Part shown: positions 1 through 64,000 of the stretch, piece by piece
How positions within the stretch are numbered: the first letter of the stretch is position 1
Layout: each line of letters starts with the position of its first letter
Origin: Muricea muricata
Taxonomy: Eukaryota; Cnidaria; Anthozoa; Malacalcyonacea; Plexauridae
Assembly: GCA_963855995.1 (NCBI GenBank)
Contig: OY979731.1
Coordinates: forward strand, 372,001 to 436,000
DNA length: 64,000 bases
Reading direction: 5' to 3'
Translations under genes and position numbers: made by a program
Notes under the pieces: generated by a model
Databases searched by the model: none
Told to the model about the DNA's origin: nothing
The model's input: the letters and a program-made list of their open reading frames with translations, nothing else

Positions 1-128
1 GATTATCATAGCATTGCATGCTAGGCTAGTTTTTGTCGAAGATAGTATCAACAAGATACAATATGATTGTAATGCTGCTCTCTGTATCTTTTATCTTTGG
101 GGCTCAAGCGATGTATTTTTACTTTCAG

Positions 129-3100
129 GAAACGTTAAAGAAAGCTCTGACTGCCTCACTTCGGTTATCTTTGACAAGTGATATCCGCATTGAACCAACA
201 CAAGCGTCCATATTTAATCATCCATTGAACAAGGTTTGAACATGTTCTTGAAATACATAGCATTTCAGACTAGATAAAAATTGCGTTAAGCTGATGTTAC
301 ACGAGACGATTTGCAACGACGATTTTTAGCGATACGCTGATGCGCGAAAAATTGATACGTGTAACAGGTCAAGAAAAACGATTTTCGGATATGGCAACGC
401 GTTGCGAGTTTTTGATCCAGCTTCAAAAACTCGCAACGCAGAATGACGAATTTTCAGCAAGTTGATTCGTGTAACAGGTTCGTCGTCGATTTTTCGCCCA
501 ACGCCTTCCCAGAATGCAATGCTAGACGTCATTGGACGTAAACAACCAAGATATCGGGTGAATTCGCTAAAAATCGCTAAAAATTGACCTGTGTAACATG
601 GTGATGTCGAAGTAGCGTTGCGCGAATGACAACACGTATCGCTAAAAATCGTCGTTGCAAATCGTCTCGTGTAACATCAGCTTAATGTTGGTTTTGAACT
701 GTCTTTCAATGTTTGTAGTTCCCTTGAAGTGACTTCATCTTCGATATCTTTAGGTTCATCTTAGTATTTATGGAGGATCGGGAAGATTTCTGGTCAAAGG
801 AAGCGACGATGATATCGCTGATGTATCTGCCACTAAATCTATTGTAAAAGTAAGCTATTAAACAATCACTGTACTCTACAGGTCAATGATATTGTACCAT
901 AATATCAGTAATAATTTGTTGAAGACAATTCTGTCGGAACTTGTCTAGAGGCGTGTTGCAAGCTTATTGTTAGAACTTATCGAATCTGCAAATAACGGAT
1001 CTGGGGCTGGTTGTTCGAAGCCCGTTTAGCGTAAACGGTGGATACGTCAAAATTAACACTCTTACGTCACTCGTTAAACAGTTAGCTTAAATATTTTGCA
1101 GTAAATATGTAAGCATAATCATTCTATTTAGGTTCAAAACTTTTAGTTTGGTTGTTGAATGAATCTATAAACTTGGTTTCTATTTTGAGCTCAACCACCG
1201 TTTAAGCTAAACGGGCTTCGAACAGCCGGCCCCTGCAAGTTAAGTCTGTTTGTTGCAAAATGATGAAATTGACAAATTTATCGGACTTCGTTAACAAGTT
1301 GCGGCTAACTTGTAACATGTCTGTGACCTGATTTTACCTAACCTAGCAAAATATTTTTTGTCGTGTTTCTAACCTGATTTGTTTTCTTTTCAGGTAACTC
1401 CCAAGATAACAGGTGTTCTAACAGTCACTGTGTATGATCAGTGTTTAGACTCTCCTAACCATGCCACGGCGAACATTCGGATCTCTGATATTGATAGCAT
1501 TCACGTGACTGTTGTAGATAAGGTGGGGTGATGTTCGTGACTGTTGTGGATAAGGGGGGGGGGGTAATGTTCATAGAATTTTAAATATCGATTATGACCT
1601 AACATCTGTGCTTGTCGTTTATAGGTCGAACTTGGTCATGTGATAAACTGTACTGTGATGGTATTGGATGAGCTTGATAAGCCGCTATTAGTTAGTCAAC
1701 TGGAACTTCTGAATTTAACGCCCAGATTGTCCCGTGATCTTTTAAACATCAAGTAAGTTCTTTAGCAATTCCATATGTAGTTACTAATATATACTTAATA
1801 TGCAAGAGCATATACACGTCTCTGAACAGCATATACACGACGCTGAAGAGCATATACACGACGTTTCAAATATAATAGGTTACATAAGCAGTATAAATTT
1901 AGTTTTTAACGGCAAACTTTCGATTGGCCGCACTAGCTCAGTGGTTTAGGTCGGGCGCTTTAGCCCTGTTTGTTTCGGGTTCGAGCCCGGTTACGTGCTT
2001 TTCTTTCATGCTTTTTTTTCTTCTTAACACACGAATACTTTTTTTTCTTATATTCTTATATTTTTTCTCAATTTTAAAATGGTTATTCTCCCTCACTGGA
2101 ACTGTATCTACTTCACCAAATTTAGCTAAAGCGCGAGCCCGAAGGGCGAGTAAGGCTGAGCCTCTCTCTGCATGCGCCATGTTGTTATTTTCGAGCGTTA
2201 TGTATATTCTCTTCAGCGTCGTGTATATGCTCTTGCATATTGTGCAATCGCTTACCTTATATGGAATACGTACTATAAGTGCCTATCAGTGATTCATTTG
2301 GGGCCGGTTGTTCATACATAGCTGGGTTTCAAGGCTCTTTATTTCTAGGTTTTTAGGCTCTGTATTTCTTATTTCAAATGGTCAGTAACACAAGTACTAT
2401 TGATCCAAACAAGGTTTCTGAAGAAGTACTATATTTCCAATAGAAAATTGCTGGGAAATTTCGTTTGGGGTGAATTTAACGGACTTTTGAACAACCAGCC
2501 CCTGCATGGGTTTCAGTCATTGTTAGAAAATTCATTTCTTGGTTAGACTCGTGACTAACTTCAAGTAAGGGGTTAGTCAACGCTCTGTCCGTATATCAGA
2601 ACCATCCTCAGAGATATGAAAAACTGGATTATATTAATCTGACACTGCAGCGAACAACGAAAAACAGAAATAGAATTGAAACACTGCGCGTCCTCAAAGA
2701 CAGTTAGTGTTAAGTCGTCACGAAAATATTTCGTGCACTTAAATTGGATAAGACTCGCTACCAATCCAAGTTGACTTGATAGCTCAATTAAGCCGAAAAT
2801 GCGAGTTCGAATCCCGCTCGAGACAACGAATTTTTCGTTGTTCTCTGCTGTGTCAGATTAATATGAATCTAGCTCTGTCCATAGTCGTGGGTTTTTTCGG
2901 GTTACTCGTGTTTCGTACACTGTAAAAAATTCGCTAACCCTCGAGGAACCGGAAAGCTTGTTTCACCCGTAATTTAGTTGTAGATCTGTGCGAATTAAAC
3001 TTGGTGTTTTTTTTTGTTCATTAAACTTGGTGTTTTTTTTTGTTCATACAGACCGAGCCCAAGAAGAGGACTGGACAATGCTTTGTACAACTTGCGCGGC

Positions 3101-6100
3101 GTCGCGATTGGTAACACAATTCTAACCTACACTGCCCAACCTAGCAACAAAGCTCAGATCACGAGTGAACCAAAACATATCCAGGTATTCCCACCATTGA
3201 GGTTGGATCCTAGGTACATAATCTTGATTCCTCGCGCGACGTTCCAACTCAAAGCGACAGGAGGCCCATACCCGCAAGTCACAACATTGTTCAATATCCA
3301 AAACGAAACCGTAGCATCCGTGGATAGTGTTGGCCTTATCACAGCCCGAGTTCCAGGAAAGTCGACTGTCACTGGTGCTGTTGAAGCCACGGATCCACAA
3401 TCTGGTCATACCATTGTTTTCTCAAAAGTAAGTATTTATTTAATGATCAATTTGAAGTTGTGTCTCTTTGTACCAGTAGCCGAGACATTACTTGATTCTG
3501 TCTAAATTTCATTCAATTCATTTCAGGATCATGTAATTGTTGAAGTGTTGAGTCTTACTGGAGTCAAAATCATCACTCCTTCAACCAACCTTGTCACAGA
3601 GACGGAGGTAAGAAGTATTGATGTATTTAATCATCTTTTGTAGTAATCTTTGTCCCAGTTCAACATGACACGTTGATATTTCTACTGATATTCCTTTCTA
3701 ACGAAATTTAACCGTTTTAGATTGGACTAAGAGCTGTTGGCTTGAATGACGAGTCTCCATTTAGTTTTGCCAATGCTGTTCCTGGTCTAGAATTTCACTG
3801 GACATCTAGCAATATCGACGTTTGTAAACTTAAATCTGTTTATGACAAGGTAATGCGTTAGGTTTCAGATAAGAAATCTTGTCATAGAAGTTTTTCATCT
3901 TGAAAAGTAACTTTCTGACTTCAACCGTAACACGATTAGTTTTCATATTCTAGAGTGGCATCACAATCGACTCCGAAAAAGCATTCCGTGTTGTACTATC
4001 TTGTAATCATCCTGGAGAAGTAGTTATCAAACTACAAGCTGTCATCGCAGATCCAGCTTACGAACAGGCCATCCCACATGCTGATCTGTATGACGATGTG
4101 AGAATACAGGTAAATATCTTAGGTTGTTCAGAGTCATCACAAATATGATTGTGCTTTACGAATATAAGCGAGGAAAAAAGGATTTTATTTGTTGTGACCC
4201 AGTTGGCAATGTCAATTAAAACATTTTGTATGCTTGTAGGTCTTTGAGAAATTACGTTTGACTCACCCACGTGATGGTCAGCTGTTGTTGCCGCATGACG
4301 TGAATGCCAGAATAAGAACGAATAGGTGAGTTAGTTAAAGCTGGACGTTTAGTTTAGGTTTCCTGCTGAAGTAAGACTTGATCAATAAGAGATGATCCTT
4401 ACTAGACCTCTGGGAAGAACAGTTTAGAACTGAGAGAGCTATCCAGTATAAATAAAGTTAGTTTAGTTTAGGTTTCCTGCTGAAGTAACACTGGATCAAT
4501 AAGAGATGATCCTTACTGGACCTCAACGAAAAACAGTTTAGAACTGAAATAGTTTAGTTTAGTTTTCCTTCTGCAGTAACACTGGAATAAGAGGTGATCC
4601 AAAGCGTTGCTGAAATATGAAGATGTAGATTAGAACTTTTACTTTCGTGTTTAGGGATGGTGGAAGACTGAGTTACAGTATCATGGATGTTTGTCCTCAA
4701 TCCCCACAAGGTGTCTCACGGTCGTTGCTTACAATTGACAACCGTGGACATCTTCAGACTGGTATGATCTCAGGGACTGCTGGGATACTTGTGACGTCAC
4801 GAGAAGACTTTGGTGTCAATCAAACTGTTGTTGTACATGTTGAAGTAAGTTTGAGGTGTATTTCATATTTTGTAGTCGCTCATGCTTCTACAACGAAATA
4901 AAATGTCTTCTTAAACGAGTTATGCTACCTGAGGAGAAACATAATTAAAGATAGTTCATTTAACGACATGTGCGATTAGATGCAGTAGTGTAAATTGCAG
5001 TGTTCAACTTTGTAGCTGTGATTGGTTTTACAGGTAAAGTCAGTGTCGTCCATTTCAATAACGCCTCAATCTGCAATACACACTGTCTCGCACAAACTTC
5101 ATGCATTCCCGGTTGGAATGAGTGCAATATTCTCAGTATTTCTTCATGATAATATTGGAAGAAAGTTTGACTCAGGAAACGTACCACTCAAACACAGGTT
5201 AAACAGGTAAGACATTAATACTTTGTAGAATTTTAATTGGAAATCACTGTCTCGCTTGTCTTACAAACTTTCACTATTCTGGTTTTGTTTTTTTATCAGA
5301 TTTGACTCAATCCACGTTACTCAAGGGCCTGATAATGGAACGTATTCCATCAGAGCTCATAACAATGGTGAAGCTATTTTGAATGTAAGAATATTTAAAC
5401 TAGTTTCTTATATACACTGGATAGCTCTATCAGTTCTGAACTGTTCTTTCCAGAGGTTCAGTAAGGATAGTCTTGTATTGATTCAGTGCTACTACAGGAG
5501 GAAACCTAAACTAAACTAAAGACACAGGATAGCTCTATCAGTTCTAAACTGTTCTTCCTGGAGGTTCAGTAAGGATCATCTCTTATTGATCCAGTGTTAC
5601 TACAGGAGGAAACCTAAACTAAACTAACTTTATTTATACTGGATAGCTCTATCAGTTCTAAACTGTTCTTCCTAGAGGTTCAGTAAGGATAATCTTTTAT
5701 TGATCCAGTGCTACTACAGGAGGAAACCTAAACTAAACTAACTTTATTTATACTGGATAGCTCTATCAGTTCTAAACTGTTCTTCCTAGAGGTTCAGTAA
5801 GGATAATCTCTTGTTGATCCAGTGCTACTACAGGAGGAAACCTAAACTAAACTAACTTTATTTACACTGCATGGCTCTATCAGTTTTAAACTGTTCTCAT
5901 TCATATACGGGGAGCTCTATTTATTAGTTCGACTTGAACGTAATTGCTGTAATTTCGCAAATGTTTATCTAGGTATGGCTCGTGTCGTCCTCTCATATCG
6001 CAGATTTTGTTCATTTGAGAGCCACGCAAGCTATAGTGCCTTTTAGACCAACGTATTTTCTCGGAGAGATGATTTGTTTCAAAGAGACGGTGATAGGAGA

Positions 6101-7807
6101 CGAAGGTACGTGATATTTATCATCATCGCTAGTGTGCAAGTTGAGTTTAAATTTTGATGATCTCTTTCTTGTAGATAACGGACTATGGTGGACATCTAAG
6201 GACAATATACTAAGCATCAACCCTTATACTGGAGTTGCTATAGCAGCCAATAGCGGCAATACTTTGGTGTATTACAATGCTTCGCTATCTCTTCCAACCT
6301 ATGTTGAAGCAAAAGTGACTTCTGTCAATGAAGTGAACGTTGTTGATCCAGACAAGGTGATCATATCGAACAGTCCGGGCTCAGGTGTCAATGGAAGTTA
6401 TGTCGTTCACGTAAACTTTGCTAAGCAAAGGACAACACCTCTACCTGGCTGCGAATATCCAGTTGTTCAAAATACCCCGTCAGCTTCTCGACTAGTGTTT
6501 CCATTCAGCTGTGTGTTATCTTCTGAAAATTCTGATGGTCTAAGTATGGACAAAGTATTTCATGTTGAAGCAGGATACGATAACGGAAAGAGTGCTTGTT
6601 TTATATTCCCGAAAGAATTAGCTTCTGTTGATGCTGGACGCTTGTCAAGCTCTCGTCTTAATCTGGTATTAATTGTGACATTACGAGATGCCAGCAAGGG
6701 AACAGAGATCAGTTCTGGTTTGGTGGATTTGGTATTCGTCCCTTCGTTTGTGTTGGAAAAAAATGACGTGAAGTTGAGTGATAATGTGGACAGCGCATCT
6801 GTGGAGGTTTATGGAACGGACGAGATGTTGCAAAGCTTAGAGGTACGTGTGCAATACTCTCGTGCAACTCTTGTTGTTGAGCGAGACGCGAGAGTCTCGT
6901 AAAAATGCTCGCTTCTTAACTCTCATCAACTCTCATGCAACTCTTGTTCTCGTTTGATCAGGACATGGGAGTTGAGAAAACTCTCATACAAACTGTCGCT
7001 TGTCAACTCTCATCAACTCTCATGGAACTCTTGTTCTCGTTTGACCAGGACAAGAGAGTTGAGAAAACTCTCATACAAACTCTCGCTTGTCAACTCTCAT
7101 CAACTCTCATGCAACTCTTGTTCTCGTTTGACCAGGACAAGAGAGTTGAGAAAACTCTCATACAAACTCTCGCTTGTTAACTCTCATCAACTCTCATGCA
7201 ACTCTTGTTCTCGTTTGACAGGGATCTCTCATTCAAGTATTATCAATATTTTCTTGCTAATTTTGTATTGTTTCAGGTCAGTTCCCAATCATCATCTGTA
7301 CGTGTTAACCTGCATCAGGAGTCCGAGAGCGCCTTTGTCGACATCTCATTGCCAGACACTAGTATTGCATCATTCAGTGACATCATTGTGGAGATCAAAA
7401 GTCGCTTGACATCACAAGTCGCGAGAATCATTGTCTCGTACCAATCTACACGACAACCAATCTCCGCGCAGTTCAACACAGTCGACCAGTGTCCTACTTC
7501 AGATTCTGCAAAGGAGGGCACAGACGTTTTCTCAGGATCATTATTTTCGATCATTTTTTTCACTATTTTTGTTATCGTTTTTCTGTTATGCCGAACACCT
7601 CGTAGGCCCAGATCTAGTCCACATCCTGGGGTGTCACCTTATGCTCATCAAAGTCCCTACCCAAATGATAGCCGAAATACGCAGACATTTTCAACTCCCT
7701 ACACTCGTAGTGATGTCGGAACTAGTAGGGGGAGGCAGTCGCCGGTATTGGCCCGCCGTCACACCCCCGGATCATCGCCCAGAGGGCTATTTAGTGTGAC
7801 ACAATGA
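129..7807 (+). CDS. NUP210: Nuclear pore membrane glycoprotein 210 (C-terminal part, 15 exons)
   Basis: gp210 is a single-pass membrane glycoprotein of the nuclear pore, with a large lumenal part and a short tail facing the pore. Exons read from GT-AG sites with consistent phase: 129-233, 754-849, 1394-1522, 1625-1752, 3052-3427, 3527-3607, 3721-3849, 3954-4109, 4240-4325, 4655-4844, 5034-5206, 5300-5384, 5973-6105, 6175-6842, 7277-7807. Together they encode 1,021 residues, roughly the C-terminal half of the family length. Earlier exons lie left of the window. Exon 7277-7807 holds one hydrophobic segment (LFSIIFFTIFVIVFLLC) followed by a 71-residue Arg/Ser/Pro-rich tail ending at TGA 7805-7807, the expected gp210 layout. 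The 3052-3427 exon looks like a bacterial Ig-like (BIG2-type) repeat (PGKSTVTG motif). Several introns carry MITEs and minisatellites. No frameshift was seen. Confidence 0.9.
286..685. mobile_element. MITE with TTAA target duplication in a NUP210 intron
   Basis: An inverted terminal repeat of about 50 bp begins GCTGATGTTACACGAGACGA at 290 and is mirrored at about 633-681. The element is bracketed by TTAA at 286-289 and 682-685. The TTAA duplication is typical of piggyBac-type transposition. There is no coding sequence, and the interior repeats 'GTGTAACA' and 'CGCTAAAAATCG' motifs several times. It sits wholly inside the intron between the exons at 129-233 and 754-849. Confidence 0.8.
1003..1233. 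mobile_element. MITE, GGGGCYGGTTGTTCGAA terminal-repeat family
   Basis: Inverted ends of about 40 bp (GGGGCTGGTTGTTCGAAGCC at 1003, mirrored to 1233) surround an AT-rich core in a NUP210 intron. Related elements with the same tips occur at 2300-2502 and 48129-48370. No open frame is present. Confidence 0.75.
1796..2243. repeat. Inverted short tandem repeats bracketing a tRNA-like SINE head
   Basis: Three copies of a roughly 22-bp unit (GAGCATATACACGACGCT) lie at 1805-1863. Inverted copies lie at 2203-2240, and the outer ends mirror each other (TGCAAGAGCATATACACG). Between them sits a tRNA-like sequence and an A/T-rich tail. It lies in the NUP210 intron before exon 3052. Confidence 0.6.
1926..1998 (+). 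repeat. tRNA-like sequence (SINE head or tRNA pseudogene)
   Basis: A good RNA polymerase III A box (TAGCTCAGTGG, 1934-1944) and B box (GGTTCGAGCCC, 1978-1988) are present. The T stem is perfect (CGGG/CCCG), but the D and anticodon arms are irregular and the acceptor stem is poor. This suits a tRNA-derived SINE head better than a working tRNA. Confidence 0.6.
2300..2502. mobile_element. MITE, same GGGGCCGGTTGTTC tip family
   Basis: Inverted tips of about 16 bp (GGGGCCGGTTGTTC at 2300, GAACAACCAGCCCC to 2502) flank non-coding sequence in a NUP210 intron. The similarity to the element at 1003-1233 is confined to the ends. Confidence 0.55.
2573..2935. repeat. SINE-like sequence with tRNA-like boxes and conserved tail motif
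   Basis: A-box-like (2778-2792) and B-box (GAGTTCGAATCCCGC, 2803-2817) motifs are followed by a tail with GTCGTGGGTTTTTTCGGGTT. The preceding 2573-2760 contains a partial inverted copy (GTCAACGCTCTGTCCG, TTAATCTGACAC). The tail motif recurs at 21.5, 24.1, 29.3, 37.2, 46.6 and 53.0 kb. A widely conserved eumetazoan SINE domain (Nin-DC type) is one possible identity; I could not compare it with a reference. Confidence 0.5.
4330..4640 (+). repeat. ~110-bp intronic repeat (three degenerate units)
   Basis: Units of the pattern GTTTAGTTTAGGTTTCCTGC, GATCAATAAGAGATGATCC, CTGATAGAGCTATCCAGTAT fill the intron between the NUP210 exons 4240-4325 and 4655-4844. Other clusters lie at 5400-5900, 22340-22585, 23325-23560, 24510-24830 and 31715-32330. 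Confidence 0.75.
5400..5900 (-). repeat. ~110-bp intronic repeat, tandem cluster of about four units
   Basis: The same family as at 4330-4640, in the opposite orientation. GAGGTTCAGTAAGGAT-type landmarks fall at about 5453, 5561, 5675 and 5789, so the period is 108-114 bp. It lies inside the NUP210 intron 5385-5972. Confidence 0.8.
6848..7230 (+). repeat. 87-bp tandem repeat in the last NUP210 intron
   Basis: About four copies of a CT-rich unit (AACTCTCATCAACTCTCATG, then CTTGTTCTCGTTTGACCAGG). The 87-bp unit is a multiple of three, which leaves two forward frames open, but the tract lies between a donor at 6843 and an acceptor at 7276 and is intronic. A related, inverted copy lies at 27780-27945. 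Confidence 0.8.
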
Positions 7808-8874
7808 TAGACAAGAACGATGAGTAGAATTATACAATTTTTTTTGTAGTATGTTTTACATTCACGAGTGTTTAGAGTATTTGTATATACATGTACTTGG
7901 TGATAGAGTATTTGATGTGCTTGAGTTACCAAGTTCTATTTTTTGTAATAGAGAGCTCATGATTTTGCACAGACATGACAGAGCTATTTCGTTATTTACT
8001 CCTGAATGTGGAGTTTTGTCCAATTACATGTGCCATTGTCGATTCTTGCAAAACACTGAAAGTAAGTATTTTGTCAGATTTGTGGACTACTTGTCATCAT
8101 GCATCAACAGAGTCTCTCTAACCACAAAATGCTAGGCTTCATATTTAAAACCATTAGTGTATATTTTTCATTCATTATATTCATTTGTAAAACTTACGAT
8201 ACAGAAAACACCTCCCAAGAATGTAATATTGTCTTTAGTTAGGATAACGCCTCTGGGTCCATACTCTTGAGCAAATTACAGAGGGTAGGACATCACGGAA
8301 TTGTCAAGGTAAGTTATTCCAGAATGTTAAATCATTGCCTTGTTTTGTGATCTTGTGCTACATTATTTACTTTAAAACATTTGAATCACGAAACAAGGCT
8401 ATACCTAAGATTATGTGCTTTCAGAAAGGCTGTATTATTATTGTTCATTAAATACCCCTTTATGTAGACATTTGACTTGGTAAAAATCTCTTCACTCACA
8501 AGAAACCACCAACAATAAAGAATGCTACACCATTTGCAATCTGAACCATGACCGTTCACAGCGTTTGGCTGCCGAAACGTCATGGTTTGTAATTACACCG
8601 ATAATTCCTCATCATTGTGATATTTTTTTATCATAGATAGATAGATAGAATTCTATTTCAACAGGGTAGCCCCTTCAGTGTAACAACACTGGTATCAATG
8701 GTGCCCTAATTCACCACCTGTCTTACTAAATTGAATTATTCTTGTTAATCACAATATCCAACAACAATCTTCACCTATTTGGGTGGGCAAACATCAACAA
8801 TTGTCATTACAAAACAGGATGTTTATGCACCCAAACATCAACAGAGATAAATGTAAAACAAAGCATTTGATTGG
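7808..8874. other. NUP210 3' flank and convergent intergenic DNA
   Basis: The start presumably holds the NUP210 3' UTR. No strong poly(A) signal was seen close to the stop. A short GATA microsatellite lies at 8633-8648. No coding exon could be supported. NUP210 and PPP1R2 converge here. Confidence 0.5.
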
Positions 8875-10294
8875 TCAGGGTTCACAGATTGCAAACGGTA
8901 GTGGTAAAGTATTAGCCACATCATGATTCCTGTAATAAAATAACAATTCAATGTTATTACTATTTATTGTGCTACTCTGAAAAACAGAATAAACAGATGC
9001 TAACATGGAGTTAATGGTTTCAAAGACACACAAGTATAACTAACCTTTGTATTATTACCATCATCTTCTAATTCTGCCAGTTCTTTTTCAATTAATTCTC
9101 TTGCAAGTTTCACGTTTCCATATTCATTGTAATGATGTTTTCGCTTCTGTTTAAATGCCTTTTTTGTTTCTACAATATAATGGACGAACATTCAATTACT
9201 TCTGTCAGTTGTAACTCACAGCAACACTGGATACATATCATATGTAAACCATTGATTACCTTTTTGTTCAGGTGACATATCTTCATCGGAGCTGCTTGAT
9301 TCATCTTCATTTGGACTTCTGCAGCCTTCTGCTGGAACACCTTTCATTCTGAAGCATTCAGTGACAAGAAAGTAAGGGACTGAACTATCTCTGGGGGCAT
9401 ACCAGCCAGTTTTGATTGGTAAAAACTGAGTTTATCACAAACAACACTTATAAATTGGTAAGTGTGAGTGCATTTATCAAAAGAATTGGAAAATGTAAAA
9501 CGTTTACTTTTCTGCAAGCTGTTGTGGATCAAGTTGTTCCCCACATTCAGTGTCCGAACCTTCGTTACGATAATTGTACGGTGTGGGTGGTTCATTTATC
9601 TTCATGTGACCATAATCTTTGTCTGCAGGATGGTATGTTTGCATAATGTTCATCTCGTCCCAATGAACTTCAACCCTAAAGAACCAGTTAAGGTAAGATT
9701 TTGAAATTCTTCATTGCAGTAACAAACTGATGACAAGAGGACCACTGTAACAAGGTAAAATTAAATTTCCTTTGAAGTTGTTCACAAAATTTGAACATAT
9801 TTCTTCAGTAAGTTGTGTCGAAATCGATGGTAGTTTGAGGCCCCGAAGTTGTAAAGTAAACAGAGGTGTAGAAATACAGAAACTTAAACAGTGAGTTAAA
9901 TTTTAGCCCAGGGTTAGTGCTAACCCAGCTTTGAACAACTGGCCCCTGAATTGAAGTTGTCAAATCAAGATTTAACATCAAGATTAAATGTTGCGTATTG
10001 AAATTCATAATTTAATTTAATAAAAAAAATGCTACATTTACAGAAGCTGTCAGTCTTCAAATTCCAAACGGACATTGCAAGTTCCATCTTATGCTAGTTG
10101 ATACTGAAGATGCAGTCGTATTAAAATGATTAAAATAGCTAGGTCAATTACATCAAATCTCTTCATACATCTACCACAAAAACAGGCATATGTGAGTATG
10201 ACAATGCTTACCTGTCATGGTCGTCAAAAGATGTAGTTTGTTTTAAAATCCCTTTTGGTTTTTCTCCTGTGGAAGTCTTGCGCGACGCCATCAT
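8875..10294 (-). CDS. PPP1R2: Protein phosphatase inhibitor 2 (five exons, complete)
   Basis: Inhibitor-2 binds and regulates the catalytic subunit of protein phosphatase 1. Exons on the minus strand: 10212-10294, 9508-9675, 9260-9348, 9045-9169 and probably 8875-8976. All have GT-AG borders and matching phases, giving about 188 residues (family about 200). The family landmarks are in order: KGILK near residue 15, WDEMNI then [10 protein letters not shown] with [11 protein letters not shown], an acidic Ser/Asp/Glu stretch ([15 protein letters not shown]), and the RKHHYNE helix motif followed by [14 protein letters not shown]. The start is the first of two adjacent ATG codons. The last exon has no recognisable motif and is the weakest part. 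The gene converges with NUP210. Confidence 0.88.
9890..9956. repeat. Solo end of a GGGGCCAGTTGTTC-tip MITE
   Basis: Minus-strand sequence CAGGGGCCAGTTGTTCAAAG with an adjacent short hairpin (GGGTTAGTGCTAACCC) resembles the tips of the elements at 1003, 2300 and 48129, without a clear partner end. It lies in PPP1R2 intron 1. Confidence 0.4.
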
Positions 10295-13200
10295 AACAAA
10301 TATTGATTTCGAACGGTTCCGAATAATTTACCGACCAAGCCAAGGTGATAATAATCTACGCACGCGATTAGTCAAAATCAATCACGTGTTTATGACTATC
10401 TTTAGACAGCTGGGGGAATCTAGAATCTAGAATCTTTAAATTGGGGAATCTGGCTGTATACTAACTTTTTCTTCAAGATCTTATCGTATTTCTTGTTCTT
10501 AATTTACAATCTTATATTCACAAGAGACTTGCAAGTAAGTATTGCCCCGATTAATTTTTGTGTATCTGCGAATGCAGATATGTTGTTAGTTAGCTGTTAG
10601 CTTGTAGCCAATCACCGAATGCGTAATTAAAAATAGCCAATAGTCGAGAAGATAACATTAAAATGACGTATTGCTTAATGATCATTCAGACCATAGTATG
10701 TTTAACTGGAGTGATTTTCCAAATTCCAAAATGGCGTGTGCCTAACTGGACAAGGACTGCTTAGGTTTATTGAACTGAAGACTTTTCGTAGCGTTACTGG
10801 ATATTCTATCTCTATGTAAATACGTCTAAGGAAGATGATGGTTCGATAACTGGGGAAATATTGCATCGGTTGAATAATCCATCTGCTTAAAACAGTCAAC
10901 AAACCGATTTGACAGAAGCAGTGACATTGATACAATGATAATAAAGGTACAATAACAACATGCATGGACTACATGTACGTAATTTTTAGAAGTCCAGTTA
11001 ACTTGTTTAAAACCGTTTTGAGTATACTGTATGTTCTGATGGATGGGCTTGTTGTTTTTGTTATGTGCATTGTGTTTCATTTCACTAGTTGTGCTTGCAG
11101 TGTACACTTGCATTATCTAGTATTTGTCTGTGATTGCACTTATTTGGTACACACCTTATGCTTGTGTACAATTTCTTGAACTTCTTGTTCTTTTGAATAG
11201 TCAATGTATATATCATGTATAGAAACCGTGTACCAGCACTTAGTAGCACTCGTGCTCAAAGTCTATTAAGGCTTAGATCTGAAATCTGAGTAATAGGCCG
11301 ACATTTTCCCTTGGGTAATATTATCAGCTTGAGTCGCCTTATTTGTTAAATCTTAATCACCAGCAATTGCATTGAAACAAAAAATATCCATATGAGTTAA
11401 AGCTAATTTTGCATGAATGATTGATGTTAAATTGATCATCAGTTAATCATGAAATTTTGGTTGCACAGGGTGTATAAAAAAAGTAGACCCTTTGAAGTAG
11501 CTGCAAATTTGATTAACTGCAATCTGTTGCATTAATTTGACAGTTCAGAATGACTCGATTTGAAGGTCACTTAACAGCATGAGAATCCGCACGGCCGAAA
11601 AAAGGTGTCAAACGCACAAAATTTGTGCGTTTCTCCGGATGCAATTATGCCTAATTCCAACAAATTTAATAGGTAAAGCTGTCATCAATCCGGCTCTATT
11701 CACAGTTGGTATGGAAGCAGCTGCATGTGGTTTTCAGTTTAATATTAGGAAATAGGTTACTGAAATGAAAGACGATATTGGCACAGCGTTGGTTAAGATA
11801 AAAGAGGTATTATTTCAGACAAAATTTGTTCAAAAACCAACAACAGAAACCAAGGCATGGTTACTAAGCTAAACGCGATCAAAGGTACTGGTAAGTAATT
11901 TCAACATGGCTTCCTTTTCTAACAAGAGTCAAAATATGAATATGGAAGATATTGGATGATATGGATTAGATATGGATGAGCTTTCTAATAATGAGGGCTT
12001 GAATGTTCATGAATCGACGGAAAGTAGCGAGGTAAATAGAATTGGTAATATTTTTCCTGAGTGCAGACTGTACGACTACGTGGTTTGTTTATGAATTTCA
12101 CCTGTTTAATATACGTACAGATATTGGATAATATTAATAATATTAAAATGGTGCGCGGAGTCGCAGAGATACCAGATTTATTTCGAGTGTTGAACATGAT
12201 ATCCTAAGAGTAAGTGCAGCGAACGAGGGCATTTCCTAGCACCATGTATTTTTCTGTTTATTATATAAACTACAGTGTTTTCTACTAATATAAAACATCC
12301 AGAAGCTATTAGTTGATTGTTTGAAAAGCGATAATTTTCACATGTCATGATCTCACATTTGAGATTATCAATTTTATCAGTGCTGGAAATCTTTATGAAG
12401 CACTGTACTTTAAATAATAAGTATTGTCTGTCTAGTCACGAAGGTTAGTAATTCATTGCATGTAGTGATCATGTGATGGCAAACAGGCAGGTAAAAATTC
12501 GAGATTGTATTCAACCTACAATTATAGTCCTATATAAAACCCACAAGTAAGTCTCTTTTGACTTTATTTTGTAATCAGCCGGTATGGTCTGGAAAGTATG
12601 GCAATTACACGCTCAAGAATTTTTGTTGTGTTCAGGTTTGCATACTTGGCTTAATACTGAATATGGTGAATATGGCCAGTGCTAGATACCTAACGTGCAC
12701 ACTGAAGTGCATTTGACATAGGTTTGCGCGCTGTACATTTGAAATTTTTGAAACCCGAGATCTTGTTAAAAACAGCCATACTTTCCAGTCTAGGTCATCA
12801 GTCTACAGTATCTGACTGCCTATCAAAGTGGATTGTTTGTACTGTATAGCCAAGATACATTATTGGGCTGCAATTTTGATGTCTTCTAATAAATTTTCTA
12901 TTAAATGTCTTCTATTATATTGCCTATATTTTAGTCCCTTATATATTTTCTATTAAATATTTTAAATCTCAGCACATAATCTTTCCAGTCTGGATTGCAG
13001 GTTCATACACATGAAAATTTTCGAACAATCAACATTGATTTCTTGTGGGTACAAGACTGTTGTTTGAAACATTTGAAAATGTGAAAATAATGCAACCAAC
13101 TGTGGCTAGTTTGAAAATAAGCTAGTTAAGTGGACTATTTTTTATCACTCCCGGTATACTATCCTTCTGCCCATGCCATCTTTTTGCAACATTCAGTAAC

Positions 13201-13816
13201 TGTCTTATTAAGGTTAAGTTAACAGTATCTAGCCATCCACATAAATTTAATGTTTATTTAATCGGAAATCTTTAGTAATGTTTGGTCACTATACTTTGGA
13301 ACTTCAGTATTAGTAGAGAATAGCCAACAATAAGTCTCACTCATGTTGGGACCAATATGTTTTTGTCTCCTTGGCTGTGACAATGCCGTCATTCTAGCAG
13401 CTAACCTGGGGCATAATAAACATTTGAAAAACTTCATGAGATTTAGTCTGCGCAGAGATTGTGCAGACTGGAAATATATGAGCATGCACCCCCCCCCCCC
13501 CCCCCAATTATCAGTAATTAATATTTGATAATTATTTTTAGTCTCTGAGGAACAAATTCACACAATTGCCTGCATGGTAAATATTGTTTGGCTGGACCAA
13601 CATTTCAGTCCTGTAAAGTATGCATTCACCAAAGGATCTGGCCTGCACAGTCATATTTGGACAATTCAGTCATCCACGGAAATGCACAATATAAATTCCA
13701 ACAAAACGTCTGCAACCTGTTTTAGGAAAAGAAAGGAACTTTAAAAAGACACACAATGGATGTGCTGTAAAGCCATAGATTAAGGATAAACAGATGTGCA
13801 ACTGGATACGTGCCAG
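10295..13816. other. Intergenic, no gene supported
   Basis: Upstream flank of PPP1R2, AT-rich. It holds a short tandem TCTAGAATCTAGAATC at about 10419, a pair of inverted ATACTTTCCAG motifs at 12590 and 12780 that may be MITE ends, and a run of C at about 13491-13506. Short open frames here contain stops or lack splice context. Confidence 0.5.
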
Positions 13817-13992
13817 TCTCATGTTCTATGCTAATATACGACGTCACATCCACGAACCATGAAAGTGTTCATAAAATCGTCAATTAATTGACATTTCTCT
13901 TTCTAATTCGTTGTAAACTTTGGCTTGTGTACTCGCCAGTATATTGCGCATACGCACTGCTGCTATGTTATGACCTGGTTTTTGTTGGCAGC

Positions 13993-14169
13993 ATGAGCAT
14001 CAGTAAAATAAAAAGGGATAACGTTTCCAGTGAATTTTGCGAAAAAATGCTGAAAGAATTTTCTTTAAAATTTGTTTTTGTTCCGACGCACATTTCGGTA
14101 CTGTTGATTTCTTTGTTTTTTAACCGTGTGCTTATGTTCATCTTGCTAGTCAAAATCAGGTCTAATTAA
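13993..14169 (+). other. 58-codon open frame in the foldback flank
   Basis: It starts at ATG 13993 (MSISKIKRDNVSSEFCEKML) and ends at TAA 14169. The second half is hydrophobic and could form a membrane helix. The frame is kept intact in the inverted flank at 20565-20741, although the surrounding DNA has indels. I do not recognise it, and it may be chance. Confidence 0.25.
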
Positions 14170-14669
14170 ATGTTCATTTATCTTATACTAAATATACCGT
14201 AATTAGTCAAACGAATACGGTTTTTGTAAATAATAGAATTTAATAAATAATTTCTTCTTATCTTGTGTTCAGATTTATTTATAAATCAAAATACAATATA
14301 ATAATCTTATTACGAAAAACAGTGCATGTACCATATATTTTCGCTAACCTCATACATATATTATTCAATTTTCAACATACCTTTTTCTCGCTACTAGCCT
14401 AGTATTCACTCTTAAGCGCTTAAGATAATATTCTCCCTCTCCAAAATGCATGGTTACATAAATGTAGTTGTATACAAGACCGAATTTTGGGAGAGGTGCG
14501 CGCCTCCTCTGGGAATAGGAGAGGTGCACACCTCCCCAAAAAAACCCCACAGTCCCTTACAATTTCTCCAAAATCTGGCCTTGGTTATATGTTAACTCGG
14601 TTTTTGCATGCATGCCACTTGATTTCTTATCTTTACTTCAAAGTTCAAATGGTCATTGTGGCCATGCAT

Positions 14670-17526
14670 GTGTCTTTAGTATTGGAAAATGTTATTATAA
14701 GGATTGAAATTATTGTTTTTAGAGATTTTATGACTTTGGTTAAATAGGAACAAATTTTGTCATTGTTTAACCAAGCCTATTATTACACGAATTATTATGT
14801 ATTTAGTGTTTGAAAATGTTATTATAAGGATTGAAATTATTGTCGTTTTCAGAGATTTTATGACTGGTTGAATAGGAACAAATCTTGTCATTATTTAACC
14901 AAGCCTATTATTACACGAATTATTATGTGTTTAGTGTTTGAAAATGTTATTATAAGGATTGAAATTATTGTTTTCAGAGATTTTATGACTTTGGTTGAAT
15001 AGGTACAAATTTTGTCATTGTTTAACCAAGCTCATTATTACACGAATTACTGTGTCTTTAGTGTTGGAAAATGTTATTATAAGGATTGAAGTTACTGTTT
15101 TCAGAGATTTTACGATTTTGGTTAAATAGGAACAAATTTTGTCATTATTTAACCAAGCCTATTATTACACGAATTATTGTGTCTTTAGTGTTTGAAAATG
15201 TTATTATAAGGATTTAAATTATTGTGTCTTTAGTGTTTAAAAATGTCATTATAAGGATTGAAGTTACTGTTTTCAGAGATTTTATAACTTTGGTTAATGC
15301 TATTATAAGGACTGCTGTATTGTTTTCAGAGATTTTATGAGTTTGGTTAAACATGATCAAATTTTGTCATTAATTAACCAAGCCTATTATTACACGAATT
15401 ATTGTACCTTTAGTGTTTGAAAATGTTATTATAAGGATTGAAATTATTGTTTTCAGAGATTTTATGACTTTGGTTAAATATGTACAAATTTTGTCATTGT
15501 TTAACCAAGCCCATTATTACACGAATTATTGTGTCTTTAGTGTTGGAAAATGTTATTATAAGGATTGAAGTTACTGTTTTCAGAGATTTTACGACTTTGG
15601 TTAAATAGGAACAAATTTTGCCATTATTTAACCAAGCCTATTATTACACGAATTATTATGTATTTAGTGTTCGAAAATGTTATTATAAGGATTGAAATTA
15701 TTGTTTTCAGAGATTTTATGACTTTGGTTAAATAGGTACAAATTTTGTCATTGTTTAACCAAGCCCATTATTACACGAATTATTGTGTCTTTAGTGTTGG
15801 AAAATGTTATTATAAGGATTGAAGTTACTGTTTTCAGAGATTTTACGACTTTGGTTAAATAGGAACAAATTTTGCCATTATTTAACCAAGCCTATTATTA
15901 CACGAATTATTATGTATTTAGTGTTCGAAAATGTTATTATAAGGATTGAAATTATTGTTTTCAGAGATTTTATGACTTTGGTTGAATAGGAACAATTTTT
16001 GTGATTATTTAACCAAGCCTATTATTGCACGAATTATTGTGTCTTTAGTGTTGGAAAATGTTATTGTAAGGATCGAAGTTACTGTTTTCAGAGATTTTAT
16101 AACTTTGATTAAATATGTACAAATTTTGTCATTATTTAACCAAGCCTATTATTACACGAATTATTGTGTCTTTAGTGTTTGAAAATGTTATTATAAGGAT
16201 TGAAATTATTGTTTTCAGAGATTTTATGACTTTGGTTAAATAGGTACAAATTTTGTCATTGTTTAACCAAGCCCATTATTACACGAATTATTTTGTCTTT
16301 AATGTTTAAAAATGTTATTATAAGGATTGAAGTTACTGTTTTCAGAGATTTTATAACTTTGGTTAAATATGTACAAATTTTGTCATTGTTTAACCAAGCC
16401 CATTATTACACGAATTATTGTGTCTTTAATGTTTAAAAATGTTATTATAAGGATTGAAGTTACTGTTTTCAGAGATTTTATAACTTTGGTTAAATATGTA
16501 CAAATTTTGTCATTGTTTAACCAAGCCCATTATTACACGAAATATTGTGTCTTTAGTGTTTAAAAATGTTATTATAAGGATTGAAATTATTGTTTTCAGA
16601 GATTTTATGACTTTGGTTGAATAGGAACAATTTTTGTGATTATTTAACCAAGCCTATTATTGCACGAATTATTGTGTCTTTAGTGTTGGAAAATGTTATT
16701 GTAAGGATCGAAGTTACTGTTTTCAGAGATTTTATAACTTTGATTAAATATGTACAAATTTTGTCGTTATTTAACCAAGCCCATTATTACACGAATTATT
16801 GTGTCTTTAATGTTTAAAAATGTTATTATAAGGATTGAAGTTACTGTTTTCAGAGATTTTATAACTTTGGTTAAATATGTGCAAATTTTGTCATTATTTA
16901 ACCAAGCCTATTATTACACGAATTATTGTGTCTTTAGTGTTTGAAAATGTTATTATAAGGATTGAAATTATTGTTTTCAGAGATTTTATGACTTTGGTTA
17001 AATAGGTACAAATTTTGTCATTGTTTAACCAAGCCCATTATTACACGAATTATTGTGTCTTTAGTGTTGGAAAATGTTATTATAAGGATTGAAGTTACTG
17101 TTTTCAGAGATTTTATAACTTTGGTTAAATATGTGCAAATTTGGTCATTGTTTAACCAAGCCCATTATTACACGAATTATTGTGTCTTTAGTGTTGGAAA
17201 ATGTTATTATAAGGATTGAAGTTACTGTTTTCAGAGATTTTATAACTTTGGTTAAATATGTACAAATTTGGTCATTGTTTAACCAAGCCTATTATTACAC
17301 GAATTATTGTGTCTTTAGTGTTGGAAAATGTTGTTGTAAGGGCTGCTGTTAGTGCTGTATTGTTTTCAGAGATTTTATGAGTTTGGTTAAACATGATCAA
17401 ATTTTGTCATTATTTAACCAAGCCTATTACTACACGAATTATTGTGTCTTTAGTGTTTAAAAATGTTATTATAAGGACTGCTGTATTGTTTTCAGAGATT
17501 TTATGACTTTGATTAAACATGATCAA
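14670..17526 (+). repeat. 127-bp satellite array, forward half (about 22 units)
   Basis: The monomer contains TTTTCAGAGATTTTATGACT, TTTAACCAAGCC and ATTACACGAATTATTGTGTC. Longer periods are visible: a 254-bp repeat near 15540-15990 and a 635-bp (five-unit) repeat linking 15982-16182 with 16617-16817. Short open frames of 60-80 codons recur with these periods and are by-products. Confidence 0.9.
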
Positions 17527-20062
17527 TAATTCGTGTAATAATAGGCTTGGTTAAATAATGACAAAATTTGATCATGTTTAACCAAACTCATAAAATCTCT
17601 GAAAACAATACAGCAGCCGTTATAATAACATTTTCCAACACTAAAGACACAATAATTCGTGCAATAATGGGCTTGGTTAAATAATCACAAAAATTGTTCC
17701 TATTCAACCAAAGTCATAAAATCTCTGAAAACAATAATTTCAATCCTTATAATAACATTTTCGAACACTAAATGCATAATAATTCGTGTAATAATAGGCT
17801 TGGTTAAATAATGGCAAAATTTGTTCCTATTTAACCAAAGTCGTAAAATCTCTGAAAACAATAATTTCAATCCTTCTAATAACATTTTCCAACACTGAAG
17901 ATACAATAATTCGTGTAATAATAGGCTTGGTTAAATAATGACAAAATTTATACCTATTTAACCAAAGTCATAAAATCTCTGAAAACAATAATTTCAATCC
18001 TTATAATAACATTTTCCAACACTAAAGACACAATAATTCGTGTAATAATAGGCTTGGTTAAATAATGACAAAATTTGATCATGTTTAACCAAACTCATAA
18101 AATCTCTGAAAACAGTAATTTCAATCCTTATAATAACATTTTCCAACACTAAAGACACAATAATTCGTGTAATAATAGGCTTGGTTAAATAATGACAAAA
18201 TTTATTCCTATTTAACCAAAGTCGTAAAATCTCTGAAAACAATAATTTCAATCCTTATAATAACATTTTCCAACACTAAAGACACAATAATTCGTGTAAT
18301 AATAGGCTTGGTTAAATAATGACAAAATTTATACCGATTTAACCAAAGTCATAAAATCTCTGAAAACAATAATTTCAATCCTTATAATAACATTTTCCAA
18401 CACTAAAGACACAATAATTCGTGTAATAATAGGCTTGGTTAAATAATGACAAAATTTGATCATGTTTAACCAAACTCATAAAATCTCTGAAAACAGTAAT
18501 TTCAATCCTTATAATAACATTTTCCAACACTAAAGACACAATAATTCGTGTAATAATAGGCTTGGTTAAATAATGACAAAATTTATTCCTATTTAACCAA
18601 AGTCGTAAAATCTCTGAAAACAATAATTTCAATCCTTATAATAACATTTTCCAACACTAAAGACACAATAATTCGTGTAATAATAGGCTTGGTTAAATAA
18701 TGACAAAATTTATACCTATTTAACCAAAGTCATAAAATCTCTGAAAACAATAATTTCAATCCTTATAATAACATTTTCCAACACTAAAGACACAATAATT
18801 CGTGTAATAATAGGCTTGGTTAAATAATGACAAAATTTGATCATGTTTAACCAAACTCATAAAATCTCTGAAAACAGTAATTTCAATCCTTATAATAACA
18901 TTTTCCAACACTAAAGACACAATAATTCGTGTAATAATAGGCTTGGTTAAATAATGACAAAATTTATTCCTATTTAACCAAAGTCGTAAAATCTCTGAAA
19001 ACAATAATTTCAATCCTTATAATAACATTTTCCAACACTAAAGACACAATAATTCGTGTAATAATAGGCTTGGTTAAATAATGACAAAATTTATACCGAT
19101 TTAACCAAAGTCATAAAATCTCTGAAAACAATAATTTCAATCCTTATAATAACATTTTCCAACACTAAAGACACAATAATTCGTGTAATAATAGGCTTGG
19201 TTAAATAATGACAAAATTTGATCATGTTTAACCAAACTCATAAAATCTCTGAAAACAGTAATTTCAATCCTTATAATAACATTTTCCAACACTAAAGACA
19301 CAATAATTCGTGTAATAATAGGCTTGGTTAAATAATGACAAAATTTATTCCTATTTAACCAAAGTCGTAAAATCTCTGAAAACAATAATTTCAATCCTTA
19401 TAATAACATTTTCCAACACTAAAGACACAATAATTCGTGTAATAATAGGCTTGGTTAAATAATGACAAAATTTATACCTATTTAACCAAAGTCATAAAAT
19501 CTCTGAAAACAATAATTTCAATCCTTATAATAACATTTTCCAACACTAAAGACACAATAATTCGTGTAATAATAGGCTTGGTTAAATAATGACAAAATTT
19601 GATCATGTTTAACCAAACTCATAAAATCTCTGAAAACAGTAATTTCAATCCTTATAATAACATTTTCCAACACTAAAGGCACAATAATTCGTGTAATAAT
19701 AGGCTTGGTTAAATAATGACAAAATTTATTCCTATTTAACTAAAGTCGTAAAATCTCTGAAAACAATACAGCAGCCCTTATAATAACATTTTTAAACATT
19801 AAAAACACAATAATTCGTGCAATAATAGGCTTGGTTAAATAATCACAAAATTTGTTCCTATTCAACCAGTCATAAAATCTCTGAAAACGACAATAATTTC
19901 AATCCTTATAATAACATTTTCAAACACTAAATACATAATAATTCGTGTACTAATAGGCTTGGTTAAACAATGACAAAATTTGTTCCTATTTAACCAAAGT
20001 CATAAAATCTCTGAAAACAATAATTTCAATCCTTATAATAACATTTTCCAATACTAAAGACA
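17527..20062 (-). repeat. 127-bp satellite array, inverted half with 381/762-bp higher-order repeats
   Basis: About 20 monomers in the opposite orientation. From about 17930 to 19750 they form near-identical three-monomer blocks of 381 bp (equivalent points at 17994, 18375, 18756, 19137). One variable base (TATACCT/TATACCG at 17950, 18331, 18712, 19093, 19474) alternates, which implies a 762-bp six-monomer unit. Confidence 0.9.
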
Positions 20063-20564
20063 CATGCATGGCCACAATGACCATTTGAACTTTGAAGTAA
20101 AGATAAGAAATCAAGTGGCATGCATGCAAAAACCGAGTTAACATATAACCAAGGCCAGATTTTGGAGAAATTGTAAGGGAATGTGGGGTTTTTTTTGGGG
20201 AGGTGTGCACCTTTCCTATTCCCAGAGGAGGCGCGCACCTCTCCCAAAATTCGGTCTTGTATACAACTACATTTATGTAACCATGCATTTTGGAGAGGGA
20301 GAATATTATCTTAAGCGCTTAAGAGTGAATACTAGGCTAGTAGCGAGAAAAAGGTATGTTGAAAATTGAATAATATATGTATGAGGTTAGCGAAAATATA
20401 TGGTACATGCACTGTTTTTCGTAATAAGATTATTATATTGTATTTTGATTTATAAATAAATCTGAACACAAGATAAGAAGAAATTATTTATTAAATTCTA
20501 TTATTAACAAAAACCGTATTCGTTTGACTAATTACGGTATATTTAGTATAAGATAAATGAACAT

Positions 20565-20741
20565 TTAATTAGACCTGATTTTGACTAGCAAGATGAACAT
20601 AAGCACACGGTTAAAAAACAAAGAAATCAACAGTACCGAAATGTGCGTCGGAACAAAAACAAATTTTAAAGAAAATTCTTTCAGCATTTTTTCGCAAAAT
20701 TCACTGGAAACGTTATCCCTTTTTATTTTACTGATGCTCAT
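20565..20741 (-). other. Mirror copy of the 58-codon open frame
   Basis: Inverted counterpart of 13993-14169, also open from ATG to stop. Upstream the two flanks differ by small deletions, while within the frame they keep phase. Confidence 0.25.
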
Positions 20742-20899
20742 GCTGCCAACAAAAACCAGGTCATATGCGCAGTATACTGGCGAGTACACAAGCCAAAGTT
20801 TATAACGAATTTGAAAGAGAAATGTCAATTAATTGACGATTTTATGAACACTTTCATGGTTCGTGGATATTACATCGTATATTAGCATAGAACATGAGA

Positions 20900-21140
20900 G
20901 CATTTCCTCATATTTATTTGCTTCATTTCCTCACATTATTTCCACTCCAAATGATTCATGAAATGATGCTTTGCAGTCCTCCATTAGTAATTCACAGTCA
21001 AATGTCTCTAGGACTATATGATTCATGAGTTCTGGATAAATCGCGGATGAATATATGCAAGTCCTAATTTAGTGTACTAGAATATAATAGAAAATTTTCT
21101 TTTGATAAGTGACATGTCACACGACTGGATCGTAATGTTA
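20900..21140. other. Intergenic spacer
   Basis: Short AT-rich stretch between the foldback structure and the 3' end of the SLC5 gene. Nothing else is seen in it. Confidence 0.5.
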
Positions 21141-24100
21141 TTAACGGTACCAAATCCAGAGAAACGCCAAGATTAACAACAATGATATTGTACCAGTGGT
21201 CGTCATAATCTTCTCATTCGTGCTTTCATAAAGTATATCTTTATTCAGAGCCAAATCACCATTTGACTCGACTTGATGCTCAGACATTTTCATATTCGCC
21301 ACACCTTCGACGCCATTGCCTCCCATTTCATCTACATAAAAAATTAAATCCTTGTTACATTGGGGGATGCACTTCATGTTTGTGGAGAGGGGGATGTTTA
21401 ATTATCTTTACTGAATGCCAAGCTGAATTAGGAAGGACGCAGCTCAACCTGATCCAGTCCAAGGCTTTCTTACAGCCACCTAATGACTCATGTCTGATCA
21501 CGGAGCACATCTACGATGAAAGGATCAGTTAGGAGCTAATCTCAGCCCACCCTGTCAACATTCCCTGTGAGAGGAAACCAGAGTACCTGGAGAAAACCCA
21601 CGACTTTCAGCTTTGTTACTTTATAAATAATAAACAGAACATACAACTATCGTCACCACTGTTCACTCTTGACGGCACATTCTTCTTCGTTTTTTTCTGC
21701 CTGATCGTTGCCCAAGTCAGCCCGGCCAGCTCCTCCTTGGGAATGGCCCGAGTCACTAGACTGAGAACGACAATCACAACGGATGTGGCAACAAAAAGAA
21801 TCACTCCTAAATGAAAAAAATGCGAAATGTTTCGGAGGCGGGCCTGACGAGAAGACAACCTGGTCGTTGATCAGGGGACCACGAAAAAAAGGGCCATTTT
21901 AATGCCACAAGAGAATACTACATACAAAATCTTAATTGTGAAACGATATATTCGGTTTTTGAGCCATCAGTCCTATATATGGGGCCCGTTTATGGCCTTA
22001 TTACTAAGATAAGACGCCTTTGAATTTAGTCACTTTATCGCTAACATTGGGGTCCTTTATGGCTCCGTCACTATGTTCGCAAAAGGAGGGGCTACAAAGT
22101 TAACTTCACCAGAGACAACATTCTGTATTGGACCTGAGGCTAGAAAATAAACGCAGGGAAATGGCAGACTACACTCACCAAAATACATGAAATTCAGGGA
22201 GACAAATCCTGGTCTATCGTCCTTTTCACCGCATTTGGGAGCTGGGTAGATGTACTCAGTGATGAATCTGATGATTCCAAGCACCGTACCAAACACCAAA
22301 CCTTTACGAAATGAAATATCATTGCAAATACATATAGCCAATTGTCTAAATAAAGTTAGCTCAGTTTACGTTTCCTCCTGTACTAACACTAGATCAATAC
22401 GAGATGATCCTTACTGGACCTCTAGGAAGAACAGTTTAAAACTTATGGAGCTATCCAGTACAAATAAAGTTAGTTTAGTTTAGGTTTCCTGCTGTAGTAA
22501 CTCTTGATCAATAAGAGATGATCCTTACTGGATTTCTAGGAAAAACAGTTTAGAACCGAGAGAGCTATCCAATATAAATAAAGACATCACCTCCTAATCC
22601 TCCCCAGCCATTCGCACGTGGCCACAGTATCCCGATTAAGAACACAGCCATGATTGGTGAACCCAACAATGCTTGAATAGTTTGAAGATACTTGAACAAA
22701 CGACTGCCGCTCCCACCTAAGAAGGATTGAAAACAAAGCTGATCAGTAAAATATTGGATCATAGTGTGTCTGAACTATCTCAAACGTAGTGGTCCATTGT
22801 AGGTAGTATTCTACAATAAGCTGTCGTGGTTTGTCTGAACATCCTGGAATATCTGTTCATATTTACTTACCATCAATAAAAGGCAACCACACGACGCCAA
22901 GACCAACTAATGAAACAACGACCAGTCGACCGACTATCAACTTCTCTCGCTCACGGGCCTGTTAGATAAAACGGGCGCTCGGTAAGAAGGATAAAGGTCT
23001 GACAGGAATTGAATAAATCACTTTGAAAGATAGTCTGTATTTTAGCAAGGGGTAAATTTTCAAATTTGACAGTTTTAAAACGTGAATTTAAACAATCGCT
23101 GCAAGCTGTTCATGGATAATCCTAATAAAAAGTAGCTACTGTAGTGCTTGATTTGACAAAAATACCTCAGGCCGTATGTAATGCCAGATATCAACTGTAA
23201 CGATTGTGCTGCAACTGTTGTAGACTGACGATAATGAAGACATCACTGCAGCTACCATCACCGCCATCATCAGACCAGTTAAACCAGCTGGAAGCAAATT
23301 GAAGACGAGTCTGAAGGAAAATAAGGTAAGTTATACTGGATTGCTCTATCAGTTGTAAACTGTTCTTCCTAGAAGTCCAGTAAGGATCATCTCTTATTGA
23401 TGTAGTGTTATTACAGGAGGAAACCTAAACTAAACTACCTTTATTCATACTGGATAGCTCTATCAGTTCCAAACTGTTCTTCCTAGAGGTACAGTAAGGA
23501 TTATCTCTTATTTATCTGATGTTATTACAGGACAAAACCTAAACTGAACTGACACCAAACAGTACAGATCTTTTCCACTTACTTGGGATATGCTTCATTG
23601 GTACAACCCAGTTCATTATCGCAAGCCTCCTTACAGCTCTTGGCATCAGCACAAGCGATAATATCGGGATAAAGTACCCGGGAAATCATCCCAGGCATGA
23701 CCATGATAAACATAGGAACGACTTTAAGGAGCCCAGCCAGTATTGTACCGCCTTTCGCATGAGCGAGCGATTTCGATGCCAAGGTTCGTTGCACGATAAC
23801 CTAAGAAAGAAAAGATAGTTGAAGATACCATGATGCTATAAGATGAATCGGTTCTTTCATTACCTATTACAAATTTCGCGCACACTTGACTACAATACCT
23901 ACACTCGTAACGTCAATGGTGGCAACGTTAATTTACAGTTTATTTGTAATGGACATTGATAACAAGAAATGAAGTGGTTAGTTTTGCAGCTTCACTTCGC
24001 CATAAGGGCGTGGTCACACGAACGGCATAAGTCAATTACTGTGAGCCCGTATTCCCGGCCAGAAAACTTTCCCTGTGGAGGAAACTAAAGTGCCCGCAGG

Positions 24101-26004
24101 AAACCAAAGACTTGCCGGAACGCTGAGTATTATTATATAGGTGACTGAAGAGATGAGACATGCTGGGATAGGATGAGACTTGCGATAAGGACGTGATCTT
24201 ACTTGATCGGTACACCAGTACCATATACCAATGATAGGTAGGGATAACCAGAGTCCAAGCCAGGGATAATCAGGATCATCTATAGGTCTAAACATGTTCG
24301 CCCAATATGGCGTCATAGCGTAACAACTAGAATTCAAATTGTCTGATGAGTCGGAGTTATTCACGTAAGAGTAGTTGTACGGAGTTCCAGTCGCGTCTGG
24401 AAATTTATCCCATAGAGCTTCAATACCACCGATCTCTTTGAAACCTTTAGTGAAAATATATCGTTGTCTTTTTTATATTTCATTTAGTCTTCATCTGAAT
24501 ATTTAAAACTTAATTTACTGTAGTTGAAGACTTCCTCTGCAGTAACACAAAATCAATAAGAGACGATCCTTAATGGACTTCTAAGAAGAACAGTTTGGAA
24601 CTGATAGAGAGCTATTTAGTATAAATAAAGTTAATTTAGTTTAGGTTTCCTCCTGTAGTAACACTGGATCAATAAGAGATGATCCTTACTGGTCTTCTAA
24701 GAAGAACAGTTCAGAACTGATAGAGCTATCCAGTATAAATAAAGCTAGTACTTAAGTTTATGTTTCCTTCTGTAGTAATGCATGATCAATAAGAGAGGAT
24801 AAAGCTATCCAGTATAAACATACTGTATTACAAACAGTCAACATTACCTAGAATGGTAAGAACTACAGCACCAATTAACATGATAGTACACTGTAACACA
24901 TCCGTGTAAGTCACTGCCTCCAAACCACCTGAGGAATAAATTGAAAACTTAACAACAAGTTCACAAACTTTCGGTGAGACAATGACTGCTTATCTTATTC
25001 TGTATAAACCACAGCGCACATACCAAGTATCACATAGAGAGCTGTGATGGACAGTATAATTACGGCAGAGATATAGATATTTGTTCCAGTTGCTTCTCTG
25101 AAATAAAGACTTCCTGCATAAATATCAACCTGAAAAGAATGCAAATTCGTTTTTAATTAGGATATTTCAAACAGCTCACCTAATTCAAGGATGCAAATAA
25201 ACCTACCGAGATTTTGGTGAAGACGTAACTAATAAGAGCCACAATGGTCATGAACAATTGAATTGCTACGCTCTGGTAACGATTCTTTAAATACTCTGGC
25301 ATTGTGAATACCTACGATAAAATGGTCATTAGAAATATTTTCATGTCATGCAGGTGATGGCAATATTTCAAGTAATATTTACTTACTCCGCCTTTGAGGT
25401 AGATTGGAACAAAAACATATCCCAACAAAAGAAGAATCCAAGAAGCCTGGAAATATTGAAATAAACAAGTAAATAATGCTACCACTTAACCATTAACAAC
25501 ATCCCCATCACTATCCCCTTTCCCACCACTACCATCTAACATTCTCCCCATCACCTCCCACACCTCTCCTCAACCATCTCCCCCCTCCCACCCATCAACA
25601 TCGTACCATACCTGCCACTCATACGCTACCACAGCTATACCAGTAGCAGCACCATCGCCGGCTATACCCACAAAATGAGTCCCACCAATGTTACTGGCAA
25701 AGAGACTGCCACCAACCATCCACCAGGTCAATGAACGACCAGCAAGAAAATATCCTTCAGCTGTCTCCACCGCTTCTCGCCTCTTCTTTCGAAACTTTAC
25801 CTGAAAATAATTGAAAAAAACATTTTCCAGAGGTTCTCTGCACACTGTTGACAGCGATAGGATAATCATAGCAAGAAAACTAGCGGGCTTGCTACGTTAT
25901 TGCCGATAGAATGAAAGTTTTCGTACCGCAAGACCAATGCATATTGTGAATACAAAGTAAAACGCAATCACAAGCCAATCTCCCCAGTGGAATTCAGTCG
26001 CCAT
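21141..26004 (-). CDS. SLC5A: SLC5 family sodium/glucose-type cotransporter (14 exons, complete)
   Basis: Sodium-coupled solute symporter of the plasma membrane (LeuT-fold, about 14 helices). Exons from the start: 25927-26004, 25612-25800, 25387-25446, 25207-25311, 25024-25129, 24848-24928, 24203-24444, 23583-23800, 23166-23310, 22871-22958, 22591-22716, 22179-22301, 21645-21806, 21141-21331. All phases agree, giving 637 residues, the usual SGLT length. Landmarks in order: [11 protein letters not shown] (helix 1), [129 protein letters not shown], and a C-terminal helix ([16 protein letters not shown]). The disulfide-rich loop follows the SGLT pattern. The exact subfamily and substrate are not assignable from sequence alone. 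Introns hold ~110-bp repeats. Confidence 0.92.
21535..21612 (-). repeat. SINE tail fragment
   Basis: Minus-strand copy of the GTGGGTTTTCTCC/TACTCTGGTTTCCTCTCA tail motif shared with repeats at 29.3, 37.2, 46.6 and 53.0 kb. It lies in the last SLC5 intron. Confidence 0.5.
22340..22585 (+). repeat. ~110-bp intronic repeat, two units
   Basis: Same family as 4330-4640 (landmarks GAGATGATCCTTACTGGA and GAGCTATCCAGTA), inside the SLC5 intron 22302-22590. Confidence 0.75.
23325..23560 (-). repeat. ~110-bp intronic repeat, two units
   Basis: Inverted orientation relative to 22340-22585 (ACAGGAGGAAACCTAAACTA landmarks). It fills most of the SLC5 intron 23311-23582. Confidence 0.75.
24015..24115 (-). 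repeat. SINE tail fragment, diverged
   Basis: Contains CCCTGTGGAGGAAACTAAAG and GGAAACCAAAGAC, a diverged inverted match to the shared SINE tail. It lies in the SLC5 intron 23801-24202. Confidence 0.4.
24510..24830 (+). repeat. ~110-bp intronic repeat, about three units
   Basis: Units with GATCAATAAGAGATGATCC and AGAGCTATCCAGTATAAATA in the SLC5 intron 24445-24847. The last unit is truncated. Confidence 0.75.
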
Positions 26005-26047
26005 TGCTTGCTAGAAAGAAAAGCAAAATTCATTCATACGAAAACTC

Positions 26048-26302
26048 AAAAACTGCTAGTGTTTTGATATATATCTAAGATGATTATCTTTGAAAAACTT
26101 TCAGGTTTGAAATTTCAAGAAGAGCAATATAATGAACGGACTATTACTAAGGATCCACTGATAACGTGTCTATAATTCAAAAATTGTTAGCGTTTTAATA
26201 CACACCTAAGATGATTATCTTTGAAAAACTTTCAGGTTTGAAATTTCAAGAAGAGCAACGAATGAACGGACTATTACTAAGGATCCACTGATAACGTGTT
26301 TG
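26048..26302. repeat. Tandem duplication, two copies of ~126 bp
   Basis: The stretch AAGATGATTATCTTTGAAAA through GGATCCACTGATAACGTGT appears twice in direct orientation (about 26050 and 26176), with few differences. It lies just upstream of the SLC5 start codon and could belong to its 5' flank. Confidence 0.8.
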
Positions 26303-26718
26303 TATTAGAGAAGGTAACTGTTAGCAAAAACATCTGGAAAATATTAAAATTAAGCTTACAGTGTGGTGCTTGATAAATTAATTCAAGTGCGGATTTCTTC
26401 AGTTAAATTTTGAGCGAGTTAGGAATGTTTAGAAGACAGAACATTGGGCAATAAAACTATTCTGTATATACAAAATTAAGACAAGAGATATATTCTGCAG
26501 GCATATGTTATCGATTATCATGAAGAAAATTAATCTCTGTATATCGGGCAACATATCGCGCTAGTTTCATGTTATTCTACAGAGAAAAACCTGAATTTTC
26601 AGTTCTGCTTTCTATACAAGGTTTCCAAGTTTACAGAGATTAGCAATAAATGTTATTTGACAACATAACTTAAAGTAAAGGCCTTTTTATGACCACGACA
26701 TTGCAGGTCTCAAGAAGC

Positions 26719-26935
26719 TTATGAAATATAATCACGACCGCGACAACGGACTAAACAGGGTTTCGTGCAAAGCCTAGTTTCATTTGTTCGTAACTGTCTT
26801 AGAAAAGTCATTCTCGACGATGTGATATAGTCTAGATCTACCTTTTCTTTATTGTTGGCTGTGTTCAAATTAGTCATATTAAGTGTAGATCTGCGTACAT
26901 ACCCTAACACATCGGTCACTTTGATATATTCACGA
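26719..26935 (-). repeat. Dispersed repeat, inverted partner of 36620-36780
   Basis: On the minus strand it reads ATCTACACTTAATATGACTA then CATCGTCGAGAATGACTTT, matching plus-strand 36640-36740 with about 10-15% differences. The function is unknown. Confidence 0.6.
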
Positions 26936-27779
26936 CTATAGATGGAAAATAGACTTTAATGCAGTGGAAAATCCAAATACCTTCTTATACGCGGAAAAAG
27001 AAATTACTTAAACTGGCTATCTTATTTGTAGAGACAATTGAATGAGACATGAATCGGAGGTTACAGCAAGACTCAAGTGGTGCAAGATGAGGATTTTCCA
27101 GTTTAGCGTCACAAAAATTGACTGGAGCATTCTACCTTGAATAAAACGTGGTAACTATTGGTAAGCCACTAACTCTTACAAACTTTAAACCATGAATGCA
27201 ATTTGCTTGACACAAGCAAGCTGGCGCATTTTTGACAACTGTTATTAGTGACGAGTATACGACGTTTATAAACATTCCTGCCGCGTGAAACGCAAATAAT
27301 TGCACCGCTTTTAAGCAACCCAAGCCGGATCTGATTTAACAAGGAAACCTTGATTCAGTACCGTAAGACTTTACTACCAAGGTAATGCTACGGTATATGC
27401 TGAGGAAATGTCGTACTTGCAAGTCAAATCTAATCAATAACCAGACGTTATCATCCGGAAAGCAATTACATTTACCAGCAAGCCAGCAACAATGTGTGCG
27501 CACACATTTGTCACTACAAGTGCCTGATCTGCCCGAGCTAACCTTAAGAAAGTATAAAGGCGATTTGTGTTAGTCTTACCTTTATAAGATTTCCGTTTTG
27601 GTCTCGAAATGTCTTCTTTTAGGGATGGCGTGTTCTACATACAGCTATGTCAATACGTTGGTAATCCTAGGAGACAAAACCAATGTCACTATAGTGATCA
27701 TGTTACACGCAGCAATGCTAATGTAAATATTAACTTTTGAACTAAGATCATTCGAGTGTTGATAGCGGAGCCGAAGTTT

Positions 27780-27945
27780 GGATGGTTTTCTTATCACTTG
27801 ACCAGGACATGATGTTTCATGAGAGTTGATGAGAGTTGGGAAGCGAGAGTTTGTATGAGAGTTTTCTCGACTCTCGTGTCCAGGTCTAACGAGAAAAAGA
27901 GTTGCATGAGTGTTGATGAGAGTTGAGAAGTGAATATCTCACCCA
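27780..27945 (-). repeat. Copy of the 87-bp NUP210-intron repeat
   Basis: GATGAGAGTTG and GAGAGTTTTCTCGACTCTC are inverted matches to the tandem unit at 6848-7230, about two units long. Confidence 0.7.
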
Positions 27946-28430
27946 GGAAGAAATGTATATCTCAAACTATTTCAACCATTTAAATATACAGTGTGAATTG
28001 TTTCTTATCTACAGGTCTTTAAAAGAATTACAATTAATGACTATTTAATCTTCCATTGTGATACTGTTTGCTGTAAAGTCAAAATTTATCATACATCATG
28101 TTCAAATCAAAACACTGTAACCAAGGAAACCGATATAGACAATGCACGCACAATTTTTCTCACTGCTCACAAAGTTCAGTCGTCACTCCAGGCTGTCTTA
28201 ATTTTTGCATAATTTGCGCACTAATTACAACGGTCGGACAGCGGTTAACAGCCAAACAGGGGGGAGGTCAATCTAATTTCAAAACAAGTTTCAATTTACG
28301 ATATTTGCAAGTTTACATCATTACAAAGCAACTTTAATAAAATTACGTTCATTTATAAACAAATTTTTTTGCATAGAATAATTTTTGAGGGTATTGTGCG
28401 GTACATATCATGTGAATATCCTGTTGCAAA

Positions 28431-29494
28431 ATGGAAACGTGTTCTCGTATCCGTGGTTTAGAAAGTGTCAAGAATGAAGCTCTACGAGCTCCGCGAATGT
28501 GGTCTTGTATTGATTGTGGGACAACGGAATCAGTCTGGGTGAGTGGTGATTTTTGGTAAGGCTTGTAACCGTGCAGGAATATCTCACAGATATGTGGCTA
28601 AATGATCAGAATTTTCCAGAGTAGTTTATTAAACAAATTGTGTTATTTAATCTCTGACCTTTTGATGTATGTATAAACCTATATTATAATATAGCATTTG
28701 TAAATTCTGAACGCTGATTGGCTAAGAGCCGTGTTGATATAACTCTATGCCCACACGGAAAATTTCCCGCCACTCTTCTGTTAAGTTCTTTGTGCTATAT
28801 TATAAAAAAAATATAAAACATTTTTTCCGTATTGATATACAGTTATATCAACACTCGTGAAAATTGGAAAAACTCGAAATTGTGTGAAAACACTTCGCCC
28901 TGCGGGCGTCGTGTTTCCACACAATTTCTCGTTTTTCCAATTTCCACTCGTGTTGATATAACTGTATATCAACACGGAAAATGTTTTATATTTCTTAAAT
29001 GTCACCCACTTATTACGTCATGCTTAAAATTACGTAACCTTAGAAATGGTTACATTTTGAGGGGAAAATCAGGGAAAAGACAGACCCGTTATTGCAAAGT
29101 GCAAAAATTGTTGTTGTTGATTGCCTAGCTACGGCAAGCCCGCATGGAAATTTCTGATGATTTTCCGAGTGTCCCATGTCTGTCTCATATTTGATGCATG
29201 TGTGACACAAGGAATGGATGTGTTTGAAGGGACAGGGTTTAATTTCAACCCAGGCCGACAACATTGCCCATGGGAGGAAGACAGTACCTGGAGAAAACCC
29301 ACGACAAAGCCTTGACCAACTCTTCACATAAGTGTCATGAGTCTGAAGTGAGGATCAAACCCACAATCCCAGAGGTGACAGGTGCTTGCTCTGACAATTG
29401 CACCATGGATATGCTCGCTCTTGTAATTCACTGAAGATTTTTTGTATCATTTTCTTTAGGCTTGTTTGCAATGCAGTCACATAGCATGTGGAAG
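28431..29494 (+). CDS. USP44/USP49-like ubiquitin protease, first two exons (partial or truncated)
   Basis: Exon 1 (28431-28538) starts at an ATG and reads METCSRIRGLES, then WSCIDCGTTESVW. Exon 2 (29460-29494) continues ACLQCSHIACGR. The phases join, and donors and acceptors are consensus. The C-x2-C pairs, the TTESVWACL segment and the CSHIACGR turn are the first half of a zinc finger of the UBP type, which binds the free C-terminus of ubiquitin. The wording is closest to USP44/USP49. The next expected segment, finishing the finger and leading to the protease domain, is not found in the window. Right after exon 2 come a CR1 element and LOXHD1-like remnants, so the gene may be broken or may have a very long intron. 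It is divergent from the SLC5 gene. Confidence 0.7.
28809..28993. mobile_element. Foldback MITE/hairpin in the USP-like intron
   Basis: A near-perfect 185-bp palindrome centred at about 28902 in GCCCTGCGGGC. The arms include GTTGATATAACTGTATATCA and GAAAAACTCG. A shortened relative of the end motif (GTGTTGATATAACT) sits at 28733. Confidence 0.75.
29225..29412 (-). repeat. SINE with tRNA-like head
   Basis: On the minus strand a tRNA-like head (B box GGGTTTGATCC) is followed by the shared tail GTCGTGGGTTTTCTCC. Same family as 37110-37255 and 52919-53095. It ends about 50 bp before USP-like exon 2. Confidence 0.6.
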
Positions 29495-29547
29495 GTATGT
29501 ACATGGTACTATCATGGTACTATCATTTCATGGTACTATGTATGATC

Positions 29548-31340
29548 ATCTATACAAATACCTAACTAAGGCTGGAATTCTATCTGAATGATTGTCAGTT
29601 CAGTTTTCGCAAATTCCATTCCACAACTACAGCATTGTTGGGTTGTACTAATGACTGGTATGTATATATAGACAGGAAATTATTTAATTGTTCTTAGGGT
29701 TGGACAATATTTCGATATTTTGATTAATCGTGATATTTCCAATTGCGATTATTGTATCGAAGCTAAAAACTTGAGTGACGATTTATCGAAATTATCGTCA
29801 TTTTCCATGAATATCGTGATATTGCTTGGAAATATGTATGTAACTTGCAGAATCCTAAAAAAGTAGAAAGCATCTTTGCATTCCAGCGACAAATATAAAA
29901 AGTGTATTATTTAGGCAAATTGTGATTGCTTTTTGTAGTAGTTGTACTGCATGTTCATAATTTAGTTTTCCTTCCACAAAACATAGAATAAAATTGAACA
30001 GTACACATTATTTTACAACAGTTATGAACAGTAAATATTAGAGAAGGAAAAGCCTTCATATTACTTTAATCTGTTGTTGATGTCTTTAATATAAGATTAT
30101 ATACAAGTTTATACATGCTTTGATATTAATTGCACTTGAAAACAATGGTCATTTTTTTCTATTTCATTAATCGCGATATTATCGATTATCGCGATATTTT
30201 CCAGGACAATAATCGTGAGTTAATTTTTTGAATATCGCCCAACCCAAGTTGCTCTAATTAATCTTGAAAAGGCATTTGACACAGTTGATCATAAAATTGT
30301 TCTAAGAAAGTTAGAGTGCTATGGAATGAAAGGATCGAGAAGCATTAGCTTTACTTAGATCTTACCTAACAAATCGAAACCAAAAATGCCAAGTTAAAAA
30401 TTTCATTTCATCAGAGAAATCTATAAGATGTGGAGTACCCCAAGGCTCTATCTTAGGACCACTACTCTTTCTACTATATACAAATGATTTGCCTCAATGC
30501 CTAAGCAAAACAAAACCTCGGATGTTTGCTGACGATACTAATCTAACAGCTTCAGGTGCGTAAAGGAAGTTGAAACTGCAGTAAACTCTGATTTGGAAAA
30601 CCTAGGTTGATGGCCAATAAACTTAGCTTGAATGTGGCTAAGACTGAATTTATTCTAATTGACTCGAAACCTATGATAACAAGTATTTCAGAATATTAAA
30701 ATTTACAACAAAGCCATTAAACAAATTCACGTGTGCAAAAATCTCGGAGTGATAATAGACGAACATTTAACTTGGAATAACAACACAAATAGTATTTGCA
30801 AAAAAGTAACAGCTGGAATTTCTGCTCTTATGCGGTTAAAGGAATGTGCCAACAAACACACTTTTCTCTTGGTATTTAATGCACTTATATACGCATATTT
30901 CAAATATTGTTGTGATGTATGGGATCTATTTGGTGAAACACAACCCAAACACCTGCAAAAACTACACAATAGAGCTGCTAGAATCATAACGAATCTAAGC
31001 AATGATGTAGATCATACAATTGCTTTGCATGAACTGGGCTGGGAACCATTTAAGGCTGATAGGAGAAAGACAAAATCCAAAATGATGTATAAAGTTTTAA
31101 ATAAAATAGATCCAACTTCACTTGGCAATCTTTTCACATATAAAGATGAGGTAACACATTATAACCTTCGGGATGTTTCAAGTAGTCTTTATTTGCCAAA
31201 ACCACGTACTAACAGCATGAAAAAGAGTTTCATGTGTAATGGGGCAACAACATGAAACTCTATTCCCAAAGAAATTAGGGAAAGTACATCACTAACTTTA
31301 TTCCAGCATAAAATCGCTACTTGCATTGAAATATAGTAGT
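29548..31340 (+). mobile_element. CR1-like non-LTR retrotransposon, decayed reverse transcriptase
   Basis: Translated pieces read as a reverse transcriptase: LYKYLTKAGILSE, then ALINLEKAFDTVDHKI, then RCGVPQGSILGPLLFLLY, MFADDTNLTASG (catalytic FADD) and VNSDLENL, then the CR1/jockey-type tail in 30731-31255. Several frameshifts and stops break it, and the 5' end is missing. A 549-bp MITE (29697-30245) is inserted between the two N-terminal pieces. It is inactive. It stands between USP-like exon 2 and the LOXHD1-like remnants. Confidence 0.85.
29697..30245. mobile_element. MITE inserted in the CR1 element (hAT-like tips)
   Basis: Inverted tips GGGTTGGACAATATTTCGAT and (mirrored) GGGTTGGGCGATATTC surround AT-rich sequence with repeated CGATATT motifs. 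No target duplication is clear at the ends. The flanking reverse transcriptase sequence reads on after removal of the element. Confidence 0.75.
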
Positions 31341-31714
31341 AAAATTATGTAATGTGTGTTATATATATATTTTTATGTAAAGAAGCTAATTACTATGTAC
31401 TACGTATTAACTTCAGACAACACTATATAATCATGTTATGTTCAAATTGTAAATACTGTAGTTTCTTATATGTATATATGTATGAATTTATATTTCCTTG
31501 TGACAGGTATTGTAAGATGACACAAAGTCTTCTGTAGCAATATTGTATCTACTATCAGTACAAATTTGTGTAGTTTATCCTTACAAATATTCTTCTTTCT
31601 TTTATATTAGATAGTTGGCTAAAGACGAAGATGATGGACAAATCATCGGAGAATTGACGCTAGGAGGAACCAGTTTATTACAATGTTAGTAGTTTTGTTT
31701 ATACGGGGTAGTTT

Positions 31715-32330
31715 TACTGTGTAGTGTTACTACAGGCGGGAACCTAAACTAAACTAACTTTATTTATACTGGATTGGTCTATCAGTTCTGAACTGTTCTT
31801 CCTAGTGGTCCAGTAAACATCATCGCTTATTCATCCAGTGTTACTACCGGAGGAAACCTAAATTGAACTAACTGTATTTATACTGGATAGCTCTATCAGT
31901 TCTAAACTGTTCTTTCTAGTGGTCCAGTAAGGATCATCTCTTAATGATCCGTGTTACTATATAGGAGGAAATCTAAACTAAACTAACTTTATTTATACTG
32001 GATAGCTCTATCAGTTCTAAACTGTTCTTTCTAGTGGTCCAGTAAGGATCATCTCTTATTGATCCAGTGTTACTACAGGAGGAAACCTAAACTAAACTAA
32101 CGTTATTTATACTTGATAGCTCTATCAGTGCTAAACTGTTCTTCCTAGAGGTCCAGTAATCATCTTTTATTGATCTAGTGTTACTACAGGAGGAAACCTA
32201 AACTAAACTAACATTATTTATGCTGGATAGCTCTATCAGTGCTGAACTGTTCTTCCTAGAGGTCCAGTAAGAATCATCTCTTATTTAACCAATGTTACAA
32301 CAGAAGGAAACCTAAACTATTTTAACATTT
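31715..32330 (-). repeat. ~110-bp repeat, tandem cluster of five to six units
   Basis: The longest cluster of the family seen also in NUP210 and SLC5 introns (CTACAGGAGGAAACCTAAAC recurring every ~110 bp). It lies between two LOXHD1-like exons, that is, in a former intron. Confidence 0.85.
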
Positions 32331-33105
32331 ATACTTAATTGCGAGCTAAAACATAAAATAAAATGTAGCTGACAATTTTTTTATTTTCAGGTAATAATCC
32401 GTAATGATGACACAGGGTCTGTGAGTGTGTTTAAATGCAATGATTGGCTCTCTAAAACTCTTGGAAATCAACAACTCGTGAAGGAACTACCAGCCATCAC
32501 AGATGGCGAGAAAACTCTTGGAAGTAAGGACAATGTTTTAATATCTCAAGTACTTCTAGTAAAGGTACCCAGCTGTGTAATCTCTGAATTTTGTTTGATC
32601 AATATTGTTTTTCTGTTTCAAAACAGATACAAGTTACAAGGTTGAGTAACCACAGGAGATCTTAATGGGTCAGGAACAGACGCTAACGTATTCCTGATTA
32701 TATTTGGTGAATATGATGATTCAGGAGAAATAGCAATCAGTGGTAGGTTTCGGCAATTCCGTTTTTCACTAATCTTGATTTTTGCGTGAAAACTGAATTT
32801 TGCACAAATTTCAGGTTTTTACTTTTTACTGTTTTTGATTGACACGATTTTCCTATCCTTTTTCGCGTTTTCCATTAGTTTGACATAACGTTTAAAAGGG
32901 TACCTTTTTTTGATAAGTATGTCAAAAAATGTCCACCTTTTTTCATCTTATCACAGCGAATTGAAAGCAGCGAAAAAGGTAGCTTTTTCGAGCTTATCGC
33001 TTCTGGGCAAAAAGCAGAAAAAAGGGTACCCTTTTTGAGCTTATTGCGCGGAGGCAGAAATATGGAAAGCCATAGCTGTCTTAAGTGATAAAACGTCATT
33101 TCATT

Positions 33106-33620
33106 AGGTGCTTTATACATCATATACGGTGCTTTAAACATGACATGCGGTGCTTTGAGTATTATATGCGGTGCTTTAAACATTATATGCGGTCCTTTGA
33201 GCATTATATGCGGTGCTTTAAGCATTATATGCGGTGCTTTAATCATTATATGCGGTGCTTTAAACATTATATGCGGTGCTTTAAACATTATATGCGGTGC
33301 TTTAAACATTATATGCGGTGCTTTAAACATTATATGCGGTGCTTCGAGCATTATATGCGGTGCTTTAAACATTATATGCGGTGCTTCGAACATTATATGC
33401 GGTGCTTTGAACATTATATGCTGTGCTTTGAGCATTATACGCAGTGCTTTCATCATTATACGCAGGTATTTCATCATTATACGCGGTGCTTTCATCATTA
33501 TATGCGGTGCTTTCATCATTATACGCGGTGATTTCACCTTTGTACGCGGTGCTTTCATCATTATATGCGGTGCTTTCACCTTTATACGCAGTGCTTTGAA
33601 CATTATACGCGGTGGTTCCA
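33106..33620 (+). repeat. 21-bp minisatellite, left arm (about 24 units)
   Basis: Unit GCGGTGCTTTAAACATTATA plus T. Because 21 is divisible by three and the unit lacks stops in two plus frames and one minus frame, long open frames of repeated heptapeptides appear (CGALNII, RCFKHYM, MFKAPHI). These are treated as non-coding. Confidence 0.9.
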
Positions 33621-33954
33621 GCGTCATTATACTCAGTGAGCCAGTACCTTTGGTCAGCGTTGTGGAATCTTACACGATTCTGCTATACGTCATGTCATCA
33701 AGAATATCTAAACACTCATCGAATATTCATAGGGCGATCACGTGTCATTTCCTGCTTCGAAATTTACAAGTTGAGCGCAGTTATAAAACGGTAAAATATA
33801 TAAGACTTTTCTGGCGTTTTAAATCGAAAGTAAACCCAGGGGGTTTGAAATATGGAACAAATACTGCAATCTTTAAATTTGGGGACTTTGCGTGGCCGAT
33901 TTGAAGCACAGCGAATAGAACCGCAGGCAGTTTTAAATTTAATGGGAAAAAAAT

Positions 33955-35350
33955 TGAAAAAAAATTTGGGAAAAAAAATTTGAAAAAAATTCGGGAAAAA
34001 ATTTTGAAAAAAAATTTGGGAAAAAGTTTTGAAAAAAGTTAGGGAAAAAATTTGAAAAAAAATTCTGGAAAAAATTTTGACAAAAAACTTTGACAAAAAA
34101 TTCTGAAAAAAAAATTTGGGAAAAAATCTTGCAAAAAAATTCTGGAAAAAATTTTGAAAAAAAAATTAGGAAATCATGAATATTTCATGATATTTCATGA
34201 ATAATTCATGAATTTTTCAGGAAAAAATCTTGAAAAAAATTCCGGAAAAAATTTTGAAAAAGAAATTGGGAAAAAATTTTTTTGTCAAAACTTTTTCCTA
34301 ATTTTTTTTCAAATTTTTTTCCCAAATTTTTTTTCAGAATTTTTTCCCAAATTTTTTTTTCAAATTTTTTTTCCCAAACTTTTTTTCAAAATTTTTTCCC
34401 AAATTTTTTTAGAATTCTTTTTCCAAATTTTTTTTTCAGAATTTTTTTCCAAATTTTTTTTCGAAATTTTTTCCCAAAATTTTTTCCCAAATTTTTTTGG
34501 GAAATCTTAAAAAAAATTTGGGAAAAAAATTTGGAAAAAAAAATTTGGGAAAAAATTCTGAAAAAAATTTGGGAAATCATGAATAATTCATGAATATCAT
34601 GAATAATTCATGAATTTCATGAATAATTCATGAATGATTCATGAATAATTCATGAATTTTCCAGGAAAAAATCTTGAAAAAAATTCAGGAAAAAATTTTG
34701 AAAAAGAAATTGGGAAAAAAAATTTTGTCAAAACTTTTTCCTAATTTTTTTCAAGATTTTTTCCTGAAAAATTCATGAATTATTCATGATCATGAATTAT
34801 TCATGATTTTCATGAATTATTCATGATTTTCATGATTATTAATGAATATTCATGAATTATTCATGAATTTCCCCAAATTTTTTTTCAAAATTCTTTCCAG
34901 AATTTTTTTTCAAGATTTTTTCCCAAATTTTTTCAGAATTTTTTGTCAAAATTTTTTCCCGAATTTTTTTTCAAATTTTTTTCCCAAACTTTTTTCAAAA
35001 TTTTTTCCCAAATTTTTTGTTCAAAATTTTCCCCAATATTTTTGTCAATTTTTTTTTCAGAATTTTTACCCAAATTTTTTTTTTAGAATTTTTTCCCACA
35101 TTGTTTTTCAAAATTTTTTCCCAAATTTTTTTGTTCAAAATTTTCCCCAATATTTTTCATGAATTATCATGAATTATTCATGAATATTCATGAATTATTC
35201 ATGAATTTCCCAAATTTTTTTTCAAAATTTTTTCCAGAATTTTTTTTCAAGATTTTTTCCCAAAATTTTTTCAGAATTTTTTGCCAAAATTTTTTCCCGA
35301 ATTTTTTTTCAAATTTTTTTCCCAAATTTTTTCCCAAAATTTTTCAAAAT
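33955..35350. repeat. Low-complexity A/T homopolymer-like core
   Basis: Alternating A-runs and T-runs broken by GGG/CCC and AATTC. Clusters of the palindromic CATGAATTATTCATGA lie at about 34180-34210, 34580-34660, 34780-34870 and 35155-35205. Open frames here are Phe/Lys/Asn-rich by-products. Confidence 0.85.
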
Positions 35351-35689
35351 TTCGCATTAAATTTAAAACTGCCTGCGGTTCTATTCGCTGTGCTTCAAAT
35401 CGGCCACGCAAAGTCCCCAAATTTAAAGATTGCAGTATTTGTTCCATATTTCAAACCCCCTGGGTTTACTTTCGATTTAAAACGCCAGAAAAGTCTTATA
35501 TATTTTACCGTTTTATAACTGCGCTCAACTTGTAAATTTCGAAGCAGGAAATGACACGTGATCGCCCTATGAATATTCGATGAGTGTTTAGATATTCTTG
35601 ATGACATGACGTATAGCAGAATCGTGTAACATTCCACAACGCTGACCAAAGGTATTGGCTCACTGAGTATAATGACGCTGGAACCACCG

Positions 35690-36235
35690 CGTATAATGTT
35701 CAAAGCACTGCGTATAAAGGTGAAAGCACCGCGTACAAAGGTGAAATCACCGCGTATAATGATGAAAGCACCGCATATAATGATGAAAGCGCCGCGTATA
35801 ATGATGAAATAACTGCGTATAATGCTCAAAGCACAGCATATAATGTTCAAAGCACCGCATATAATGTTCGAAGCACCGCATATAATGTTCGAAGCACCGC
35901 ATATAATGCTCGAAGCACCGCATATAATGTTTAAAGCACCGCATATAATACTCAAAGCACCGCATATAATGTTTAAAGCACCGCATATAATGCTCGAAGC
36001 ACCGCATATAATGTTTAAAGCACCGCATATAATGTTTAAAGCACCGCATATAATGTTTAAAGCACCGCATATAATGTTTAAAGCACCGCATATAATGTTT
36101 AAAGCACCGCATATAATGCTTAAAGCACCGCATATAATGCTCAAAGCACCGCATATAATGTTTAAAGCACCGCATATAATACTCAAAGCACCGCATGTCA
36201 TGTTTAAAGCACCGTATATAATGTATAAAGCACCT
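35690..36235 (-). repeat. 21-bp minisatellite, right arm (about 26 units)
   Basis: Inverted counterpart of 33106-33620 with a slightly different number and order of unit variants, while the unique sequence beside it is almost identical between arms. Confidence 0.9.
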
Positions 36236-36619
36236 AATGAAATGACGTTTTATCACTTAAGACAGCTATGGCCTTCCATATGGTTGGGTTATTTTATCCA
36301 TCACTGATCGCCTACAATAAAGCTACAAGGATATCGCCGGTGAATTACAATCTATAAAAAAGCAGGTCTTAGCGTTACGGTGAAGCACTTATCATACCAG
36401 CGTGTAAACGCTATCTCCAGGGTTTCGTACTTTTTCTATCTGTCTATATCGTGCAAACGGAAAACTATTTACTTGTTGAATGATTCATTTTATTTAAAGG
36501 TTGAGAGTGAAGATATTGGAACTTTAACTAAGATAAGAATTGGTCATGATAATTGAGCTTTGGTGTTGCGTGGTTTTCAGACAAGGTGCGTTTCGTTTTG
36601 TTAAATCCAATTGAACGAT

Positions 36620-36780
36620 GTCGCAGGGCATATATATACCGATCTACACTTAATATGAGTAATTTGAACACAGCGAACAAAAGACAAGGTAGATCCAGAC
36701 TCTATCACATCGTCGAGAATGACTTTGCTACGACAGATACGACCAAATGCAAACTAGGCTTTATTGTAAACATGATTTGA
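36620..36780 (+). repeat. Dispersed repeat, inverted partner of 26719-26935
   Basis: Matches the 26.7-26.9 kb stretch in inverted orientation (ATCTACACTTAATATGAGTA; CATCGTCGAGAATGACTTT). It lies between two LOXHD1-like exons. Confidence 0.6.
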
Positions 36781-37109
36781 AACGATAATTGTATTTTGCA
36801 ATTCTATAAATTACGTGAAGCAAACAAATTACAATTCTTACTAACTTCAAGGTTAAAATCAGTCGAATTAAACGTAAGAAATCTAAGAACAAGAAGGGAA
36901 AGAGACCACGTGGTGGTGACGACGACGAAGGAAATGATGAAAATGATTATGAATATCTTTTCTTGTGTAACCGCTGGTTGGCAAAAAACGAAAACGTTGG
37001 TGAAATGGTGAGAGAACTGGTGCCGAATACAAAGTCTGGCCTGAAAAGACGCAAGACTCTGTCAGGTGAAATATTCTTTTCTAAGTAAACGTTTTCCAAT
37101 TTAAAGTGA

Positions 37110-37255
37110 TCCGATCACTGGCCCTTTCACCTGTGAGTTTGTGGGTTTGATCCTCACTTTAGAGTCATGACACTCATGTGAAAAGAGTTAGTCAACGCTT
37201 TGTCGAAAGTCGTAGGTTTTCTCCAGGTACTTTGGTTTCCATGAGAAATATGACT
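37110..37255 (+). repeat. SINE (tRNA-like head and conserved tail)
   Basis: GTGGGTTTGATCCTCACTTT (B-box region), then GTTAGTCAACGCTTTGTC and AGTCGTAGGTTTTCTCC. Same family as 29225-29412 and 52919-53095. Confidence 0.6.
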
Positions 37256-37296
37256 GAGGTAAAATTATATTCATTGCTGTATTTCGGACACTGCAT

Positions 37297-37566
37297 ATAT
37301 ACTGGGTCATGGCTAAAGGGGATGGACGAGAGGTAGGTTTTCAAGATGGCGGCTGTTTTTCAAGATTCTTACAACGAGAAAGAATCAACAACCAGACATT
37401 TATAGCATTCCTAAATTGTGGTTAGGTTTAGGGTTAGGGTAAGCTTTAGGAATGCTATAAATGTCTGGTTGTTGATTCGTTCTCGTTTTAAGATTCTTGA
37501 AAAACAGCCGCCATCTTGAAAACCTACCTCTCGTCCATCCCCTTTAGCCATGACCATATATACTGT
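37297..37566. mobile_element. Palindromic element with telomere-like loop
   Basis: Arms of about 115 bp (GGATGGACGAGAGGTAGGTT; CAAGATGGCGGCTGTTTTTC) are nearly perfectly inverted. The loop near 37421-37442 reads GGTTAGGTTTAGGGTTAGGG. No coding sequence is present. It lies in a former LOXHD1-like intron. Confidence 0.8.
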
Positions 37567-37972
37567 GCTGCGGAGCGAAGGTAGGGCATAGGTGGACAAT
37601 TTAGCGCCCCCCCCCCCACACCAAGGCTTTGCCTCCTTTGGAGACGAAGGGATGACGGTCGAAAGTGTTGGTTTTAGCTCGAAAGTTCCTGATATGTAGG
37701 CCACATCATTATGTAAGAAACTACTTGAAATGTTTTAGGAATACAATCAATTGACTTATTTGCCAACAAGACGCCTGCTAAGGCGTTCACTCCGCCTGCC
37801 AAAACGAGAATGGGCACAAGGCCAAGCAGGGCTGTAACTAGAGCGTTCATTGGGGGTGGGGTATATTCACTTATTTCTGTTCTGCCCAACTAATTTCTTT
37901 TTAAATCAGTTATTATTAGGGTACCTTCCAAGGCATTTTAAGACATTGCTAGCACATCTTATGTAATAAGAT

Positions 37973-38062
37973 GCGACACCGAAAAAAAATAATAAAAAGA
38001 AAAAAAAAAGAGAAACAGGGCGCATTTAGAACTCCGCCTCGCCTACGGCAGGCGGAGTAATA
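37973..38062. repeat. A-rich element ending in a GC-rich hairpin
   Basis: GACACCG, then an A-rich run, then GAAACAGGGCGCATT and the hairpin ACTCCGCCTCGCCTACGGCA/GGCGGAGT. An inverted copy lies at 41706-41797. Confidence 0.65.
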
Positions 38063-38560
38063 AGCTGATAGTCACTATCATTATACTAAAGATAGTTTAC
38101 ATTTTTGCAGGCAAAGTTGATTTGAAAACGTCTAAAACAAACAAAGATAAGTTTGAGCGAAATCAAACAGATGTCTTTTCACTCGATGCTGATGTTGGCA
38201 TGCTAAAAAAATCAGGTATAATTTTATATTAGAGAACGAGAAATTACAACTAATTTGTTCCTTGTATATTTGCGTGGTGAATATCAAATGAAAATATAAT
38301 TTTGTTGTCGCAAAGCTTCTTACGGACTTTCCTACGAGGCTCATTCATCTTTGAGATCTATTCTCACGTTTTCTCCCACAGGCAATGTTGACTGGCTGAC
38401 ATTAGCTGTACTCCGCGTCGCAGGTGGCTGTCTTAAAAGCCTGAATCAGATTGAGTTGTTTCCTTCGTGAATTATCTTAAAATGACTGTGTCTTCATTTA
38501 GAATCGAGCATGACAACAAGGTGGTTTTGCGGACTTGATTCAGGATTGATTCAAAAAGCC

Positions 38561-39100
38561 TAGGTACTAGATGGGTGTTTACACCAAACGTAAGTGAGCT
38601 TTATTTCAATTACAGTAGATCTATTCTTGGGTATTCTTTCAGTGCTCCATTACGTGATGATTCTGGGTGGGGTCAACCCATCAAAATAATAGATATAGAA
38701 TGCGTATAGAATGGCACAAAAAGACTGGAAAGTACGATAATGCAGATGACAAGAGTAGATAACACGAAGAGATTGTTTTATAAAGAGAAATATATAAAAA
38801 TACAATTATGTAGAAAGACGATTCAGATCAAAAAGGATATAAAACAAACTCAGGAGGTGTGTTTTAGTGTTTCAAAATACATAGGCTACCCCTCTCCCTT
38901 CAAATATTTGTTATAATTTCTTGAAATAGATTGTTTACGCATAAATAATTAGCCATATTTATATGCTATGCCATGTAATCAATCTGAACCGGCAACACGC
39001 AAAGATGTTTATTAACCTATTTGAATATTTATAAGAAGAAATTTACACGAGTTTGTCTTTTGTAGATATTGTTTTCAAAGCTGCCATAGAATTGACATCA
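38561..39100. other. Non-coding, AT-rich
   Basis: No gene, repeat copy or further PLAT exon could be recognised. Confidence 0.4.
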
Positions 39101-39109
39101 CAAGAACAT

Positions 39110-39300
39110 CAAAGCGCCGGGGACGGGGCTGCCTGTAACCTTGTTACTAAGTTTTAACAAGAAAAGGCCCTGGAGGGTACCTAATTAGAGTGGACCTAAT
39201 TAGGTTTCCAGGTTCAATTCCTGGAGCCATAAATATAGTGCGCTAGCTGATATACACTCACTATTCTAAGTGTAGTTAGTAGAGGTAAGTTTACCAAATA
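39110..39300 (+). repeat. Hairpin repeat with tRNA T-arm-like motif, copy 1
   Basis: GGCCCTGGAG is followed by the hairpin CCTAATTAG-AGTGGA-CCTAATTAGG, then CCAGG-TTCAATT-CCTGG (a perfect five-pair stem with a seven-base T-loop) and GAGCC. Copies lie at 39470-39610, 40490-40620 and, inverted, 41490-41640. No full tRNA cloverleaf can be drawn. Confidence 0.6.
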
Positions 39301-39469
39301 TAAACCTAGTACTGGAAACTTGTCCACGTATTTGGGCAAGTATCTCCTTATCTGGACCTCGCGCCCAATTAATAACACATATATAGTTACGTTTTATCTT
39401 TAGCGTGTAAACTAATATAAAACGTAACTATATAAAATTGCTTTTACAAGGCTTGATGGCATTACTAAA

Positions 39470-39610
39470 GAGTTATGTGTTGGGCTCTTTTATGGAAAAG
39501 ATGCATCTGGAGGGAGGCCAACTAGGATAGTGCCTAACTAGGTTCTCAGGATCAATTCCTGCAGCAAAATAAATGTGCACCAGTTGAAATACACTAAGTA
39601 TAGTTAGTAA
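39470..39610 (+). repeat. Hairpin repeat with T-arm-like motif, diverged copy 2
   Basis: GGAGGGAGGCCAACTAGGAT and CAGGATCAATTCCTG keep a perfect five-pair stem although several bases differ from copy 1. ATACACTAAGTATAGTTAGT follows, as in the other copies. Confidence 0.5.
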
Positions 39611-39709
39611 ACTACAGTCTAATTCCTGGTAAGGGTGACAGGCGTGACAGTCCTACGCAATGGCTGCAATATATGGAATAATGCCTTTGGCCTCAGTGGT
39701 TATCTATCA

Positions 39710-40395
39710 GTAAATAGTGACTTAATCCTCTCTAATGCTAGTTAACGTAGCTTTCTTTGCTTATCTTGTAAACAGTTTTCTAAACATCGTAATTGTTTAT
39801 TTTTCAAAAGATGCCAGGTAAAAGTGAGTACACCAACCACCAACCAATGAGAGAACAAGACGGGAAAGAGTTGATATCGACCTAAGAAGTGAATCACCAG
39901 CCGTGTCCATCAAAAGATGTCAAGATGCAAATGTTATAACAATGTACGGTTTGTTCATTTTAGACATTTAAAATAAAATTTTCCGTATAGTTTTCAATAT
40001 TTTGAAATTTTTGTAACATTATTATTTTTTCCTTATTTTATTATGGTTGACTGGATATGAGTGAGCTTGTTATTTACTGGACAGGCGTGATGTTCTATGA
40101 AGAGAGAATGCCAACTTGTTGAAACCATGAACAGCATGATAAAGCGAGTCTAAAGAAGCCAACAACGATTCAAAGATAAAGTAAATGCAAGTTTTATTAT
40201 TATTTTGCCGTTTCCTTTTTCTTTGTTTGGTCAGTTTTATGTCAATAAAAATTAAAATCACGAAATAACATTGCAAGTGTTGGTGGTGCAATGAAAAGCA
40301 CAGAAATACATAGGATCTTTCACTGCTTGGAACTGTATAAACAGCATTCGACGTTGCGATCTATAGCCCTTCGTCGGGAAGTTAGTATTTAAGTA
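39710..40395 (+). repeat. Diverged copy of a segment of the 15 kb palindrome arm
   Basis: Matches 60550-61210 (and the inverted 51620-52280), including CCTCTCTAATGCT, TTGCTTATCTTGTAAACAGT and AATGTACGGTTTGTT. The long open frame of the arm is broken here by an early stop, so this is an older, decayed copy. Confidence 0.75.
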
Positions 40396-40687
40396 AATAA
40401 TGATCCATTACTATATTTTCTACCTGCTATATGTTTTTATATGTTTTTTTATGTCACGCATGCAACCTTATTACTAAGTTTTAACAAAAAAAGGCCCTGG
40501 AGGTACCTAATTAGAGTGGACCTAATTAGGTTTCCAGGTTCAATTCCTGGAGCCATGAAGATGAAGATGGTGCGTTAGCCGATATACACTGACCATACGA
40601 AGGCATAGTTAGTAGGGTATGTATACTAAATTTAAAATAATACTGGGTACTTTCGGTTACCGTTAGGTAGTTAAGTCTATCTGACAT

Positions 40688-40945
40688 GCTCAGAAGGTAA
40701 AACTCTAATCTACTATAGTTAGTATACTATAAGAGTTAACTTAGTTGACTAAGGTAACTCTAGTCTGTCTACCTTGGTGGTAGACTAGAGTTACGTTAGT
40801 TAACTAAGGTAAAGTCACGGTGACTTTACCTTAGTTAACTAACGTAACTCTAGTCTACCACCAAGGTAGACAGACTAGTTACCTTAGTCAACTAAGTTAA
40901 CTCTAGTATACTAACTATAGTAGATTAGAGTTTTACCTTCTGAGC
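40688..40945. repeat. Inner palindrome 1 (about 2 x 126 bp)
   Basis: Centred on GTCACGGTGAC at 40815-40825, with arms containing GTTAGTTAACTAAGGTAAAG and its inverse. Only a few mismatches and short indels occur over more than 120 bp. Confidence 0.9.
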
Positions 40946-41142
40946 AAACCTTTGTGGGCGTACGATTAACTTCAAGTACCTACATTGTACTATTTATGTA
41001 GAGGTAAGTCTACTGAATATAAATAGTGCAATGTGGGTGCTTAAAGTTCATCGTACGCCCACAAACCGCCCCCGACCCCAATCTGTATTTCCACCCCTAC
41101 CGATTTTCGTAGCTTTATAGCTCTCAGAACAATCTAGTTATT

Positions 41143-41469
41143 ACGGTTACCGTTAGGTAGTTAAGTCTATCTGACATGCTCAGAAGGTAAAACTCTAATC
41201 TACTATAGTTAGTATACTAGAGTTAACTTAGTTGACTAAGGTAACTCTAGTCTGTCTACCTTAGTGGTAGACTAGAGTTACGTTAGTTAACTAAGGTAAA
41301 GTCACGGTGACTTTACCTCAGTTAACTAACGTAACTCTAGTCTACCACCAAGGTAGACAGACTAGAGTTACCTTAGTCAACTAAGTTAACTCTTATAGTA
41401 TACTAACTATAGTAGATTAGAGTTTTACCTTCTGAGCATGTCAGATAGACTTAACTACCTAACGGTAAC
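41143..41469. repeat. Inner palindrome 2 (about 2 x 160 bp)
   Basis: Same sequence as palindrome 1, centred on GTCACGGTGAC near 41310, but extending further outward (CGGTTACCGTTAGGTAGTTA and its inverse). Only a few mismatches are seen. Confidence 0.9.
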
Positions 41470-41705
41470 CGAAAGTACCCAGTATTATTTTAAATTTAGT
41501 ATACATACCCTACTAACTATGCCTTCGTATGGTCAGTGTATATCGGCTGACGCACCATCTTCATCTTCATGGCTCCAGGAATTGAACCTGGAAACCTAAT
41601 TAGGTCCACTCTAATTAGGTACCTCCAGGGCCTTTTTTTTGTTAAAACTTAGTAATAAGGTTGCATGCGTGACATATAGCAGGTAGAAAATATAGTAATG
41701 GATCA

Positions 41706-41797
41706 TTATTACTCCGCCTGCCGTAGGCGAGGCGGAGTTTTAAATTCGCCCCGTTTCTGTTTTTTTTTTTTTTTTTTTTTTTTTTTCGGTGTCAGAA
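41706..41797. repeat. Inverted copy of the hairpin/A-rich element at 37973-38062
   Basis: ACTCCGCCTGCCGTAGGCGA hairpin, then GCCCCGTTTCTG, a run of about 27 T and CGGTGTC. It is the reverse complement of the 38.0 kb copy with a longer homopolymer. Confidence 0.65.
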
Positions 41798-41799
41798 GT

Positions 41800-43018
41800 C
41801 GGTGCAGCGCTCATGGGTGATACCGCTGGCACAAACCGCGTGAGCCGACCTAAACACGGTTTAAACTCAATTTCTAGCGAAATGTGTCAACAAAACACGC
41901 ATTTAAACGTGCATGCTAGAACATCTAAACCGCAAGAAGGTTTTACGTGCAAAGATTCTCATGCAAAATGCTTTAAAACGACAAATTCCAGCGATGTGTC
42001 GCGGTGAAGTTTTGAGAGCGTGTTTCCGTCATTTTCTGGTTTATTCCTACTTTTAAGGAAATTTAGAAATTTCTACACAAGAATCAAACGCAAATTCTAC
42101 TGAAATATCTACATACATACAAAATGAAGATCGGTGAAGGAACTTCGCAAAAATATTCATTTTTGTACTTTCGAACGGCGTTTTTCCTATGCTTTTGACT
42201 GAAAACACGACGAACGACACTTGCCAGAGCAATTTGCGTGGCGCGTGGAATGACGTGAGCACGGGGACACAAAAATTGAGGTTATTGAGTGCGAGTTCCC
42301 TATCTGTATATATCTGATCTGTGATACAGCTTCTTCTGAATCAGGAACAAGGAACTTGCTCGGAGCATGTCGACACAAAGTGGTAGTTTCGGCGTTCCTC
42401 GGAATTCGTCGGTTTCCGACGCTGCTCGAAGATTTTCCGAATACTATTTTTTCAAAATTTTTCTCTAGCTCGAAGATTTTGCTCCTTGAAAGTCCTCTAA
42501 ATTTTCATGCATCCTAACTTTGTTTTAAGGTAATATGCTTTATTTTCTATCATTATTTGTAGCAAAGTACTTAGATTGTGCATAGAGATCGATTTTTGAG
42601 AGATCAGACTGGAAATAAGTACAATTTTCGAGTATTGTAAGTTTGTGCTTTCCAAGCATGGCTATGGTCGCATGTAAGATTAAGGCTACCGTTTTCAGTT
42701 GAAGTTGGTTCGATAATAATACCATGAAATCCGCTATAGAAACTGAATGAGGTCTTGAATTGTTGAGATTGTCGAAGAAAGTATGCTGAGACAGTTCTAT
42801 GTATAGAGTTGGTTCTGGTTCAAATTTATTGAAAAAAGGCAATTTAATTTTAATTTTGTGAATTTCGATTACAAAACATGCCTTGGACTGTCGACCAATT
42901 GATTTCGTCAGGCGATTACAGACTTGTGAGAGGAGGGGGGTAGCCTAATTACTAAAATGTAGTGAAAAAAGGACTTTCCATCTAATGGTGGGAGCAGGTT
43001 GGCGGGAACACTGGAGAA
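41800..43018. other. No gene supported
   Basis: Short open frames occur (for example 41813-42007, and 42367-42471 starting MSTQSGSFGVPRN), without recognisable domains or splice partners. AT content is lower around 42150-42450, which could mark a promoter-like patch, but this is not established. Confidence 0.35.
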
Positions 43019-43020
43019 TA

Positions 43021-43451
43021 AAGGTCCTGTCACAATGCAATTTTTCTTGCAACTTGAAATGCAATTCTACTATTGGGAGATGTAAAATTGGCAAATGCAA
43101 GTTTCCATCACAGTTTGCTGGGGTTTTTTAACGTACCAAATGTTTGTCACAAATTTACTTAAGAGTAGATTTTCCCTGTAGCAAAAAAGATGGCAAATGT
43201 CGATTTTACCAGAGTGCATGGCAGTCTGAAATTGTTTAAAAAGGCAAATTAACGTCTTTTGAAGAACAGACAGAAGACAATAGGTTATTTTCACACTTGT
43301 GTTAAAATTTCAATCCAGTAGCTTTGCTTCTTGTCATCTTTTCCCACGTATTCTTTCTTGATACCTGCAATGCATTCTGGTAAAATCGACATGTCGCCAT
43401 CTTTTTTGCTACGGTGAATGCAAGGAAAAGTGCACCGTGTGACAGGGCCTT
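43021..43451. mobile_element. MITE with AAGGCCCTGTCACACGGTGC tips, carrying a nested MITE
   Basis: The left tip AAGGTCCTGTCACAATGCAA and the right tip (mirrored) AAGGCCCTGTCACACGGTGC enclose a second element at 43178-43412. A solo tip of the same family lies at 43491-43528. Confidence 0.75.
43178..43412. mobile_element. MITE with GTAGCAAAANAGATGG tips
   Basis: Inverted tips of about 45 bp (GTAGCAAAAAAGATGGCAAA; TCGATTTTACCAGA) flank AT-rich sequence. Homologous elements lie in both arms of the large palindrome, at 48873-49102 and 63729-63958. Confidence 0.8.
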
Positions 43452-46400
43452 AAGGGTAAGAGGTGGATAGAGAAGGAGACGGAGCAGTTACAAGTGCAAG
43501 AAAAATTGCACCGTGTGACAGGGCCTTGAGGGTGGGAGGTGGATAGGAGGAGACGGAGCAGGATGTGGGAGTCGTGCAAGGTCGGGATGTTAAAAAAGAA
43601 CAAGGAATGTTATGTTTTTAATGCCTTTTAGACTTTTCTTGAGGCAATTAAAATTCAAACTGTCAAATCCAAACACTGTACAGAATGGCCGACTTTACGT
43701 GGTCTTTAGTTTTTACACAACCACTTGCATTGTTATCTTTTGCAGTTTGTTTACCATTTCAGTTATCTATCTTCAATAGAATTCTTTGAAATTTGTTTGT
43801 AGATCGACAAAATGCTTAACCTCCTCTCAACAACTGGCAGATTATGAAAAATGAAATTGTTAAAGGTATTGGAATATTGCATGTACAATATTGAATATGG
43901 GACAATTTGGGACGGTATAATTTTGGACATGACGGTTTCATTCTCACCTAATTTGACGATTATTTTGTGGGTACACATACCGTGGAATCTCATGTGCTCC
44001 AGAAGCATTTTAATCTTAGAAAAAGTCAAATAATGATGAACTGTGTTTTAAAAGAAAGTTAGAATCTTATTTGGTTCAAATCAATTGAATTATGGCCCAA
44101 GAGTTCATGAAAACACATACAAAAGGCTTTCTTAAAAAACTGAAATATCAAATCTAGCAATTTTATATGTTATGCCTCTAAACAACACAATTCTGTTTCT
44201 AAAAATTGGTACCCTACTAGACCTATATGCATGATTATACTAATTTGGACATATTTATTTTTACCCATTAAAATATAAATTTGTGTTTAATCATTCGTGT
44301 TTGTCATTATTTGACTTTGTAATGTTGGTTAAACATAAGGAGATTGAGGTGACTTTGCCAGAAACAAAAACATCCATTATTATACTAAAATTTCAATATA
44401 TATAGCAATTAAAACTAACCACAGGAAATACATTTCTACTTTTTAATTGAAATGTTTCTGTTATATGCACTATATCATATTTTTGATAAAAAATTACAAC
44501 ACCTATGTTATTTCCTGGTTTACTATCTCAATCATCTTTTGTTTAAGCTGGCTTTGAGTGTTCATTTGAAAGTTTGGAAAGTTCATTTGAAAATCACAAT
44601 AGTTCTCAATGTTATATTGGACCCTTTAAAGTTAAAAAAATACTTTGTAATATTTTATACTACTGGTAATTTATCTTAGATACAGACTTTGTGATTTTGT
44701 ACTAGAATGTTGACTTTCAAACTTTAAGATGAACTACTTATTAAGGACAAAATAAGCTAGCATATTGTCTTTTGTTTACAAAGTGGAACTTGTTTGGAAT
44801 TGAGATGAACTGATGCAGTTGTTCTTTAACTTTATCAATTAATTACATATCTTAAATGAAAAAGAAAACCACAACTTGCCAAATAAATTCTGTGGGCTCT
44901 TTTTATTAGCAAAGAAAAGATGTGGCAGATGTAAGAATTTAAGAGTAAAAAAGTTTCCTTGGACTAAAAAAATTGACAGTATGCCAGATTTTCTAGATAA
45001 ACAAGCAGTACAGATGTTGGCCAATAATAAGTATAAGTAACTACAATTTTTAATTTTAAAAGTTTTCTATTGATGCCTGGATACAGTAAATACTTTACCA
45101 GAGTTCTTCGTATTACATCGACTTGAAAAAGTTTTAAGTCACATGAAGCTTTTAGTTGATACTATGCAATTTCAAATTTTACAGACTTCTTAATTAACAT
45201 GCCAAATTTACCTTGTTGAACATAAGGTCTTTCCTGAGAAAAAGTAAAACTGTCTGGCATTATATGGAGTAGAATAATTTAAATTAGTTTGAGACTTTGA
45301 TTTGATAACAATTTTGATTTGTACTATTTACAATACAAGTGACCGAGTTGTATCGGATATACAAACCCAAGCTGAAGGCGAGATATCTGACATACACAGA
45401 TGCGAATGTTGTAAATGGCTTGTGAAACTCGTCAATTTTATACATCAGATCTATAGCAAAGTGATTTTGAAAATACCGATTCTGTAAGATGAGAAAATGA
45501 TTTCTTTTGTGTTTCCTGTATGATTTATTACTTTATAAGTTTCTTAATTAAAATTACAACATATTGCCTACTGGAACTTTTTATATTGTTTGGTTGTGGT
45601 GAATTTGTATTTTGGCAATTGAAATATTTCTGAATTTGTATGTGCATTTCCTTTGCTTCAGTTCAAGTTTACATTTCAAATATTCCACTTTGTAATACTT
45701 GCGTGGTAATAATAATATAAGAAAACAGGTTTACATGGCTCTTGAATATAGTCTTTTCAACAAGTAAGTAAAGATGAATTTATACTTCAAAGAGATATGT
45801 TCCTAACCTGACAATGGTACCTTCCAAAAAGACTAAATTTAAATTGATTCTTCGAATAAATTTTTTACTTTTCAATCCAAGATCAATCTAAGTTATGTAT
45901 TTCTACTTTTATTTTGGTCTCTTTAACACTGAAACTATCAATTGTATATAAAGCAACTTCACTATCGAGTGACTTCATTAGTTGCTGGGCAAAGCCAAAG
46001 CATTGATTTTTCGGCTGTTTTCAATGAAAAATAGAATTTTGCCCAAAGTTATCTCAAATAAATTATCACAATTTGAACAAAAAGCTTCTGTTCTTGTGCC
46101 CACCAGAAAAATGAGATGTCTGAGACTTTCTTTGTATTTTTTTGCGAAAAATAGATCGCATGCACTGTTATGCAAAGAAAAGTGTAAGAGATTGGTTTCT
46201 GAAAAATGTCGTGCTACACACAATATTCTAAAAATGCTTGGTTTTTATTCTATGTATTTTTGAATTTTTTGTTAAAAAAAAATAAAGGTAGCAATGTTTA
46301 GTGCATTTCACATTGTCAGGTTAGAAACGCAATAAGAAAAATGTGGCTCCGAACATTACAGCTTGGTCAATTTGGAATTTATAAAAAAATCGTTTCTTCG

Positions 46401-46611
46401 TTGTTTTTCGACGTTTTGAAGGGTTGTTTCGAGTACAAAAAAGTATTTTTAGGAAGAATTATGTGCCCACGTTACATGTCTCAAAGCCATCAAAATTCGT
46501 TGGTAATTCGTGCATGTATTTTTTCTGACTTATAAAAGCACAATTGATTAAAAATAATATTTTTCTTTTGACAAAAATACCTTTCTTCTGTGAGGCTGGC
46601 TGTATTTGAAA

Positions 46612-46695
46612 AAGCGTTGGTCAACGCTCCGCCAAAACTCGTGGGTTTTCTCCGGGTACTCCGGTTCTTCCCACTGGGAGAGTTGACAGGGTAGT
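46612..46695 (+). repeat. SINE tail fragment
   Basis: GGTCAACGCTCCGCCAAAAC, then CTCGTGGGTTTTCTCCGGGT and ACTCCGGTTCTTCCCACTGG: the best-preserved copy of the shared SINE tail in this window. Confidence 0.65.
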
Positions 46696-47169
46696 TACAT
46701 ATGGTTATAAAAATGTGACTAACTTTTGAAAACCTTTCTACTTAGACTTGTTAAGCCTTCTCGTCATCTCTATCAGTTGCATGTTTTGAGCCACATGTTT
46801 TTCTTTGTAATTGTGAAACAACTCGTTATATGCTGGGTAAACCTTTGCAAAACTCTCAAAATTTATCACTTCAAGTTGTTTCATTGTTATAATATATTTT
46901 GAAGTATAAACATTTACTTACGTTGAAAAGACCCAAGTTTTTTAGGGCTTTGTTCATTCACTTGTGTTATTGTTCTCTCTGCCATGTTCTGTTTTCTTCT
47001 GTTGTTATTTTAATAAGTACAATGTGTGGTAGTTAATCTCTTTTTATTGTTATTCAAATTGTATGTAATCTTTACAAATTTTTTCAATAAATTGTTTACA
47101 AAATTTACTTGTGACCCCTTTTTAATTAAAAATTCAATTCCCATGGGAATTGAGAAATTGAATAAAAAA

Positions 47170-47297
47170 AATCCCCCTACCCCGGCCAGCTCCCCAAGTG
47201 CCACTTCCACCTAAGTAGAAGTACTTATACATGTAGTGCAAGTACTTCTACTTATTCACGGTGGAAGTAGCACTCGGAGAACTGGCCGGGGTAGCCG
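47170..47297. repeat. Hairpin/MITE
   Basis: CCCCGGCCAGCTCCCCAAGT and, mirrored, CCCCGGCCAGTTCTCCGAGT close a hairpin whose inner stem is AAGTAGAAGTACTT and its inverse. Loop of about 20 bp. Confidence 0.7.
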
Positions 47298-48128
47298 GCA
47301 AAGAGAAGACCAACTTTGCAAGTGCTAATACAATTGCTAAGTTGATCTTCCCTAGAGAGCAGCCGCGCGTACCTAACAAATTAAAACAACAAACGTTAGT
47401 GACTTAAGTACTTAGCATGCAAATTTGATTCCCAAAGCCAAAATGTCAAGTGCCCCCCGCTGATCCTACCAACTGCCTACCTGCCTCAGTTCTAAGCTGT
47501 CTTCCTCAGTTCTAAGCTCCTGCATTCCATTCGTTACCTTCACTTTCCTCACCATCGCACAGTCACTCACAGCTGATAAACCCGCATGCACCACCACCAC
47601 CCCGACTGCCACCCAATTTCGAAAATTAAAAGAGTTAAAATTTCGGTAAAGTATGCATTTTAAATGCAATTTATTTGGATATTTTAGATCAAACGTAAAC
47701 AGAAAAAGCTCGTACATAAAAACAGGTGAGAATTCTATTTAAAATTTGCTTGCAAAATATAAAACTTAATTCGCATTTTTCTTAGTTAATAGTATAGATC
47801 AATTTAGTTGATGTTGAAACCTACTCTTAACTGTTTTGTTAGAAGTGACGACAGATTTTGGTTTTTAAGCATACTTTCAAAAATTTTAATTCCTTTAATA
47901 AACCTAACCCCATGCAACTTACACACGGCGCACACCCTCGCAGTCCATACATTTAGCTAATAAATTACGTTATAAACAAAAAAGCAAAATAAAAAGATAA
48001 ATTACGTTATCTCTAGCTACTTAAACCCACTTAGACTGAGTTTTTGATTGAATTTTCAAACGTAAAACCTTAGCTGAATGGGCATGGGCTTTTCGTTGTG
48101 TTAACTGTTCCGGAGTAAATATAAACCT

Positions 48129-48370
48129 GGGGCCGGTTGTATCAAAGGCGTTTAGCTTAAACGGTGGATAAGTGAAATTTAAAAATCAGTTTTACACCTA
48201 GTACGGAACCGAAATTATGAGTTGAAATAGAATAAATATTTAGTTTTATATATAATTGTTCTTCTCAGGTCAAATAACTTCAGCTGGTTTGTTTATACAA
48301 CATGGAAACGTGTTTCATATTTTTGACTTATCCACCGTTTAAGCTAAACGCCTTTGATACAACCGGCCCC
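48129..48370. mobile_element. MITE, GGGGCCGGTTGTATC terminal-repeat family
   Basis: Inverted ends of about 45 bp (GGGGCCGGTTGTATCAAAGG; TTTAGCTTAAACGGTGGATA), related to 1003-1233, where the same TTTAGC-TAAACGGTGGA block follows the tip. Confidence 0.8.
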
Positions 48371-48872
48371 TGATACTTACCAAAGTCCAAGGCTGGGTCA
48401 AATAAGCATGAGAATTAGGCAAAAATAAAAAGCAATTGAAACTCAACAGATTCACTAAAGTTGTTTTTTTTTTTTGGCAACTTATATCCTTAAGTGTAGA
48501 TGACATGCAATTTTTAATGCCGTAATTCTCACACTTATTTAACCGAAACGCCTTCATTTGCATGGTACCTCGCAGCTGCTCTCAAACCACCTTCGTAATT
48601 TGCTTTAGTGTACACAAACAATGACTTCATTGTTCCTGCTTACCAAAACAAATCTGAAAGCACCAAGATACTTATCATATTAATAATCAAAGAGGATTGC
48701 ATTATGCAGTAATTACCATAAACAGACGCATCACCATTGAAACAAAGCATGCCGTATTCCCATGGGAATTTAAAATGCACAAAAAAATATAATGATCCTA
48801 CTGATTTGCATGGATGTATGAACCAAATTAGCTAAGAAACAAAGAAATGATATATTCCCTTGGGAATTTAAT

Positions 48873-49102
48873 GTAGCAAAAAGATGGCGGGTGTTGATTT
48901 TACCAGAATGCCTTGCGGTCTGAAATCGTTTAAAAACTTAAGGTAAATTAACCTCGTTTGAGGAACAGACAGATAGGTTATTTTGTCACTTGTGTTAAAA
49001 TTCCGTCCATTAGCTTATCTTAAATATCATTTCACTGCTATTCTTGATTGATACCCGCATTAAATTCTGGTAAAATCGACATGCCACCATCTGTTTTGCT
49101 AC
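48873..49102. mobile_element. MITE with GTAGCAAAANAGATGG tips (mirror 63729-63958)
   Basis: Same family as 43178-43412. The inverted tips and the core (GAACAGACAGATAGGTTATT) are conserved. It is present once in each palindrome arm. Confidence 0.8.
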
Positions 49103-49369
49103 GGTGAATTGGAATACAAGTCACATTTTGTCGCTTTTTAACCAGAGAACACATTCTTTAAAGGTAGAACGACGGAATTGATCGTTTGCAATCGACGCCA
49201 TCTTTGTTGACGTTTGAAACACATGGCAACCACAAAGTATCTATTCATTATATCTGATCCTATCGAGCCATACATCTTTAAAGTATCATTCATAATACGC
49301 TAAAACTAACGATGAAATAGTAAATTGACACAAGTGTTTCGCTGTAAACAGCTGAAGTAATCTGCAGAG

Positions 49370-50029
49370 TCAACCAAGATGGCGCCCAATCACACGAAAT
49401 GACGTCATGTGCAAACCAAGAATAGTGACAAAATGCATCAACATTATTACGAAACTTATTTTTGTAAAACGTTCAATCCTACATGTTATTTTGTTTTGTT
49501 TTTAGAAATATCCAAATCCAAATGTTAGAGACGAAATTTCCAGGCGTTAAGGTATTGTTTCTTTAAAAAATATTGTCGACATTTACCATATTTTTACCTG
49601 TTTTTTGACTCGAAAATTGACTGCCAAACTCCTAGATATTCTATTTAATTATTTTGTTGAATGTATTTGATATCAATGTTATTTCAATCCAATTTTTTTC
49701 ACTTAATTTGCTGTCTTTTCTTTTTCATTAACGAGAAATATCTATTAAATCCTCTTTGATCCCTCAATAATAAGTATCTTGTTTTCTACTAACTTGCACA
49801 TTACCACTACTTTCTATTACAATGTCGTGTCTTCTTATTCTTGTGGATTGTTGTTTTGTGGGTCTTGCCGTCCAGGATCGTTCATTCTTTTCTCTTCTTG
49901 TGCGTTTTTTTCACATCCCATCACCCTTTGCAATAGTAGAAAGAATTAAGTCATGAGATGATAGTTACGAATAATTTATAAACTATAACATGATAAGTTT
50001 CTTGTACGTTTGCATGGTGAATACAATAT
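49370..50029. other. Arm segment without recognisable features (mirror 62802-63461)
   Basis: AT-rich. CCAAGATGGCGCCCAATCAC at about 49374 is a CpG-containing motif of the kind found near promoters. No exon was identified. Confidence 0.35.
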
Positions 50030-50031
50030 AC

Positions 50032-50114
50032 TTATTAAGCTTTGTGGAAACACCACGTAAATTTATTATTGCAATAATAAATTTACGTGGTGTTTCCACA
50101 AAGCTTAATAAGTA
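50032..50114. repeat. Perfect short hairpin (mirror 62717-62799)
   Basis: ACTTATTAAGCTTTGTGGAA runs to a centre at TTATTGCAATAA and back without a mismatch, about 41 bp per arm. Confidence 0.85.
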
Positions 50115-50134
50115 AACTATAACATATTAAGCAC

Positions 50135-50272
50135 TTATTGGATGAGGTTTTTGTGATATGCGAAATGATCAATGTCGAGGTAAGAGTTATCAGCCGAGCC
50201 GAAGGCGAGTCAGATAACTCTTACCAAGACATTGATAATTTTGCATATCACAAAAACCGAATCCGATAATTG
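50135..50272. mobile_element. Palindromic MITE (mirror 62559-62696)
   Basis: Tips ATTGGATGAGGTTTTTGTGA and, mirrored, ATTATCGGATTCGGTTTTTG. The centre has GAGTTATC and GCCGAGCCGAAGGC. Few mismatches between arms. Confidence 0.75.
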
Positions 50273-50477
50273 CTTTATTATACATTGTAAGTCTTTTTCC
50301 TCGAGCAATTGACGAATTTCGCCTTCGGAAGAGCTTAAAAAGCAAGATGCCATAACATGAAACAGAAAATATCGAAAAAATGTTGTTGCCATGCCAACCA
50401 TTGATGCCAACGAATACCGCATACTGTAATAATCTGCACCGTAGGCTCAACATGCAGATAACTCAGTTATCTGCTAG

Positions 50478-50729
50478 CAGATAACTGAGCCATAGAATAA
50501 GAATACATAGAAGGGCCACTCGCGTCGGAGCCTTTGGAGTTTTTGAAGCCGCGCATGTCGCATTACGCACGTTATTAGCATTTTCTCAGCCAGTCAATTG
50601 CATTTTCTGGCCAATAGGAATGCTGAACTGGCTGGTGGCAGCCAGTAAACTGCATAAACATAGTGTGACATGTTGCACTGCTGAGTGGCCCTTCTATGTA
50701 TTCTTATTGTATGACTGAGTTATCTGCAG
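50478..50729. mobile_element. MITE with CAGATAACTGAG tips (mirror 62102-62353)
   Basis: Inverted ends share AGAATACATAGAAGGGCCAC. The core includes GCATTTTCTCAGCCAGTCAA and an inverted CCAGTTCAGC. Just outside the left end, CAGATAACTCAGTTATCTGC forms a second small palindrome. Confidence 0.75.
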
Positions 50730-50807
50730 ATTGTGTGATAGTCGCATTTATCTGCATACAACTGACCAATCACAACGCATAAAACAACTGCAATGTATAG
50801 TAATTAA

Positions 50808-51176
50808 CACTTATTGACTGAGACCGAGGGAAACAGTATGTTTTGTGGACCAGAGACTGTCGATGTCGAGGGTCCACAAAACATACTGCTTTCCCGAGGT
50901 CTCAGTCAATAAGTATTTTATTATATACTGAGTGCCAAAAGAGAAGAAAAGTACCACAAATCAATCAAACATGTGTAAAAAGGATTACCTTTTACCTGAC
51001 ATGGCTACGTGAGGCTTTGTGGATTTGTTGTCTACCGGTGAATAAAAGTAATGTCCACCGCTTAGCTACGTTGCCAGGGAGACAAAAGAATTTCTCCACT
51101 ATCACGTGATACGTTCTTAACCAATAAGAAACAGGAATAAATGAACTTTGACACTCAGTATATTATAAAATAGTAT
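50808..51176. mobile_element. Compound hairpin MITE (mirror 61655-62023)
   Basis: A hairpin at 50812-50920 (CTTATTGACTGAGACC; CAGTATGTTTTGTGGACC and inverses) is joined to a segment whose ends are TATTATATACTGAGTG and, mirrored, TATAATATACTGAGTG near 51170. Confidence 0.65.
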
Positions 51177-52108
51177 TAATTAGGCCGGCCAAATTATTGT
51201 GTAAGCTGTTAATATGAAATTTTTTTATTAAAATCTCGAGAATCATTAATAAATCGTGAGCAAAACACAAAAGAAAATCATAGCCGTGAAGGAGTCTTTA
51301 TTTCTCACACGCACACAACTTGCAGCTACCCTAATTTATGAATTTAGATTAAAATATCTCGAGAATTAAACAACACGTAAGGAATGTGTAAATTCTTAAA
51401 GCTCTTTCGAACAATAAAAATTAATATCTCGCACTAATCTCTCTCAAAAGCTCTCTCAAATTTATTGCCGATATCTCTTTGAGAATTACTGTGCACGTGA
51501 AATGTAACTTATATCAAAACTAGCTTACTTCAAGCTGTTTGGGAATCAAGATTTTACGTGTCAACGAGATCAAATATGAATCTAAGATGGCAGACAGCGC
51601 ATTAAATTTCTATCTTTACGACCAACTCCCCAACGAAAGGCTTTAATTCGCTCGAAAGTCGAATTTTGTTTTTTTTTTATTGTTTCAGGTAGTGAAAGAT
51701 CCTGTGTGCTTTTTACAGTACTACCGACACTAGCAACGTTAGTGCGAGATGTTAATTTTTATTGAAACAAAAGCTGAACTGCTAAAAAAATGGAAACGAC
51801 AAGATAAAATAAAAAAACTTACTTTCACTCTATCTTTGGATCTTCTTGGCTTCGGTTGTTCTCGTTTCATCATGCTGTTTATGGTTTCATCTGGTTGGCG
51901 CACTCTCTTCATGGAGCATCAAGGCGGTCCAGTAGGTAACTAGCTCACTCGTGTCCAGTCAACCAACATAAAATAAGGAGAAAATTAATGTTACAAAATA
52001 TTTTAGAATATAGGACACTAAGCTTTAATTGAATTGACTTTAACAAACCGTACATTGTGATAGTATTTGCATCTTAACATCTGATGGAGACGGCTTGTGA
52101 TTTACTTC

Positions 52109-52468
52109 TTATGTCGATATGAATTCTTTCCCATCTTGTTGCATCATTAGTTGATGGTTGTTGTATTCACTTTTTACTTGGCATTCTTTGAAAAAAAAAT
52201 TACGATGTTCAGAAAACTGTTTACAAGATAAGCAAAGAAAACTACGTTCACAAGCATTAGAGAGGACTAAGTAATTATAATAGGCGTGACAGGTCACAGA
52301 GGTTAGTCGACGAAGAAACTCATGGACAAATTCCCGGCATGATGATACCCCGATAGCAAGAAATACAGCAAGTGTAGAACGTGTACGTGTGAGCTTAAAC
52401 TGTATGTATGCAGCTCCAAGAAAAGCGCAACACAAAATGGCGGAATTTAAAGACATTTCTGGTGTCAT
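52109..52468 (-). CDS. Unassigned 119-residue open frame in the left arm (mirror 60363-60722)
   Basis: From the first ATG it starts MTPEMSLNSAILCCAFLGAA; a hydrophobic stretch at residues 6-22 could be a signal or membrane segment. It continues with Cys pairs (SFLCLSCKQF) and basic residues. Both arms keep it open and apparently identical. A TATA-like AATATATAAATATA lies about 35 bp upstream of the ATG. A decayed relative at 39.7 kb has an early stop. No family recognised; it might be one exon of a longer gene or chance. Confidence 0.3.
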   Translation of the reverse strand: MTPEMSLNSAILCCAFLGAAYIQFKLTRTRSTLAVFLAIGVSSCREFVHEFLRRLTSVTCHAYYNYLVLSNACERSFLCLSCKQFSEHRNFFFKECQVKSEYNNHQLMMQQDGKEFIST

Positions 52469-52918
52469 TTCCAGTTCCCTAACTTTCGCGGACAAATATA
52501 TTTATATATTTTTCTCAAATTTTTTTGAAGTAAATCTAGATGGATTTTGTGAATAAACAAATTGAAAAAAGTATTGCCCACGTTAGGAAACTAGAACGGG
52601 CGCCCAAGAATGCCCACAATTTCTCCAATCTGGATTATATTTATTGATTGCGCAAATGACTGATAAAAAATAAGAGAGTAATAAAATACCAAATGGTTTC
52701 CTCTTCAAGATAGTGTCATACATGCGCGCGGCATTTCGGGATATTTGGGAAAACTCGTGTTGAAGTTGAACCTAAGGCAACATGCCAAGTACATGGATGA
52801 CGCTATCCTGCTCAGGAAACTATTTAGTAATTGTCTTACAAAATGATTACAGTGAAACACAAGTCAACGCCACGGCATTTAAATTTCTCGTGTAGGATTG
52901 TTTGATCCTGCACAGTAA

Positions 52919-53095
52919 TAGCCAAGTGGCGCAATCGTCAGAGCAAACGCCTATCACATGTGAGGTCGTGGGTTCAATCCTTACTTCAGACTCGTGACAC
53001 CCATGTGAGGAGTTAGTCAGTCGTGGGTTTATCCCGGGTACTCCGGTTTGCGAATGTTGACTGGATGGTTAAAATTGTAAAATATCAGTAATCAC
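52919..53095 (+). repeat. SINE, tRNA-like head and conserved tail (mirror 59736-59912)
   Basis: TAGCCAAGTGGCGCAATCG resembles an A-box region and GTGGGTTCAATCC a B box. The shared tail CCGGGTACTCCGGTTTGCGA follows. It is the most complete SINE copy of the window. Confidence 0.7.
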
Positions 53096-54293
53096 CGGAA
53101 CACGGGTACTTAACTAAACTGCTGACGATGAGGCGGAACTCATAATGAATTAATGAAAATGTGTTTCACTGTAGTTATCATATAATGTAATTGCCAAGCT
53201 GAATGAATAATTCTCCAGTAACTACGTCATATGAATAATTTACAATTATGAGAGTAGTGGGAGGGGGGGGCAGCATAAAGATTGAAGTAGTGTCAAGGAA
53301 GGGGTACTACCCTGACGGGTACTAGGCGAAGAAGTAGAGTAAACAGGAGGAAGAAAATTAAATTGGAGTAAATAAGGGGGATTGGGGTAAAGAAGGGGAG
53401 AAGCAGGATAAAGAAACCAGTGGAAGGGGGTGCTATCCTGGAAGGAGTACCCGGGAAAGAAGAGGGTGAACAGGAGGAAAAGTAGATTGGAGTACAGAAA
53501 GGGGAAATTAAACGGATCAGGAAATTCAGACTTGCAATTCAAATGAAAGGCAGCTCATTGGTCATGTAAACACTCGTTAAATCATGGTTCTCGCTTGCCT
53601 TTAGCTTGGAATCATCTTTGAATTTGAACTGAAAGTCTGAATTTGCATGTTTCTTGTATAGAGTGCAGTGTATCAGAACAGAAGAGGTTTTGAAGAAAAA
53701 GAAAGAAAGAATAAAAGTAAGTTAAAATTTGTAAAGAATAATGAAGAAACTATTGGTACAGCACTTGATACATGATGATAATCATCATTATAAACTCTCT
53801 ATTAATCCGGGGGGGGGGGGTATAATAGAGAATTTGCAATGATAGTAAGTATATTGTAATATTTGGGTTTTTACCACTAAATCCTCTTGAAAGTTCTTTT
53901 TGGCTGTGGCTTCTCTCATCACAGTTGTCTGTGCTTGTCTTGCAAAATCTCTGGAATATCTATAACGTGAAGGTCAATATTTAAGATTAGAAAAATAGAA
54001 ACCGTAAAATAGAAAGAAATTTAAATCGTGGCGAATACTTTTTACGGTCTTGCTGGCATGACAAAAAGAGAGTATAGATTTATAAGATCATGTTGATTTA
54101 TCCTTTATCTGAACTATATTTAACTTAGATTTTAAAATAGATTTCACCCTGGTAAGCAGACCGAATGGGTTTTCAAACAAGATAACATTTAATGACTAAA
54201 ACGTGCACAGAATAGTTAGAGAATGCTTACATGTCGAATAAAAATCCAATACTTTTAATGTCCAACTACACAATAGCGATTTTCGTTGCATTT

Positions 54294-54434
54294 CTAGACT
54301 GGAGAAGAAGACGACGCCATTTTGATTTTGATTTCTCCCGATAACGGCAGATTTGTCTTCGCAATTTTTTTCCATTTCTTCGTCGTTTCAGCTCCAATTT
54401 GCTCGTTGTGTTTCTTTCGTACCTTCCTCGCCAT
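54294..54434 (-). CDS. Small basic 46-residue open frame, left arm (mirror 58397-58537)
   Basis: ATG to TAG, starting MARKVRKKHNEQIGAETTKK and ending MASSSSPV, rich in Lys/Arg. A TATA-like GTATAAATG lies 20-30 bp upstream. The difference between arms in this stretch changes a Leu codon silently. Not recognised; it could be a first exon. Confidence 0.3.
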   Translation of the reverse strand: MARKVRKKHNEQIGAETTKKWKKIAKTNLPLSGEIKIKMASSSSPV

Positions 54435-54819
54435 TTCCGTACAACCAATGAACATTTATACTCAAGATTAAGACTGTATTGAGACTTTCAAAATGTTCGT
54501 CAGGAGACATAAAAATCGAAGCTTCTTCTTCGGGTTGCAGAAGCAAATGACGTCAGACGACCTTTGTCCGCCAGCAAATACCCGTATGTATAACATTCAA
54601 TGATCTTTTTAGGAAGCTGAAAATCGGTTTTTATTGCGCGAACGAAGTGTTTTTGCCATTATTTCTTACTCAGGTCTTTCTTCTGCTACTTTACTTCATG
54701 TTTACTTAGGTAACTTGCCAAAAGAAACGCCTGTAAGGGACAATTTTGCAATTTTTTTTATTTGGATGCTGATGAACAAGGGAAGACTCGTTAAAGCTTT
54801 CATTGGCAAATATCTTTCC

Positions 54820-54960
54820 CTCCGTGGCCGAGAGGTAAAGACAACTGTCTTGACTTCGATTTTGGGTGGATCGAGGACCGGCCCAGTTCAACTGAGTTTG
54901 GTAAGAATTTAATTCTGATCGGTGCTCGATCCACCCAAAACTGAATTCAAAGCTGGGCGT
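54820..54960. repeat. Inverted tRNA-like block (mirror 57871-58011)
   Basis: CTCCGTGGCCGAGAGGTAAA resembles the D-arm region of a class II (Leu/Ser-type) tRNA. GATTTTGGGTGGATCGAG is mirrored by CTCGATCCACCCAAAACTGA at about 54928. No full cloverleaf. Confidence 0.4.
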
Positions 54961-55082
54961 GAAGTGCAGGAAAACACTAGGCAGTACCGCGAGGCCAAGG
55001 AGGCAAACGTTATTTTCCTAGTGTTGTTAACTAATATTTAAGCAAATTTCATTAACTTGACTGTTGGGGACAGACCTGTAGG

Positions 55083-55240
55083 GTTGGTGCATTGAAGACT
55101 TCTCGTCGTTATTTCCCTTCGTTCAAGAAGACAAGTTGTCTTCATCGAGAAATAACGACGAAAAGACTTCAAGACACCACTAAACCACTACACTTTAAAG
55201 CTACAGTGTAGTGGTTTAGCTAGCTAAACCACTACACTGT
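55083..55240. repeat. Two adjacent hairpins (mirror 57591-57748)
   Basis: Hairpin 1 pairs GAAGACTTCTCGTCGTTATTT with its inverse. Hairpin 2 is a repeated CTAAACCACTACACTGTAGC motif on both strands around the perfect TTTAGCTAGCTAAA. Confidence 0.7.
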
Positions 55241-56140
55241 GCCAATAATATATGGCTGACTTCTTCCTAACGCTTACGGTACGACCATGGATGCGCAAAG
55301 ATGCGCAAACACATTAAAGCCTTGAAAGCAAGTGTTTTCTTTTAGGAAAGAATCAAGGACGACAACGCTTACTAAATCAAAGCCGTCTAGTCATGTTTTA
55401 AGTACTTCAGCTGTTTAACGATCTTTTACCAGATCTTTGCAAGAGGAAAAGTAAAATTTTGCATCATTATTATTAACTTTCCGTCAGTCGTTTCTTTCTT
55501 GATCGAGCATTATATGCCATTGTTTTCAGTGTCCTTGATATAGGAGCCATATACTTATGGCCTTGGGTTTAATTCCCAAACACTGAATGGCAGTGTTTTG
55601 CTCTTCCAATGAGATAACAAGATGGCACTGTAGAACGCGTGGTTTTATATAAGCTACGAGCGTCAAGATATCCTTGATAGGTAACTATTGATCCTACAAT
55701 GGCACTTATGTTCACTGCCAATAGGAACGTTTTCAACTCACAGCTTGTACATAATGGCTTTTATAGGTTGTGTCACAAGGAAACTGCAGTTCGGTCGTAA
55801 AATCAACTTGTTTTCAAGGTTGCCGGGTTTTAAACATTACTGACACTGTTAATGTTGTAGCTCGGAATTGTAAAACAACGGCGGCAATGCAGTTTTCTTG
55901 TGCCATAACCTGTAAAATGGGTGGTTTTATCATTTATATAAGCTACGACCGCCAAGCTTTATCCTTGATAGGAAACAATTGATCCCACCAACGACATTTG
56001 TATTCTCTACCGATAGGAACGTTTGAGACTTACAGCTTGTACATAACGCATTTTATCGGTGAGTCGTAAAACCAACCTGTTACTGCTCAGCAAACTACCA
56101 GTTCCCTCGATCAACGATAGTCGATGAAGCTTGGCGCTCG

Positions 56141-56715
56141 TAGGTAGTGTAAAACCAAGCATTTTACAGGTTATAGCCAGGTTAGCAGTATCTGCAATGT
56201 TTCAAAGCAACCACGAATAGAAACTGACAGCCAACGTTCTGAGTTAAGGTTTGTAGAATATACTACATGATTAGTTACAGCATGACCAGGCATATAGTAA
56301 ATAACGCATTGCCATCTTGTTCCAAAGTTATCTTATTACTTGAAAGAGCTGAAGACTGCCATGCAGTGTTTGGGAATCAAACCCAAGGCCATAAATACAT
56401 GACTCCTATATCAAGGACACTGACAACAATGACATATAAAGCTCGATCAAGAAAGAAACGACCGACGGAAAGTCAATAGTATATGCAAACTTCGACTTTC
56501 CTTCTTGCAAAGGCCTGGTCATAAAAGATCGTTAAACATAGCTGAGCAACTTAAAACATGCCTACACAGTTTTGATTTAATAAGCGTTATCGTCTTTGAC
56601 TCTTTCCCGAAAGAAGACATATTCTTTACAGGCTGTACAGTGTTTGCGCATCTATGCTTCATGCCTTCTTGAAAAGACCTCGCCATAAAAGATCGTTTAA
56701 CTTAGCTGAACAACT
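56141..56715. repeat. Central spacer of the large palindrome, diverged tandem copy of the inner right arm
   Basis: Stretches at 56300-56470 and 56500-56670 resemble 57200-57550 in the same orientation (AACCCAAGGCCATAA, TATCAAGGACACTGA, GATCGTTAAACA) with clear divergence. The spacer is therefore older than the arm duplication. Confidence 0.65.
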
Positions 56716-58396
56716 CGAGCGCCAAGCTTCATCGACTATCGTTGATCGAGGGAACTGGTAGTTTGCTGAGCAGTAACAGGTTGGTTTTACGACTCACCGA
56801 TAAAATGCGTTATGTACAAGCTGTAAGTCTCAAACGTTCCTATCGGTAGAGAATACAAATGTCGTTGGTGGGATCAATTCTTTCCTATCAAGGATAAAGC
56901 TTGGCGGTCGTAGCTTATATGGTTATGGCACAAGAAAACTGCATTGCCGCCGTTGTTTTACAATTCCGAGCTACAACATTAACAGTGTCAGTAATGTTTA
57001 AAACCCGGCAACCTTGAAAACAAGTTGATTTTACGACCGAACTGCAGTTTCCTTGTGACACAACCTATAAAAGCCATTATGTACAAGCTGTGAGTTGAAA
57101 ACGTTCCTATTGGCAGTGAACATAAGTGCCATTGTAGGATCAATAGTTACCTATCAAGGATATCTTGACGCTCGTAGCTTATATAAAACCACGCGTTCTA
57201 CAGTGCCATCTTGTTATCTCATTGGAAGAGCAAAACACTGCCATTCAGTGGTTGGGAATTAAACCCAAGGCCATAAGTATATGGCTCCTATATCAAGGAC
57301 ACTGAAAACAATGGCATATAATGCTCGATCAAGAAAGAAACGACTGACGGAAAGTTAATAATAATGATGCAAAATTTTACTTTTCCTCTTGCAAAGATCT
57401 GGTAAAAGATCGTTAAACAGCTGAAGTACTTAAAACATGACTAGACGGCTTTGATTTAGTAAGCGTTGTCGTCCTTGATTCTTTCCTAAAAGAAAACACT
57501 TGCTTTCAAGGCTTTAATGTGTTTGCGCATCTTTGCGCATCCATGGTCGTACCGTAAGCGTTAGGAAGAAGTCAGCCATATATTATTGGCACAGTGTAGT
57601 GGTTTAGCTAGCTAAACCACTACACTGTAGCTTTAAAGTGTAGTGGTTTAGTGGTGTCTTGAAGTCTTTTCGTCGTTATTTCTCGATGAAGACAACTTGT
57701 CTTCTTGAACGAAGGGAAATAACGACGAGAAGTCTTCAATGCACCAACCCTACAGGTCTGTCCCCAACAGTCAAGTTAATGAAATTTGCTTAAATATTAG
57801 TTAACAACACTAGGAAAATAACGTTTGCCTCCTTGGCCTCGCGGTACTGCCTAGTGTTTTCCTGCACTTCACGCCCAGCTTTGAATTCAGTTTTGGGTGG
57901 ATCGAGCACCGATCAGAATTAAATTCTTACCAAACTCAGTTGAACTGGACCGGTCCTCGATCCACCCAAAATCGAAGTCAAGACAGTTGTCTTTACCTCT
58001 CGGCCACGGAGGGAAAGATATTTGCCAATGAAAGCTTTAACGAGTCTTCCCTTGTTCATCAGCATCCAAATAAAAAAAATTGCAAAATTGTCCCTTACAG
58101 GCGTTTCTTTTGGCAAGTTACCTAAGTAAACATGAAGTAAAGTAGCAGAAGAAAGACCTGAGTAAGAAATAATGGCAAAAACACTTCGTTCGCGCAATAA
58201 AAACCGATTTTCAGCTTCCTAAAAAGATCATTGAATGTTATACATACGGGTATTTGCTGGCGGACAAAGGTCGTCTGACGTCATTTGCTTCTGCAACCCG
58301 AAGAAGAAGCTTCGATTTTTATGTCTCCTGACGAACATTTTGAAAGTCTCAATACAGTCTTAATCTTGAGTATAAATGTCCATTGGTTGTACGGAA

Positions 58397-58537
58397 ATGG
58401 CGAGGAAGGTACGAAAGAAACACAACGAGCAAATTGGAGCTGAAACGACGAAGAAATGGAAAAAAATTGCGAAGACAAATCTGCCGTTGTCGGGAGAAAT
58501 CAAAATCAAAATGGCGTCGTCTTCTTCTCCAGTCTAG
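58397..58537 (+). CDS. Small basic 46-residue open frame, right arm (mirror of 54294-54434)
   Basis: Same reading as the left-arm copy, with TTG where the left arm has TTA for a Leu. A strongly basic product would be expected if it is translated. No family assignment. Confidence 0.3.
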   Translation: MARKVRKKHNEQIGAETTKKWKKIAKTNLPLSGEIKIKMASSSSPV

Positions 58538-60362
58538 AAATGCAACGAAAATCGCTATTGTGTAGTTGGACATTAAAAGTATTGGATTTTTATTCGACAT
58601 GTAAGCATTCTCTAACTATTCTGTGCACGTTTTAGTCATTAAATGTTATCTTGTTTGAAAACCCATTCGGTCTGCTTACCAGGGTGAAATCTATTTTAAA
58701 ATCTAAGTTAAATATAGTTCAGATAAAGGATAAATCAACATGATCTTATAAATCTATACTCTCTTTTTGTCATGCCAGCAAGACCGTAAAAAGTATTCGC
58801 CACGATTTAAATTTCTTTCTATTTTACGGTTTCTATTTTTCTAATCTTAAATATTGACCTTCACGTTATAGATATTCCAGAGATTTTGCAAGACAAGCAC
58901 AGACAACTGTGATGAGAGAAGCCACAGCCAAAAAGAACTTTCAAGAGGATTTAGTGGTAAAAACCCAAATATTACAATATACTTACTATCATTGCAAATT
59001 CTCTATTATACCCCCCCCCCGGATTAATAGAGAGTTTATAATGATGATTATCATCATGTATCAAGTGCTGTACCAATAGTTTCTTCATTATTCTTTACAA
59101 ATTTTAACTTACTTTTATTCTTTCTTTCTTTTTCTTCAAAACCTCTTCTGTTCTGATACACTGCACTCTATACAAGAAACATGCAAATTCAGACTTTCAG
59201 TTCAAATTCAAAGATGATTCCAAGCTAAAGGCAAGCGAGAACCATGATTTAACGAGTGTTTACATGACCAATGAGCTGCCTTTCATTTGAATTGCAAGTC
59301 TGAATTTCCTGATCCGTTTAATTTCCCCTTTCTGTACTCCAATCTACTTTTCCTCCTGTTCACCCTCTTCTTTCCCGGGTACTCCTTCCAGGATAGCACC
59401 CCCTTCCACTGGTTTCTTTATCCTGCTTCTCCCCTTCTTTACCCCAATCCCCCTTATTTACTCCAATTTAATTTTCTTCCTCCTGTTTACTCTACTTCTT
59501 CGCCTAGTACCCGTCAGGGTAGTACCCCTTCCTTGACACTACTTCAATCTTTATGCTGCCCCCCCCCCTCCCACTACTCTCATAATTGTAAATTATTCAT
59601 ATGACGTAGTTACTGGAGAATTATTCATTCAGCTTGGCAATTACATTATATGATAACTACAGTGAAACACATTTTCATTAATTCATTATGAGTTCCGCCT
59701 CATCGTCAGCAGTTTAGTTAAGTACCCGTGTTCCGGTGATTACTGATATTTTACAATTTTAACCATCCAGTCAACATTCGCAAACCGGAGTACCCGGGAT
59801 AAACCCACGACTGACTAACTCCTCACATGGGTGTCACGAGTCTGAAGTAAGGATTGAACCCACGACCTCACATGTGATAGGCGTTTGCTCTGACGATTGC
59901 GCCACTTGGCTATTACTGTGCAGGATCAAACAATCCTACACGAGAAATTTAAATGCCGTGGCGTTGACTTGTGTTTCACTGTAATCATTTTGTAAGACAA
60001 TTACTAAATAGTTTCCTGAGCAGGATAGCGTCATCCATGTACTTGGCATGTTGCCTTAGGTTCAACTTCAACACGAGTTTTCCCAAATATCCCGAAATGC
60101 CGCGCGCATGTATGACACTATCTTGAAGAGGAAACCATTTGGTATTTTATTACTCTCTTATTTTTTATCAGTCATTTGCGCAATCAATAAATATAATCCA
60201 GATTGGAGAAATTGTGGGCATTCTTGGGCGCCCGTTCTAGTTTCCTAACGTGGGCAATACTTTTTTCAATTTGTTTATTCACAAAATCCATCTAGATTTA
60301 CTTCAAAAAAATTTGAGAAAAATATATAAATATATTTGTCCGCGAAAGTTAGGGAACTGGAA

Positions 60363-60722
60363 ATGACACCAGAAATGTCTTTAAATTCCGCCATTTTGTG
60401 TTGCGCTTTTCTTGGAGCTGCATACATACAGTTTAAGCTCACACGTACACGTTCTACACTTGCTGTATTTCTTGCTATCGGGGTATCATCATGCCGGGAA
60501 TTTGTCCATGAGTTTCTTCGTCGACTAACCTCTGTGACCTGTCACGCCTATTATAATTACTTAGTCCTCTCTAATGCTTGTGAACGTAGTTTTCTTTGCT
60601 TATCTTGTAAACAGTTTTCTGAACATCGTAATTTTTTTTTCAAAGAATGCCAAGTAAAAAGTGAATACAACAACCATCAACTAATGATGCAACAAGATGG
60701 GAAAGAATTCATATCGACATAA
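60363..60722 (+). CDS. Unassigned 119-residue open frame in the right arm (mirror of 52109-52468)
   Basis: Exact inverted counterpart of the left-arm frame with the same TATA-like upstream sequence at about 60321-60334. It ends at TAA 60722 after KEFIST. Not recognised. Conservation between arms proves little, because the whole arm is nearly identical. Confidence 0.3.
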   Translation: MTPEMSLNSAILCCAFLGAAYIQFKLTRTRSTLAVFLAIGVSSCREFVHEFLRRLTSVTCHAYYNYLVLSNACERSFLCLSCKQFSEHRNFFFKECQVKSEYNNHQLMMQQDGKEFIST

Positions 60723-63700
60723 GAAGTAAATCACAAGCCGTCTCCATCAGATGTTAAGATGCAAATACTATCACAATGTACGGTTTGTTAAAGTCAATTC
60801 AATTAAAGCTTAGTGTCCTATATTCTAAAATATTTTGTAACATTAATTTTCTCCTTATTTTATGTTGGTTGACTGGACACGAGTGAGCTAGTTACCTACT
60901 GGACCGCCTTGATGCTCCATGAAGAGAGTGCGCCAACCAGATGAAACCATAAACAGCATGATGAAACGAGAACAACCGAAGCCAAGAAGATCCAAAGATA
61001 GAGTGAAAGTAAGTTTTTTTATTTTATCTTGTCGTTTCCATTTTTTTAGCAGTTCAGCTTTTGTTTCAATAAAAATTAACATCTCGCACTAACGTTGCTA
61101 GTGTCGGTAGTACTGTAAAAAGCACACAGGATCTTTCACTACCTGAAACAATAAAAAAAAAACAAAATTCGACTTTCGAGCGAATTAAAGCCTTTCGTTG
61201 GGGAGTTGGTCGTAAAGATAGAAATTTAATGCGCTGTCTGCCATCTTAGATTCATATTTGATCTCGTTGACACGTAAAATCTTGATTCCCAAACAGCTTG
61301 AAGTAAGCTAGTTTTGATATAAGTTACATTTCACGTGCACAGTAATTCTCAAAGAGATATCGGCAATAAATTTGAGAGAGCTTTTGAGAGAGATTAGTGC
61401 GAGATATTAATTTTTATTGTTCGAAAGAGCTTTAAGAATTTACACATTCCTTACGTGTTGTTTAATTCTCGAGATATTTTAATCTAAATTCATAAATTAG
61501 GGTAGCTGCAAGTTGTGTGCGTGTGAGAAATAAAGACTCCTTCACGGCTATGATTTTCTTTTGTGTTTTGCTCACGATTTATTAATGATTCTCGAGATTT
61601 TAATAAAAAAATTTCATATTAACAGCTTACACAATAATTTGGCCGGCCTAATTAATACTATTTTATAATATACTGAGTGTCAAAGTTCATTTATTCCTGT
61701 TTCTTATTGGTTAAGAACGTATCACGTGATAGTGGAGAAATTCTATTGTCTCCCTGGCAACGTAGCTAAGCGGTGGACATTACTTTTATTCACCGGTAGA
61801 CAACAAATCCACAAAGCCTCACGTAGCCATGTCAGGTAAAAGGTAATCCTTTTTACACATGTTTGATTGATTTGTGGTACTTTTCTTCTCTTTTGGCACT
61901 CAGTATATAATAAAATACTTATTGACTGAGACCTCGGGAAAGCAGTATGTTTTGTGGACCCTCGACATCGACAGTCTCTGGTCCACAAAACATACTGTTT
62001 CCCTCGGTCTCAGTCAATAAGTGTTAATTACTATACATTGCAGTTGTTTTATGCGTTGTGATTGGTCAGTTGTATGCAGATAAATGCGACTATCACACAA
62101 TCTGCAGATAACTCAGTCATACAATAAGAATACATAGAAGGGCCACTCAGCAGTGCAACATGTCACACTATGTTTATGCAGTTTACTGGCTGCCACCAGC
62201 CAGTTCAGCATTCCTATTGGCCAGAAAATGCAATTGACTGGCTGAGAAAATGCTAATAACGTGCGTAATGCGACATGCGCGGCTTCAAAAACTCCAAAGG
62301 CTCCGACGCGAGTGGCCCTTCTATGTATTCTTATTCTATGGCTCAGTTATCTGCTAGCAGATAACTGAGTTATCTGCATGTTGAGCCTACGGTGCAGATT
62401 ATTACAGTATGCGGTATTCGTTGGCATCAATGGTTGGCATGGCAACAACATTTTTTCGATATTTTCTGTTTCATGTTATGGCATCTTGCTTTTTAAGCTC
62501 TTCCGAAGGCGAAATTCGTCAATTGCTCGAGGAAAAAGACTTACAATGTATAATAAAGCAATTATCGGATTCGGTTTTTGTGATATGCAAAATTATCAAT
62601 GTCTTGGTAAGAGTTATCTGACTCGCCTTCGGCTCGGCTGATAACTCTTACCTCGACATTGATCATTTCGCATATCACAAAAACCTCATCCAATAAGTGC
62701 TTAATATGTTATAGTTTACTTATTAAGCTTTGTGGAAACACCACGTAAATTTATTATTGCAATAATAAATTTACGTGGTGTTTCCACAAAGCTTAATAAG
62801 TATATTGTATTCACCATGCAAACGTACAAGAAACTTATCATGTTATAGTTTATAAATTATTCGTAACTATCATCTCATGACTTAATTCTTTCTACTATTG
62901 CAAAGGGTGATGGGATGTGAAAAAAACGCACAAGAAGAGAAAAGAATGAACGATCCTGGACGGCAAGACCCACAAAACAACAATCCACAAGAATAAGAAG
63001 ACACGACATTGTAATAGAAAGTAGTGGTAATGTGCAAGTTAGTAGAAAACAAGATACTTATTATTGAGGGATCAAAGAGGATTTAATAGATATTTCTCGT
63101 TAATGAAAAAGAAAAGACAGCAAATTAAGTGAAAAAAATTGGATTGAAATAACATTGATATCAAATACATTCAACAAAATAATTAAATAGAATATCTAGG
63201 AGTTTGGCAGTCAATTTTCGAGTCAAAAAACAGGTAAAAATATGGTAAATGTCGACAATATTTTTTAAAGAAACAATACCTTAACGCCTGGAAATTTCGT
63301 CTCTAACATTTGGATTTGGATATTTCTAAAAACAAAACAAAATAACATGTAGGATTGAACGTTTTACAAAAATAAGTTTCGTAATAATGTTGATGCATTT
63401 TGTCACTATTCTTGGTTTGCACATGACGTCATTTCGTGTGATTGGGCGCCATCTTGGTTGACTCTGCAGATTGCTTCAGCTGTTTACAGCGAAACACTTG
63501 TGTCAATTTACTATTTCATCGTTAGTTTTAGCGTATTATGAATGATACTTTAAAGATGTATGGCTCGATAGGATCAGATATAATGAATAGATACTTTGTG
63601 GTTGCCATGTGTTTCAAACGTCAACAAAGATGGCGTCGATTGCAAACGATCAATTCCGTCGTTCTACCTTTAAAGAATGTGTTCTCTGGTTAAAAAGCGA

Positions 63701-64000
63701 CAAAATGTGACTTGTATTCCAATTCACCGTAGCAAAACAGATGGTGGCATGTCGATTTTACCAGAATTTAATGCGGGTATCAATCAAGAATAGCAGTGAA
63801 ATGATATTTAAGATAAGCTAATGGACGGAATTTTAACACAAGTGACAAAATAACCTATCTGTCTGTTCCTCAAACGAGGTTAATTTACCTTAAGTTTTTA
63901 AACGATTTCAGACCGCAAGGCATTCTGGTAAAATCAACACCCGCCATCTTTTTGCTACATTAAATTCCCAAGGGAATATATCATTTCTTTGTTTCTTAGC

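Follow-up and report, generated by a model that had tools for sequence, protein, structure and literature searches.

A long palindrome in the genome of Muricea muricata is one copy of a mobile element of about 30,000 bases with a couple of hundred genomic copies

The analyzed stretch of the M. muricata genome (64,000 nucleotides of contig OY979731.1, positions 372,001 to 436,000, assembly GCA_963855995.1; here named the window) harbors a long palindrome. Base-by-base alignment of 48831 to 56140 with 56716 to 64000 confirmed the near-identical mirror arms of the original prediction: 7,276 of 7,312 columns are identical, and the arms differ by seven substitutions, two 2-base indels in G runs, and one 25-bp indel (55911 to 55935). 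The longest single BLAST piece between them covers 7,082 columns at 99.859% identity. The constant spacing of the arms (coordinate sum of 112,831) holds over most of the arm but deviates by 2 in the interval separating the G-run indels and by 25 close to the center. Arms of at least 7.3 kb that run off the window are likewise real and in fact longer, but the left coordinate of 48831 is a mere mirror of the window end. With the adjoining 16 kb of contig sequence included and window numbering kept, 39554 to 55910 aligned with 56921 to 73286 (16,369 columns, 99.798% identity), and the full copy, which starts at 39554 and ends at what would be 73286, spans 33.7 kb with arms that are 99.8% identical. 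Because of this length and identity, a chance origin of the arm match is excluded. The following features were identified.

37765 to 38061, minus strand: short 297-bp relative outside the palindrome that shares the terminus family at both ends (5' end at 38061; exact 36-bp 3' end and exact 28-bp 5' end)
39554 to 56140, plus strand: left arm of the palindrome; its outermost 2.15 kb (39554 to 41707) lies beyond the usual end of the element, and its inner 205 bp shows 99.5% identity
41711 to 41738, plus strand: A end, a 5'-type terminus of 28 bp with a 12-base ATIR within a hairpin and ATT just before it; the 28-mer was matched exactly
41711 to 42832, plus strand: A segment, about 409 bp resembling the 5' part of B (88%) followed by about 715 bp confined to A-type arms
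42833 to 56140, plus strand: common arm, 13.3 kb here, in which no coding sequence was recognized
49992 to 50125, plus strand: alpha-only segment, not in the three beta arms read; it contains an 86-bp perfect palindrome, and AAACTATAACAT occurs as a direct repeat of 12 bp at 49980 and 50114
52787 to 53019, plus strand: arm-internal repeat that is the paralogous empty site for copy C4a (C4:5537750-5567944), with 78% identity over 238 columns and an ungapped junction
55911 to 55935, plus strand: 25-bp heterology between the arms, found on the spacer-position-1 side in eight of nine copies; the remaining copy has it in both arms
56141 to 56715, no strand: spacer of 575 bp, found in all nine centers compared (574 to 575 bp aligned, 99.1 to 100% identity) in either orientation
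56716 to 64000, minus strand: right arm, running off the window to C16:445286

The element is apparently noncoding. The common arm in the window contains no open reading frame (ORF) of at least 150 amino acids, and a start codon near 42367 (MSTQSG...) leads to no ORF of note. Of the 60 listed arm ORFs of at least 60 amino acids, 18 (mostly the longest) were tested, a set that spliced genes with small exons could escape; none scored above the Pfam cutoff, and protein-coding cargo was rejected on this basis.

A search for the palindrome elsewhere in the 453-Mb genome, using a 40-base piece of the 575-bp center, returned 261 exact matches, which rules out a one-off recent palindrome. Further exact markers were found 317 times (alpha), 198 times (beta), and 159 times (B/arm junction), with zero matches for the reversed-pattern control of each of these and of the spacer, and the 36-base 3' terminus has 579 exact copies (control, 0). 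The palindrome is one copy of a mobile element of about 30,000 bases, with a couple of hundred copies in the genome. The predicted non-autonomous mobile element is upheld by the 261 exact spacer copies, by shared ends, and by empty sites, two of them clear and one weak.

The dispersed unit measures about 30 kb, of which a 27-kb palindrome makes up the body. The arrangement met most often is A (the 5' end), then alpha arm, spacer, beta arm, and B, a complete 1.9-kb element that provides the 3' end and harbors a central array of ~31-bp tandem repeats; A/B copies end in unlike segments of 1.1 kb and 1.9 kb. The outer ~6.7 kb of the common arm is common to 18 fetched arms, in one of them from 43130 inward only, while comparison of the inner common arm in other copies covered the sequence around the center. 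At the A end, nine arms, including the window arm, break at the same base next to seven distinct flanking sequences, and ATT precedes the 5' end in eight of the nine. The 5' ATIR at this end (TT|ACTCCGCCTGCC...) lies within the 0 to 2 bp typical of Helitron2/Helentron, and its DNA hairpin (-12.8 kcal/mol, z = -5.35) was equaled in stability by none of 200 shuffles. The 3' ATIR, GGCAGGCGGAGT, is separated from the 3' end by 24 bp and is followed by a 6-bp stem, which alone is no stabler than chance (z = -1.46; 22 of 200 shuffles as stable). Both ends are laid out like Helitron2/Helentron termini.

According to PMC3627910, Helitron2 and Helentron elements carry a 5' ATIR 0 to 2 bp from the 5' end that forms a 5' hairpin, and they insert at T-rich sites, most families without and some with a target-site duplication. 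The present element resembles these and their non-autonomous HINE/DINE-1 relatives, as described in PMC3627910 and PMC4067079, in its 5' ATIR within a terminal hairpin, in its 3' ATIR, which sits about 24 bp short of the 3' end and has a short stem after it, in its T-rich 5' junction, and in that no target-site duplication was seen. Like some HINEs, B has a central array of ~31-bp tandem repeats. In contrast to the relatives described there, it is about 30 kb long, carries a giant palindrome as cargo, and occurs in many copies without an exact B junction or with A on both sides. A search of full-text literature, subscription papers being outside its scope, found no palindromic Helitron of such kind.

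Both the A and the B boundaries fall at an identical base beside differing flanks among copies. Paralogous empty sites were found for all three A/B copies tested. The joined flanks of C11b match theirs over 254 bp (93.3%, gapless), C4a has the repeat at 52787 to 53019 listed above, and the weak match of C5 extends past the junction by 20 to 25 bp only; for the single A/A copy searched, C11a, no empty site was found. Comparison of flanks for a target-site duplication, as originally proposed, revealed none by eye in C5, C4a, C11b, or C11a. The two clear cases show that the element inserts into paralogous repeats and leaves no target-site duplication. Furthermore, C4a and C4b form an inverted duplication that includes their flanks, and the flanks of the window and C6 copies are palindromic.

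The two arm types allowed the history of the arms to be read. Among 73 fully typed copies, 50 carry alpha and beta, 21 are alpha/alpha, and 2 are beta/beta; the beta arm was first read in three copies beyond the nine sampled for the arm tree. Over ~1.54 kb, alpha and beta are 27 to 31 substitutions apart, but in this stretch the alpha arms of one copy and another show 1 to 5 differences. The alpha-beta gap exceeds that between copies, and the palindrome therefore predates the spread of the copies, contrary to the suggested very recent formation. In the arm tree, seven of the nine copies each pair their own arms as a clade, and the remaining two, segmental twins, share one; these copies were picked because both arms were in a top-40 list, which favors alpha/alpha copies. 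The C11b grouping has a support of 0.758, with one C11b arm nearer to arms of C8 and C16b (eight differences) than to its partner (nine). Arm pairs of the nine differ by 0 to 10 per ~5,640 columns. Copy C4b has a 31-bp deletion in both arms that its twin C4a has in neither, and the allele type switches in one C4b arm between columns 1339 and 2258, a mosaic that shows arm-to-arm conversion.

An exact B junction is missing in 27 of 80 copies, and 51 of the 53 with any carry exactly one. Of the copies in alpha|beta phase, 34 have a B junction; B lies on the beta side only in 27 of them, on the alpha side only in 5, and on both in 2. B lies right versus left of the spacer in 27 versus 5 alpha|beta copies and in 6 versus 8 alpha/alpha copies (Fisher P = 0.010); the center thus mostly keeps one orientation in alpha/beta copies but is scrambled in alpha/alpha copies. 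Arm tree, C4b mosaic, alpha/beta divergence, arm typing, and center orientation all support the proposed upkeep by arm-to-arm gene conversion, and the arms are shown to exchange sequence by conversion and inversion of the center.

We consider it probable that the element is a noncoding ~30-kb transposon with a 27-kb palindrome body that arose by Helitron2-like read-through capture, followed by arm conversion and inversion. We infer the mode of movement as follows. The source locus would have been an older palindrome with slightly unlike arms, alpha and beta, with a Helitron2-like 5' end (A) at one end and the complete small element B lodged in the opposite arm. Driven by a RepHel enzyme in trans, rolling-circle transposition would start at A, pass through the whole palindrome, and stop at the 3' end of B, so that daughter copies would inherit both arms. 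Once a copy is in place, homologous recombination of one arm with the other may convert beta to alpha (seldom the reverse), flip the center, and sometimes copy host flanking DNA onto the opposite side. This would resemble the read-through capture described in PMC4778049 for Helraiser, where a 5' end works together with a 3' end supplied by an element farther downstream to mobilize the intervening DNA, except that the DNA captured here can pair with itself along 13 kb and the unit has reached hundreds of copies. Points against it are that A lies on both sides in three of nine fetched copies and that the exact B junction is missing in 27 of 80, neither of which has a direct account in a 5'/3' model. 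The Rep-domain survey scored 150 matches of 352 candidates; the A/B ends are absent from all 12 loci fetched (all on C1, 3.5 kb each, parts of elements only), and the lack of an autonomous element with these ends among them is a further point against. The 3' stem that is no stabler than chance, the missing empty site of C11a, the short reach of the C5 match, and, for arm conversion, the way the tree copies were picked and the C11b grouping also weigh against it.

A variant compatible with this explanation, which we regard as possible but doubtful, places the origin of alpha/alpha copies at birth: the single-stranded intermediate would fold, one arm would be re-copied from the other, and hairpin resolution would invert the center. 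The scrambled center of alpha/alpha copies and the few differences within sampled arm pairs agree with it, and folding is expected of a strand self-complementary over 13 kb; both arm types persist in 50 of 73 typed copies, however, and the C4b mosaic shows conversion that followed a segmental duplication. Equally tentative is the idea that the 27-kb palindrome moves as a single strand whose 13-kb hairpin fold itself drives arm homogenization and center inversion at insertion, resetting the palindrome with each jump, with inverted A ends as terminators. Re-making of the arms at each transposition, as a rule, was rejected on the same 50 copies.

A classical foldback or long-TIR DNA transposon, moving by cut and paste with the arms as terminal inverted repeats and paired A ends as true termini, is improbable. 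FB, Galileo, and other foldback elements have long inverted arms, noncoding copies, and an association with inversions, all of which the present element shares, and foldback/long-TIR transposons make target-site duplications. The three copies with A on both sides would fit, as would two alpha/beta copies that are A-type on either side at the 42833 junction. However, nearly all copies with an exact B junction carry just one, the two clear A/B empty sites lack a duplication, as does an A/A copy with dissimilar flanks, and none of the 18 ORFs tested is transposase-like. Inverted repeats do not reach both termini in A/B copies, as they would in the three A/A copies. The originally suggested foldback class is therefore unsupported: the commonest unit is asymmetric, with two different Helitron2-layout ends, and the flanks of four copies lack a target-site duplication.

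Spread through segmental duplication or ectopic recombination instead of transposition is very unlikely; it would suit the C4a/C4b duplication and the palindromic flanks at the window and C6 copies, but not boundaries at an identical base beside differing flanks or the two clear empty sites. Large palindromes are classic assembly artifacts, but both-strand read-through or a graph turn-back is the least credible reading given the genuine arm differences (25-bp indel, seven substitutions) and 261 dispersed copies, most typed ones with two distinguishable arms in phase, and misassembly is ruled out for the family as a whole, though any one locus might nonetheless be in error.

Breakage or loss is the expected fate of long palindromes, and arm-to-arm conversion is usually studied at a few sex-chromosome loci. 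Here, ~260 insertions with marked arms, center, and ends make it possible to read by counting how often and in which direction conversion occurs (21 alpha/alpha versus 2 beta/beta among 73), along with center inversion and spread into host flanks, and a normally unstable DNA shape becomes a natural experiment on palindrome evolution. Ampliconic sex-chromosome palindromes, as described for willow and the human Y in PMC7023750, share arm-to-arm gene conversion and near-identical arms around a spacer; unlike them, the present palindrome is mobile and multicopy, its arms have no recognized genes, and conversion can be read across many insertions. The findings also raise the question of how an enzyme of the Helitron type could copy a strand able to pair with itself along 13 kb.

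Regarding distribution, contigs C1 and C2 have no spacer copy among the matches listed, which raises the question of why. When copy positions were tested for a centromere-like gap, with the extent of one contig assumed, the largest-gap test gave P = 0.0008 for a single contig of the four and P = 0.07 to 0.14 for the others.

The window contains no N across its 64,000 bases. BLAST of the window against itself paired 48831-55910 with 64000-56921 (7082 columns, 99.859% identity), and base-by-base alignment of the arms, 48831-56140 against 56716-64000, gave 7276 of 7312 identical columns; the arms differ by seven substitutions, a 25-bp indel near the centre and a pair of 2-base indels, both within G runs. 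As the right arm is cut by the window end, the contig's next 16 kb were added. The full palindrome then spans 33.7 kb, from 39554 to what would be position 73286 of the window (16,369 columns at 99.798%), confirming the original prediction of near-identical mirror-image arms that run past the window end. The following features are referred to below:

37765-38061: 297-bp member of the terminus family of B, a small element found at one end of many palindrome copies
55911-55935: 25-bp indel between the arms, from the base-by-base alignment
56141-56715: spacer, the unpaired centre between the arms

The arm also holds perfect palindromes of 86 bp (50029-50114) and 38 bp (55203-55240), which are probably small non-autonomous repeats.

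Our analysis describes a young, amplified mobile palindrome that is apparently non-coding, has Helitron2-type ends and recombines between its arms. In the assembly (453 Mb in 74 contigs), the window occupies C16:372001-436000. A search of this assembly with 48831-50831 returned at least 40 full-query matches at 99-100% (the best 40 of 5369 candidates); 18 of these matches can be grouped into nine inverted pairs, with ~13.2 kb between partners, located on contigs C4, C5, C6, C8, C11 and C16. The same arm is therefore found elsewhere in the genome, as part of a dispersed family with 261 exact copies of a spacer 40-mer. Markers of two arm types, alpha and beta, matched 317 and 198 times (together 515, near 2 x 261 spacers), and the junction between B and the arm 159 times; each reversed-pattern control gave 0, and since only exact matches were counted, real totals may be higher. 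In contig order, the first two spacer copies lie on C3 and the others on C4 and later contigs, with none of the 261 exact matches on C1 or C2. C1 to C3 make up at least 55% of the genome (contig extents are lower bounds from match positions), and random placement would give this distribution with P ~1e-87. The 36-base 3' end, unlike the spacer, does occur on C1 and C2.

To describe the copies, we read 9.5-10 kb of the outer part of each side in nine of them (18 arms) and, in eight, 1.8 kb spanning the centre, with the window's as the ninth; full arms were read for the window copy. The outer arm inward from 42833 is common to all 18 arms (in one, only from 43130). Beyond it, two kinds of end were found, A and B; two copies are truncated, on one side or on both. 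The A end adds 1125 bp and stops at ATT/ACTCCGCCTGCCGTAGGCGAGGCGGAGT; nine arms break at exactly this base, with seven distinct flanking sequences among them. The B end, seen in five arms, adds 1925 bp outward to AACAAGACGCCTGCTAAGGCGTTCACTCCGCCTGCC (inward reading). B is a small element complete in itself: it has termini of both kinds and, in its centre, an array of ~31-bp repeats. Its 36-base outer end has 579 exact genome copies (control, 0). Three A/B copies measure 30,207, 30,195 and 31,117 bp, and the window copy, with A at either end, measures 29,416 bp.

At the 5' end, the short terminal motif (ATIR) ACTCCGCCTGCC sits within a hairpin (z -5.35; 0 of 200 shuffles equally stable). The 3' ATIR is GGCAGGCGGAGT, 24 bp before the 3' end; the 6-bp stem that comes after it is, taken alone, no better than chance (22 of 200 shuffles equally stable). 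This arrangement fits the Helitron2 end layout, a 5' ATIR in a hairpin and a 3' ATIR plus stem, as defined in PMC3627910; related Helentrons and HINEs are described in PMC4067079. For four insertions (C11b, C4a and C5, all A/B, and C11a, A/A), the two flanks were joined (400 bases, junction at position 200) and aligned to paralogous repeats. The C11b flanks matched another locus (L013) at 93.3% across the junction in a fully gap-free alignment (positions 147-400), and those of C4a matched window 52787-53019 at 78% (positions 154-376, junction gap-free). The C5 match to locus L017 was weak (72.8%, positions 2-225, 21 gap columns, only 25 bases past the junction), and C11a gave no match spanning the junction. 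By eye, no target-site duplication was seen in the flanks of these four copies. Dispersed copies, shared ends and paralogous empty sites, two of them clear and one weak, thus uphold the earlier idea of a mobile element, while the Helitron2-type ends and the lack of target-site duplications in the four copies speak against a foldback element. Next to the A end, at 40450-41676, lie nested inverted repeats that are near-perfect (98.6% across 500 bp). Repeats related to them border other copies or serve as their insertion sites (C11a, C11b), a hint that palindromic short repeats may be preferred.

Neither the arms nor the spacer contain stop-to-stop frames of at least 150 aa. Of 60 frames of at least 60 aa between 41000 and 56716, 18, mostly the longest, were run against Pfam and none reached the cut-off (best E, 0.024), whereas elsewhere in the window the ORF 6114-6899 gave two NUP210 domains above it. 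The element is therefore taken as non-autonomous. The Helitron Rep-like domain PF14214 has at least 150 matching places in the genome (150 of 352 candidates scored), 105 of the 150 on C1; none of the 12 loci examined for an enzyme partner (all on C1, 3.5 kb each) carried the palindrome element's ends. Ends and insertion sites support assignment to Helitron2, and the element likely behaves as a Helitron that has captured a palindrome; its mechanism of movement we infer.

In three further copies (C13, C11c, C14), whose partner arm was not among the matches listed, the partner lay at the expected place and was of the other type. Beta lacks a 134-bp stretch present in alpha (49992-50125). Over ~1.54 kb, alpha and beta differ by 27-31 substitutions, compared with 7-11 among betas and 1-5 between alphas from different copies. 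Since alpha-beta divergence exceeds that between copies, the two-arm palindrome predates the spread of copies, and its proposed very recent formation was not borne out. Both C13 arms share changes in a 550-bp outer stretch, so the types do not extend along the whole arm.

We typed 80 spacers on C3 to C7 (for C7, the first 9.59 Mb): 46 were alpha|beta in one phase, 21 alpha|alpha, 4 beta|alpha, 2 beta|beta and 7 incomplete; 9 of 161 arm markers in this range had no exact spacer. The excess of alpha/alpha over beta/beta (21 vs 2) has a two-sided binomial P of 7e-5 if the events are independent. One B junction was found at 51 spacers, two at 2 and none at 27, and 55 of the 57 junctions listed in this range were tied to a spacer. 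B lay to the right of the spacer (beta side) in 27 alpha|beta copies, left in 5, on both sides in 2 and on neither in 12, so the commonest unit is A-alpha-spacer-beta-B. In alpha/alpha copies it lay right in 6, left in 8 and on neither side in 7 (27:5 vs 6:8, Fisher P = 0.010). Homogenisation thus goes along with a loss of linkage between centre and ends, as expected if arm recombination both converts and inverts.

In a tree of 18 arms (5651 aligned columns), the two arms formed an own-copy clade in seven of nine copies (support for C11b, 0.758); one further clade comprised all four arms of C4a and C4b. Arms differed by 0-10 columns within copies and 8-24 between copies, excluding comparisons between the C4 twins, and no random pairing in 100,000 reached the observed within-copy total; the nine copies had been chosen because both arms were in the best-40 list, which favours like arms. 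As a contrary case, one C11b arm has 9 differences from its partner and 8 from C8 and C16b arms. No variable column separated A-side from B-side arms across copies. The 25-bp heterology beside the spacer is on one fixed side in eight of nine copies and in both arms of C11b.

C4a and C4b are inverted segmental duplicates, flanks included (C4:5537750-5567944 and C4:5603251-5618453, ~42 kb apart), possibly seeded by the palindrome. A 31-bp deletion is present in both arms of C4b and in neither of C4a. The A-side arm of C4b lacks B-side alleles at outer columns 22, 508 and 1339 but carries them at inner columns and at a 1-bp indel. This indicates that, after the duplication, the B-side arm was the donor of a tract that begins between columns 1339 and 2258. 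This mosaic, the within-copy clades and the alpha/alpha excess bear out the suggested arm-to-arm gene conversion.

The palindrome of the window copy runs 2.15 kb past the A end, and in C6 the two sides match at 99.945% over the arms and no less than 1.3 kb of flank. Both copies have A on both sides, which suggests that arm copying could continue past the element's end and overwrite the flank on the opposite side; these flank palindromes may instead reflect assembly error.

The window holds further repeats. A second inverted repeat (13817-20899; arms 95.7% over 1.4 kb) flanks a 127-bp satellite in two arrays placed head to head, and a third (33060-36281) has 21-bp satellite arrays on both sides of AT-rich short repeats. 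A 114-bp tandem repeat forms several short arrays in both orientations (4347-5897, 22344-24800 and 31712-32342).
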